Virus record (IMG/VR): IMGVR_UViG_3300005527_004037
Location: 1-40,459 of that record
Origin: a virus
Direction: 5' to 3' (one strand)
Length of the DNA: 40,459 bases
Part shown: piece by piece, positions 1-40,459 of the stretch
How positions within the stretch are numbered: position 1 is the stretch's first letter
How the letters are laid out: every line of letters begins with the position of its first letter
Position numbers and translations under genes: made by a program
The notes under the pieces: generated by a model
The model's database searches: none
Told to the model about the DNA's origin: nothing
Seen by the model: only the letters and a program-made list of their open reading frames with translations

Positions 1-765
1 GAACCCGAGCAAGTGACAGGCATGCTGGCACAGGCCAGCAAAGATGTGCCTCAAGACGCCATAGAAATCAGCAACGAGTATGGTGTGGGCAAGTATGGAC
101 TCAGTCCTCAACAGTTGGAGGCTGCTGGATATCTCAAGCCCGGAACCTATGAATTTTATCTGGCCGACAGTGAAACCGATGTCACTGATATCCTGAACAA
201 TCCCACGGTATGGACTGGATATGCCGGCGTCAACAATGCAGCCGATCTCTTGAACGATCCCAAACTGCAAGATGACATACAGGCCGATTTGCTACAGAAA
301 TCGCTGGTGGATCTCAGAGGTCAAGGTGTTGTTACGGGCACAGAAAATCCCAGCAAACTAGCAGGATTGGTGAATGCCGGCGCCAAATATGGTGCTGATA
401 CAGTGAAAAGTTGGATCAACGGCACTGTGGGCGACGCCACATTGTTGGATAACGTCAACAAACTGGTGCGCGGCGGGCAATATGCTGTGGACTTGGTGAA
501 CCAAAAGATCAGCCTGGCAGTGCAGGGATTTTCCACAACTTCCCCGTCGGCCACTGGCACTACTATTCGCTCAGCAGTTGATCAAGCCGTGGGACAAGTG
601 ATAGGAAATCCCAAAGTGCCCATACCTGTTTTCACTAGCACGTTTAATCTATATTCCAATGTGTCTGATTCAGATCTCACCTATTCGGGTGATGATGAGA
701 TAGTGCGAGCCCGCATCAACGAAGAACGTGCTCGTCGTGGATTGCCACCCATTAACACGGCTTAA
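1..765 (+). CDS. Putative baseplate or virion-associated protein, C-terminal part (5' end outside window)
   Basis: The reading frame is open from base 1, so this is the last ~254 residues of a longer protein. The visible part holds a GKYGLSPQQLEAAGYLKPG motif (about residues 30-48), then a WTG..GVNNAADLLNDPKLQ segment and a helical Ala/Gly/Gln-rich stretch. The end is polar and basic (ARINEERARRG). I recall similar 'KYGL..QLE..GYLKPG' modules in large phage hub or tail proteins, but cannot name the family firmly. Position supports a baseplate role: it lies directly before gp25 and gp6, where T4-like phages keep gp53/gp5-type baseplate genes. No catalytic motif, signal peptide or membrane segment is visible. 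The stop lies 8 bases before the next start. Confidence 0.5.
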   Translation, partial: EPEQVTGMLAQASKDVPQDAIEISNEYGVGKYGLSPQQLEAAGYLKPGTYEFYLADSETDVTDILNNPTVWTGYAGVNNAADLLNDPKLQDDIQADLLQKSLVDLRGQGVVTGTENPSKLAGLVNAGAKYGADTVKSWINGTVGDATLLDNVNKLVRGGQYAVDLVNQKISLAVQGFSTTSPSATGTTIRSAVDQAVGQVIGNPKVPIPVFTSTFNLYSNVSDSDLTYSGDDEIVRARINEERARRGLPPINTA

Positions 766-768
766 ATA
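761..768 (+). promoter_or_regulatory. T4-late-promoter-like octamer (weak candidate)
   Basis: CTTAAATA differs from the T4 late consensus TATAAATA at the first two positions and overlaps the stop codon of the upstream gene. A start site about six bases downstream would fall at or just inside the ATG at 774, leaving no leader. It is therefore either a leaderless or weak promoter, or a chance match. Confidence 0.25.
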
Positions 769-773
769 CTGTC

Positions 774-1148
774 ATGCCTACATTCATCGGATTCAACACC
801 ATCAATCAATACAAAAAGTTCACCTTGGTCGACTTTGAACTGATCAAGCGCGATCTTTTAAACTACCTTAACATACGTCAGGGTGAAAAAGTGGGGCGTC
901 CTGACGTAGGAACCACTATGTGGAACTTGGTATTTGAGCCCCAGACTGAATCTACCGCAGAGTTAGTGCTCCAAGAACTGCAAAGGATTGTGGGACAAGA
1001 TCCTCGCATCTATCTCACCACAGCCGATGCCTATCCACAGGTCAATGGTATCTTGGTCGAACTGGAAATCCAGACTGTGCAAGGGCAAAACGCCCAGCGA
1101 TTAGCTGTGTTTTTTGACCAGCAAACACGCACTGCCTCCTACGTCTAA
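774..1148 (+). CDS. 25: Baseplate wedge subunit, gp25-like
   Basis: This 124-aa protein matches the GPW/gp25 family in length (T4 gp25 is 132 aa) and layout. Visible signatures are the segment FELIKRDLLNYLNIRQGEK (about residues 22-40), then GRPDVGTTMW followed by LVFEP (about 42-57), and a C-terminal strand region with LVELEIQTV. In T4, gp25 joins the wedge to the gp6 dimer, and its fold supplies the core on which sheath assembly begins. It sits between the hub-side gene and gp6, in the same order as T4. No clear Shine-Dalgarno sequence precedes the ATG, so translation is probably coupled to the upstream gene, whose stop is 8 bases away. Confidence 0.88.
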   Translation: MPTFIGFNTINQYKKFTLVDFELIKRDLLNYLNIRQGEKVGRPDVGTTMWNLVFEPQTESTAELVLQELQRIVGQDPRIYLTTADAYPQVNGILVELEIQTVQGQNAQRLAVFFDQQTRTASYV

Positions 1149-1169
1149 AACTACCCAGTTTTTCTAAAC

Positions 1170-1177
1170 CATAAATA
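1170..1177 (+). promoter_or_regulatory. T4-type late promoter octamer before gp6
   Basis: CATAAATA matches seven of eight bases of the T4 late consensus TATAAATA. It lies in the 46-base gap before the gp6 start. A start site about six bases downstream would leave a leader of about 11 bases that still contains the GGAAGG ribosome site, a layout seen in T4 late messages. Confidence 0.6.
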
Positions 1178-1184
1178 CTCAAAC

Positions 1185-1190
1185 GGAAGG
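1185..1190 (+). promoter_or_regulatory. Ribosome binding site of gp6
   Basis: GGAAGG lies four bases before the ATG at 1195. It fixes that start and is one of the few clear ribosome sites in the structural block. Confidence 0.6.
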
Positions 1191-1194
1191 TATT

Positions 1195-4100
1195 ATGGCC
1201 AAGACCACTAGACAAACAGCGATATTTGGTGTAGAAGATTGGAAACGCATCTACACAACCTATCGTGAAGCTGATTTCCAAAGTTACGATTTTGAGACCC
1301 TGCGCAAGAGTTTCATAGACTACATCCGTATCTATTACCCGGAAAATTTCAACGACTATATTGAAAGTTCGGAATTCGTGGCTCTCTTGGATGTCATGGC
1401 TTTCATGGGTCAGGCTCTGGCTTTCCGTAATGATTTAAACATCCGTGAAAACTTCATAGACACAGCAGAGCGCAGAGATTCAGTGGTGAAGTTGGCCGAG
1501 TTGGTCAGTTACACACCCAAGCGCAATGAAGAAGCGCAAGGCTATCTCAAAGTGTTCAACGTATCAACCACAGAGAATGTCATAGATTACAATGGTGTGA
1601 ATCTGTCTGGGGTCACTGTCAACTGGAACGATCCTACCAACGTGTCTTGGCAGGAACAGTTCACAGTCATCGTCAATGCGGCCTTGGTTGACAGCCAGCG
1701 TTTCGGCAAACCTGGGGCTACCAAAAACATCTTGGGCGTGGAAACATCGGAATACAGTCTCAATCTTGTGCCCGGCTATTTGCCCGTGGTCCCTTTCACT
1801 TCCACAGTAGACGGCACATCAATGACATTTGAAGCAGTGAGTTCTACCTTCCAGGACCGAGACTATGTGTATGAACCCGCACCGAGACCGTCGGGCATAT
1901 TCAACGTGCTGTTCCGCAACGATCGCTTGGGCTTTGCCAGCCCTAACACAGGATTTTTCTTTTATTTCAAACAAGGCAGTTTGCAGAATCAAGACTTCAA
2001 TCTTGGCGAACGTATTTCCAATCGTGTGGTCAGTGTCAACATCGAAGGTATCAACAACGAAGATGTGTGGCTCTATCAACTGGATGACGTGGGACAGATC
2101 TCACAGGAATGGACCAAAGTAGAAAGTATCTATGCAGCCGCTGTGGAACAACTGGGACCAAATGTGCGCAAGTTTTTCTCAGTGTCAAGCCGCACCAACG
2201 ATCAGATCGATCTAAACTTTGGCGACGGAGTATTTTCTGAGATTCCAGTGGGCACCTTCCGCTCATATGTTCGTGCTTCCAATGGTCTGCAATACATCAT
2301 CAACCCTGAAGAAATGCAGGCTGTGCAGATCTCCATCGGCTACACCAGCCGCAGTGGTAGATTGGAAACTATCACGTTCACTTGCGGACTCAGCCAACCA
2401 GTCAGCAACGCTGCCACACGCGAACCCATTGGCGCTATCAAAGAACGTGCACCAGCACGTTACTACACACAGAACAGGATGGTCAACGGCGAAGACTACA
2501 GTAACTTACCGTTCACGCTGTTTGGAACCATCATCAAATCTAAGGCAGTGAATCGCAGTTCCATTGGTACCAGCAGATATTTGGATCTCACGGACATCAC
2601 CGGCAAATACTCTTCGACCAATGTGTTTGGCAGCGACGGTCTGATCTATGAAAATTCTGCCAGCCCCAGTTTCACTTTTACATTCATTGACAAAAACGAC
2701 ATTGCCAATGTTATAATCAACGAAGTAGAACCTGTGCTGGCCAGCCGAGGCATGCTGGAATTTTATTACAATTATTTCCCTCGCCCCAGTCTCATTCCTA
2801 TTGGTCTTAAGTGGCAACAAAGCACCACCCAGGCCAACGAAACAACAGGTTATTTCGAATTCATCGGCAGCGGTGCACCTGCACCCATTGGTTCAAACAC
2901 CAGCGACAATAAGAAATACATCGATCGCGGTGCACTGGTCAAATTCGTGCCACCAGCGGGATACTATTTTGATCCTAACAATCGACTCAAATTAGGACTG
3001 CCATCTCAACCCAATGACAAGGTGGTTCTTTGGGCCACCGTGAGTGCAGTATTGTTGGACGGCACAAACTTTGGCACAGGCAATTTGCCATCCGGTGAAG
3101 GACCGGTGGTGCTGAACGATTTTATACCCACAGGTGCTATTGCTACGCAGGTCATCGCCACGTTTATCACAGACTTGCCTACCAGCATAGAGCAGTCTAT
3201 GACTGAGCAGATAGAATTGTATCGCAACTTTGGTCTAGGATTTGATAATCTCACCCAAGAATGGTATGTAATCACTGCCAACAACCTCAACCCTGCAACC
3301 ACTTTCAGCCTGACCTATGCACAAGATCAGAGCGGTCAGAATCTTGATAATTCTTGGTTGGTAGCATTTGAAACCGACGGCGTCACATACACAGTGACCA
3401 GCCGCAGCCTGCAACGATTCTGGGGCAGTATCCTTCAGACACGATTCTTCTACGACGGCACACAGCAAGTATATGATCCACGCACTGGCACAGTGATCAA
3501 TGACTTCATCAATTCTCTCAAGACCAATAACTTGCCAGACGTGAGTCTGCCGCAGAATTCTGACATTGTCATGGACATCATTGGACAGCCCGTGCAGGCC
3601 GATGGTTTTGTCAACGATTTTGAAGTGCGCATCAGTTTCCGAGACAGCGACAACGACGGCGTGGCCGACGATCCTGACTACTTCCAGACACTGGTCGCAC
3701 CAGATGTGAACCCCACACAGAAATATGTGTTCTTCCAGCGCACTGTGGACTTTGACAATCTTGAGAGATTTTTACCGTTGGCAGCTGGAGCAGTGGTCAG
3801 CGAGTATGGCACCTTGGATCAGATTGAGTTGGCCAAAGCCGAATATGGTGACGGACAATTCTTCTACGCTTACACTGCGGGCTTGTTCTACGAATTAAAC
3901 GTGGCCTTCAACGGCGTGCGCACTCTGACCCAAATTGATTCATTGATAGCCAGGGTCGGCCGCCAGGGGTTGTATTTCCAATACAGACACAATGCACCAT
4001 TGAGCCGTCGCATCGACCCTGGATCAAGCAACATCATCGACATCTATGTGGTAACCACGGCCTACTACAATGCCTATCAAAATTATATCAAAGACTCCAC

Positions 4101-4602
4101 TGGAACTATACCCGAGCCCAGCCCTCCTACCATCGACGAACTGTCCACAGCATACAACAGTTTGCAAAGATACAAAATGATTTCTGACAACGTGATCCTT
4201 AACTCTGTGGTATTCAAACCTTTGTTTGGTCTAAAGAGTGACCCTGAACTGCGAGCCACGCTGAAAGTGATCCGCGCCAACAACTCAGTGGTGTCGGTGA
4301 GTGAGATAAAGAGTCGTGTGGTGGCCGCTCTCAATGAATACTTTACCATAGACAAATGGGATTTTGGCTTGACCTTTTTCTTCTCAGAGTTGGCAGCCTA
4401 TCTACACAAAGAACTAGGAGATATCATTTCTACCGTGGTGTTGGTGCCACAAGATCCTCTCAAGAGTTTTGGCGATCTATTTGAAATACGCTGTGCAGCC
4501 AATGAGATATTTGTGAATGCTGCCACGGTCAATGACATTGAGGTCATTGATGCGTTGACATCCAGCGAATTGAGAACTGCTCCTAACAGTGGCGTGGTAT
4601 AA
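1195..4602 (+). CDS. 6: Baseplate wedge subunit, gp6-like (enlarged)
   Basis: At 1135 aa this is much longer than T4 gp6 (660 aa), but both ends fit the family. The N-terminus has the typical helical region with SFIDYIRIYYPENFNDYIES and FVALLDVMAFMGQALAFRND (about residues 40-82), then ENFIDTAERRDSVVKLAELV and YTPKRNEEAQGYL. The C-terminus has WDFGLTFFFSELAAYLHKEL and ends with a VLVPQDPLKSFGDLFEI segment. The extra length lies in the middle and is rich in beta-strand-like sequence. In T4, gp6 dimers form the continuous ring of the baseplate wedge. The start is set by a late promoter octamer and GGAAGG. The next gene begins two bases after the stop. Confidence 0.85.
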   Translation: MAKTTRQTAIFGVEDWKRIYTTYREADFQSYDFETLRKSFIDYIRIYYPENFNDYIESSEFVALLDVMAFMGQALAFRNDLNIRENFIDTAERRDSVVKLAELVSYTPKRNEEAQGYLKVFNVSTTENVIDYNGVNLSGVTVNWNDPTNVSWQEQFTVIVNAALVDSQRFGKPGATKNILGVETSEYSLNLVPGYLPVVPFTSTVDGTSMTFEAVSSTFQDRDYVYEPAPRPSGIFNVLFRNDRLGFASPNTGFFFYFKQGSLQNQDFNLGERISNRVVSVNIEGINNEDVWLYQLDDVGQISQEWTKVESIYAAAVEQLGPNVRKFFSVSSRTNDQIDLNFGDGVFSEIPVGTFRSYVRASNGLQYIINPEEMQAVQISIGYTSRSGRLETITFTCGLSQPVSNAATREPIGAIKERAPARYYTQNRMVNGEDYSNLPFTLFGTIIKSKAVNRSSIGTSRYLDLTDITGKYSSTNVFGSDGLIYENSASPSFTFTFIDKNDIANVIINEVEPVLASRGMLEFYYNYFPRPSLIPIGLKWQQSTTQANETTGYFEFIGSGAPAPIGSNTSDNKKYIDRGALVKFVPPAGYYFDPNNRLKLGLPSQPNDKVVLWATVSAVLLDGTNFGTGNLPSGEGPVVLNDFIPTGAIATQVIATFITDLPTSIEQSMTEQIELYRNFGLGFDNLTQEWYVITANNLNPATTFSLTYAQDQSGQNLDNSWLVAFETDGVTYTVTSRSLQRFWGSILQTRFFYDGTQQVYDPRTGTVINDFINSLKTNNLPDVSLPQNSDIVMDIIGQPVQADGFVNDFEVRISFRDSDNDGVADDPDYFQTLVAPDVNPTQKYVFFQRTVDFDNLERFLPLAAGAVVSEYGTLDQIELAKAEYGDGQFFYAYTAGLFYELNVAFNGVRTLTQIDSLIARVGRQGLYFQYRHNAPLSRRIDPGSSNIIDIYVVTTAYYNAYQNYIKDSTGTIPEPSPPTIDELSTAYNSLQRYKMISDNVILNSVVFKPLFGLKSDPELRATLKVIRANNSVVSVSEIKSRVVAALNEYFTIDKWDFGLTFFFSELAAYLHKELGDIISTVVLVPQDPLKSFGDLFEIRCAANEIFVNAATVNDIEVIDALTSSELRTAPNSGVV

Positions 4603-4604
4603 AC

Positions 4605-7600
4605 ATGGCGACTACTAGAATACGCACAGTAGATTTCCTGCCTGAGATATTCAGGACCAATACCAATCGGCAGTTCTTGCATGCCACATTGGATCAATTG
4701 GTGCAGGATCCCAAACTCAAGCCCACCCAGGGTTATATTGGTCGTCGTCTTGGTCCGGGAGTAAATCCTGAAGACAATTATGTGTTAGAGCCTACTCGCA
4801 CTAGAACAGATTATCAACTTGAGCCGGGCACTGTGTTCCTTGAACCTAACACCAATACCGTTACCGGTGCATTGACATACCCAGGACTGATCGATTCTAT
4901 TGCTGTCAAGGGTGGCAACACCACACGCCAGGATCGGCTGTTTACCAGCCAATACTATAGCTGGGATCCTTTCGTAGACTTTGACAAATTTGTAAACTTC
5001 AGCCAGTATTATTGGCTGCCCGAAGGCCCAGATTCAGTTGATATCTTTGCCACTCCCGTACCACTCACCGACGACTTCCAGGTCAAGCGCGGCACATCCG
5101 CTTACACCTTCAGCGGTGTAGCAGGACAGAATCCCACAATCATTCTGGTGCGCCAAGGTTCTTATACCTTCGATGTGCAACAGACCGGCCATCGATTCTG
5201 GATACAGAGTGTGCCAGGCACATCGGGTGTGTTGCCACAGACTCCCAACCAAAGCAGTCGCGAGGTATTGGGAGTAGAGAACAATGGTGATGACAATGGA
5301 ACTATCACGTTCAACGTGCCTGCCAAATCAGCACAGAATTTCTACTATCAACTGGCCGATGCGGGATCAGTAGATTTCGCCACATCCATACAGTTTGACG
5401 ACATCAACAATGTCTACTTCAGCGAATTCGTAGAGAAGTATGGCGGAATTGATGGTATCACTGACATCAACAATCGCACCATCATTTTCTTGACCAACGG
5501 TGGATGGTTCTTCACTGGCTTGTATGACAGTGCAGGTCAACCCTATGATTCCACACCTTTTGATGAAACAGTAGAGATAGGTTTAGACAGCCAACGTTAC
5601 AGCGTATGGCGCATCAATTTGATCTACGATGATGCACTAAATCCCTATATCAAACTCACTGTGGATAGGCCGGTAAATCCTCTCAGTAAACTGCTGGTAT
5701 TGTATGGTGCTGAATATTCCAACATCAGTTTTTATAAAAACTCTGGAGGCACTGCATTTGAACGCATTCCGCTTATCACTGCGGATCTTGATTTCCTCTA
5801 CTATCAAGACGCCGACAATCCAGAATTGTTTGGCGTGATCAAACTGGTTGACAGTTCTGGAGATCAGACCATAGATATCGCTGACATCATTGGCAAGAAA
5901 AATTATACCAGTCCCAATGGTGTGGTGTTGTCTAACGGATTAAAAATACAGTTCCAAGGGACCACTAATCCGGCCTCATACGCCGGCAAAGAATACTACG
6001 TTGAAGGTGTGGGCACAGCCATCGATCTGTTGCCGGTAACAAAATTTGTCACTCCAGAAACCTATACCAGATCCAGCACTGTGCCCTATGATTCGGTGCC
6101 CTACGATTCTACTCCATTTGATGAGAGTCTCAACGCACCAGTGGATCAAGATTACATCACCATCAATCGCGCCAGTTTTGATTACAATGCATGGAGCCGT
6201 TCAAATCGTTGGTTCCACGTGGACATCATCAACGCCACGGCTGAATACAACAATCAAGTGGCCGTGGTCGACAACATACAACGTGCCAAGCGACCTATCA
6301 TTGAATTCCGAGCAGACATAAAACTGTTTGAAATGGGCACTCAAGCAGTGGATCCTATCAACATCATAGATTTCCGCGAAACAGATGCCATGAGCAACAT
6401 CAACGGCTCAGTGGGCTACAGTGTGGATGGCTACGCATTCCAGAGTGGATCTCGAGTTATTTTTGCCGCTGACCGTGATCCAGAAGTGCGCAACAAAATC
6501 TACTCAGTGCAACTGATCCAACCCACAGGCACAGGCACACCCATCATCGATCTGCAACCAGCCGATCTCAACACTCCTGATGCACTGATCAATCAAAATA
6601 CCGTGTGCCTGAGTGGCATCACCCAGCAAGGTCGATCTTTCTATTTCAACGGCGACACCTGGATGCCAGCACAACAAAAAACTGGTGTGAACCAAGCACC
6701 ATTCTTTGATGTGTTCGACGAAAATGGAGTGAGTTTCGCAGACCAAGTGGCATACCCCAGTTCTAACTTTTCGGGTTCCAAATTGTTTAGTTATGCCGTG
6801 GGCGAAGGTGTCACAGACAGCATAATTGGTCAACCACTCAAGTATCTCTCCATCAACAACGTGGGCGACATTGTGTTTGATAACAATCTCACTGTGGATG
6901 AATTCGTTTATGTGCAAGACACAGTGAGTGTGACCACACCTATCAACAGCGGTGTGGTGCGACAATACATCACTCGAGACACTTTCCGCCAACTTCTGGG
7001 ATGGCAGACTGCCTATACAGATACAGTGAGCCGCCAGACTTTTAGATTTACCTATCAAGGCGAAGACCTAGTGGTAGATGTTCCGGTAGATACTGCCAGC
7101 CAAGCCATTCCGGTCAAGGTTTTTGCAAATTCTATTTTCGTAGATACTGATGCCTACACCTATGCTGTGCAGGCCAACCGTTCCACTGTGATCACTTTCA
7201 TCACTCCTCCGGCCATGGGCGACATCGTGGAAGTCAGCGTGATCAGCCAGGTTGCCAGTCCTGTGGGCTTTTACACCGTGCCGGTAAACCTAGAAAACAA
7301 TGCGATCAATGCTGATGTTCCTCAAGTGACTCTGGGCACTGTGCGCAATCATTATGGTAGCATCTGCCAGAATCTCATTCCTTTTACCGGAGACATAGCC
7401 GGTCCAAACAACACTAGAGACCTAGGCAATCTTATCCCTTACGGCCAGATCATACTGCAACAAGGTTCTCCGCTGACTCTGGCTTCGACGTTTATCAATG
7501 ATCCCGGATTTGATTTCTTTAAATCATTGGAATTCAGCGCCCAGCAGTATGAAAAATTCAAAAATGTCTTGATGGATACTGTGGTCCGCTACGACTGGCA

Positions 7601-10600
7601 AAACATGACCACAGCGCAGATACTGGACGAATGCGTGGAGTTGATCAATCTTGGCAAGAACGAACTCACACCGTTTTACTGGACTGACAGTCTGCCCACA
7701 GGTGAGACCTACGAACAAACAGTGTATACGGTCACACCTATCACTGACGATACCTTTGATACTCTCTACAGTTATGATTTTGACTCGGCCAATTATCGTG
7801 CTATCTTGATATATCTCAATGATACATTATTGTTGGGCGGCGATATTGACTACACTGTGGCCGTCGACGGTCCTCGTGTGACTATCTTGGTGCCATTGAC
7901 CATTGGTGATACCATCACCATTCGAGAATACACTACCACTTATGGTAATTTTGTTCCGTCAACACCAACCAAGTTGGGATTATATGCTTCATTCATGCCT
8001 GAAATTTATCTCGATGATGCTTATGTAGAACCCACACTGGTCATCCGCGGGCACGATGGATCTATCACTGTGGCCTATGAAGACATACGTGATCAAGTTT
8101 TGCTAGAATTTGAAAAACGCATTTTTAACAATCTCAAATGCCCTACTCATGGCCCCAATGATAATCCTATACCACTGACCTATACGGATGTGGTTCCAGG
8201 ACAGTTCCGCACTACAGATTACAGTCTCGCTGAGGTCAATCAGATCCTGGGTGTGAGCTTTTTGGCCTGGGTGGGTGCTAATAAGTTGGCCTATAGAGAA
8301 CAAGATTACATTCCTGACAACCAATTTACTTGGAATTACAGCGCAAGCCAAAACAAACTCAACCGTCAATTGCTGTTGGGCAATTGGCGCGGTATCTACG
8401 AATATTTCTATGACACCGACGCACCCAATACCAGACCTTGGGAGATGTTGGGTTTCTCAGAGAAACCCACATGGTGGGAATTAGAATATGGTCCTGCACC
8501 ATATACATCTGGTAACTTGGTTCTGTGGGAAGATCTCGAGAATGGTCTAGTCCTGGATCCCATGGGTCCATACGTGATTGAAAAATACAAACGTCCTGGA
8601 CTGACCGGCGTGGTTCCAGCCGGATCAGAGGGTCAGTTGCTGTCACCTTTTGATGTCATGGTTGGCGAATACGACACCGGAAGCTTCCGCAAGAGTTGGA
8701 CAGTGGGCGACGATGGACCGGTAGAAGCATCATGGCGCAAGTCATCATCATGGCCTTTTGCTGTGCAACGCTTGTTGGCGTTGACAAGGCCGGCAGAATA
8801 TTTTGCCCTGTTTGCCGATAGAGATCTCTATCGTTACAATGAACAATTTGGACAGTATCTTTACGACAATAGATTCCGCATACAGCCCAGCCAGTTGGAA
8901 ATCTACGGCAATGGCACCATCAAGAACAGTTACATCAACTGGATCGTTGACTACAATCGACAGACAGGGTTGGATTCTACTAGAGATCTTGAAATCAAAC
9001 TAGAAAATCTAGACGTGAGATTGTGTTATAGAATGGCTGCTTTCAGTGACAAACAATACATCAAGATATTCACAGAGAAGTCAAGCCCCAACAGTCTCAA
9101 TACCAGTCTTTTGTTGCCGGATGAAAGTTATCAACTGTTGCTGTATCGCAATCCTACATCGGCACAGTTGACCTGGAGTTCTGTGATCATCCAAAAAACA
9201 CAGACTGGTTACGCTGTGTATGGCTATTCGACCACACGTCCATACTTTGAAATATTTGCATCCATCCCCAATGGCAATTTCCGTATTATCACAGCGGCCG
9301 ACACAGTAGTTCGCGCACCACAGGATTACAGCAACACCGTGGTGCAAGTTCCTTATGGATATGAGTTTACAGGTATATCATCTGTGGTTGACTTCTTGTT
9401 GAGTTATGGTCGTTTCATGGAAGCACAAGGCATGACCTTTGAAGATCAAGCCGGCAGCCGTATACTGAATTGGACACAGATGGCACAAGAGTTCATCTAC
9501 TGGAGCCAGCAAGGATGGGCACCAGGATCGTTGATCAATATCAACCCCGTGGCCAACAAACTCAATGTATTCAAACCTGATCTAGTGGCTGAACCACTCA
9601 GTGTCACGGCGCCCGAAGACATCCTGCTCAATCAGAACAAGCAGGCCCTGCAAGGGCAGGACTATGTGGTTGAACGCTTTGGCAATGATCTCACACTGCG
9701 TGGAGTGAACAACAACACATTCAGTTACCTCAATGCCAAGTTCAGTGCCTATGAACACATGATCGTGCTTGACAATCAATCTGTGTTTGCTGATCTGATC
9801 TATGATCCTGCCACCGGAGCTCGCCAGAGTCGCCTGTTGTTTGTGGGCTACACCACCTACGATTGGGATGGCAGCCTTGACGCACAAGGTTTCATACTCA
9901 ATCAAGACAACATCTTGCCATGGGTTCCCAACACCAGTTACAGCAAAGGACAGATCGTCAAATACAAAGATGCTTACTGGGCCGCGGTAGAGATCATTCC
10001 TCCGGAATCTGTTTTTGACTTTGCTAAGTGGCTCAAGAGCGACTATGATCAGATACAGAAAGGCCTGTTGCCTAATGCTGCCACCCAGGCTGAAAACATC
10101 CGCAATTTCTATGACAAATATTCCGCTAATCTAGAACGTGATGCCGACCTGTTTGCGTTTGGCCTGATAGGTTTCCGCCCTCGCAGATACATGCAGAATC
10201 TCAACTTGGACGATATCAGCCAAGTTAATCTCTATAGCCAGTTCCTGGGCACCAAAGGCACCACACAGGCCACAGATATCTTTGGCAAAGCCAATCTTGG
10301 CAAAGAAGTAGCCGAATATGAAATATTTGAAAACTGGGCCATACTGCGCTCTATCTACGGTGCTAATGCCAATCGCAGTTACTATGAACTGCGCCTCAAC
10401 GAGGCATTGTTGCTGGGTAATCCTTCTACCATCCAGATCATTGAACCACAACAATTCAGCGATGCAGATCAGACAGTGCAGGTCGACAAACTCTGGAAAG
10501 AAAGTTACAAGATAACTGATCCTGAGATACTGCCCGTGATCACGCTGAATCAACCGGATCTACAGTTGCCCAATGCTGGTTATGTGAACTGGGACGACGC

Positions 10601-13600
10601 CGATGTCAAAGTGTTTAGTTTTGAAGATCTCACACCTATCATCGCAGACATTGACAACATCTTGGTTGGCACCAGTTTCTGGGTAGCCAAAGACAACGCC
10701 TATGATTGGAATATCTATCGTAGCAATCTGGTAAGTTATCCTGTCACCCAGGTCCGAGACAATCTCAACGGAACTTGCACCCTAACATTTGCCGGTCCGC
10801 ACGATCTTGAAGTCAACCAACAGATCGTGATCAAATATTTTGGTAGTGTAGTTGATGGTGCATATCGTGTGTTATCGATACCTAGTTTGTTCACAGTCAC
10901 AGTGATCCTGGCTATTCCAGCGCCTGCTACCCAAATCACGGGCAATGGTGTGTGTTTTGTGCTGGAAAGCATGCGTGTGCGACAAGCCGCTGATGTCAGT
11001 GCTCTCAGTTATGCCAATCGCTTGTTGCCTGGCAATCAAGCCTGGGTAGACGATGATGGCACAGGACACTGGGTAGTGTTAGAAAAGATCGATCCCTTTG
11101 GTTCGCCTGCTGAATTAGTTCCTCAGGAACCAGAAACCAATGGACGATTTGGCACAGCCATATCTCAAGGTTTCAACAATCTAGCCTGTCTAGTAGGTGC
11201 CCCAGGTGCAAACTCAGGAGCAGGTGCGCTGTATGGTTTTAGCAAAGCATCTACCGCGACCTATGTTGAAACCCAGCAGTTGACCATGAACGCTAACAAT
11301 CTGCAGGGCTATGGTGCCAGCGTGGCCACTGGCAATCTCCAGTGGGCAGTGGCCGGGGCTCCCGACAGTTGGGCCAAACAAGGCTACAGCGTGGCCATCA
11401 CCCGCAATCAAAACACAGGCAGTTTCTTGCAAAGCCAACTGATCACTGAAGTTCCATATCGATTGTATCAGACCACGGCCAGCGCCAGCCAAACCACATT
11501 CAATCCTTCGGGTTCTATCACCATAACTGATCCCGCTGACGTGGGAGTGGTAGTCGATGACACTGTATTGATCCGTGGTGTTGACTGGACCTACAGCGCA
11601 CCCAACGTGGTGCTGACCACACCTCTGGCTGGTGGCGAAACAGTCAATATCTTTTTGTTTGATGAGTATGGATACAGTGTGGCCATCAGCACTGATGAAC
11701 GCTGGATGTATGTGGGTGCTCCATCGGGCGATCGGGTGTATGCATACAATCGTGTAAACATACAGTTCCAAGCCAAATCATTCACTGGTGATGGGTCAAC
11801 AACAGAATTTTATGTAGGCGATGTGATAGTGGTAGATGATGACTCTGCCGATGGCGGTATTGGTGCCACGCAAATTGGTGTTGTGGTCAATAATATTCCT
11901 AAGACAGCCGGAGTTGAATACAACTATTCCAATGGCACTGTTGTGTTTGACGCACCACCCAACGACGGTGACGTAGTCAGATGCACAAGATTGCAAAGCA
12001 AAACATTTATCACTACTTCGCCGCAGGCTACATTTGATATCTCTGAATTGTATACCGTGAGCAATCTCAGCAGTTTCAGTGTGTATGTCAATGATGTGTT
12101 GCAACGTCCTAATATGGACTACAGTTTTGACGAATCTACCAAGGTAGTAACTTTCTTGTTGACACCACCCACTGGCACCATACTGTTCACCAGCGGAACT
12201 TATTGGGAATACATTGATTTCATTGAAACACCAGGATTGTCGGGTGGCAGATTTGGACACAGTGTGACCACTACCACTGACGGTGCTCAGGTAGTGGTAG
12301 GTGCGCCTGATGACACCGCTGATGCTAAATTACTGGCTGGCAAAACCTATGTGATCGATCGTAGCATTGAAAGTTTCACAGTTACCACAGCGGGTGAGGA
12401 TACGTTTACCACTCTGAGGCCGGTGATACAAAATGCTACAACAATCGAAATAGGTAAAGTATATCGCATACTCACTGTGGGAACTACCAACTATGTGGCC
12501 ATTGGTGCTGATACCAACACCGTGGGCGAAATATTCCGTGCCACTGGAACAGGATCTGGCACCGGCACTGTGCGAGCCTATACACCGTTCACTGTCAAAG
12601 TCAATGCTACCTATCTAGTGCCAGATGCCAATGGCAACAACAACGGTGAGTTCTCTGTGGATTATCTGACCAACGAAGTCACTATCACTGCACCCTTGAA
12701 CGTGGGCGATGTAGTGGAGATTTCTACCAACACTTTCAAACTCATGCAAGCGGTGCAGAGCAACGCACCTGTGGCTGCCGCCGCATTTGGTCGAGTGGTA
12801 GATCAGTGTCCTACCAATTGTAGCTTATACATTGGTCAGCCCAACGATTCCACTGTGTTGCCTGAAGCAGGCAGTGTGGAAAGATTCGTTAATCAAAATC
12901 GTCTCTATGGATCCATCCAAGGCATCACACAAGATCCCACATTGACTCCGGGAGATACCATACGGATCAACAATGTTGATGTCGCAGTATCGACTCCTGC
13001 TAGTTGGAACAGTGCTATTGGCTGGGCCGCAAATACTTTCGTGATATCAGGTAGTGATATCTATCGTAGCATCCGCACTGTGCCAGTGGGCGCGGCATTG
13101 ACGGACACCACATATTGGCAAGCCAGCGATTGGGCCGCTTTGTATGCCGCTGATATTGTCACTGCCAATTTACCCAACGTCAACGCATTCACCACTGACG
13201 GCTATCTCAATATAACCATCGCTAACCACGATGCCGCTGTTCCGTTTACACAACTGTTGGTCATGCCAGGCCTGGGCACAGCATACTATGATCTTGGGTT
13301 AGAGCCCATGGTCTATACCCAGACCATAGAAGCTCCGTTGCCTATCGCTTATGCGCATTTTGGAGCCAGCCTCAATATATCCGACGAAGCCACTACATTG
13401 ATCGTCGGTTCGCCACAAGGCACAGCGGCCAAACCCACAACCTTTGATGAAGGCACTACATTTTTTGACAGCAAGTCCACAGAATTCTTTGATCCATTGC
13501 CCGAAAGCGGCGTGGTCTATACATTTGATTTGCTATCCGCGGCCAATGGCAGCGTAACCAATCCTTCCAAGTTTGTGTTTGGACAACAGATCTATGATGA

Positions 13601-16600
13601 AGATCTTGGATCCTTGGACGAATTCGGAACGGCTGTTAGTTATCAAGGTGGTGTGCTATTGGTAGGCAGTCCCCAAGACGATTTGGATGACAGCGTGGGA
13701 GATTTTGGGCGTGTGGCACAACTCAACAACATTGATAGATTGCCAGCCTGGAACGTGGTCTATCGCCAGACTCCTATAGTAGATGTCAATCTCATGAACT
13801 CGGTGTTCATGTATGATCGACTGGAAAGCAAGATCACACAGTATTTTGACTTTATTGATCCACTACAAGGCAAAATTTTAGGTGCCGCTAGACAGAATAT
13901 TGATTATCTTGGCGCACTGGATCCTGCAGCCTATAACACTGGATTAGTGAACAACTATGGAGATACCTGGACTGACAACCATCTTGGAGAGATATGGTGG
14001 GACTTATCCACAGTGCGATTCATTGATTATCATCAGGATTCCATAGCATATCGTTCGCGCCGTTGGAGTCAACTGTTCCCGGGATCCACAGTGGATGTCT
14101 ATCAGTGGATAGAAAGTCCTACACCACCGGCTGCCTATCAAGGTCCAGGCGAAGTTTACAGCACTACCAGCTATACAGTGACCAGCAAACTCAATCCTGA
14201 TGGATTGTTTGCGGCTCGTTATTTCTTCTGGGTCAAGGGCATACGCGAAGTGGCTACCCAAGTGAAAAAGACATTGAGTGTGCAGGCCGTGGCCCAATAC
14301 ATCGAAAATCCTCGCAGTTCCGGCATACCTTATGTGGCGTTTATCAGCCCCAGCACCACTGCCATCTACAATGGTAGATCATTCATATCGGCCCAAGATA
14401 CCATATTGCACGTAGAGTTTGATCGCATAGCCAATGATGACAATGTCCACGTGGAATACGATCTCATTGCCACAGACAACCCCAACAGTTTCTTGAGTGG
14501 TGGACTGTATCGCAAACTGCTGGATTCGTTCTGCGGCGAAGATACCATAGGAAACAAGGTTCCAGATCCCACACTGAGTCCTGCAGAATTGTATGGTGTG
14601 CAATTCCGCCCTCGTCAGAGTTTCTTTGTCGACCGTTTCCTGGCACTGGAAAACTATCTCCAACGTGCCAATGCTATACTGGCGCAGTTTCCTATCAGCG
14701 ACAGCCGGCCATTCACGTTACTGAACAGCGAAGAGCCCGAGCCTACATCAGCATCTGGTGAATGGAACAAGCGTGTATTGACCTATGCTGAATTGACATA
14801 TCAAAATCTCGACGAAGTCGCACCAGGATACAAATACCTAGTGGCATCTGATTCCACACAAAACGGTCTTTGGACCATATACACAGTGGTCTTGGGATCT
14901 GCTCTGATCGGGTCACCCAAAGAATTGTTGCTAAGCCGAGTGCAGAACTATGATACTAAAAAATTCTGGGAGTATATTGATTGGGTCAAACCTGGTTACA
15001 ATACATCACAGAGACCTGCCGCCGAAGTGGCCACTTTCAGCGATCTTGCTAGATTGACCCTGCCCGAAGGTTCCAGTGTGAAAGTCACACGTAACAGTTT
15101 TGGCAAATTTGAAATCTACCAATTGTTGGATGGCACATGGAATAGAGTGGTGCTGGAAGATGGAACCATCGCAGTCAAGGCCGAGATCTGGGACTATGCG
15201 TTGGGACGCTTTGGTTTTGATATCGAAACCTTTGACAGCCAATACTTTGACACATTCCCTGGCACAGAAACACGCCAGATCATACGTGCTATCAACGAAG
15301 AATTGCTCACTGGCGAACTGTTGATATTCCGAAACAATCTCTTGATGCTGATGTTTGACTTTATCTTGCAAGAACAAGTGGCACCAGAGTGGCTGTTCAA
15401 GACTTCGTTGATTGATGTCAATCACAAGATACGTGACCTTTTGCCCTATCAGATCTTCCGCCAAGACAACCAGGACTTTGTGTTGGAATACATCAAAGAA
15501 GTCAAACCGTATCACGTCAAGATAAAAGAGTTCAATCTCAAATACGAAGGCATTGATACCTATCAAGGCAGTGTCACGGATTTTGATTGTCCGGCCTACT
15601 TTGATACCACTTACAACCAGTTTGTGAGCCCCATATTGGATGACGGCGAACCACCGTTGGATCCTGTTTCTAGCACTCCTAGCACAGCACCAATCTGGCA
15701 GACTCTGCCCTGGAACCAATGGTATCAGCACTATACTCTTGAACTCCAAGCCGTAGATGTCATAGAACCCGGAGCAGGTTATACCATCGCGCCTCAGGTA
15801 GTTATTGGTGCTGAATGGCAGACCAATACTGTTTACACAGCAGGCCAACAGATATTCTATCGCAGTAACTTATACACTGTGCAGATCGATGGCACATCAG
15901 GAACCTTGGCACCTACATTTACCGAAGGCACCGAAACCAATGGCACTTTGACTTTGGCTTGGTCTGGTGCTCCTGGATTGGCTGTGGCTCGGGTGAATAC
16001 CGGTGGACAATTGGTGCAAGTGATCGTGGTAGATCCGGGCACAGGTTATACCATAACTCCTGCCATCACCATAACGGGTGGCAATGGATCAGGTGCCCGT
16101 GTAGTGGCCGTGATGGGCAATGAATTGGTGCGTAATTTCACCACTACCATCAAATTTGACCGCTATGAATATACCAGCCAAGTCTTGGATTGGGAGCCTA
16201 ATACCAAGTATGCTGAAGGTCAGTTGGTGCGTTTCCAAGATCAAGTCTACAGTGTCAACGAAGTAGATGACAGTTCAGAACTGGACAGTGGTTCTATATT
16301 TGATCCTGAAGATTATACTTTGGTTGATCCTGCCACACTGGCCGCTGCCGATCGTGTGATAGGTCTGTATGCACCTACCCCCAATGAACCCGGCAGAGAA
16401 TTGGCCCAGGTTATCGTGGGCATTGACTACCCAGGAGTGCAAGTCAAAGGTCCTGGATTTGATCAGAACACCGGATTTGATGTGGGCAATTTTGACATCA
16501 ATCCGTTTGATAACATCGACTACGGTCCGGAAGGCCGTCCCACATACGATCCAGCGATCCTAGATGCGATCTATGAAAGTTCATTCCTTGACACCTATCT

Positions 16601-19112
16601 CGGTGAACGCACTACGGATATAAACGTGGCCGGCGGCGCTTTCATAGACACCTATTCCAGCCATGCACCAGAAGAATTGGTTCCCGGTGCCACGTTTGAC
16701 ACCTTGGACATGCGTGTGTATACACGCCCTGGTTCAGACTGGACCGGCGACGGGCACGGTTTCAATATCAAGACCGTGAATCTCGCATGGACACCCAGCA
16801 ACGCATCCGTGAGCTTTGCTGATGCCATGGCGCATGCTGTGGCAGTGAGAGTGGTCAATATCACCAATAGAGTAAGTCTCATACCCCAAGAACAATATAC
16901 CGTAAATTGGCCCAGCCAGGTAGTGACTGTGACGGCAGGCGCCGCTGCCGGAGATATTGTATCCATAGAAATCTATGGCATCGGAGGCGGAAGCCAACTC
17001 TACAAAGAAAGCTATCCAGGCAACCTAGTGGGCAACAGTTTGTTGTTGCCCGTGGCCTACAACGAAATTTACGAACTCAATATCGTGGTCAACGGTGCGA
17101 TCATCACGAACTACAATTACGCTTCTAGTTCAGGCGGTCAAACCACCACAGTTACCTTTGCTGATACCTATGGCATCAATGATTGGGTAGTGGTCACTGT
17201 GATGGGCATCACCACTCCTCAGAAAACATGGAGTTTCCCTCTCACACAGTATTTCATATATGATGGCAGCACTGATACCTATATTTTGGACAACAGTCTC
17301 CAAGGCACCAACGATATCAACCTCATCGTAGAACGTGACGGTAACCGCTTGCGTCCCGCAGAGAGCGTGGAATACTTTGGCGATGGATCCAGCGCAGGAC
17401 CATTTTATCTGCCCACTCGTGGACAAGTCAATCAAGGCTTGATCAGCGACAACGATGTCGAAGTCTATGTAGATCAAGAACGATTGTTCCTGGCAGTTGA
17501 TTACACTGTGAGTCCATGGGATGGCAGCAGTGATCGTTATGTGCAGTTCAATACCGCGCCTGCTCCTGGAACTACAATAGTGATAGCACTTACCACAGAT
17601 GCAGATTACATAGTCAACAACGATCAATTGATATTGCGAGTAGGTGCTTCTGTTGGTGCAGTGATTGGTATAACTACATGGAATGACACACAAGAACAAG
17701 GATTATTGACCCAGGTATTTGTAGGACCCACACAGACCGGAACCACAATTGGTGAGCCCTATGACAGCACCAATTTTGATGCAGGAGATGTCACAGGACT
17801 CCCGGGCAGTTACGATTATTCTGCGGGCGCTGTGATTGAAACCAACAATTTTGACACTGGTCGTCCAATCTTGGACACTGAACGCCTCTGGGTCACCCTC
17901 AATGGTTGGCGACTGCTGGCCGGTAATGGATTCACGGTCAGCGGTAGTGTAGTGACCATCAGTGGCAGTATCATTGGTCCAGGAGATGTGGTCGCTATAA
18001 CTTCGTTCACACAGACTGTGGTTCCTGAGGCTATTGCTTTCCGTATCTTCCAGGACATGCTGGGGATACAGAAGATCTATCGGATATTGCCTGACACTTC
18101 TACTGTTCTCACGCAAGCATTGTCGGCCACAGACGACATCATCTATGTCAGAGATGCCAAGAATCTCGATGAACCCAATCTACCCAACAATATCTTTGGA
18201 CAGATTACTGTCAACGGTGAACGCATTACCTATCGCGAACGAGACGACTGGGCCAATACAGTCAGCGGACTGCGACGCGGCACAGCAGGAACTGGTGCAG
18301 ATTCTCATGCAATAGATGCACCTGTGCTCAGCATCGGTCGAGGCGAATTGCTACCAAATGTCTACCAACAAAACACATTGGAACAGACGTTCTTGGCCGA
18401 CGGTAGCACTACCACATACAACGCAGAATTTGGCTATGTCAACGAAATTGATGTGTATCTTGGTGGATCTATCCAGTGCTACCTTGGACCTACCATTGGC
18501 ACCCTGGTAGAGATACCTCAAGACGATTTCACTATCATCAGTGTGAATCCTATAACTGTGCAACTGAATTTTGTTCCTGATGCTGGATTACAGTTCCGCG
18601 TGACATATACGCCAATTTCTGGTCCTGTTTCTACACTGACCGTGCCCACCACAGGCTCAACCAGCCGTTGGGCCGCTGCCTTCTCTGCTACTGATTTAGT
18701 GTTACAGCCAGAAACGGTCTATGACGTCACTGATCTCAACCCAATCACTGTGCAATTTGACACAGTGATTCCAGCCGAGCGTGTGGTAGTGATCAATGAT
18801 CTCAACAGCAACACATTCTTTATCACCCAAGCAGATGTGGCCACAGACACTTTTGTCACAGATATATCAGTGACCAGACCCATACAGGTCAGCGTGGGCG
18901 GAACTATAGTTGATGCTTCAGAATACAGCGTATCATCTGTGGATCCAATCACGATAACATTTGCCACAGCACCGCAGTCGGGTGTGGAAGTGGTCATATT
19001 CATCGTCCAAGCCAAGGTGTTATACGCCCAAGGCATAAACACAGCCAGCAACGGTATACCTTTACAGGAACAGAATACCGAAGCTGCTTGGTTCATTGAA
19101 GGAAGGGTCTGA
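4605..19112 (+). CDS. Giant baseplate-associated structural protein (4835 aa), multi-domain
   Basis: This protein of about 530 kDa lies directly after gp6, in the place of T4 gp7, with no ribosome site of its own. Order seen: a conserved N-terminus (IRTVDFLPEIFRT, FLHATLDQLVQDPK, about residues 6-40); a cupredoxin-like strand region with YTFDVQQTGHRFW near 186-200; long mixed regions; seven FG-GAP-like blades near 2180-3045, split by insertions; a segment with VLEYIKEVKPYHVKIKEF near 3626; and a C-terminus rich in repeated beta-sandwich-like modules plus a TVSGLRRGTAGTG motif. Tryptophan motifs near 1773, 2807, 3738 and 3863 resemble CBM5/12 repeats. No protease or hydrolase site was seen. 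Large proteins with this N-terminus occur in marine T4-like phages, to my recollection. The frame is intact over 14.5 kb. Attachment to gp6 is inferred from position only. Confidence 0.75.
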   Translation: MATTRIRTVDFLPEIFRTNTNRQFLHATLDQLVQDPKLKPTQGYIGRRLGPGVNPEDNYVLEPTRTRTDYQLEPGTVFLEPNTNTVTGALTYPGLIDSIAVKGGNTTRQDRLFTSQYYSWDPFVDFDKFVNFSQYYWLPEGPDSVDIFATPVPLTDDFQVKRGTSAYTFSGVAGQNPTIILVRQGSYTFDVQQTGHRFWIQSVPGTSGVLPQTPNQSSREVLGVENNGDDNGTITFNVPAKSAQNFYYQLADAGSVDFATSIQFDDINNVYFSEFVEKYGGIDGITDINNRTIIFLTNGGWFFTGLYDSAGQPYDSTPFDETVEIGLDSQRYSVWRINLIYDDALNPYIKLTVDRPVNPLSKLLVLYGAEYSNISFYKNSGGTAFERIPLITADLDFLYYQDADNPELFGVIKLVDSSGDQTIDIADIIGKKNYTSPNGVVLSNGLKIQFQGTTNPASYAGKEYYVEGVGTAIDLLPVTKFVTPETYTRSSTVPYDSVPYDSTPFDESLNAPVDQDYITINRASFDYNAWSRSNRWFHVDIINATAEYNNQVAVVDNIQRAKRPIIEFRADIKLFEMGTQAVDPINIIDFRETDAMSNINGSVGYSVDGYAFQSGSRVIFAADRDPEVRNKIYSVQLIQPTGTGTPIIDLQPADLNTPDALINQNTVCLSGITQQGRSFYFNGDTWMPAQQKTGVNQAPFFDVFDENGVSFADQVAYPSSNFSGSKLFSYAVGEGVTDSIIGQPLKYLSINNVGDIVFDNNLTVDEFVYVQDTVSVTTPINSGVVRQYITRDTFRQLLGWQTAYTDTVSRQTFRFTYQGEDLVVDVPVDTASQAIPVKVFANSIFVDTDAYTYAVQANRSTVITFITPPAMGDIVEVSVISQVASPVGFYTVPVNLENNAINADVPQVTLGTVRNHYGSICQNLIPFTGDIAGPNNTRDLGNLIPYGQIILQQGSPLTLASTFINDPGFDFFKSLEFSAQQYEKFKNVLMDTVVRYDWQNMTTAQILDECVELINLGKNELTPFYWTDSLPTGETYEQTVYTVTPITDDTFDTLYSYDFDSANYRAILIYLNDTLLLGGDIDYTVAVDGPRVTILVPLTIGDTITIREYTTTYGNFVPSTPTKLGLYASFMPEIYLDDAYVEPTLVIRGHDGSITVAYEDIRDQVLLEFEKRIFNNLKCPTHGPNDNPIPLTYTDVVPGQFRTTDYSLAEVNQILGVSFLAWVGANKLAYREQDYIPDNQFTWNYSASQNKLNRQLLLGNWRGIYEYFYDTDAPNTRPWEMLGFSEKPTWWELEYGPAPYTSGNLVLWEDLENGLVLDPMGPYVIEKYKRPGLTGVVPAGSEGQLLSPFDVMVGEYDTGSFRKSWTVGDDGPVEASWRKSSSWPFAVQRLLALTRPAEYFALFADRDLYRYNEQFGQYLYDNRFRIQPSQLEIYGNGTIKNSYINWIVDYNRQTGLDSTRDLEIKLENLDVRLCYRMAAFSDKQYIKIFTEKSSPNSLNTSLLLPDESYQLLLYRNPTSAQLTWSSVIIQKTQTGYAVYGYSTTRPYFEIFASIPNGNFRIITAADTVVRAPQDYSNTVVQVPYGYEFTGISSVVDFLLSYGRFMEAQGMTFEDQAGSRILNWTQMAQEFIYWSQQGWAPGSLININPVANKLNVFKPDLVAEPLSVTAPEDILLNQNKQALQGQDYVVERFGNDLTLRGVNNNTFSYLNAKFSAYEHMIVLDNQSVFADLIYDPATGARQSRLLFVGYTTYDWDGSLDAQGFILNQDNILPWVPNTSYSKGQIVKYKDAYWAAVEIIPPESVFDFAKWLKSDYDQIQKGLLPNAATQAENIRNFYDKYSANLERDADLFAFGLIGFRPRRYMQNLNLDDISQVNLYSQFLGTKGTTQATDIFGKANLGKEVAEYEIFENWAILRSIYGANANRSYYELRLNEALLLGNPSTIQIIEPQQFSDADQTVQVDKLWKESYKITDPEILPVITLNQPDLQLPNAGYVNWDDADVKVFSFEDLTPIIADIDNILVGTSFWVAKDNAYDWNIYRSNLVSYPVTQVRDNLNGTCTLTFAGPHDLEVNQQIVIKYFGSVVDGAYRVLSIPSLFTVTVILAIPAPATQITGNGVCFVLESMRVRQAADVSALSYANRLLPGNQAWVDDDGTGHWVVLEKIDPFGSPAELVPQEPETNGRFGTAISQGFNNLACLVGAPGANSGAGALYGFSKASTATYVETQQLTMNANNLQGYGASVATGNLQWAVAGAPDSWAKQGYSVAITRNQNTGSFLQSQLITEVPYRLYQTTASASQTTFNPSGSITITDPADVGVVVDDTVLIRGVDWTYSAPNVVLTTPLAGGETVNIFLFDEYGYSVAISTDERWMYVGAPSGDRVYAYNRVNIQFQAKSFTGDGSTTEFYVGDVIVVDDDSADGGIGATQIGVVVNNIPKTAGVEYNYSNGTVVFDAPPNDGDVVRCTRLQSKTFITTSPQATFDISELYTVSNLSSFSVYVNDVLQRPNMDYSFDESTKVVTFLLTPPTGTILFTSGTYWEYIDFIETPGLSGGRFGHSVTTTTDGAQVVVGAPDDTADAKLLAGKTYVIDRSIESFTVTTAGEDTFTTLRPVIQNATTIEIGKVYRILTVGTTNYVAIGADTNTVGEIFRATGTGSGTGTVRAYTPFTVKVNATYLVPDANGNNNGEFSVDYLTNEVTITAPLNVGDVVEISTNTFKLMQAVQSNAPVAAAAFGRVVDQCPTNCSLYIGQPNDSTVLPEAGSVERFVNQNRLYGSIQGITQDPTLTPGDTIRINNVDVAVSTPASWNSAIGWAANTFVISGSDIYRSIRTVPVGAALTDTTYWQASDWAALYAADIVTANLPNVNAFTTDGYLNITIANHDAAVPFTQLLVMPGLGTAYYDLGLEPMVYTQTIEAPLPIAYAHFGASLNISDEATTLIVGSPQGTAAKPTTFDEGTTFFDSKSTEFFDPLPESGVVYTFDLLSAANGSVTNPSKFVFGQQIYDEDLGSLDEFGTAVSYQGGVLLVGSPQDDLDDSVGDFGRVAQLNNIDRLPAWNVVYRQTPIVDVNLMNSVFMYDRLESKITQYFDFIDPLQGKILGAARQNIDYLGALDPAAYNTGLVNNYGDTWTDNHLGEIWWDLSTVRFIDYHQDSIAYRSRRWSQLFPGSTVDVYQWIESPTPPAAYQGPGEVYSTTSYTVTSKLNPDGLFAARYFFWVKGIREVATQVKKTLSVQAVAQYIENPRSSGIPYVAFISPSTTAIYNGRSFISAQDTILHVEFDRIANDDNVHVEYDLIATDNPNSFLSGGLYRKLLDSFCGEDTIGNKVPDPTLSPAELYGVQFRPRQSFFVDRFLALENYLQRANAILAQFPISDSRPFTLLNSEEPEPTSASGEWNKRVLTYAELTYQNLDEVAPGYKYLVASDSTQNGLWTIYTVVLGSALIGSPKELLLSRVQNYDTKKFWEYIDWVKPGYNTSQRPAAEVATFSDLARLTLPEGSSVKVTRNSFGKFEIYQLLDGTWNRVVLEDGTIAVKAEIWDYALGRFGFDIETFDSQYFDTFPGTETRQIIRAINEELLTGELLIFRNNLLMLMFDFILQEQVAPEWLFKTSLIDVNHKIRDLLPYQIFRQDNQDFVLEYIKEVKPYHVKIKEFNLKYEGIDTYQGSVTDFDCPAYFDTTYNQFVSPILDDGEPPLDPVSSTPSTAPIWQTLPWNQWYQHYTLELQAVDVIEPGAGYTIAPQVVIGAEWQTNTVYTAGQQIFYRSNLYTVQIDGTSGTLAPTFTEGTETNGTLTLAWSGAPGLAVARVNTGGQLVQVIVVDPGTGYTITPAITITGGNGSGARVVAVMGNELVRNFTTTIKFDRYEYTSQVLDWEPNTKYAEGQLVRFQDQVYSVNEVDDSSELDSGSIFDPEDYTLVDPATLAAADRVIGLYAPTPNEPGRELAQVIVGIDYPGVQVKGPGFDQNTGFDVGNFDINPFDNIDYGPEGRPTYDPAILDAIYESSFLDTYLGERTTDINVAGGAFIDTYSSHAPEELVPGATFDTLDMRVYTRPGSDWTGDGHGFNIKTVNLAWTPSNASVSFADAMAHAVAVRVVNITNRVSLIPQEQYTVNWPSQVVTVTAGAAAGDIVSIEIYGIGGGSQLYKESYPGNLVGNSLLLPVAYNEIYELNIVVNGAIITNYNYASSSGGQTTTVTFADTYGINDWVVVTVMGITTPQKTWSFPLTQYFIYDGSTDTYILDNSLQGTNDINLIVERDGNRLRPAESVEYFGDGSSAGPFYLPTRGQVNQGLISDNDVEVYVDQERLFLAVDYTVSPWDGSSDRYVQFNTAPAPGTTIVIALTTDADYIVNNDQLILRVGASVGAVIGITTWNDTQEQGLLTQVFVGPTQTGTTIGEPYDSTNFDAGDVTGLPGSYDYSAGAVIETNNFDTGRPILDTERLWVTLNGWRLLAGNGFTVSGSVVTISGSIIGPGDVVAITSFTQTVVPEAIAFRIFQDMLGIQKIYRILPDTSTVLTQALSATDDIIYVRDAKNLDEPNLPNNIFGQITVNGERITYRERDDWANTVSGLRRGTAGTGADSHAIDAPVLSIGRGELLPNVYQQNTLEQTFLADGSTTTYNAEFGYVNEIDVYLGGSIQCYLGPTIGTLVEIPQDDFTIISVNPITVQLNFVPDAGLQFRVTYTPISGPVSTLTVPTTGSTSRWAAAFSATDLVLQPETVYDVTDLNPITVQFDTVIPAERVVVINDLNSNTFFITQADVATDTFVTDISVTRPIQVSVGGTIVDASEYSVSSVDPITITFATAPQSGVEVVIFIVQAKVLYAQGINTASNGIPLQEQNTEAAWFIEGRV
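11139..13740 (+). repeat. Seven FG-GAP-like propeller blades inside the giant protein
   Basis: Seven segments share the pattern aromatic-G-x-(A/S)-(V/L/I) followed about 10-15 residues later by VGAP or a variant. The aromatic-Gly pairs are encoded at about 11148 (FG), 11310 (YG), 11667 (YG), 12252 (FG), 12786 (FG), 13359 (FG) and 13623 (FG). The paired motifs are LVGAP, VAGAP, YVGAP, VVGAP, YIGQP, IVGSP and LVGSP. Seven is the usual blade number for FG-GAP/integrin-type propellers. The uneven spacing comes from inserted modules between blades. Confidence 0.65.
19101..19107 (+). promoter_or_regulatory. Ribosome binding site of the 55-aa gene
   Basis: GGAAGGG lies nine bases before the ATG at 19117, inside the last codons of the giant gene. 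It is why 19117 is preferred over the TTG at 19096 or the ATG at 19132. Confidence 0.5.
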
Positions 19113-19116
19113 AGCC

Positions 19117-19284
19117 ATGCTAAATACTACCATGGATAATAAACAACAGTCTACACCAACTCCGCCGCAGTCTCAACCACAGCCACGTCGCAAACCCAAT
19201 GAAGTGGGTGGTATAGCGGTTTCGGGTTTCGTGAAAATATTCGATCCAAATACCAAAGAAACCATCCTGGAGACCCGAGCATGA
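19117..19284 (+). CDS. Small protein sharing the GFVKIFDPNT motif with its neighbour
   Basis: This 55-aa protein has a disordered-looking N-terminal half rich in Pro, Gln, Ser and Arg. Its C-terminal half, VSGFVKIFDPNTKETILETR, closely resembles the N-terminus of the next protein, IEGFVRIFDPNTQEVFVDKK. It overlaps the next start by four bases (ATGA), and its own start follows the stop of the giant gene by four bases, so it is coupled on both sides. The GGAAGGG ribosome site supports real translation. It may be a virion adaptor that uses the same docking strand as its neighbour, or the remnant of a duplication. No known family is recognised. Confidence 0.6.
   Translation: MLNTTMDNKQQSTPTPPQSQPQPRRKPNEVGGIAVSGFVKIFDPNTKETILETRA
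19120..19127 (+). promoter_or_regulatory. Late-promoter-like octamer inside the 55-aa gene (weak candidate)
   Basis: CTAAATAC shares the TAAATA core with the late consensus but lies inside the coding sequence that begins at 19117. If active it would serve the gene at 19281, with a leader of about 150 bases. Confidence 0.25.
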
Positions 19285-19883
19285 TGCAAGTTCCAGTAAA
19301 AATCGAGGGTTTCGTCCGGATATTTGATCCCAACACTCAAGAAGTATTTGTGGATAAGAAAAATGCCATCCACTATGAAAACATATCTATCAGCATGGCC
19401 AATACCCTAGCCAACAAGACCGTTGGACAGATATATCTCATGGCTTTTGGCAACGGTGGATCATCCGTGGATCCCACTGGAGTGATCACATATTTGCCCC
19501 CTAACACCACAGGTCAGAATGCTGATCTTTACAATCCTACCTATGCCAAGGTAGTAGATAACAATTCAGCGGCCAATACAGATCCCAGCAGGAACAACAT
19601 GACTATCCTGCATACCACGGGCACTGTTTACACTGATATCTTAGTAAGTTGCTTGTTGGACTACGGTGAACCCGCTGGCCAACAAGCCTTTGACAATTCA
19701 ACCAATTTCAATGGTGAATATGTGTTTGACGAACTGGGTTTAAAAACCTGGAACGGTAGTCCTACAGATTTACGGTTGATCACTCATGTGATCTTCCACC
19801 CGGTGCAAAAGAGTTTGAACCGCCAGATACAGATAGATTATACAGTGCGGATACAAACCTTAACAAATTTGAGCTCTACATAA
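19281..19883 (+). CDS. Phage virion structural protein (neck, baseplate or fibre-connector type)
   Basis: This is a 200-aa protein. It opens with VKIEGFVRIFDPNTQEVFVD, then KNAIHYENISISMANTLANK (about residues 28-48) and IYLMAFGNGGSSVDPTG, followed by a beta-rich region and a C-terminal segment LITHVIFHPVQKSLNRQ. I recall similar proteins annotated as structural proteins beside the tail fibres of marine T4-like phages, but the exact role is not known to me. GGAG lies eight bases before the ATG at 19281, and a second ATG follows at once. It overlaps the 55-aa gene by four bases and ends within a late promoter octamer that serves the fibre gene. Confidence 0.65.
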   Translation: MMQVPVKIEGFVRIFDPNTQEVFVDKKNAIHYENISISMANTLANKTVGQIYLMAFGNGGSSVDPTGVITYLPPNTTGQNADLYNPTYAKVVDNNSAANTDPSRNNMTILHTTGTVYTDILVSCLLDYGEPAGQQAFDNSTNFNGEYVFDELGLKTWNGSPTDLRLITHVIFHPVQKSLNRQIQIDYTVRIQTLTNLSST

Positions 19884-19886
19884 ATA
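19879..19886 (+). promoter_or_regulatory. T4-type late promoter octamer before the tail fibre gene
   Basis: CATAAATA, the same octamer as before gp6, spans the stop codon of the 200-aa gene. A start site about six bases downstream leaves a leader of about 40 bases that contains GGAG (19921-19924), eight bases before the ATG at 19933. A second, weaker match, GGTAAATA, lies at 19904-19911. Confidence 0.55.
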
Positions 19887-19932
19887 TGAGTATATTAAAC
19901 CGTGGTAAATATCCTAAAGCGGAGTAAAGAGA

Positions 19933-21360
19933 ATGGCATATACGATTAACTTAACAGATGGCACCATATTCGCGGTAATCGCGGACGGAACCATCAACAG
20001 CGATTCCAGCATGACCCTAGTGGGCAAAAACTATGCTGGCTATGGCGAATTCCTAGATGAAAACTTCATCCACTTGTTGGAAAGTGGTAGCAATACCACT
20101 GCCCCAGGGGACCCTTTGGTAGGACAACTTTGGTGGGACAAGACCAATGGTGTGATGAAAGTCTACAACGGAACCACTTTCAAAGTGATTTCCAGCGCCA
20201 CTGCCAGCGCATCTGCTCCGACATCGAATGTCACAGGTGACCTGTGGTTTGACACAGTGAACGCCCAGCTCAAGGTCTACAATGGATCCAGTTTCATCTT
20301 AGTAGGTCCGGCCTTTACATCGGGCACTGGAACTTCTGGCGCCATAGTCGACACCATTACCGATTCATCACCGGGTAGCGATCACGTTGTTGTCAAAATG
20401 TTTGTCAATAATGCTATCGTCGCTATATTCTCCAAAGACCCAACATTTACTCCAGCCGCGGCACTGACAGGTTTTGCAACCATTGGGCCTGGCTTGAACA
20501 TGAGCACAGACTACCCTACAATGAAAGGCACGGCTACCAACGCTGACCTGTTGGATAATCTGAACTCGACTTCTTTCATGCGCACAGACGCAGCCACATC
20601 CACCACAGGCACATTGAGTATACTCAATGATACTGGTCTATATGTGGGCGGTGACTCAGATGCTCGTTTGTTTGTCTCAGGAACCGACGTATATCTCCGC
20701 AATCAAACACTGGATGGCGATATCATATTCCAGGTCAACGATGGAGGTTCTACCACCACTTGTATGACGCTCGATGGTGCTACATCTAACGTTAATATAA
20801 ACACAAATCTAGTGGTCACAGGGCAGATTGCGTCAACAGGCGGAACAGTGAATTTTGGAACAGCCGCTGTGTCTTTGGGCAGTATCATTAACAACAATGC
20901 CAACGGCATAGGCAACATTGGAACATCTTCGGGATATTTCAACACAATATTCGCCAAAGCCACATCGGCTGAATACGCTGACTTGGCTGAAAGATTTGAA
21001 GCAGATACCACATATCCTCCCGGAACAGTGGTCATGCTTGGTGGTGCCAAAGAAATCACTGCTGCCATGGAAGATGCCACCGATGAAGTGTTTGGTGTGA
21101 TATCAACACGTCCGGCCTACACCATGAACGGTGCCGCTGGTGACGACGCCACACATCCACCTATCGCTATGACAGGTCGTGTGCCTGTGCGTGTGATCGG
21201 CAAGGTGCGTAAAGGTGATCGCTTGGTTTCAGCAGGAAACGGACTAGCAAGATCAGCCTCTCGTAATGAATGGACAGCATATAATGTTATTGGTCGCGCG
21301 ATCCGTGATAAACTGACCGAAGACGAAGGCACAGTAGAAGCGATCGTCACGATTAATTAA
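19933..21360 (+). CDS. Tail fibre-like protein with C-terminal G2-peptidase/chaperone-like domain
   Basis: This is a 475-aa protein. Residues 1-60 (MAYTINLTDGTIFAVIADGT, then LVGKNYAGYGEFLDENFIHL) are typical of fibre proteins of marine T4-like phages. Two tandem units follow: LWWDKTNGVMKVYNGTTF near 66-83 and LWFDTVNAQLKVYNGSSF near 104-121. The middle is a Ser/Thr/Gly-rich beta region. From about residue 345 comes EYADLAERFEAD, then YPPGTVVMLGG, VFGVIS and GRVPVRVIGKVRKGDRL. This resembles the intramolecular-chaperone/peptidase G2 domain that trimerises and may be cleaved off phage fibres. It is likely a receptor-binding or side fibre. The start is set by GGAG eight bases upstream. Active-site residues cannot be assigned by eye. 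Confidence 0.75.
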   Translation: MAYTINLTDGTIFAVIADGTINSDSSMTLVGKNYAGYGEFLDENFIHLLESGSNTTAPGDPLVGQLWWDKTNGVMKVYNGTTFKVISSATASASAPTSNVTGDLWFDTVNAQLKVYNGSSFILVGPAFTSGTGTSGAIVDTITDSSPGSDHVVVKMFVNNAIVAIFSKDPTFTPAAALTGFATIGPGLNMSTDYPTMKGTATNADLLDNLNSTSFMRTDAATSTTGTLSILNDTGLYVGGDSDARLFVSGTDVYLRNQTLDGDIIFQVNDGGSTTTCMTLDGATSNVNINTNLVVTGQIASTGGTVNFGTAAVSLGSIINNNANGIGNIGTSSGYFNTIFAKATSAEYADLAERFEADTTYPPGTVVMLGGAKEITAAMEDATDEVFGVISTRPAYTMNGAAGDDATHPPIAMTGRVPVRVIGKVRKGDRLVSAGNGLARSASRNEWTAYNVIGRAIRDKLTEDEGTVEAIVTIN

Positions 21361-21371
21361 GGATAACAAGA

Positions 21372-22349
21372 ATGGCCTACTCGACCGGATCAGTAATATT
21401 AGACGACGATTACAACATCTTTGCCACAGGTAATGCTGCCGGCACAGGTGACAACAACGTCGCAAACGTCAACACTGTATGGGGTGTGGGCACAGGTGAC
21501 AAAGGATATGGTCAGACCACTTTACCAGTTTTGAGCGCAGTGTCAGCAGGACAAACAGTGACAGCTACGCAATGGTCGACCATGCTGGCACGTATATCCA
21601 GTGCAGCCAGCCAACAAGGATCATCGATCACTGCGATCTCTAGCCCGGTGGCAGGGGACACGATCAGTGCCTATGCAGCTCTGTCGACCAACATCACCAC
21701 GATTTTTAACAACAGATTGAACTGCGCCGCTGTGGGCACATCGATCACTGCCGGTGGTGCTGTAAGTCGTGCTACCTCCTGGACCTCGTCGGTGATATTT
21801 ACACAAACAGTGACCTTTGCATCTGGAGATGCCGCACGTTATTTCTTTAACGCCGGTGGACGTATCACCCAGACCTGGAGCCGCACCGGCGGTTCAGTCA
21901 GCGATCAAAACACTGCTATCACCAACCTTTGCACTGCATGCGGAACACTTAACTACACAGCAGGAACAGGAACACAGACCATCGCAGGCGGTAGTTATAC
22001 CGGAACTGTGAAAACTGGTGGATCTGGATCTCCGACTATCTCCGCTAACACTGGATACTACGATCTCACCACTGCCAATGTGCAGGTATTCACACAATCG
22101 GCCAGTTCTTACTATGGCTATGAAGGTAACTCAATCACTGTAAACATCAAGAGCAACGGTACACAAGGTTCCAACGCTGATGCTGGTTCAGTAATAACCA
22201 TTGCCTCCACCATCGCCAAACCCGGCGGTTTGACCACAGTAGATGGTACACTTACATCTACCCTCACACTGATCCCCAGTGCTACCACATATCTTACCAC
22301 GACCAGTTGGGGAACACCCACACTGGCTGGATCACAAACTGGATCATAA
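21372..22349 (+). CDS. Virion structural or fibre-like protein, Ser/Thr/Gly-rich
   Basis: This 325-aa protein starts MAYSTGSVILDDDYNIFATG and continues with NVNTVWGVGTGDKGYGQTTL (about residues 30-50), a pattern I recall from uncharacterised structural proteins beside the fibres of T4-like marine phages. The first 120 residues look helical. The rest is low-complexity Thr/Ser/Gly beta sequence with no charged catalytic cluster, typical of an elongated fibre or capsid-surface protein. AAGGA lies eight bases before the ATG, and the gap to the preceding gene is 11 bases. It is the last gene before a strong terminator, so it probably ends the late structural transcription unit. Confidence 0.65.
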   Translation: MAYSTGSVILDDDYNIFATGNAAGTGDNNVANVNTVWGVGTGDKGYGQTTLPVLSAVSAGQTVTATQWSTMLARISSAASQQGSSITAISSPVAGDTISAYAALSTNITTIFNNRLNCAAVGTSITAGGAVSRATSWTSSVIFTQTVTFASGDAARYFFNAGGRITQTWSRTGGSVSDQNTAITNLCTACGTLNYTAGTGTQTIAGGSYTGTVKTGGSGSPTISANTGYYDLTTANVQVFTQSASSYYGYEGNSITVNIKSNGTQGSNADAGSVITIASTIAKPGGLTTVDGTLTSTLTLIPSATTYLTTTSWGTPTLAGSQTGS

Positions 22350-22368
22350 AACATCGTCAATCGGTAAA

Positions 22369-22396
22369 AAAAGGGCCTCCGGGCCCTTTTGTTTTG
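22369..22396 (+). terminator. Rho-independent terminator ending the structural module
   Basis: A perfect nine-base-pair stem (AAAAGGGCC with GGCCCTTTT) closes on a TCCG loop, a UNCG-type tetraloop with a C-G closing pair, followed by TTTTGTTTT. It lies 19 bases after the stop of the last fibre gene. The A-run on the 5' side would let part of the hairpin work on the other strand as well, but no gene is seen there. Confidence 0.9.
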
Positions 22397-22406
22397 CTAC
22401 ATACTC

Positions 22407-22415
22407 TGTTATAAT
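22407..22415 (+). promoter_or_regulatory. Extended -10 promoter candidate for the glycan/radical-SAM operon
   Basis: TGTTATAAT is a perfect extended -10 element of the sigma-70 type, placed 11 bases after the terminator. No convincing -35 element is visible. A start about seven bases downstream would fall at the ATG at 22421, giving a leaderless message. The gene could instead start at the TTG at 22427, seven bases after GGAG (22416-22419). Confidence 0.5.
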
Positions 22416-22420
22416 GGAGT

Positions 22421-22732
22421 ATGAACTTGGATCCAGAACAACTAGTCAAACAAATCCGTAGCCGTTTTGATCATGCCACGCAGAAACGCCTGCTGAAAGA
22501 AAAATACCATTCCAAAATGACCTTTGCCTTTGCCGGCGGTATGTGGCGGGCAGGTCCTGAACTCTTGGCCCTGTTACAGAGTTGTCCCACTGAAGACGCA
22601 GTCATAGAGGATCTTTATGGCACTCCTGTGCAGATCAATGTGTTGGAATTACAGCACCTGGCGCATGATCGTTGGCAGGAGCAGATGACGGCTTGGTTGA
22701 TCGAGCATCAACAATTATCTCAACAACGATGA
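22421..22732 (+). CDS. Small conserved phage protein of unknown function
   Basis: This 103-aa protein is predicted mainly helical, with a central GGMWRAGPELLALL segment (about residues 40-53), then DLYGTPVQINVLELQHLA and a Trp-rich end (WQEQMTAWLIEH). The pattern 'YGTPVQIN...L...A..RWQE.M..W' resembles small uncharacterised proteins that I recall next to fibre genes in T4-like cyanophages. There is no enzyme motif or membrane segment. It is the first gene after the terminator and promoter pair and overlaps the next start as ATGA. The start may be the ATG at 22421 or the TTG at 22427, which has better ribosome-site spacing. Confidence 0.6.
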   Translation: MNLDPEQLVKQIRSRFDHATQKRLLKEKYHSKMTFAFAGGMWRAGPELLALLQSCPTEDAVIEDLYGTPVQINVLELQHLAHDRWQEQMTAWLIEHQQLSQQR

Positions 22733-23550
22733 CTCAAGGCGTTCTATTATTCGCGTTCAACAATGATCGTGTGGATTATGTGCAACAAGCACAATGGTCC
22801 GCACCCAGGATCAACAGACATCTTGGATTACCAGTCACATTGATCACTGATTCAGCGCCCAACGATGTCACGATGTTTGATCAAGTGATCACGGCCGAAA
22901 GTCGCAGTGGAGGCACACGCAAATACGATCATATGAATGCGGATTCATCAGCCACATGGTTCAATCGAGGTAGATGCAGGGCCTATGATTTGAGTCCTTA
23001 TGATCAGACCTTGGTGCTTGATACAGATTATATCGTTGCTTCAGATAGACTGAAAATCCTGTTTGAAACCGATCAAGATATTTTATGCCATCGTTATGTG
23101 TTAGATGTCACAGAACGCAGGAACTTTGCTGCCGATACTAGATTTGGATCGGTAGAAATGCCCATGTGGTGGGCCACGGTACTGTATTTCCGGAAGAGTG
23201 CGTTGGCACAATCTGTGTTTGAGATGATGCACATGATCGAAGATAACTGGTATCATTACAGTCGCATCTATAAATTCAGCCAAGATCTCTATCGCAATGA
23301 CTACGCTATCAGCATCGCTCTCAACACTGTTTATGGGCACGTCGAGGATTCTATACCCAGCATTCCGTGGCCTTTGTTTACCAGTTTTTATGATGTGTAT
23401 TTGAATCAATTGGAGCCCGATAGATTCCAACTGAACTATGTGAGGATGGTTGATAATCAAGAGCGTCACCAACGCATGTTATTGGAGGATTGTGATCTCC
23501 ATGTCATGAACAAACCTGATCTGGGGAAAATCTGTGCCAGTGCTATTTGA
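22729..23550 (+). CDS. Putative glycosyltransferase, GT-A fold with DTD motif
   Basis: This 273-aa protein starts with a hydrophobic strand, LLFAFNN (residues 5-11), and has VTLITDS at about 36-42. The metal/nucleotide motif DTD lies at 98-100 within LVLDTDYIV, preceded by FNRGRCRAYDLSPYDQ. This layout (strand, helix, strand, DxD) is that of a GT-A sugar transferase that binds a nucleotide sugar through a divalent metal. Donor and acceptor are unknown. The next gene encodes a relative with the same layout. The start at 22729 is chosen because ATG overlaps the upstream stop as ATGA; upstream in-frame starts would run deep into the previous gene. The protein looks soluble, with no membrane segment. 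Confidence 0.65.
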   Translation: MTQGVLLFAFNNDRVDYVQQAQWSAPRINRHLGLPVTLITDSAPNDVTMFDQVITAESRSGGTRKYDHMNADSSATWFNRGRCRAYDLSPYDQTLVLDTDYIVASDRLKILFETDQDILCHRYVLDVTERRNFAADTRFGSVEMPMWWATVLYFRKSALAQSVFEMMHMIEDNWYHYSRIYKFSQDLYRNDYAISIALNTVYGHVEDSIPSIPWPLFTSFYDVYLNQLEPDRFQLNYVRMVDNQERHQRMLLEDCDLHVMNKPDLGKICASAI

Positions 23551-24373
23551 ACGTGGATATCTAATCATAGCCAGCAACAACGGTCGCGATGACTACGTAG
23601 CCTGTGCTCGAGCACTGGCCAAGAGCCTACGTTGGTGGATGCCAGATTGTAGGATATGTTTGGTCACAGACGCCGAAGAATCAGATCCGGTGTTTGATAT
23701 CATCAAACCTTTCCCTCATGGAGATCAAGCTGCCAACGACACATGGAAGTTGGCCAACGACTGGCAAGCATTCCATGCTTCTCCATTCCGCGAAACGATC
23801 AAACTCGAATCTGATATGATAGTCAACGGATCCATCGACCATTGGTGGTCTTGGTTCGAACATCGAGATGTCGTAGTCAGTCGTGGTATGCGTAACTATC
23901 TCAACAACGTCAGTGATTGCCGCGCTTATCGTAGACACTGGGACGACAATGATCTTCCAGATCTCTACAATGCCATCACATATTGGAGATTGAGTCGCAC
24001 GGCATCGGAATTTTTTGAACTGGTGCGTGTGCTGTTTGAAAAGTGGCCCGAGGCTCGTAAAACATTGAAATATTGTGATAGCATTCCTGCCAACACTGAT
24101 ATGATCTATGCCATGGCGGCCAAGTATATGGGCGAGGATCTTGTGACTTTGCCCGACGCATGGCCCAGCATGATACACATGAAGCCCGCAGTCAACTATC
24201 TCAAGACAGACGCACGCCCATGGACCGACGAATTTGTCTACGAATTGGTAGATGGAAGACTGCGCATCAACACCATAGAACAGCATGGGGTTGTGCATTA
24301 TCATCACAAACCCCTGGCACTAGAATTGGAGGAGCATTATGGATGCCTTTTGGCAAGCCGCCACACAGCATGA
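23534..24373 (+). CDS. Putative glycosyltransferase, GT-A-like, paralogue of the preceding gene
   Basis: This 279-aa protein has the same layout as its neighbour: a first strand GYLIIASNN (about residues 8-16), ICLVTDA at 41-47, and ESD at 92-94 within IKLESDMIV, preceded by DWQAFHASPFRE. Glu in place of the first Asp makes this a variant DxD-like site. A later NTDMIYAMAA segment and a His-rich end (HGVVHYHHKPL) may contribute metal or acceptor binding, which is an inference. GTG at 23534 is preferred because GGGGA lies six bases before it; GTG at 23540 is possible. It overlaps the previous gene by 17 bases and the next by 35, so the three are probably translated together. Confidence 0.6.
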   Translation: MPVLFERGYLIIASNNGRDDYVACARALAKSLRWWMPDCRICLVTDAEESDPVFDIIKPFPHGDQAANDTWKLANDWQAFHASPFRETIKLESDMIVNGSIDHWWSWFEHRDVVVSRGMRNYLNNVSDCRAYRRHWDDNDLPDLYNAITYWRLSRTASEFFELVRVLFEKWPEARKTLKYCDSIPANTDMIYAMAAKYMGEDLVTLPDAWPSMIHMKPAVNYLKTDARPWTDEFVYELVDGRLRINTIEQHGVVHYHHKPLALELEEHYGCLLASRHTA

Positions 24374-24686
24374 TTGGACCGTGCCCGAAAATCGAGCCGA
24401 ATTCCGCATCTACTATGACGATTCCGGAACCATCACTTGCTATTCCATGGAAGATCTTCCTGGCACATACATTGTAGTGGATCGTCATACCTTTGAACAA
24501 GTGCGCATGGATCTCAAAGTGCGCGATGGAAAATTGATTAAAATAACACAACAGAGCAGTTGGCGATTGGCACCAGCAGATCATGGCGAATATGCTTGCC
24601 ATGCCGACGATGTTTGTATCGTTGTGCCAACCACCTATACTCAAAAGAAATTTTGGAAAGTAACCGTGACCAATGAAGAAAGTTGA
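24339..24686 (+). CDS. Conserved hypothetical protein, 115 aa
   Basis: The protein starts MDAFWQAATQHDWTV and then runs as a set of short strands: FRIYYDDSGTITCYSMED, GTYIVVDRHTFEQVRMDL and KVRDGKLIKI. It looks like a single small beta-rich domain without a catalytic signature. A near-perfect ribosome site (GGAGGAG at 24328-24334, four bases before the ATG) shows that the gene is translated well even though it starts inside the previous one. Its place between glycosyltransferases suggests a helper role in the same pathway, which is inference only. Confidence 0.6.
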   Translation: MDAFWQAATQHDWTVPENRAEFRIYYDDSGTITCYSMEDLPGTYIVVDRHTFEQVRMDLKVRDGKLIKITQQSSWRLAPADHGEYACHADDVCIVVPTTYTQKKFWKVTVTNEES

Positions 24687-25602
24687 TATAGCAGATCTTG
24701 ACGTCGTCTACCTGTCCTATGACGAGCCTCTCAAAGAAGAATTTTGGGTCAAAATACGCAACATGGTCCCCTGGGCCAAACGTGTGGACAGCGTCAAAGG
24801 ATCAGATGCCGCACACAAGGCCGCAGCCGACGCATCAGAAACCGAGCGTTTCATCTTGATAGATGGAGACAATCTTCCCCAAGAAAACTTTTTCAATCTC
24901 ACACTGGAATTTCCAGATGAATCATGGGAGCGTGCTGTGTTGCGGTGGCGTGCTCGCAATCATGTCAATGGTCTGATGTATGGCAACGGTGGGTTGAGTT
25001 CGTGGACCCGAGATTTCGTTCTCAACATGAAAACCCATGAATCCACAGATGGGCGAGACGAAACAGTGGTAGAATTCTGCTTTGATCCACTGTATTGGCC
25101 CATGCATGATTGCTATTCAACAACCTATCCCAATGGATCACCATTCCATGCCTGGCGTGCAGGGTTCCGAGAAGGCGTCAAGATGTGCCTGGATCGTGGG
25201 CGCCGTCCCACAGTGAGTGAATTCAAGGATCGTGTGCATAAACGCAATTTCGATCATCTCACGATATGGCACAACATAGGCTGCGATGTTGAAAATGGAT
25301 TTTGGGCCATAGCCGGTGCCCGTCAAGGCACATACATGACCATGCTTTCTGACTGGGACTATCGAGAAGTGCAGTGGTTTGATACTCTAAAAACGATATG
25401 GGAATCCACAGTGGCTGAACAAGACCCAGCAGGGGTGATTGATTTTTATACCGATCCATTGAGCACACAATTGGGATTACCCATGGCGTTCATGCCCCCG
25501 TTCCAGAGCGCATTTTTCAAGGATCATTACAGATCTAACTGGCAGAATCTCGGCGTAATGACACGTGAGATTGATGTGATCCGACGACAAGAGGGGTGGT
25601 AA
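24673..25602 (+). CDS. Putative glycosyltransferase-like protein with IDGDN motif
   Basis: This 309-aa protein opens with VVYLSYDEP (residues 11-19) and VPWAKRVDSVKGSDAAHKAA (about 32-51). FILIDGDN (60-67) carries the DGD that fits a DxD metal site. WRARNHVNGLMYGNGGLSSW near 90-112 and a HDCYSTTYPNGSPFHAWRAG stretch follow, both Gly/aromatic-rich as in acceptor loops. I recall this family from marine phage genomes without a proven function. It overlaps the previous gene by 14 bases, and its stop shares a TAATG with the next start. It is probably a soluble transferase acting with the neighbouring enzymes. Donor and acceptor are unknown. Confidence 0.55.
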   Translation: MKKVDIADLDVVYLSYDEPLKEEFWVKIRNMVPWAKRVDSVKGSDAAHKAAADASETERFILIDGDNLPQENFFNLTLEFPDESWERAVLRWRARNHVNGLMYGNGGLSSWTRDFVLNMKTHESTDGRDETVVEFCFDPLYWPMHDCYSTTYPNGSPFHAWRAGFREGVKMCLDRGRRPTVSEFKDRVHKRNFDHLTIWHNIGCDVENGFWAIAGARQGTYMTMLSDWDYREVQWFDTLKTIWESTVAEQDPAGVIDFYTDPLSTQLGLPMAFMPPFQSAFFKDHYRSNWQNLGVMTREIDVIRRQEGW

Positions 25603-26546
25603 TGACAGTATCTTTCCAGATCCTTGCAACCAGTGATAAGTTTTGGAACAAAGATGAATTTGTTAGATTTTTGTTTGCTAATCAAGGTCTTCCGATTGAG
25701 ATTACTGTGGCCCCCGAAGCTGTGAGCATGAAAACTTTGGGAGTTTATCGATTATTAGAATCCATGGAACATAAAAATGTTACTGTTATCACGGCCAATC
25801 CATTGGAATCACATCCTTATTATCATATAAAATTTTTAGAAAATCACTGGCCAAAAAAAATTGAATCCATAGATAACAGCATGCATTCTTGGGATCAAAC
25901 GCATGTCTTCTATGCATTGTTTGGGAGACCCACAGCGGCTCGACTGGCTATTGCAGGACATTTAAGACGCTATCACGGCCGTAAAAGCCTGATACATTTC
26001 TCGGCTAATACCGGTGTGGATGATTTGGTGCATTTTGAATTTGACAAACTATTATCTTATCGCATTGAAAGTGTCAAAGACGCCAGTGTGTTGATTGATG
26101 ATCTTCCTTTGTTGTTGTCTAGTCCAGATAGATACACTGACAGTGAAGGTTATGATTTTTCAGATCCGCTGACAAATTACTATAAAAATATTCTAGTTGA
26201 TGTGGTAGTTGAATCACATGTGTCAGGGGAAACTTTTTATGCTACCGAAAAGACTTTTAGACCGATGTGGATGAAAAAACCATTTATTGTTTTTGCCAGC
26301 CGGAATTATCTAGAGTATCTACGGCAGATGGGGTTTAAGACATTTTGGAATTTTTGGAACGAAGACTATGATGGGTTTGATACCAAAGATAGATTGCAAT
26401 CAACACTAAAACTCATTGATGACTTGGTCAAAAAATCTAAGTCAGAATTGTATCACATGTATCAGGATATGCAATCTATTCTAGATCATAACTACAATCT
26501 TCTGCTAGATCAAAAGTATTCAACGGAGATTGTCAATATTGTCTGA
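25602..26546 (+). CDS. TEKT-type glycosyltransferase-like protein, copy 1
   Basis: This 314-aa protein has a C-terminal half with VVVESHVSGETFYATEKT followed by FRPMWMKKPF (about residues 201-228) and GFKTFWNFWNEDYDGFD. The E-x(n)-TEKT-(aromatic)-(R/K)-P block resembles the donor-site region of GT-B transferases such as GT10 fucosyltransferases, which carry a YVTEK-like signature; the match is by motif only. The N-terminal half differs from the two other TEKT proteins in the window. GAGGGG lies five bases before ATG 25602, which overlaps the upstream stop as TAATG; that spacing is why GTG 25596 was not chosen. The gene is clearly AT-richer than its neighbours (one 60-base line counted at 25% GC), which suggests separate origin. 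Confidence 0.5.
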   Translation: MTVSFQILATSDKFWNKDEFVRFLFANQGLPIEITVAPEAVSMKTLGVYRLLESMEHKNVTVITANPLESHPYYHIKFLENHWPKKIESIDNSMHSWDQTHVFYALFGRPTAARLAIAGHLRRYHGRKSLIHFSANTGVDDLVHFEFDKLLSYRIESVKDASVLIDDLPLLLSSPDRYTDSEGYDFSDPLTNYYKNILVDVVVESHVSGETFYATEKTFRPMWMKKPFIVFASRNYLEYLRQMGFKTFWNFWNEDYDGFDTKDRLQSTLKLIDDLVKKSKSELYHMYQDMQSILDHNYNLLLDQKYSTEIVNIV

Positions 26547-27978
26547 ACAAAACAAAGGCGATGAAGTATTACAAGACTTCAAGTCAAAATTCTTAAGTGA
26601 TGCAGAAATAATCAAACAAAAACTCGATACTGTAAGTTCTAGTCTTTGTTTGGCCAAGTGGAAACAAGTCAGTTTACATCTCACCACTGGCCATACCAAT
26701 TCCTGCTATCATCCTCCGTTGCACAAAATACGCATCGAGGACATACAACGCAGTCCATCGGGTATCCACAATACTGAACACAAAAAACAGCAACGCCGAT
26801 TGATGTTAGAAGGCACACGCCCGGGCGAATGTCAGTATTGTTGGAACATGGAAGATCTCGGAGAAATGTCGGATCGTCATTACAGATCCGGAGAACCCTG
26901 GGCGGCTCGTGATTTTGAAAAGATAGTGACCGCGCCATGGGACCAAGATGTCACTCCTAGTTATGTGGAAGTCAATTTCAATTCTGTTTGCAATCTCAAA
27001 TGTAGTTATTGCAGTCCACAATTTTCTACGTCCTGGATGGAAGAAGCAGAACGTCACGGCGCCTGGCCCACTGCTACACCTCATAACGATCCTGCTTACT
27101 TCCAAGGAGATCGCAAACCCATACCTTTTCGTGAACACAATCCCTATCTTGAAGCATTTTGGCAGTGGTGGCCTGCGCTGTATCCGGAACTAGAACATTT
27201 CCGTATGACCGGCGGCGAGCCTATGATGGACAAGAACACTTATAAAGTGTTTGACTATGTGATGGCTCATCACAATCCGCGACTGCATCTTAATGTAACA
27301 TCAAACTTCTGTGCCGACGAACGTCTTTGGCAACGCTACAAAGGTTATGTGAAAATGATCTGCGACAACGAGCGTGTGGAGCATTTCATGCAGTATGTGA
27401 GCCTTGATGCTTGGATGGACCGTGCCGAGTATATACGGCATGGTATGGATTTTGCCCTGTTATGGGATCGTGTGAATCAATTCCTCACTGAAATACCACA
27501 TCGCAGTTCCATCACATTTATCATAACCATGAACAACTTGTCAGTGACTAGTTTCCAGGAACTCATGGTAGGGATGTTGGGATTAAGACAGATCTATTCT
27601 AACACTTATCAGCGTGTTTGGTTCGATACTCCTGTGTTGAGAAATCCAGCCTGGCAGAGCCTGCAGATCTTGCCCGAAAGTTACGCAGACAAACTGGAAG
27701 AAGTTTGGGTTTTCATGATGAAAAATCTCGAAACCGAAGAACGACGATTCAAAGGCTTTAAAGATTACGAACTACAGAGATTGGATAGAGACATCGCGTG
27801 GATGCGAGAAGGAAAGAAACTAGATCCTGATTATGTGCGCCGTCAGCGTGCGGATTGGTTCCGATTTTTCGATGAACATGACCGACGCCGCGGCACGAGA
27901 TTTCTCAAAGTATTCCCAGAAATGGTCGAATGGTGGGCCGATTGTGGATATCTAGCCAAGCAATTAATCAAACAATAA
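26539..27978 (+). CDS. Radical SAM protein with N-terminal twitch-like cysteines, copy 1
   Basis: From TTG 26539 this is 479 aa. The radical SAM motif is CNLKCSYC (Cys 151, 155, 158), which holds the SAM-binding 4Fe-4S cluster, followed by MTGGEPMM, the GGE motif that contacts SAM. Four cysteines before it (37, 56, 98, 101, the last two as CQYC) fit an N-terminal twitch domain with an auxiliary cluster. The end holds DEHDRRRGTRFLKVFPEMVE. It is a close relative of the gene at 33342: both have S-C-(Y/H)-H-P and IHNT/LHNT segments. No ATG is available near the N-terminus. TTG 26530 is the alternative start, but it sits only one base after GGAG. Substrate unknown. Confidence 0.8.
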   Translation: MSEQNKGDEVLQDFKSKFLSDAEIIKQKLDTVSSSLCLAKWKQVSLHLTTGHTNSCYHPPLHKIRIEDIQRSPSGIHNTEHKKQQRRLMLEGTRPGECQYCWNMEDLGEMSDRHYRSGEPWAARDFEKIVTAPWDQDVTPSYVEVNFNSVCNLKCSYCSPQFSTSWMEEAERHGAWPTATPHNDPAYFQGDRKPIPFREHNPYLEAFWQWWPALYPELEHFRMTGGEPMMDKNTYKVFDYVMAHHNPRLHLNVTSNFCADERLWQRYKGYVKMICDNERVEHFMQYVSLDAWMDRAEYIRHGMDFALLWDRVNQFLTEIPHRSSITFIITMNNLSVTSFQELMVGMLGLRQIYSNTYQRVWFDTPVLRNPAWQSLQILPESYADKLEEVWVFMMKNLETEERRFKGFKDYELQRLDRDIAWMREGKKLDPDYVRRQRADWFRFFDEHDRRRGTRFLKVFPEMVEWWADCGYLAKQLIKQ

Positions 27979-27999
27979 ATTATATATTAACCAAGCAAA
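27979..27999 (+). promoter_or_regulatory. AT-rich gap, possible -10 element before the nucleotide-sugar cassette
   Basis: This 21-base gap is one of the few true gaps in the accessory region and contains TATATT (27983-27988). No -35 element and no ribosome site are visible before ATG 28000. It may be a weak promoter or simply the join where the AT-rich cassette entered. Confidence 0.25.
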
Positions 28000-29013
28000 A
28001 TGACTACTGCACTTATCACCGGAATCACAGGCATGGTCGGAAGCCATCTAGCCGATCTGATCCTTAAAGAAACTGACTGGAATATTGTTGGTGTAATAAG
28101 ATGGCGGAGTCCTCTTGACAACATCAATCATTTGATCCCCGATATAAATCAAAAAAAACGCATCATGCTCGAGTATGGTGATTTAAATGATGATCCGTCA
28201 TTGCAAAAAATCATAAAAAATTCAAAGCCCGATTATGTTTTCCACCTTGCGGCACAAAGTTTTCCAAAGACTAGTTTTGATAGTCCTGTAGAAACTCTTA
28301 ACACTAACATCCAAGGCACAGCAAGATTGTTAGAAGCATGTAAAATTCACTGTCCTGACGCAATAATACATGTTTGTGCTAGTTCAGAAGTATTTGGTCG
28401 AGTTCCTAAAGAAAAACTTCCTATAGATGAAAATTGCACTTTTCATCCAGCCTCGCCATATGCTATTAGCAAGGTTGGTACAGACTTGTTGGGAAGATTT
28501 TATGCCGAAGCATACGGATTAAAAGTCATGACCACTAGAATGTTCACACATACCGGTCCGCGTCGCGGAGATGTGTTTGCTGAATCATCTTTTGCCAAAC
28601 AGATCGCTATGATTGAAAAAGGTAAAATAGAACCTGTTGTCAAGGTGGGCAATCTTGATAGTTTACGGACTGTTGCTGATGTCAGAGATGCTGTGCGAGC
28701 TTATCTTATGCTTGTTACCGTAAATCCTGTCCCTGGAGAATATTACAACATAGGAGGCACGCATGTATGCCGAGTGCAGGATATCCTTGATAAGTTAATA
28801 TCATTAAGTGCCTGTCAGGACAGCATACGGGTAGAAGTCGACCTTGACCGATTGCGTCCAATAGATGCAGATCTCCAGATACCAAACACAGAAAAATTTC
28901 GTAAGCATACTGGATGGAAACCGGAAATTACCTTTGATCGGACCATGCAAGATCTACTAGACCATTGGCGAGAGAAGGTTAACGAGATCAATAAAAATTA
29001 TTTGATAAGATGA
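28000..29013 (+). CDS. NAD(P)-dependent sugar-nucleotide 4,6-dehydratase (GDP-mannose/GDP-heptose type)
   Basis: This is a 337-aa short-chain dehydrogenase of the extended type. GITGMVG (residues 8-14) is the Rossmann nucleotide loop, and HLAAQSF (82-88) is typical of GDP-mannose 4,6-dehydratases. CASSEVFG (126-133) and YAISK (154-158, Tyr-x3-Lys) give the catalytic set. RMFTHTGPRRGDVFAES and the spacing to PGEYYNIGG fit the substrate domain. The reaction would give a 4-keto-6-deoxy sugar nucleotide. Because the next genes are an HddA-like kinase and a fucose-synthase-like reductase, a GDP-heptose substrate (as for Campylobacter/Yersinia dehydratases) is as likely as GDP-mannose. The gene is AT-rich (a counted line is 33% GC). 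It overlaps the next start as ATGA. Confidence 0.85.
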   Translation: MTTALITGITGMVGSHLADLILKETDWNIVGVIRWRSPLDNINHLIPDINQKKRIMLEYGDLNDDPSLQKIIKNSKPDYVFHLAAQSFPKTSFDSPVETLNTNIQGTARLLEACKIHCPDAIIHVCASSEVFGRVPKEKLPIDENCTFHPASPYAISKVGTDLLGRFYAEAYGLKVMTTRMFTHTGPRRGDVFAESSFAKQIAMIEKGKIEPVVKVGNLDSLRTVADVRDAVRAYLMLVTVNPVPGEYYNIGGTHVCRVQDILDKLISLSACQDSIRVEVDLDRLRPIDADLQIPNTEKFRKHTGWKPEITFDRTMQDLLDHWREKVNEINKNYLIR

Positions 29014-30005
29014 TCATAGTTAGAACTCCTTATAGAGTAAGTTTTTTCGGAGGCATGACCGACTATCCAGATTGGTATGAGTATCATCCGGGATCAGTAA
29101 TCAGCACCACTATTAACAAATATAGTTTTATTGTTATTAGGAAATTGCCTCAAGTGTTTGATTACAAATATCGCATAAGATATTATGAGGTACAAGAAAC
29201 CAATTCCATAGATGAAATATCTATTCCTGTGATCAGAGAATGTTTGAAGTTTTGTAATATTGATTTTGGTATCGATATTACACATCACGGAGATTTGCCT
29301 AATCGCACAGGCATAGGTTCTAGCAGTAGTTTCACAGTAGGTCTTCTACACGGTCTCTATACCTTGACTAATCAACTCAAGACTAAACGTCAGTTAGCAT
29401 TAGATGCCTTGTATATCGAGCAGAAAGTTTTGAAACAAGATGTGGGTAGCCAAGATCAGGTGGCCGCCGCATTTGGTGGTTTCAATAAAATCAATTTTGG
29501 TGGACATCAAGATTTTACGGTCAATCCCTTGATACTTGATTCTGGCATACACCGAGAATTGGAATCATCAATGCAGATGTTTCATACACAAGATTGCAGA
29601 GAGAGCGGTCAGTTAGCGAAAAAAACTATTGCTTTACTTGGGCAACAAGAAAAAAAATTGCAGGATATGAATGCTTTAACTGATCGAGCGCAGAGTATAT
29701 TGTTTGATGCAAATCAAAACAGACTGACAGACTTTGCCGAGGCTCTAAACGAACAATGGATTCTAAAAAAGGCAATACAGCCCGAATCGACCAATCAGAA
29801 AATTGATGAAATATATGATCGTGCTCTAACAGCAGGAGCTCTGGGAGGTAAGTTGTTGGGGGCAGGCGGTGGTGGATTTATGCTTTTTGTCACACCGCTG
29901 GATGCCAAACAAAAAGTTGAAGAGGCACTAGGATTGACCAGTGTGCCAATTTTATTTGAATATCTAGGTAGTCAGATAATTTATTACGACAATCAGGACA
30001 GATGA
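29010..30005 (+). CDS. GHMP-family sugar kinase, HddA-like (D-glycero-D-manno-heptose 7-phosphate kinase type)
   Basis: This is a 331-aa protein. The N-terminus, RTPYRVSFFGGMTDYPDW (residues 5-22), is the substrate-side motif of HddA-type kinases. The ATP loop DLPNRTGIGSSSSFTVGLL (95-113) is the GHMP signature. DVGSQDQVAAAFGGFNKINF follows, and the C-terminal GGKLLGAGGGGFMLF is the third GHMP motif. HddA phosphorylates heptose 7-phosphate at C1 on the way to GDP-heptose. Fucokinase-type or other sugar kinases of the superfamily cannot be excluded by eye. It sits between a 4,6-dehydratase and a GDP-fucose-synthase-like enzyme, with ATGA overlaps on both sides. GmhA, GmhB and HddC partners are not in this window. 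Confidence 0.8.
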   Translation: MIIVRTPYRVSFFGGMTDYPDWYEYHPGSVISTTINKYSFIVIRKLPQVFDYKYRIRYYEVQETNSIDEISIPVIRECLKFCNIDFGIDITHHGDLPNRTGIGSSSSFTVGLLHGLYTLTNQLKTKRQLALDALYIEQKVLKQDVGSQDQVAAAFGGFNKINFGGHQDFTVNPLILDSGIHRELESSMQMFHTQDCRESGQLAKKTIALLGQQEKKLQDMNALTDRAQSILFDANQNRLTDFAEALNEQWILKKAIQPESTNQKIDEIYDRALTAGALGGKLLGAGGGGFMLFVTPLDAKQKVEEALGLTSVPILFEYLGSQIIYYDNQDR

Positions 30006-30937
30006 ACATGGAAAAACAGTCTAAAATATTTGTAGCAGGTGGATTTCGTGGACACCTTGGATCGGCTATAGTGAGACAATTACGATCACAAGGATATACT
30101 AACATACTATATCCTAGTCCCGAAGAATTAGATCTGAGAAATAAAACACAGGTCGATGCTTGGTTCAATCGGCATAGGCCAGAGTATGTATTTTTAGTAG
30201 CGGCTAAGTTGATAGGACTTTTGAGTCAGGATTGGGGAGAAACAATGCTGTATAACTTAGAAATACAAAACAATGTTTTTGATGTGTCTCGCAAATATCA
30301 GTGTAAAAAACTTTTGTTTACTGGTAGTAGTTCTGCCTATCCCAAAGACTGTCAAATACCTATCACTGAAGATCAACTTTTATCTGGATATTTAGAACCA
30401 ATTAGCGAAGCCTACGCCGTGGCAAAAATTGCTGGGATCAAAATGGCTCAGTATTTTAGAAAACAATGGGGATGTGATTTTATCACAGTGATGCCCGGTA
30501 ACCTTTACGGGCCTAACGATACTTTTGATAATGTCAAATCTCATGTCATGAGTGATTTTATAAGCAAATTTGTCAATGCTGTCAAACGTCAAGACGCCGC
30601 AGTATCTCTTTGGGGAGATGGAAGTCAGGTAAGAGATTTTATGTTTGTGGACGACGCTGCCGACGCTTGTATTTTTTGTATGCAAAATTATTCTGCCAGT
30701 GAGCCAATAAATCTTTCTGCCGGTAATCCAGTTAACCTTAAGACTGCCGCCGATCTAGTAAAGCACTTATCTGGTTTTGCAGGGGATATACAATGGGATA
30801 TCACAAAACCAACAGCTACTATTGTTAGAACTTTAGACAACAGTAAAATAAAATCCATGGGGTGGCAACCAAAATATAATTTATCACAGGGTATAGATAT
30901 CACAATCCAATGGTATAAACAAAATTGTCTATCATGA
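30002..30937 (+). CDS. GDP-L-fucose synthase family epimerase/reductase (Fcl/WcaG-like)
   Basis: This 311-aa extended SDR has VAGGFRGHLGSAI (residues 11-23) as its nucleotide loop, FLVAAKLIGLL (64-74), GSSSAYPK (108-115, the serine of the catalytic set) and EAYAVAKIAGIKMAQYF (136-152, with Tyr 138 and Lys 142). PGNLYGPNDTFD follows. These are the diagnostic blocks of GDP-fucose synthase, which epimerises and reduces GDP-4-keto-6-deoxymannose. Related WcaG enzymes act on the heptose analogue. Together with the two preceding genes it can complete a GDP-6-deoxy sugar. It overlaps both neighbours by ATGA and is AT-rich (a counted line is 37% GC). The reading frame is intact with all key residues present. 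Confidence 0.87.
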   Translation: MNMEKQSKIFVAGGFRGHLGSAIVRQLRSQGYTNILYPSPEELDLRNKTQVDAWFNRHRPEYVFLVAAKLIGLLSQDWGETMLYNLEIQNNVFDVSRKYQCKKLLFTGSSSAYPKDCQIPITEDQLLSGYLEPISEAYAVAKIAGIKMAQYFRKQWGCDFITVMPGNLYGPNDTFDNVKSHVMSDFISKFVNAVKRQDAAVSLWGDGSQVRDFMFVDDAADACIFCMQNYSASEPINLSAGNPVNLKTAADLVKHLSGFAGDIQWDITKPTATIVRTLDNSKIKSMGWQPKYNLSQGIDITIQWYKQNCLS

Positions 30938-31980
30938 TAACTGTTATTGGAACCACGTTCCCACTTGCTTATCACTATGGGCCTTTGGAACGAGAAGTAT
31001 TGCAAAAGACTGCAGAACAAATTGAGTCTAAGTTCAAAGATGAAAAGAATTTATTATTGAATATGACTTGGTTTGGTCCTCAGTTTGATAACGGACAATG
31101 GCAAAAGTTAGAAAAATTGATCTACAAAGATTGCGCTAAATTTGACAATTTGTTTTTGTTATCTACAATCGATCCTGTGTATCTGCGCGAAGATCTAATA
31201 GATAGTATTATCAATCAAATCAAGTGCGAGAAAGTAATACGCATCGGCACATGGGAAAATCAAAAGTATCAATGGAATTGGCACGCGGCAGCCGCCTATA
31301 AGTTAATGACCATACCCACTTTGGATCAAATCAGCCTTCAATCAGTTAAACACGTATTCGTTTGTCTACAACGCAAACCAAGACTACACCGTGTGGAGCT
31401 CACTAATCTTATATTGGCATCTCGTCTTGATCGTAGGGGAATCATTACTTTAGGTGGCGGATCAAAAGAACATGCAGATATCTATGCTGATGGTATGATG
31501 GGCCCTAACATAACATTGGGTGAGAACTTAGATGATTTTATTACAGAGGATGACTGTGGTGGAATTCCTTGCGATTTGTTTGGACTAGGTCCTCTAACTG
31601 TGTGGAAAAATCATTTTTTACATGTGGTCAGCGAAACAGAGTTTAACAATTGGCATCCCTTGTTTGTAACTGAGAAAACATGGAAACCAATGATTGGATT
31701 AAGACCTTTTGTCATACATGGGCAGACTAGGATATATCCATGGTTGCGTAATCGAGGATTTAAAACATTTAACCATTATTGGCCACATGTTGATATAGAA
31801 ACCTCAGAGGACCAGCATGGTAGTGTGATGAGTGTATTACATTGGTTATGCGATATGACTCTGTCAGAGATCGAAGACATCTATCAAGATATGTTGCCCG
31901 ATCTTCGCTATAACCGTGAAAGGTTCATTGAGTTTAGTCGTGAACAATATCACAAAATGCATCATGTATTTGAATCATGA
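30934..31980 (+). CDS. TEKT-type glycosyltransferase-like protein, copy 2
   Basis: This is a 348-aa protein. The first half has an MITVIGTTFPLAYHYG start and a CLQRKPRLHR block (residues 144-153). The second half has VVSETEF (231-237) and TEKTWKPMIGLRPF (246-259), then RGFKTFNHYWPHVD. The same two blocks, with the same order and spacing, are present in the protein at 32333, so these two are true paralogues. The protein at 25602 shares only the second block. The C-terminal block resembles GT-B donor sites of the GT10 type. ATG 30934 overlaps the upstream stop as ATGA, which is why the TTG at 30925 was not chosen. It is likely part of the nucleotide-sugar cassette. Confidence 0.55.
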   Translation: MITVIGTTFPLAYHYGPLEREVLQKTAEQIESKFKDEKNLLLNMTWFGPQFDNGQWQKLEKLIYKDCAKFDNLFLLSTIDPVYLREDLIDSIINQIKCEKVIRIGTWENQKYQWNWHAAAAYKLMTIPTLDQISLQSVKHVFVCLQRKPRLHRVELTNLILASRLDRRGIITLGGGSKEHADIYADGMMGPNITLGENLDDFITEDDCGGIPCDLFGLGPLTVWKNHFLHVVSETEFNNWHPLFVTEKTWKPMIGLRPFVIHGQTRIYPWLRNRGFKTFNHYWPHVDIETSEDQHGSVMSVLHWLCDMTLSEIEDIYQDMLPDLRYNRERFIEFSREQYHKMHHVFES

Positions 31981-32336
31981 CCAGATTGACAGGACTGGTT
32001 CCTAAAAAATGGGGATCTGAATTTATTTGGGCAACTAATAACCAATATTGTGCAAAGTTTTTAAATTTTGAGACCGGTGCCCGCTTCAGTATGCATTTCC
32101 ATCGAGACAAAGATGAAACTTGGTATGTCCAAAATGGCAAATTTCTAATTCGTTGGATAGATACTGATACCGCTGAATCTCATGAAAAAGAATTAAATGA
32201 AGGGGCAACTTGGCACAATCCACCTTGCCAGCCTCATCAGTTGATCTGTATTGAAGCAGGAACAATCATAGAAGTCAGCACACCAGATTCTGTGGAAGAC
32301 AATTATAGAATCGTTCCAGGCGATAATCAGGCATGA
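31977..32336 (+). CDS. Cupin-domain protein, sugar-phosphate isomerase-like
   Basis: This 119-aa single cupin domain has metal ligands in the classic pattern H-x-H-x4-E at His 40, His 42 and Glu 47 (MHFHRDKDETW), with a second-motif His at 87 (QPHQL). VPKKWGSEF at the start and ETWYVQNGKFLIRW resemble the C-terminal isomerase half of mannose-6-phosphate isomerase/mannose-1-phosphate guanylyltransferase. An isomerase or sugar-binding role in GDP-sugar supply is therefore plausible. The catalytic reaction cannot be settled by eye. ATGA overlaps join it to both neighbours. Confidence 0.7.
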   Translation: MTRLTGLVPKKWGSEFIWATNNQYCAKFLNFETGARFSMHFHRDKDETWYVQNGKFLIRWIDTDTAESHEKELNEGATWHNPPCQPHQLICIEAGTIIEVSTPDSVEDNYRIVPGDNQA

Positions 32337-33352
32337 ATGGTAATATTATTGTTGAGCCTGGACTGCCACTTGGGTATCTCGATACAGCAGATGACATCGT
32401 TGTTGACTATCTAAGTGATCGACAAGGGTGTTATGCTATATCCTTGAAGACTCTGGTTATGCGACCAGAGTTGGTGATCAAGAGTTTGGAAAATGGCAGC
32501 ACTATCGCTGTAGAAAAAACAGATGAATCAGTGGCCACTCAGTGGCACATAGTCAAACATCATCTCTACTATACATGGTTCCAAAGAGGATCTCTTAGAT
32601 GGATAACAGGCGGTGATTCTGATCCGGATATACAAAATCTCAACAACGAGCATTTTTTACGGGCCACTATCGGCAGCCAAGAAACCAACCTGGTATTAAG
32701 CCAACAGGTTACTCGACCTTATAAATTTCTTTTTACCAATCGAAAACTGCGTCCGCATAGGAAATACTTGATCGCCAAATTGAAATTTTTTGGATTGTTG
32801 GATCGAGCATTGTGGTCTTGTCTAGAGAACTATGATACATGGGGGCATAGAGATTTCAACAGAGTCTATGTTGAGCATATGGATTTATCCGAAAAATCTT
32901 TGCCATCACGGTATGAAATTCAACCAGAACCATCATGGTTAGATGGCGTGATCTATGCACCACAGTTCAATGACACTTACTTCAGCGTAGTCAGTGAAAC
33001 TGTGTTTGAATATCCGCACAGTTTCCGCACAGAGAAAACCTACAAGCCAATATTAGCGGCACATCCTTTTGTTATTTGTGCCAACATGGGATTCTATCGA
33101 GACCTACATCGCATGGGATTTAGAACATTCGGATCGTTGATCGATGAATCGTTTGATACTATAATAGATGGTAAGGGGAGACTGGACAGATTGATACAAG
33201 AAGTCCAGTGGTTATGCGATCAAGATCTAGACCAATTTTGGATCGAAACACGAGACATCTGTTTATATAACCAACAGCACGCCCAAGAACTACATACTAA
33301 CCAACAGAAAACATTTACTGTAAAATTCCAAAAGTTCATGCATGCCACGTAA
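32333..33352 (+). CDS. TEKT-type glycosyltransferase-like protein, copy 3
   Basis: This is a 339-aa protein. RKLRPHR (residues 137-143) corresponds to the RKPRLHR of the gene at 30934. VSETVF (220-225) and TEKTYKPILAAHPF (233-246) follow, then MGFRTFGSLIDESFD. The N-terminal 120 residues contain several Trp and His residues and no recognised domain. The motif set supports a GT-B-like transferase acting with the nucleotide-sugar cassette. It overlaps the cupin gene by ATGA and the following radical SAM gene by 11 bases. It stands immediately before a radical SAM gene, exactly as the copy at 25602 does. No membrane segment was seen. Confidence 0.55.
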   Translation: MNGNIIVEPGLPLGYLDTADDIVVDYLSDRQGCYAISLKTLVMRPELVIKSLENGSTIAVEKTDESVATQWHIVKHHLYYTWFQRGSLRWITGGDSDPDIQNLNNEHFLRATIGSQETNLVLSQQVTRPYKFLFTNRKLRPHRKYLIAKLKFFGLLDRALWSCLENYDTWGHRDFNRVYVEHMDLSEKSLPSRYEIQPEPSWLDGVIYAPQFNDTYFSVVSETVFEYPHSFRTEKTYKPILAAHPFVICANMGFYRDLHRMGFRTFGSLIDESFDTIIDGKGRLDRLIQEVQWLCDQDLDQFWIETRDICLYNQQHAQELHTNQQKTFTVKFQKFMHAT

Positions 33353-34700
33353 AGACAACGAAACAGATATTGAATACAAACGTCGGGTGATCGATATCAA
33401 ATCCGATAGTTTTTGTGGAGCCAAATGGTATAACGCTACTATTTGGCTAGGCTCCGGCATGACTACCAGTTGCCATCACCCGCTGCCTCACAAAGTCAGC
33501 GTAGAAGATGCAGAAGCCAATCCCAAAGCCTTGCACAATACTGCCAAAAAAAAATCCGAACGAGGCATGATGCAACGCGGCGAGCGCCCACAAGGGTGCG
33601 AATACTGCTGGAAGATTGAAGACATAGGTCGAGACAACGTCAGCGACCGTGTGTATAAGACAGTGATATATTCAGACGAGGACCTTGATGATGCATACCA
33701 TACTCCAGCGGACCAAGACGTGGATTTACAAACCTTGGAAATCGCCTTTGATAGGACTTGCCAGTTCGCTTGTTCTTATTGCAATCCTGCTTTTAGTTCT
33801 ACATGGGTTCGGGATATTAAACAACACGGTGCTTACACCGGCCTGGTATCAGATGGTCGTAATCATTTCACTCACGCTCATGACAGCAGTCAGTTGTATA
33901 CATTCAATGATCGGAATCCTTATGTGGACGCATTTTTCCAGTGGTGGGAATCAGACCTACATAGAACACTGAAAGAACTGCGCATCACCGGTGGTGAACC
34001 ACTGATGAGCGGATATACCTGGAAGTTGTTGGATTGGTTCCAACAAAATCGCGGACGTTCGCAAACACGCCTGGCCATCAACTCAAATCTTGGCATGGAA
34101 TATGATGTGATAGAACGTGCTATCAATGCCTGCGAAGATGTAGAACTGGATCTGTATACTTCCAATGAGAGCATCGGTCCTCATGCTGAATATATCCGCG
34201 ATGGTTTGAACTATGGACAGTGGACCGACAACATGGAACGCATCATGCAGAGTAAAAAACTGCGAGGCTTGCATGTGATGTGTACCATTAATGCCTTGTG
34301 CCTGGAAAGCCTGCCAGAGTTCCTGACCTATCTCATGTTATGGAAACAGGACCATGGTTCGGACTTTCCTAACTTCACGCTGAACATCCTGAGATTTCCC
34401 AGTTTCCAATCACCACTGGTTTTGCCTGATCACATCCGTATGCGTCATAGAGATCGATTGCAGGCCTGGTTAGATCGCTGGACTGACAATGTCATGATGC
34501 ATGAACACGAACGCAATCACATGCAACGATTGATAGATTATCTTGACGTGGTCAAGACTCCGCATTCAGATGCATTTGATATGCCGCGATTGCACAACGA
34601 TTTTAAACAATTTTACGAGCAATATGATCGGCGCCGTGGCAAAAATTTCCGCAGGACTTTTCCTGCATTGAGTGAGTGGTATGACACAATATCAATATAA
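33342..34700 (+). CDS. Radical SAM protein with N-terminal twitch-like cysteines, copy 2
   Basis: This 452-aa protein has the radical SAM motif CQFACSYC (Cys 140, 144, 147) with RITGGEPLM downstream. The N-terminal cysteines at 25, 44, 86 and 89 (CEYC) match those of copy 1 in order and spacing, as do the SCHHPLPHK and ALHNTAKKK segments and the end DRRRGKNFRRTFPALSEWY. Copies 1 and 2 form one subgroup; the three that follow form another. The enzyme should cleave SAM to start radical chemistry and carry an extra cluster in the twitch domain. The substrate is unknown. Base composition returns to that of the structural genes (a counted line is 52% GC), unlike the cassette before it. Confidence 0.82.
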   Translation: MPRKDNETDIEYKRRVIDIKSDSFCGAKWYNATIWLGSGMTTSCHHPLPHKVSVEDAEANPKALHNTAKKKSERGMMQRGERPQGCEYCWKIEDIGRDNVSDRVYKTVIYSDEDLDDAYHTPADQDVDLQTLEIAFDRTCQFACSYCNPAFSSTWVRDIKQHGAYTGLVSDGRNHFTHAHDSSQLYTFNDRNPYVDAFFQWWESDLHRTLKELRITGGEPLMSGYTWKLLDWFQQNRGRSQTRLAINSNLGMEYDVIERAINACEDVELDLYTSNESIGPHAEYIRDGLNYGQWTDNMERIMQSKKLRGLHVMCTINALCLESLPEFLTYLMLWKQDHGSDFPNFTLNILRFPSFQSPLVLPDHIRMRHRDRLQAWLDRWTDNVMMHEHERNHMQRLIDYLDVVKTPHSDAFDMPRLHNDFKQFYEQYDRRRGKNFRRTFPALSEWYDTISI

Positions 34701-35940
34701 TTCCGCAGATTTAGTCCGACCAACGGATCTCAACGATCGCGAACAATTTCTGCTGAAAGACAGCAAAACATTCTGTATCTATCCTTGGATACACCTGCAT
34801 GCTTATCCCACAGGTGAAGCCTATCCTTGCTGTCATGCAGAGATGCGATACCCAGTGGGCGATTGCAGAAAGAATACCTTGGCCGAAATTTGGCAAGGTC
34901 CGTCCATGACACAGTTGCGAGAAGACATGTTAGCCGAACGGCCCAACCCGGCCTGTGGTCGATGCTATGAACAAGAGGAATCGGGATTTTTTTCAGGTCG
35001 GAGATCAGCCAACAAACATCACGGTCATCACATCAAGAAATTAGAAAGCAATCCGTTTGAGATGACTTATTGGGATATACGTTTCAGTAATCTTTGCAAT
35101 CTCAGTTGTCGCAGTTGTGGGCATATCTTTTCCAGTTCATGGTATCAAGATCAGATCAAGTTAGCCGGTCCTGAATGGGCCAAACACAATAGACCTTTGA
35201 ACATTGCAGGTCGCGATCCCGAAGATATGTGGAACCAATTGTTACCGCATATTGATTATGTAGAGCAGATATATTTTGCAGGTGGCGAGCCTCTGATGAT
35301 GGATGAGCACTATCGCATCCTGGAAGAATTAGAACGCAGAGAACGATTTGATGTGCGCCTGATCTACAATACAAACTTCACGCAAGTCAAACTCAAAGAT
35401 CGATATGTGTTTGACTATTGGAAAAAGTTTAAGAGTGTAGCAGTAGGAGCCAGCCTGGATGCCATGGACTTGCGTGCTGAATACATACGCAATGGTACCA
35501 ATTGGAACACAGTAGAAGATAATCGTCGTAGGATGATAGATATCTGCCCCAACGTAGATTTCTATATTTCTCCTACGCTGAGTATCATGAACGCATGGCA
35601 TCTACCTGATTTTCATAAATCTTGGGTAGAGCAAGGACTGATACGTGCGCAGGATCTCAATGTCAATATCTTGCAAGATCCAGCACACTATAGAATAGAC
35701 ATAGCACCTATGAAATACAAACAACGTCTAAGGATACGCTTTGAAGAGCACCTTGATTGGTTGAGAACACAAGATCCTTTGCAACGTGCCACGGTGGGTT
35801 TTGAATCGGCTATCAATTTTATGATGGGGTCAGATAACACTCAATTACTGGAGGTATTCTGGCGCAAGACTCACGAACTAGACGCCATCCGCGGACAGAA
35901 TCTGCTGTCTGTGATACCCGAACTGGAGGCCTTGCAATGA
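34681..35940 (+). CDS. Radical SAM protein with N-terminal twitch domain, copy 3
   Basis: This 419-aa protein opens with FCIYPWIHLHAYPTGEAYPC (Cys 32 and 50), then CGRC (92-95), the typical N-terminal twitch pattern. TLAEIWQGPSMTQLREDML is similar to the 'L.eiw....m..lR..M' strip found in SPASM/twitch proteins. CNLSCRSC (Cys 139, 143, 146) and YFAGGEPLM give the radical SAM core. The end has DAIRGQNLLSVIPELEAL. ATG 34681 is chosen over GTG 34672; it overlaps copy 2 by 20 bases. SPASM/twitch enzymes often act on peptides or bulky substrates, so a peptide or protein-linked target is possible here, which is inference. Confidence 0.85.
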   Translation: MTQYQYNSADLVRPTDLNDREQFLLKDSKTFCIYPWIHLHAYPTGEAYPCCHAEMRYPVGDCRKNTLAEIWQGPSMTQLREDMLAERPNPACGRCYEQEESGFFSGRRSANKHHGHHIKKLESNPFEMTYWDIRFSNLCNLSCRSCGHIFSSSWYQDQIKLAGPEWAKHNRPLNIAGRDPEDMWNQLLPHIDYVEQIYFAGGEPLMMDEHYRILEELERRERFDVRLIYNTNFTQVKLKDRYVFDYWKKFKSVAVGASLDAMDLRAEYIRNGTNWNTVEDNRRRMIDICPNVDFYISPTLSIMNAWHLPDFHKSWVEQGLIRAQDLNVNILQDPAHYRIDIAPMKYKQRLRIRFEEHLDWLRTQDPLQRATVGFESAINFMMGSDNTQLLEVFWRKTHELDAIRGQNLLSVIPELEALQ

Positions 35941-37148
35941 AAATACCACACGAGAAATTCTGTGTGTTACCGTGGGTTAGCTTAGAAACCAGTCCCATAG
36001 GCACAGTGAGACCTTGCTGTTTGGCCATGGACGAGATAGTAGATGATCAAGGGAAAAAATTCCAACTTACAAACTCTACCTTTGACCAGATACAGAACAG
36101 CCAACATCTAAAAAATCTGCGTCAGCAGTTTTTAGATGGCCAGCAACCACAGACCTGTCGTAGATGTTGGCAAGAAGAACGTGCCGGTCGTACCAGTAAA
36201 AGGATGCATACTCTAGATAGGCTCAAACATATGGGCATTTCTGACAATTGGACAGCAGATGCTAAACCTTTGATGTTTTTGGATCTCAAATTAGGTAATA
36301 TCTGTAATCTCAAATGCCGCATCTGTGGTTCATGGTCTTCGTCGACTTTTGCTTCAGAAGAGTTGAACTTTATTGTTGATAGAGAAGATAAAAAGAAAAG
36401 TTTCCATTATCAAATGTTACGTGATGGAGCATGGCCGCGCAACAGCGAGCAGTTTTGGCACGAACTGGATTCGGCCATGGCCCAAGTCCGATACATTGAG
36501 TTCACTGGTGGCGAACCTTTCATGATCCGAGAGCATTTTGATCTACTGCGCCGCCTGGTAGACCGTGGATATGCTCATCAAATTGAAATACACTACAACA
36601 CCAACGGCACACAATATCCCGAAGAAGCCGAAGACATCTGGTGCCATTTCCGGCATGTTGAAATCGCTTTTTCTGTGGATGACGTAGGTGAGAGATTTGA
36701 ATATCAACGTAGCAATGCTGGCTGGTCGGAAATCAATCACAATATCGAACTGTTCCGACAGATGAGATCTAGGATTTCAAACATCACTCTACAGGTGTGT
36801 TGCACCATCAATGCGTTCAACGTGATGTATCTGTCAGACGTGGCACAATGGATCGATCGTCAAAAGTTTGATTTTGTCTACTGGAACATGTTGCATGATC
36901 CCTATTATTTCAGTATTGCTAACCTGCCCGAACGTGCTAAACAGGCAGTTCGACAGAGATTGTCAAGTGAATGGGTGCCCGAGTCATTCCGATCTGAGTT
37001 TGATCGCGTGGTAGATTTCATGATCAATGGTGCCAGCACTGATGGAAATCTTTTGAAGATAAAGATAAAAGATCTAGATCTAAGGCGTCGTCAGAACCTT
37101 TCACAGATAGCGCCGGAGTTAGCACGAGTGATAGATTATGAAGTCTGA
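35937..37148 (+). CDS. Radical SAM protein with N-terminal twitch domain, copy 4
   Basis: This 403-aa protein has FCVLPWVSLETSPIGTVRPC (Cys 9 and 27), CRRC (74-77), CNLKCRIC (Cys 123, 127, 130) and FTGGEPFM, which together give the same cluster layout as copy 3. The end, DLRRRQNLSQIAPELARV, matches the 'R.......PEL' tail of copies 1-3. GGAGG lies seven bases before the ATG, and the ATG overlaps the previous stop as ATGA. No cysteine of the set is missing, so it is predicted to be active. It may act on the same target as copy 3 or on the next step. Confidence 0.85.
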   Translation: MKIPHEKFCVLPWVSLETSPIGTVRPCCLAMDEIVDDQGKKFQLTNSTFDQIQNSQHLKNLRQQFLDGQQPQTCRRCWQEERAGRTSKRMHTLDRLKHMGISDNWTADAKPLMFLDLKLGNICNLKCRICGSWSSSTFASEELNFIVDREDKKKSFHYQMLRDGAWPRNSEQFWHELDSAMAQVRYIEFTGGEPFMIREHFDLLRRLVDRGYAHQIEIHYNTNGTQYPEEAEDIWCHFRHVEIAFSVDDVGERFEYQRSNAGWSEINHNIELFRQMRSRISNITLQVCCTINAFNVMYLSDVAQWIDRQKFDFVYWNMLHDPYYFSIANLPERAKQAVRQRLSSEWVPESFRSEFDRVVDFMINGASTDGNLLKIKIKDLDLRRRQNLSQIAPELARVIDYEV

Positions 37149-38424
37149 AACACTGTGCATGGCTCCGTGGACACACACATATCTCTCGCCACAGACCGAG
37201 AGGAGGATGTGTTGTGCCAGTCGTGAGCCTGCACAGAACTTTGAACAGTATATAGACACAGCCGCCGGCAGCGGACGTTATATTCCCATCACACTGGATG
37301 AACATTGGAACAGTGAACACATGAAATCTGTGAGACGGCGCATGATGGCCGGAGAGACCTTGCCAGAGTGTGCGGTGTGCAATGAGAAGTTATTGAATAC
37401 AGATGTCTATCGCAGTTACTTTTGGGGACTGTTTGGTCACAAGTATGAGGAAGCCATGGCAGCCACCACACCCGACGGTGTAACCACACTGAAACCAGTG
37501 AGCTGGGACTACAGATTTAGTAATCTTTGCAACTTTAAATGTCGCATGTGCGGAGACATGCTTTCCAGCTCTTGGGAAACTGAAGAGAAAAAACACGACA
37601 TGGTAGACTGGTCAAATCCCAAAAACAACTGGATGCGGCCTGATGTCAAACGTGAAATCATACAGTTCCAGGACACACAGGTAGAAGCAGAGTTTGCTCA
37701 AGCAGTAGAAGAACATCGTGTAGAAGAAATCTATTGGGTGGGCGGAGAGCCGCTGATGTATGAACAGCATTGGCGCTATATGAAAAGAATCATTGAACTG
37801 GGTGATGGCCCAAGACTTTATGCAAGATACAATACCAACCTTAGCCGCGTGGATTATAATGGGATTAGTCTTTATCGTGATTTGCTGGCAAATATACGAG
37901 ACTTCCAAATCTGTGCAAGCATCGATGGAACAGGACCCATCGGAGAATACATCAGAACCGGTTTGGCCTGGCCCGTATTTTTAGAAAACTTTAAACGTGG
38001 CCTAGAAATCGCACGACATCGCAGACAGATGCGATTGGACTTTACTTTGACTCTGCCAGGTTTGTTTGAAGTTGAGTCGATGCAACGCACAGCCGATGAA
38101 CTAGGTGTTGACATCTTGGCCAAAGTTGTGTTTAGTTTTACTCCGGACATTTTAATGAGTCCGCTGGCATTGCCTAGAGAAATATTACATCGCAAAGTGG
38201 ATGAGATAGTGCCTGCCACACGTGGCGCACTACGAGATGTTTTACTACAACTCAAGCAAAGACCCACGTTTGCGGAACAATGGCCTGATCAATATCAAGC
38301 AGGATTGATCAAAGGCAAGCGCAGGATTTTAGAACTAGAAAAGATACGTGGTGATCAATATACCATGGCACATATATTACAACAAAATCAGGACATGTAT
38401 GATTGGTGGCAAGATATTAGATAG
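37138..38424 (+). CDS. Radical SAM protein with N-terminal twitch domain, copy 5
   Basis: This 428-aa protein has LCMAPWTHTYLSPQTERRMC (Cys 7 and 25), CAVC (78-81), FSNLCNFKCRMCGD (Cys 131, 135, 138) and YWVGGEPLM. The segment between CAVC and the core is longer than in copy 4 and contains KYEEAMAATTPDG. The tail has LEKIRGDQYTMAHILQ, a weaker form of the shared C-terminal strip. It overlaps copy 4 by 11 bases and the next gene by 26. It lies nearest to the 374-aa unknown protein, the 33-aa protein and the carbamoyltransferase, so those are its likeliest partners. Confidence 0.85.
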   Translation: MKSETLCMAPWTHTYLSPQTERRMCCASREPAQNFEQYIDTAAGSGRYIPITLDEHWNSEHMKSVRRRMMAGETLPECAVCNEKLLNTDVYRSYFWGLFGHKYEEAMAATTPDGVTTLKPVSWDYRFSNLCNFKCRMCGDMLSSSWETEEKKHDMVDWSNPKNNWMRPDVKREIIQFQDTQVEAEFAQAVEEHRVEEIYWVGGEPLMYEQHWRYMKRIIELGDGPRLYARYNTNLSRVDYNGISLYRDLLANIRDFQICASIDGTGPIGEYIRTGLAWPVFLENFKRGLEIARHRRQMRLDFTLTLPGLFEVESMQRTADELGVDILAKVVFSFTPDILMSPLALPREILHRKVDEIVPATRGALRDVLLQLKQRPTFAEQWPDQYQAGLIKGKRRILELEKIRGDQYTMAHILQQNQDMYDWWQDIR

Positions 38425-39523
38425 ATTGCAGATTGATCTACAAAATCGTCATACTGGCGATCTACTGCCAGTATATGTGGACATCTATGATAACTCTCTC
38501 AGTCATAAATGGCTGTCAGCACTCAATGATCTATTGCGGAAAGATTATCATCTAGAAAAAAACTATTGTTTCTTTGGGTTTGTCGATCATGCTCGCAACG
38601 GTTCCTATATACTAGAGCAGGTCAATCTCAGTATAGCGGCAATCAATCAAGCCAATCTTGGTTATCACATCGACGACTATTTTGATATGGCGAATTGTAT
38701 CACAGATACACCTATAGATGGTCGCGCAGCCGGTCGCAATATCATACATGACAAGTTCAACTGGTTGCATAGATATTTTGAAGATTTACAAGGTGTCAGC
38801 GGCTCTCCCAAAGAATACTATCTAAAAGCTAATGCTGCCACACGCTGGCATATCCGGCAATTGAATTTATTGTGTCACGAATTTGAATCTTGGGCTCTCA
38901 GTTATCGAAAACAGATTGAAGCGCCCGCTTGGCAAAGGCCCAGTCAACTGATGTGTTGGCTTAATGCACCAAGATTTGTGTTAGACGAAAAAGACTACGA
39001 GCTGTTTGGTATAGAAACTATCAATCGACCCATAGGCGGAGTATTTGTAGGTGTGAACAAAGCAGTGGGCAAACATCATTGGGAAGTGTTCCAGGATGAA
39101 GGACGTGACAGTCGTGTGGGTGAGTTAATTTCAACTACCATGCGTAGCCAGACTGAGGCAGCAGGAGACTTTGATATAGAGTGGGCTAACAATCCTGGCA
39201 ACTACGAATGGCAAAAGATAAGATTACAAGAGTTCCGTGAATGGCTAACAGTGAATGGATTTGATCCCAATGACAAAAGTTTAACTATTGGGCATCCGCA
39301 AATCGGTCAAGTGGATCTCATTGATACCTTTTGGACAAATGATTATCAATCCATATGGAGCCGTTTAAATACTCATCTAGATGTCTACAGAGTTAAAACC
39401 AGTGATGCCGAATGTGTCTATGACTATTGCTGGAGTGATCCTGATTATCAAACTCGACAGATACAAATCATAGGAGGAAAAAATGAAATGGTTAACAAAC
39501 TTGATCAACCGGATCAAACTTGA
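38399..39523 (+). CDS. Conserved hypothetical protein, 374 aa
   Basis: From ATG 38399 (AGGA five bases before) the protein starts MIGGKILDRLQID. It contains VYVDIYDNSLSHKWLSALND, LEKNYCFFGFV, a helical AATRWHIRQLNLLCHEFESW segment and a Pro/Trp-rich strip, SQLMCWLNAPRF. Then come GGVFVGVNKAVGKHHWEVF, DFDIEWANNPG and LTIGHPQIGQVDL. His, Asp and Gly-rich blocks in the C-terminal half look like an active or metal site, but I cannot assign a family. I recall similar proteins beside radical SAM clusters of marine phages. The codon texture matches the radical SAM genes. An earlier in-frame start at 38348 would lie deep inside the previous gene and was not used. Confidence 0.6.
   Translation: MIGGKILDRLQIDLQNRHTGDLLPVYVDIYDNSLSHKWLSALNDLLRKDYHLEKNYCFFGFVDHARNGSYILEQVNLSIAAINQANLGYHIDDYFDMANCITDTPIDGRAAGRNIIHDKFNWLHRYFEDLQGVSGSPKEYYLKANAATRWHIRQLNLLCHEFESWALSYRKQIEAPAWQRPSQLMCWLNAPRFVLDEKDYELFGIETINRPIGGVFVGVNKAVGKHHWEVFQDEGRDSRVGELISTTMRSQTEAAGDFDIEWANNPGNYEWQKIRLQEFREWLTVNGFDPNDKSLTIGHPQIGQVDLIDTFWTNDYQSIWSRLNTHLDVYRVKTSDAECVYDYCWSDPDYQTRQIQIIGGKNEMVNKLDQPDQT
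39472..39477 (+). promoter_or_regulatory. Perfect Shine-Dalgarno site of the 33-aa gene
   Basis: AGGAGG lies five bases (AAAAA) before the ATG at 39483, inside the end of the 374-aa gene. It is the strongest ribosome site in the window and is the main proof that the short gene is real. Confidence 0.75.
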
Positions 39524-39584
39524 AATACGCTATCGCAAAAAACTAAAAGAGTTACGCAAAAGAGATCCGTTTATCTATAAATGA
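39483..39584 (+). CDS. 33-aa basic small protein
   Basis: The protein starts MKWLTNLINRIKLEIRYRKK and ends with LKELRKRDPFIYK. It is strongly basic and probably a single amphipathic helix, with hydrophobic Trp/Leu/Ile faces and a conserved-looking RDPFIY tail. I recall short phage proteins with a similar R-K-R-D-P-F-I-Y ending in T4-like marine phages; no function is known to me. It starts with a perfect AGGAGG and overlaps the carbamoyltransferase start as ATGA, so it probably also couples translation of that gene. Membrane or nucleic-acid binding are both possible. It has no cysteine and no leader-like cleavage motif. Confidence 0.75.
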   Translation: MKWLTNLINRIKLEIRYRKKLKELRKRDPFIYK

Positions 39585-40459
39585 AACACATACTTGGTAT
39601 TAGTGCAGGGTTCCATGATGCGGCAGCCACTGTCATCAGGTCAGATGGTGAAATAGTTTTTGCCGGCCACTCAGAACGATATAGTAAAAAGAAAAACGAT
39701 CCTACTATTGCTCCTGGACTGCTCAAAGAACTGTGTGAGTGGGAATACGATACAGTGGCGTTCTATGAACATCCATGGATGCACAACATACAGCAGATAT
39801 TTTCTGGGCAACGCAACTTTGGCCCTTGGACCACACGCGGTGCATTGAAAAAGCATCTCGGGTCTTGGTATCAAAATCCGGCTCGTAACGAAGTCAGCAC
39901 CAGCCATCATCTCAGCCATGCAGCCGCAGGTTTTCAAACATCACCATTTGACCGTGCAGTAGTTGTTGTTATAGATGCCATTGGTGAGTTAGATACTGTT
40001 AGCATCTATCGTGCATGTTACAACAACAAGGGTCGGGCACAATACCAGAGACTATGGCGCCAAATGTATCCACACTCAATTGGATTATTCTACAGCGCCA
40101 TGACTGATCGTGTGGGACTAAAACCCATGGACGAAGAATACATTACTATGGGCATGGCCGCCTGGGGTCGAGATACGTGGTACCAAGCCTTGAGCAATCG
40201 CGTGATCAAAGACTACAACAGCATTGAACTCAATGAAAACTTCCATATAGGAGTTGACTCAACATTTTTAGAATCGGCTACCAATGAAGATATTGCGTGC
40301 GCTACGCAGTTAGTGGCTGAAGATCTCATAATGAGTGTAATGAAAAAAGCTCGCGAACTCACAGGCGAAACCAATCTTGTATACATGGGAGGTGTTGCTC
40401 TCAACTGTTTAGCCAATAGAAATCTTGGAGACATCTATGAAAATATTTGGATCATGCCT
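39581..40459 (+). CDS. Carbamoyltransferase, NodU/CmcH family (3' end outside window)
   Basis: The first 293 residues are visible and the frame is open at the window end. MKHILGISAGFHDAAATVI (residues 1-19) is the N-terminal actin-like strand with the conserved His-Asp. HSERYSKKKND follows, then TSHHLSHAAAGF (about 108-119) with the His pair, VVVIDAIGE (about 130), FYSAMTDRVGLKP, EEYITMGMAAWG and YMGGVALNC (about 268-276), all family landmarks. These enzymes move a carbamoyl group from carbamoyl phosphate to a sugar hydroxyl or a related acceptor, as in Nod factor and antibiotic synthesis. It overlaps the 33-aa gene by ATGA. The C-terminal carbamoyl-phosphate domain is not in the window. Confidence 0.87.
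   Translation, partial: MKHILGISAGFHDAAATVIRSDGEIVFAGHSERYSKKKNDPTIAPGLLKELCEWEYDTVAFYEHPWMHNIQQIFSGQRNFGPWTTRGALKKHLGSWYQNPARNEVSTSHHLSHAAAGFQTSPFDRAVVVVIDAIGELDTVSIYRACYNNKGRAQYQRLWRQMYPHSIGLFYSAMTDRVGLKPMDEEYITMGMAAWGRDTWYQALSNRVIKDYNSIELNENFHIGVDSTFLESATNEDIACATQLVAEDLIMSVMKKARELTGETNLVYMGGVALNCLANRNLGDIYENIWIMP

Follow-up and report, generated by a model that had tools for sequence, protein, structure and literature searches.

Why would a phage keep five radical SAM enzymes within one operon, and on what would they act? The window (the whole stretch of 40,459 nt analysed here) is near-identical to part of a 315.8-kb phage contig, and the stretch that we studied, positions 26539-38424, contains five such genes, here called A to E, with six other genes sitting between A and B. 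Five enzymes that are fixed among fibre and sugar genes and kept in relatives point to unusual chemistry on the surface sugars of phage or host. On balance we consider it probable that the substrate tailored by A to E is a glycan, either on the fibres or on the host surface. If this is true, acting on a glycan-bound substrate would, as far as we know, be new for the radical SAM superfamily.

Five radical SAM enzymes of one family

The five genes, with their scores against the NCBIfam model NF033640 and the clades into which they fall, are:

26539..27978, + strand: radical SAM enzyme A; 305.7 bits; clade A 100/100; cysteines 37, 56, 98, 101, 151, 155, 158
33342..34700, + strand: radical SAM enzyme B; 296.9 bits; clade B 100/99; cysteines 25, 44, 86, 89, 140, 144, 147
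34681..35940, + strand: radical SAM enzyme C; 391.1 bits; clade C 100/98; cysteines 32, 50/51, 92, 95, 139, 143, 146; AlphaFold model with pLDDT 95.2, pTM 0.91
35937..37148, + strand: radical SAM enzyme D; 342.7 bits; PF04055 and PF13186 above gathering; clade D 100/99; cysteines 9, 27/28, 74, 77, 123, 127, 130
37138..38424, + strand: radical SAM enzyme E; 284.4 bits; PF04055 above gathering; clade E 100/100; cysteines 7, 25/26, 78, 81, 131, 135, 138

Enzyme A starts with TTG, and an in-frame TTG alternative lies at 26530. All five exceed the curated cut-off (170 bits) of NF033640 (N_Twi_rSAM, "twitch domain-containing radical SAM protein"), with 284.4-391.1 bits and matches spanning model positions 1 or 2 to 387-398 of 398; the 315.8-kb contig carries 12 members over this cut-off. 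The name and kind of the model give no reaction, and no function for it was found; our literature search did not retrieve the names "N_Twi_rSAM" and "NF033640", and the long phrase does occur. With PF04055 (gathering score 29.5), D (43.5) and E (31.9) score above the threshold, and A (21.5), B (21.7) and C (26.2) match below it. A Pfam SPASM stretch is found close to the N-terminus in C, D and E, that of E below the cut-off.

In agreement with the first-pass annotation, C-x17/18-C, CxxC, CxxxCxxC and GGE are present in 5/5 ORFs, these columns are invariant in the A-E alignment, and none of the seven cysteines is lost. Complete orthologues from related contigs retain the pattern in 648 of 650 cases, and it is therefore not due to chance; CxxxCxxC followed by GGE is found in 649 of the 650. 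In all five enzymes the four twitch cysteines are N-terminal to CxxxCxxC, unlike SPASM/twitch domains, which are C-terminal to the radical SAM core.

The closest parallel for the N-terminal cysteines is found in BtrN (2-deoxy-scyllo-inosamine dehydrogenase) and other twitch enzymes, whose twitch follows the core whereas that of A-E precedes it. Their four-cysteine pattern, CX9-15GX4C followed by CxxC, is common to nearly all copies of A (141/141), B (132/132), C (132/136) and D (123/125), whereas E lacks the motif glycine (3/116 match). The N-terminal stretch of A-E aligns weakly to the C-terminal twitch of BtrN (residues 184-258; E 0.0024 for the whole sequence, with no stretch significant alone). 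The twitch cluster of BtrN is fully ligated according to the portions of the published accounts that treat it (PMC6231123, PMC9012708). The four twitch cysteines of A-E fit this arrangement, and their cluster may be ligated likewise.

Old paralogues in a fixed order

Judged from their sequences, A to E are old paralogues, one clade each. The annotation had divided them into two subgroups, and its pairing of A with B as sisters (98/86) stands; the grouping of C, D and E is less secure, its fork being weak (83/42) and taking in two other copies, with C and E as sisters (98/86). Its proposal of five distinct roles gained support from the one-clade-each topology, from the joint presence of the whole set in 99 of the 102 contigs spanned (93 of them in the order of the window), and from dN/dS values of 0.06-0.09 in the 3 of 25 radical SAM comparisons with measurable dS, the other 22 being saturated. 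The array enzymes are thus under purifying selection.

For loci L006-L165 the bait was either copy A or the alignment of all five copies, in the latter case with matches confirmed against C, and the presence of A and C is therefore not independent; the counts for B and E (102/102) and D (99/102) are freer of this bias. The counts leave out 15 loci that duplicate another contig or the phage of the window itself, copies truncated at a locus end, 7 inserts shorter than 90 aa, and 56 extra family members outside A-E; among these extra members the pattern is intact in 40 of the 49 that are complete. Gene calls came from a script that takes the longest ORF, and the small gene x9 of the window escaped it.

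A second set was formed by the best 80 matches to g2, a putative glycosyltransferase gene of the operon, some of its contigs being the same as in the first set. A family member lies downstream of g2 in 77 of these 80 loci; 13 of 54 carry sets other than A-E, and one carries none. The number five therefore holds as a trait of the lineage.

An operon of fibre and sugar genes

The remaining genes of the operon are:

19281..19883, + strand: f11, conserved, no function assigned, upstream of the fibre gene; phrog_11259, no Pfam match; median 80% identity, 46 loci
19933..21360, + strand: f7, tail-fibre-like; borderline Peptidase_G2 PF11962 (25.9 bits against 25) and tail fibre PHROGs
21372..22349, + strand: f5, fast-evolving likely fibre protein and candidate acceptor (by eye); median 39% identity
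22421..22732, + strand: f6, small conserved protein; 76/80 g2-retrieved loci
22672..23550, + strand: g3, putative glycosyltransferase; DxD-like motif by eye, likely start ATG 22729; 80/80 g2-retrieved loci
23534..24373, + strand: g4, putative glycosyltransferase (by eye); 80/80 g2-retrieved loci
24339..24686, + strand: x9, small conserved protein; 71/80 g2-retrieved loci, assigned in the window by place and eye
24673..25602, + strand: g2, putative GT-A-like enzyme, highly conserved; IDGDN motif by eye; median 72% identity, 89 loci
25596..26546, + strand: g1-type glycosyltransferase, variable insert; same sequence family as 32333-33352, GT-B fold inferred from that relative
28000..29013, + strand: GDP-mannose 4,6-dehydratase-like, variable insert; PF16363, E 4.1e-73
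29010..30005, + strand: GHMP-family kinase, variable insert; PF00288, PF08544
30002..30937, + strand: NAD-dependent epimerase/dehydratase family, variable insert; PF01370, E 1.4e-48, GDP-fucose-synthase-like by eye
30934..31980, + strand: g1-like glycosyltransferase, variable insert; sequence family 21, shared TEKT.KP motif (by eye)
31977..32336, + strand: cupin, variable insert; PF07883
32333..33352, + strand: g1 glycosyltransferase, GT-B fold; model with pLDDT 86.3, pTM 0.87
38399..39523, + strand: x8, conserved, between E and CT; adjoins E in 92/95 contigs
39483..39584, + strand: 33-aa basic peptide; overlaps the CT start by 4 bp in the window and goes with CT
39581..40459, + strand: CT, carbamoyltransferase, PF02543; cut by the window end (495 aa in L169)

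The evidence for glycosyltransferases comes in different forms. The model of g1 has a GT-B fold over its full length, with Z 10.8-13.1 across the 50 best matches listed, all of which we take, partly by title, to be glycosyltransferases; the closest among them is alpha-1,3-fucosyltransferase 2nzw (Z 13.1, rmsd 4.3, 264 aligned). The signal comes from the fold only, no Pfam glycosyltransferase match being found at E 0.01 in 32 g1 members. When 63 members of g2, g3 and g4 were scanned together against Pfam, three showed a weak GT2 match (best E 0.0024), and profiles of g1, g2, g3 and x8 retrieved nothing significant among solved structures (PDB). A full-length CT copy matches both PF02543 (120.2 bits) and PF16861 (174 bits) above cut-off, and carbamoyltransferases of this family are known to act on sugars.

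The sugar genes between the array members vary and the five enzymes do not. The arrays of the 102 contigs together contain 373 inserted genes, 368 of them on the coding strand and 140 of the g1 type. Pfam assigned, among 146 non-redundant inserts of other types, nucleotide-sugar dehydratases/epimerases (9), DUF6071 (7), GDSL lipases (3), hexapeptide transferases (3) and DegT aminotransferases (2). One DUF6071 member has a GDSL co-match.

Only g1-type glycosyltransferases are inserted in 17 contigs, and in 3 further ones no called gene is inserted between g2 and x8 or CT; array members are present in all of these. Sugars of the GDP cassette, which had been named as a candidate target, are thus not supported as an obligatory one, as the cassette is variable and the array stays without it. 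The persistence of the array where no sugar gene is inserted (3/102) further means that its substrate must come from the constant genes, whose assignment as glycosyltransferases is weak; this tells against a glycan as the substrate. Conversely, the operon is also seen without the array on contig fragments, so that the array is not needed for the operon to work.

What the array may act on

Taken together, we propose that this operon of a jumbo phage builds and decorates a surface glycan, with A-E as a five-enzyme radical SAM tailoring line. Fibre genes (f11, f7, f5, f6) are followed by putative core glycosyltransferases (g3, g4, g2) and then by the array, whose members are separated by glycosyltransferase and nucleotide-sugar genes that can be exchanged, and finally by x8 and the carbamoyltransferase with its small peptide. 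In each enzyme the CxxxCxxC cluster would cut SAM to yield a 5'-deoxyadenosyl radical. The constant part of the operon would make the sugar, and the radical would abstract a hydrogen from one of its C-H bonds. A second electron could pass to the N-terminal twitch cluster, giving a net oxidation as when BtrN makes a ketone; with a hydrogen donor, epimerisation might result instead. Five enzymes would then correspond to five fixed positions.

The glycan reading draws on the interleaving of glycosyltransferases with the array, which is seen again in the distant Vibrio phage K566. We modestly favour a virion fibre over the host envelope as the carrier, and fibre proteins, as the annotation had suggested, or their glycans are a possible target. 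A more specific version, in which the line acts on sugars already on virion fibre proteins and so remodels a viral glycoprotein, with cassettes exchanged and radical steps fixed, is rather unlikely.

The fibre genes keep their positions as strictly as g2-g4 do, and a protein substrate therefore fits the gene order too. A-E could modify virion proteins directly (f5, f7, f11 or a 4835-aa protein), introducing D-residues, cross-links or other changes at fixed sites, with the glycosyltransferases forming a separate decoration system in the operon. The positions of f7 and f5 a few genes upstream of g2 in 80/80 of the best g2-retrieved loci, and the constancy of the array beside variable sugar genes, are in line with this, as is Aeromonas jumbo phage 332-Vera with its eight radical SAM genes in a structural cluster, as far as its published description goes (PMC12390700). 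The fold is neutral: the C model resembles peptide enzymes (SuiB Z 13.0, SkfB 12.8, anSME 12.8) about equally with sugar and nucleoside enzymes (BlsE 13.0, DesII 12.7), and thus cannot decide the substrate. We nevertheless regard direct protein modification as fairly unlikely, since f5 is at the median only 39% identical to the window copy, compared to 64-72% for A-E, the operon exists without the array, the K566 neighbours named by Pfam are glycosyltransferases, and no Pfam match to an RRE (peptide-binding) domain was found in A-E.

A role of the array in making or changing a DNA base, a nucleotide or another small molecule is improbable. The structural relatives of the C model do include BlsE, MoaA and viperin, and some scattered family copies lie, by eye, among replication genes; yet A-E score far under the cut-offs of the MoaA and QueE models, the best score among them against the prokaryotic viperin NCBIfam model is 32.7 bits (cut-off 180), and the array is placed in a fibre, glycosyltransferase and carbamoyltransferase operon.

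The 33-aa protein, another target named earlier, is most improbable as a ribosomal precursor peptide modified by A-E and is largely refuted as such: where a locus has both x8 and CT, the peptide gene is located between the two in 88 of 90 cases, and its C-terminal half is nearly invariant among the 40 copies listed, but it accompanies CT in 183 of 184 CT-bearing loci, overlaps the CT start in the window, and has no family member upstream in 22 of the 60 stretches with at least 4.5 kb of upstream sequence. It is also found on fragments without family members, and occurs without CT in only 17 loci, 15 of which have it less than 2 kb from the end. The spacing is not tight everywhere: among 200 cases, CT starts no more than 60 bp from the peptide stop in 118, and up to 2.5 kb away in 65. 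No dedicated small RiPP precursor gene was found from f5 to CT, a region with no gap above 71 bp in which the 33-aa ORF tracks CT.

Relatives in other phages

We found no array of this kind in the literature searched, and phages with many radical SAM genes have been published. The T4-like marine virus TARA_ERS488813_N000010, with its 12 radical SAM genes, also encodes an Fe-S carrier of the A type, like the large phage of the window; its account, in the part concerning these genes, deals with gene content and Fe-S supply rather than an array or operon (PMC5332604). In 332-Vera (PQ474292), placed in Chimallinviridae by its authors and compared with the array by published description only, the eight genes lie among baseplate and tail-fibre genes, an arrangement that the relevant section of the paper calls highly unusual (PMC12390700). 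Pelagimyophages have a hypervariable tail-fibre region with glycosyltransferases, and the section describing it reports radical SAM cassettes that differ between two genomes (PMC7029224); there the radical SAM genes are variable, whereas in the clade of the window it is the sugar genes that vary, around a fixed radical SAM set. NF033640 itself is the family of A-E, and what is seen here in addition is five fixed paralogues in a syntenic array.

In Vibrio phage K566 family members stand in a row, with two GT8 genes above cut-off and a weak GT4 match between and beside them; two copies pass the NF033640 cut-off and three fall below it (133-155 bits). Their identity to C and D is 23-25%, and the 31 kb examined include no gene annotated as fibre or carbamoyltransferase. 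In the isolated-phage collection (INPHARED), g2, f5 and copy A have no match at 1e-5, nor x8 and g3 at 1e-3, and C and D have only weak ones (3 and 4 records), so that no isolate of the clade is usable; CT matches 134 records. A large natural comparison set does exist: the five series of orthologues with their constant order, a lineage that carries different sets, and fragments with the operon minus the array. The family's function could therefore be tested by comparing virions with and without it.

The notion that phages rarely invest in such oxygen-sensitive chemistry was not supported: at least 597 IMG/VR stretches encode a relative (not all necessarily of NF033640), and the two published phages cited above have 12 and 8 such genes (PMC5332604, PMC12390700). 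Related contigs have 5-21 NF033640 matches each, weak ones counted, and the Fe-S carrier PF01521 is present in 17 of 28 large contigs chosen by size and absent from 11, with two copies in the window's phage. If the assignments are true, these enzymes would be no mere curiosity in phages. A PF01048 nucleosidase-family gene (one member tested), which could remove 5'-deoxyadenosine, is found beside D/E in 6 loci from 5 contigs and, like the Fe-S carrier, would fit active enzymes; against this, among the same 28 contigs only 4 have PF01048, and the window's phage has none.

Among the scattered family copies in G002, most of whose neighbours could be given no name, one is followed 3 kb downstream by a TylF methyltransferase gene, in line with the glycan reading. 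The isolated vibriophage F86 speaks against that reading: near its radical SAM gene, which is weakly similar, no glycosyltransferase is annotated. Among bacteria, relatives were retrieved on two contigs of one Elusimicrobia MAG.

The radical SAM array and its operon

Five open reading frames of the window encode radical SAM proteins with an N-terminal twitch:

26539-27978, A
33342-34700, B
34681-35940, C
35937-37148, D
37138-38424, E

All five keep the motifs C-x17/18-C, CxxC, CxxxCxxC and GGE, and each exceeds the 170-bit cut-off of the NCBIfam family NF033640 (N_Twi_rSAM), with scores of 284.4 to 391.1 bits. The first-pass annotation, which had reported five such enzymes here, was therefore right, and their family had already been named; no reaction was found assigned to NF033640. 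Among Pfam models searched with A-E, PF04055 scored over its gathering threshold in D and E only, and SPASM (PF13186) in C and D.

The gene order is f11, f7, f5, f6 (fibre-type or small genes), g3, g4 (putative glycosyltransferases), x9, g2 (a third putative glycosyltransferase), the array A-E, x8, a 33-aa peptide and a carbamoyltransferase. Neighbouring genes overlap from f6 through x8, with the exception of a 21-bp gap after A, and the widest intergenic gap from f5 through the carbamoyltransferase gene is 71 bp.

Conservation was assessed in 160 IMG/VR loci, the best 80 for each of two baits (the five-copy alignment and copy A), in which genes were called and grouped with the window included. 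Together with the window these loci come to 146 distinct contigs when the phage of the window is counted once; in 102 of them, which fall into 93 clusters when A is grouped at 95% identity, a single locus spans everything from g2 to x8 or the carbamoyltransferase. Of these 102 contigs, 99 have all of A-E and 93 contain them in the order A-B-C-D-E.

Array compositions in 102 contigs
ABCDE: 85
ABCED: 6
ABCCDE: 3
ABCDDE: 3
ABE: 3
ABBCDE: 1
ACBCDE: 1

Across 89 loci the median identity with the window's copy was 64-72% for A-E and 72% for g2, as compared to 39% for f5, 41% for g3, 48% for g4, 55% for the carbamoyltransferase and 57% for f7, so that A-E are more constant than f5, f7, g3 and g4; f11, seen in 46 of the 89 loci, reached 80%. 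Of 650 complete A-E copies, 648 retain the cysteine pattern. A 66-protein tree resolves A, B, C, D and E as one clade apiece at 100% bootstrap, with A and B as sisters and C and E as sisters. Synonymous divergence between the window and five relatives was mostly saturated, and the 3 of 25 radical SAM comparisons with measurable dS gave dN/dS of 0.06-0.09. Clades, cysteines and dN/dS thus fit purifying selection on five separate enzymes, in line with the five distinct roles initially proposed.

A bait that is not a radical SAM gene gave a similar layout: in the best 80 loci retrieved with g2, f7, f5, g3 and g4 lay upstream in 80/80, and a same-strand family member lay downstream in 77. In two of the three exceptions the locus stops after at most 1.1 kb, and the third (L215) has 10 kb there without a family member. 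When at least 9 kb was available downstream (54 loci), 30 loci had a complete A to E, 10 its first members, possibly truncated, 13 other sets (e.g. r-C-C-C) and one none. The other sets indicate that the five-member count is a trait of one large lineage. In a second lineage (L227, L231-L234, L247, L248, L251), one unassigned family member comes after g2, together with one to three copies of type C, in place of A-E.

Variable inserts and the 33-aa peptide

The 102 contigs contain 373 inserts, most of them after g2 (153), A (112) or D (73), with fewer after C (16), B (10) and E (9); 368 are on the operon's coding strand. Of one type, g1, there are 140. No glycosyltransferase Pfam match was found for g1 (32 members), and its structural model (pLDDT 86.3) matched GT-B glycosyltransferases over the full length, the top hit being an alpha-1,3-fucosyltransferase (Z 13.1). 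Among the Pfam matches listed (25 of 65 families), the 146 other non-redundant inserts included radical SAM (15), GDP-mannose dehydratase/epimerase type (9), DUF6071 (7), hexapeptide transferase (3), GDSL (3), AMP-binding (3) and DegT aminotransferase (2) genes, and single matches extend to unrelated proteins, an alternative oxidase for example. A family 13 protein (L169:15750-16805), amidinotransferase-like by eye and without a Pfam match in one homologue, adjoins two g1-type glycosyltransferases and is convergent with the carbamoyltransferase.

The GDP-sugar cassette of the window is one such variable insert:

28000-30937, nucleotide-sugar genes

No insert was called in three of the 102 contigs, and in 17 more all inserts are of the g1 type. 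The array is therefore independent of the cassette, which argues against its sugars, originally suggested as a candidate target, being the obligatory target of A-E.

The same suggestion had been made for the small protein encoded before the carbamoyltransferase:

39483-39584 (+), 33-aa basic peptide

This is a real open reading frame, preceded by AGGAGG and overlapping the carbamoyltransferase start by 4 bp, with a nearly invariant C-terminus. A homologue lies between x8 and the carbamoyltransferase in 88 of 90 loci. Across 321 loci, peptide and carbamoyltransferase occur together in 183, the carbamoyltransferase alone in one and the peptide alone in 17, of which 15 are at most 2 kb from an end; the distance from peptide stop to carbamoyltransferase start is at most 60 bp in 118 of 200 cases and at most 2.5 kb in 65. 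A pattern scan for the peptide retrieved at least 120 stretches, 119 of which were examined; among the 60 whose upstream flank reaches 4.5 kb or more, a family member precedes the peptide in 38 and is missing in 22. The peptide thus follows the carbamoyltransferase (183 of 184 loci bearing it) and not the array; it belongs with this enzyme and is probably its small partner, which speaks against its being the target. In six named phages (cyanophage, pelagiphage and Kyanoviridae; L454-L459, flanks of 1.5-6 kb) no homologue was found next to the carbamoyltransferase. In a single-cell marine virus piece (Marine virus AG-345-D19, MH319727.1; L460:5979-7955), a carbamoyltransferase 51% identical to that of the window is directly followed by the start of a family member.

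The array is missing from four loci (L361, L375, L353, L415) that carry f6-g3-g4-g2-g2-peptide-carbamoyltransferase; L361 and L353 also show f5. Contigs G033, G034 and G035, which are 20-31 kb fragments, gave no family member over the cut-off, and G036 has four, located outside L415. The array is therefore an optional block between g2 and x8/carbamoyltransferase, and these array-less operons offer a natural comparison for its function.

Predicted chemistry and substrate

For the high-confidence model of C (pLDDT 95.2, pTM 0.91), the closest structures favour no substrate class: sugar or nucleoside enzymes (BlsE, Z 13.0; DesII, Z 12.7) score level with peptide enzymes (SuiB, Z 13.0; SkfB and anSME, Z 12.8 each). 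In the sections of PMC6231123 and PMC9012708 consulted, SPASM and twitch domains are described as C-terminal, and the auxiliary cluster of BtrN is held by four cysteines and probably takes up the electron of the radical during a two-electron oxidation. A-E also carry four such cysteines, but their twitch is at the N-terminus; the spacing follows the BtrN-type motif in nearly all copies of A-D, and most copies of E lack the motif's glycine. Profile positions 15-92 give a weak alignment to BtrN 184-258. By this analogy A-E are probably oxidising or epimerising enzymes with a fully held auxiliary cluster.

An Fe-S carrier (PF01521) occurs in 17 of 28 large contigs, and the window's phage, of which G002 is a near-identical contig, has two such genes, L172:10722-11045 (G002:129721-130023) and G002:57080-57388. 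In six loci of five contigs a PF01048-type nucleosidase gene, in principle fit to remove 5'-deoxyadenosine, adjoins D/E:

L095:15265-15831, PF01048-type gene (the one member tested; family members also in L025, L026, L031/L094 and L093)

PF01048 was found in only 4 of the 28 large contigs and is absent from G002. The carrier and the nucleosidase beside D/E support real radical chemistry in the cell.

We lean slightly towards a glycan as the substrate of A-E, since the genes exchanged within the array include glycosyltransferases and sugar genes, and the operon is closed by a carbamoyltransferase of a kind known to act on sugars. In the isolated vibriophage K566, family members (23-25% identical to C and D; two copies over the family cut-off and three below) stand in a row interleaved with glycosyltransferases, one GT8 between them and a second beyond, with a weak GT4 match, and a TylF methyltransferase lies 3 kb downstream of a scattered family copy in G002; both point the same way. 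Direct modification of a protein by A-E appears less likely, even though fibre genes are as constant in place as g2-g4. The latter, which would have to provide the substrate for a glycan, are identified as glycosyltransferases only from a motif and from weak Pfam matches (3 of 63 members), and no annotated glycosyltransferase was found near the weakly similar gene of vibriophage F86. These three points keep the preference for a glycan slight. K566 also has, on the opposite strand and adjoining a GT8 gene, a further radical SAM/SPASM-like gene (L168:20439-21701, -).

Relation to known phages

Many radical SAM genes have been noted in phages before: the portions of the reports consulted describe 12 with an Fe-S carrier in a T4-like marine genome (PMC5332604), eight within the structural cluster of Aeromonas jumbo phage 332-Vera (PMC12390700), and a tail-fibre region with radical SAM cassettes in pelagimyophages (PMC7029224). 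The array is real and conserved, and is built from a named family. We found no description of this array in the titles, abstract openings and passages surveyed, largely from openly available journals; as far as searched, the novelty lies in the fixed set of five, in its location within a fibre-glycan operon, and in its depending on neither the sugar cassette nor the 33-aa peptide.

Baseplate genes (gp25-like and gp6-like) in the window, and at least 99.95% identity to the 315,778-bp IMG/VR contig G002 over the 23.6 kb compared (16539-37975, 38269-40459), show the source to be a jumbo myophage. G002 contains 12 family members over the cut-off, plus two weak matches; with below-cut-off matches counted, related contigs have 5 to 21 (a set of 20) or 7 to 19 (a set of 12).

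Upstream of the fibre genes lies a very large gene:

4605-19112 (+), 4835-aa protein, 0.3% cysteine

In 54 loci a large gene at this place, its identity judged by position, runs off the edge of the locus. Reading frames in the phage contig (L169:2-1443) look, by eye, like a bacterial porin and a TctC-type receptor and might point to a betaproteobacterial host. Contigs of one Elusimicrobia MAG (L166, L167), which may themselves be viral, also carry family members with 36-38% identity to C.
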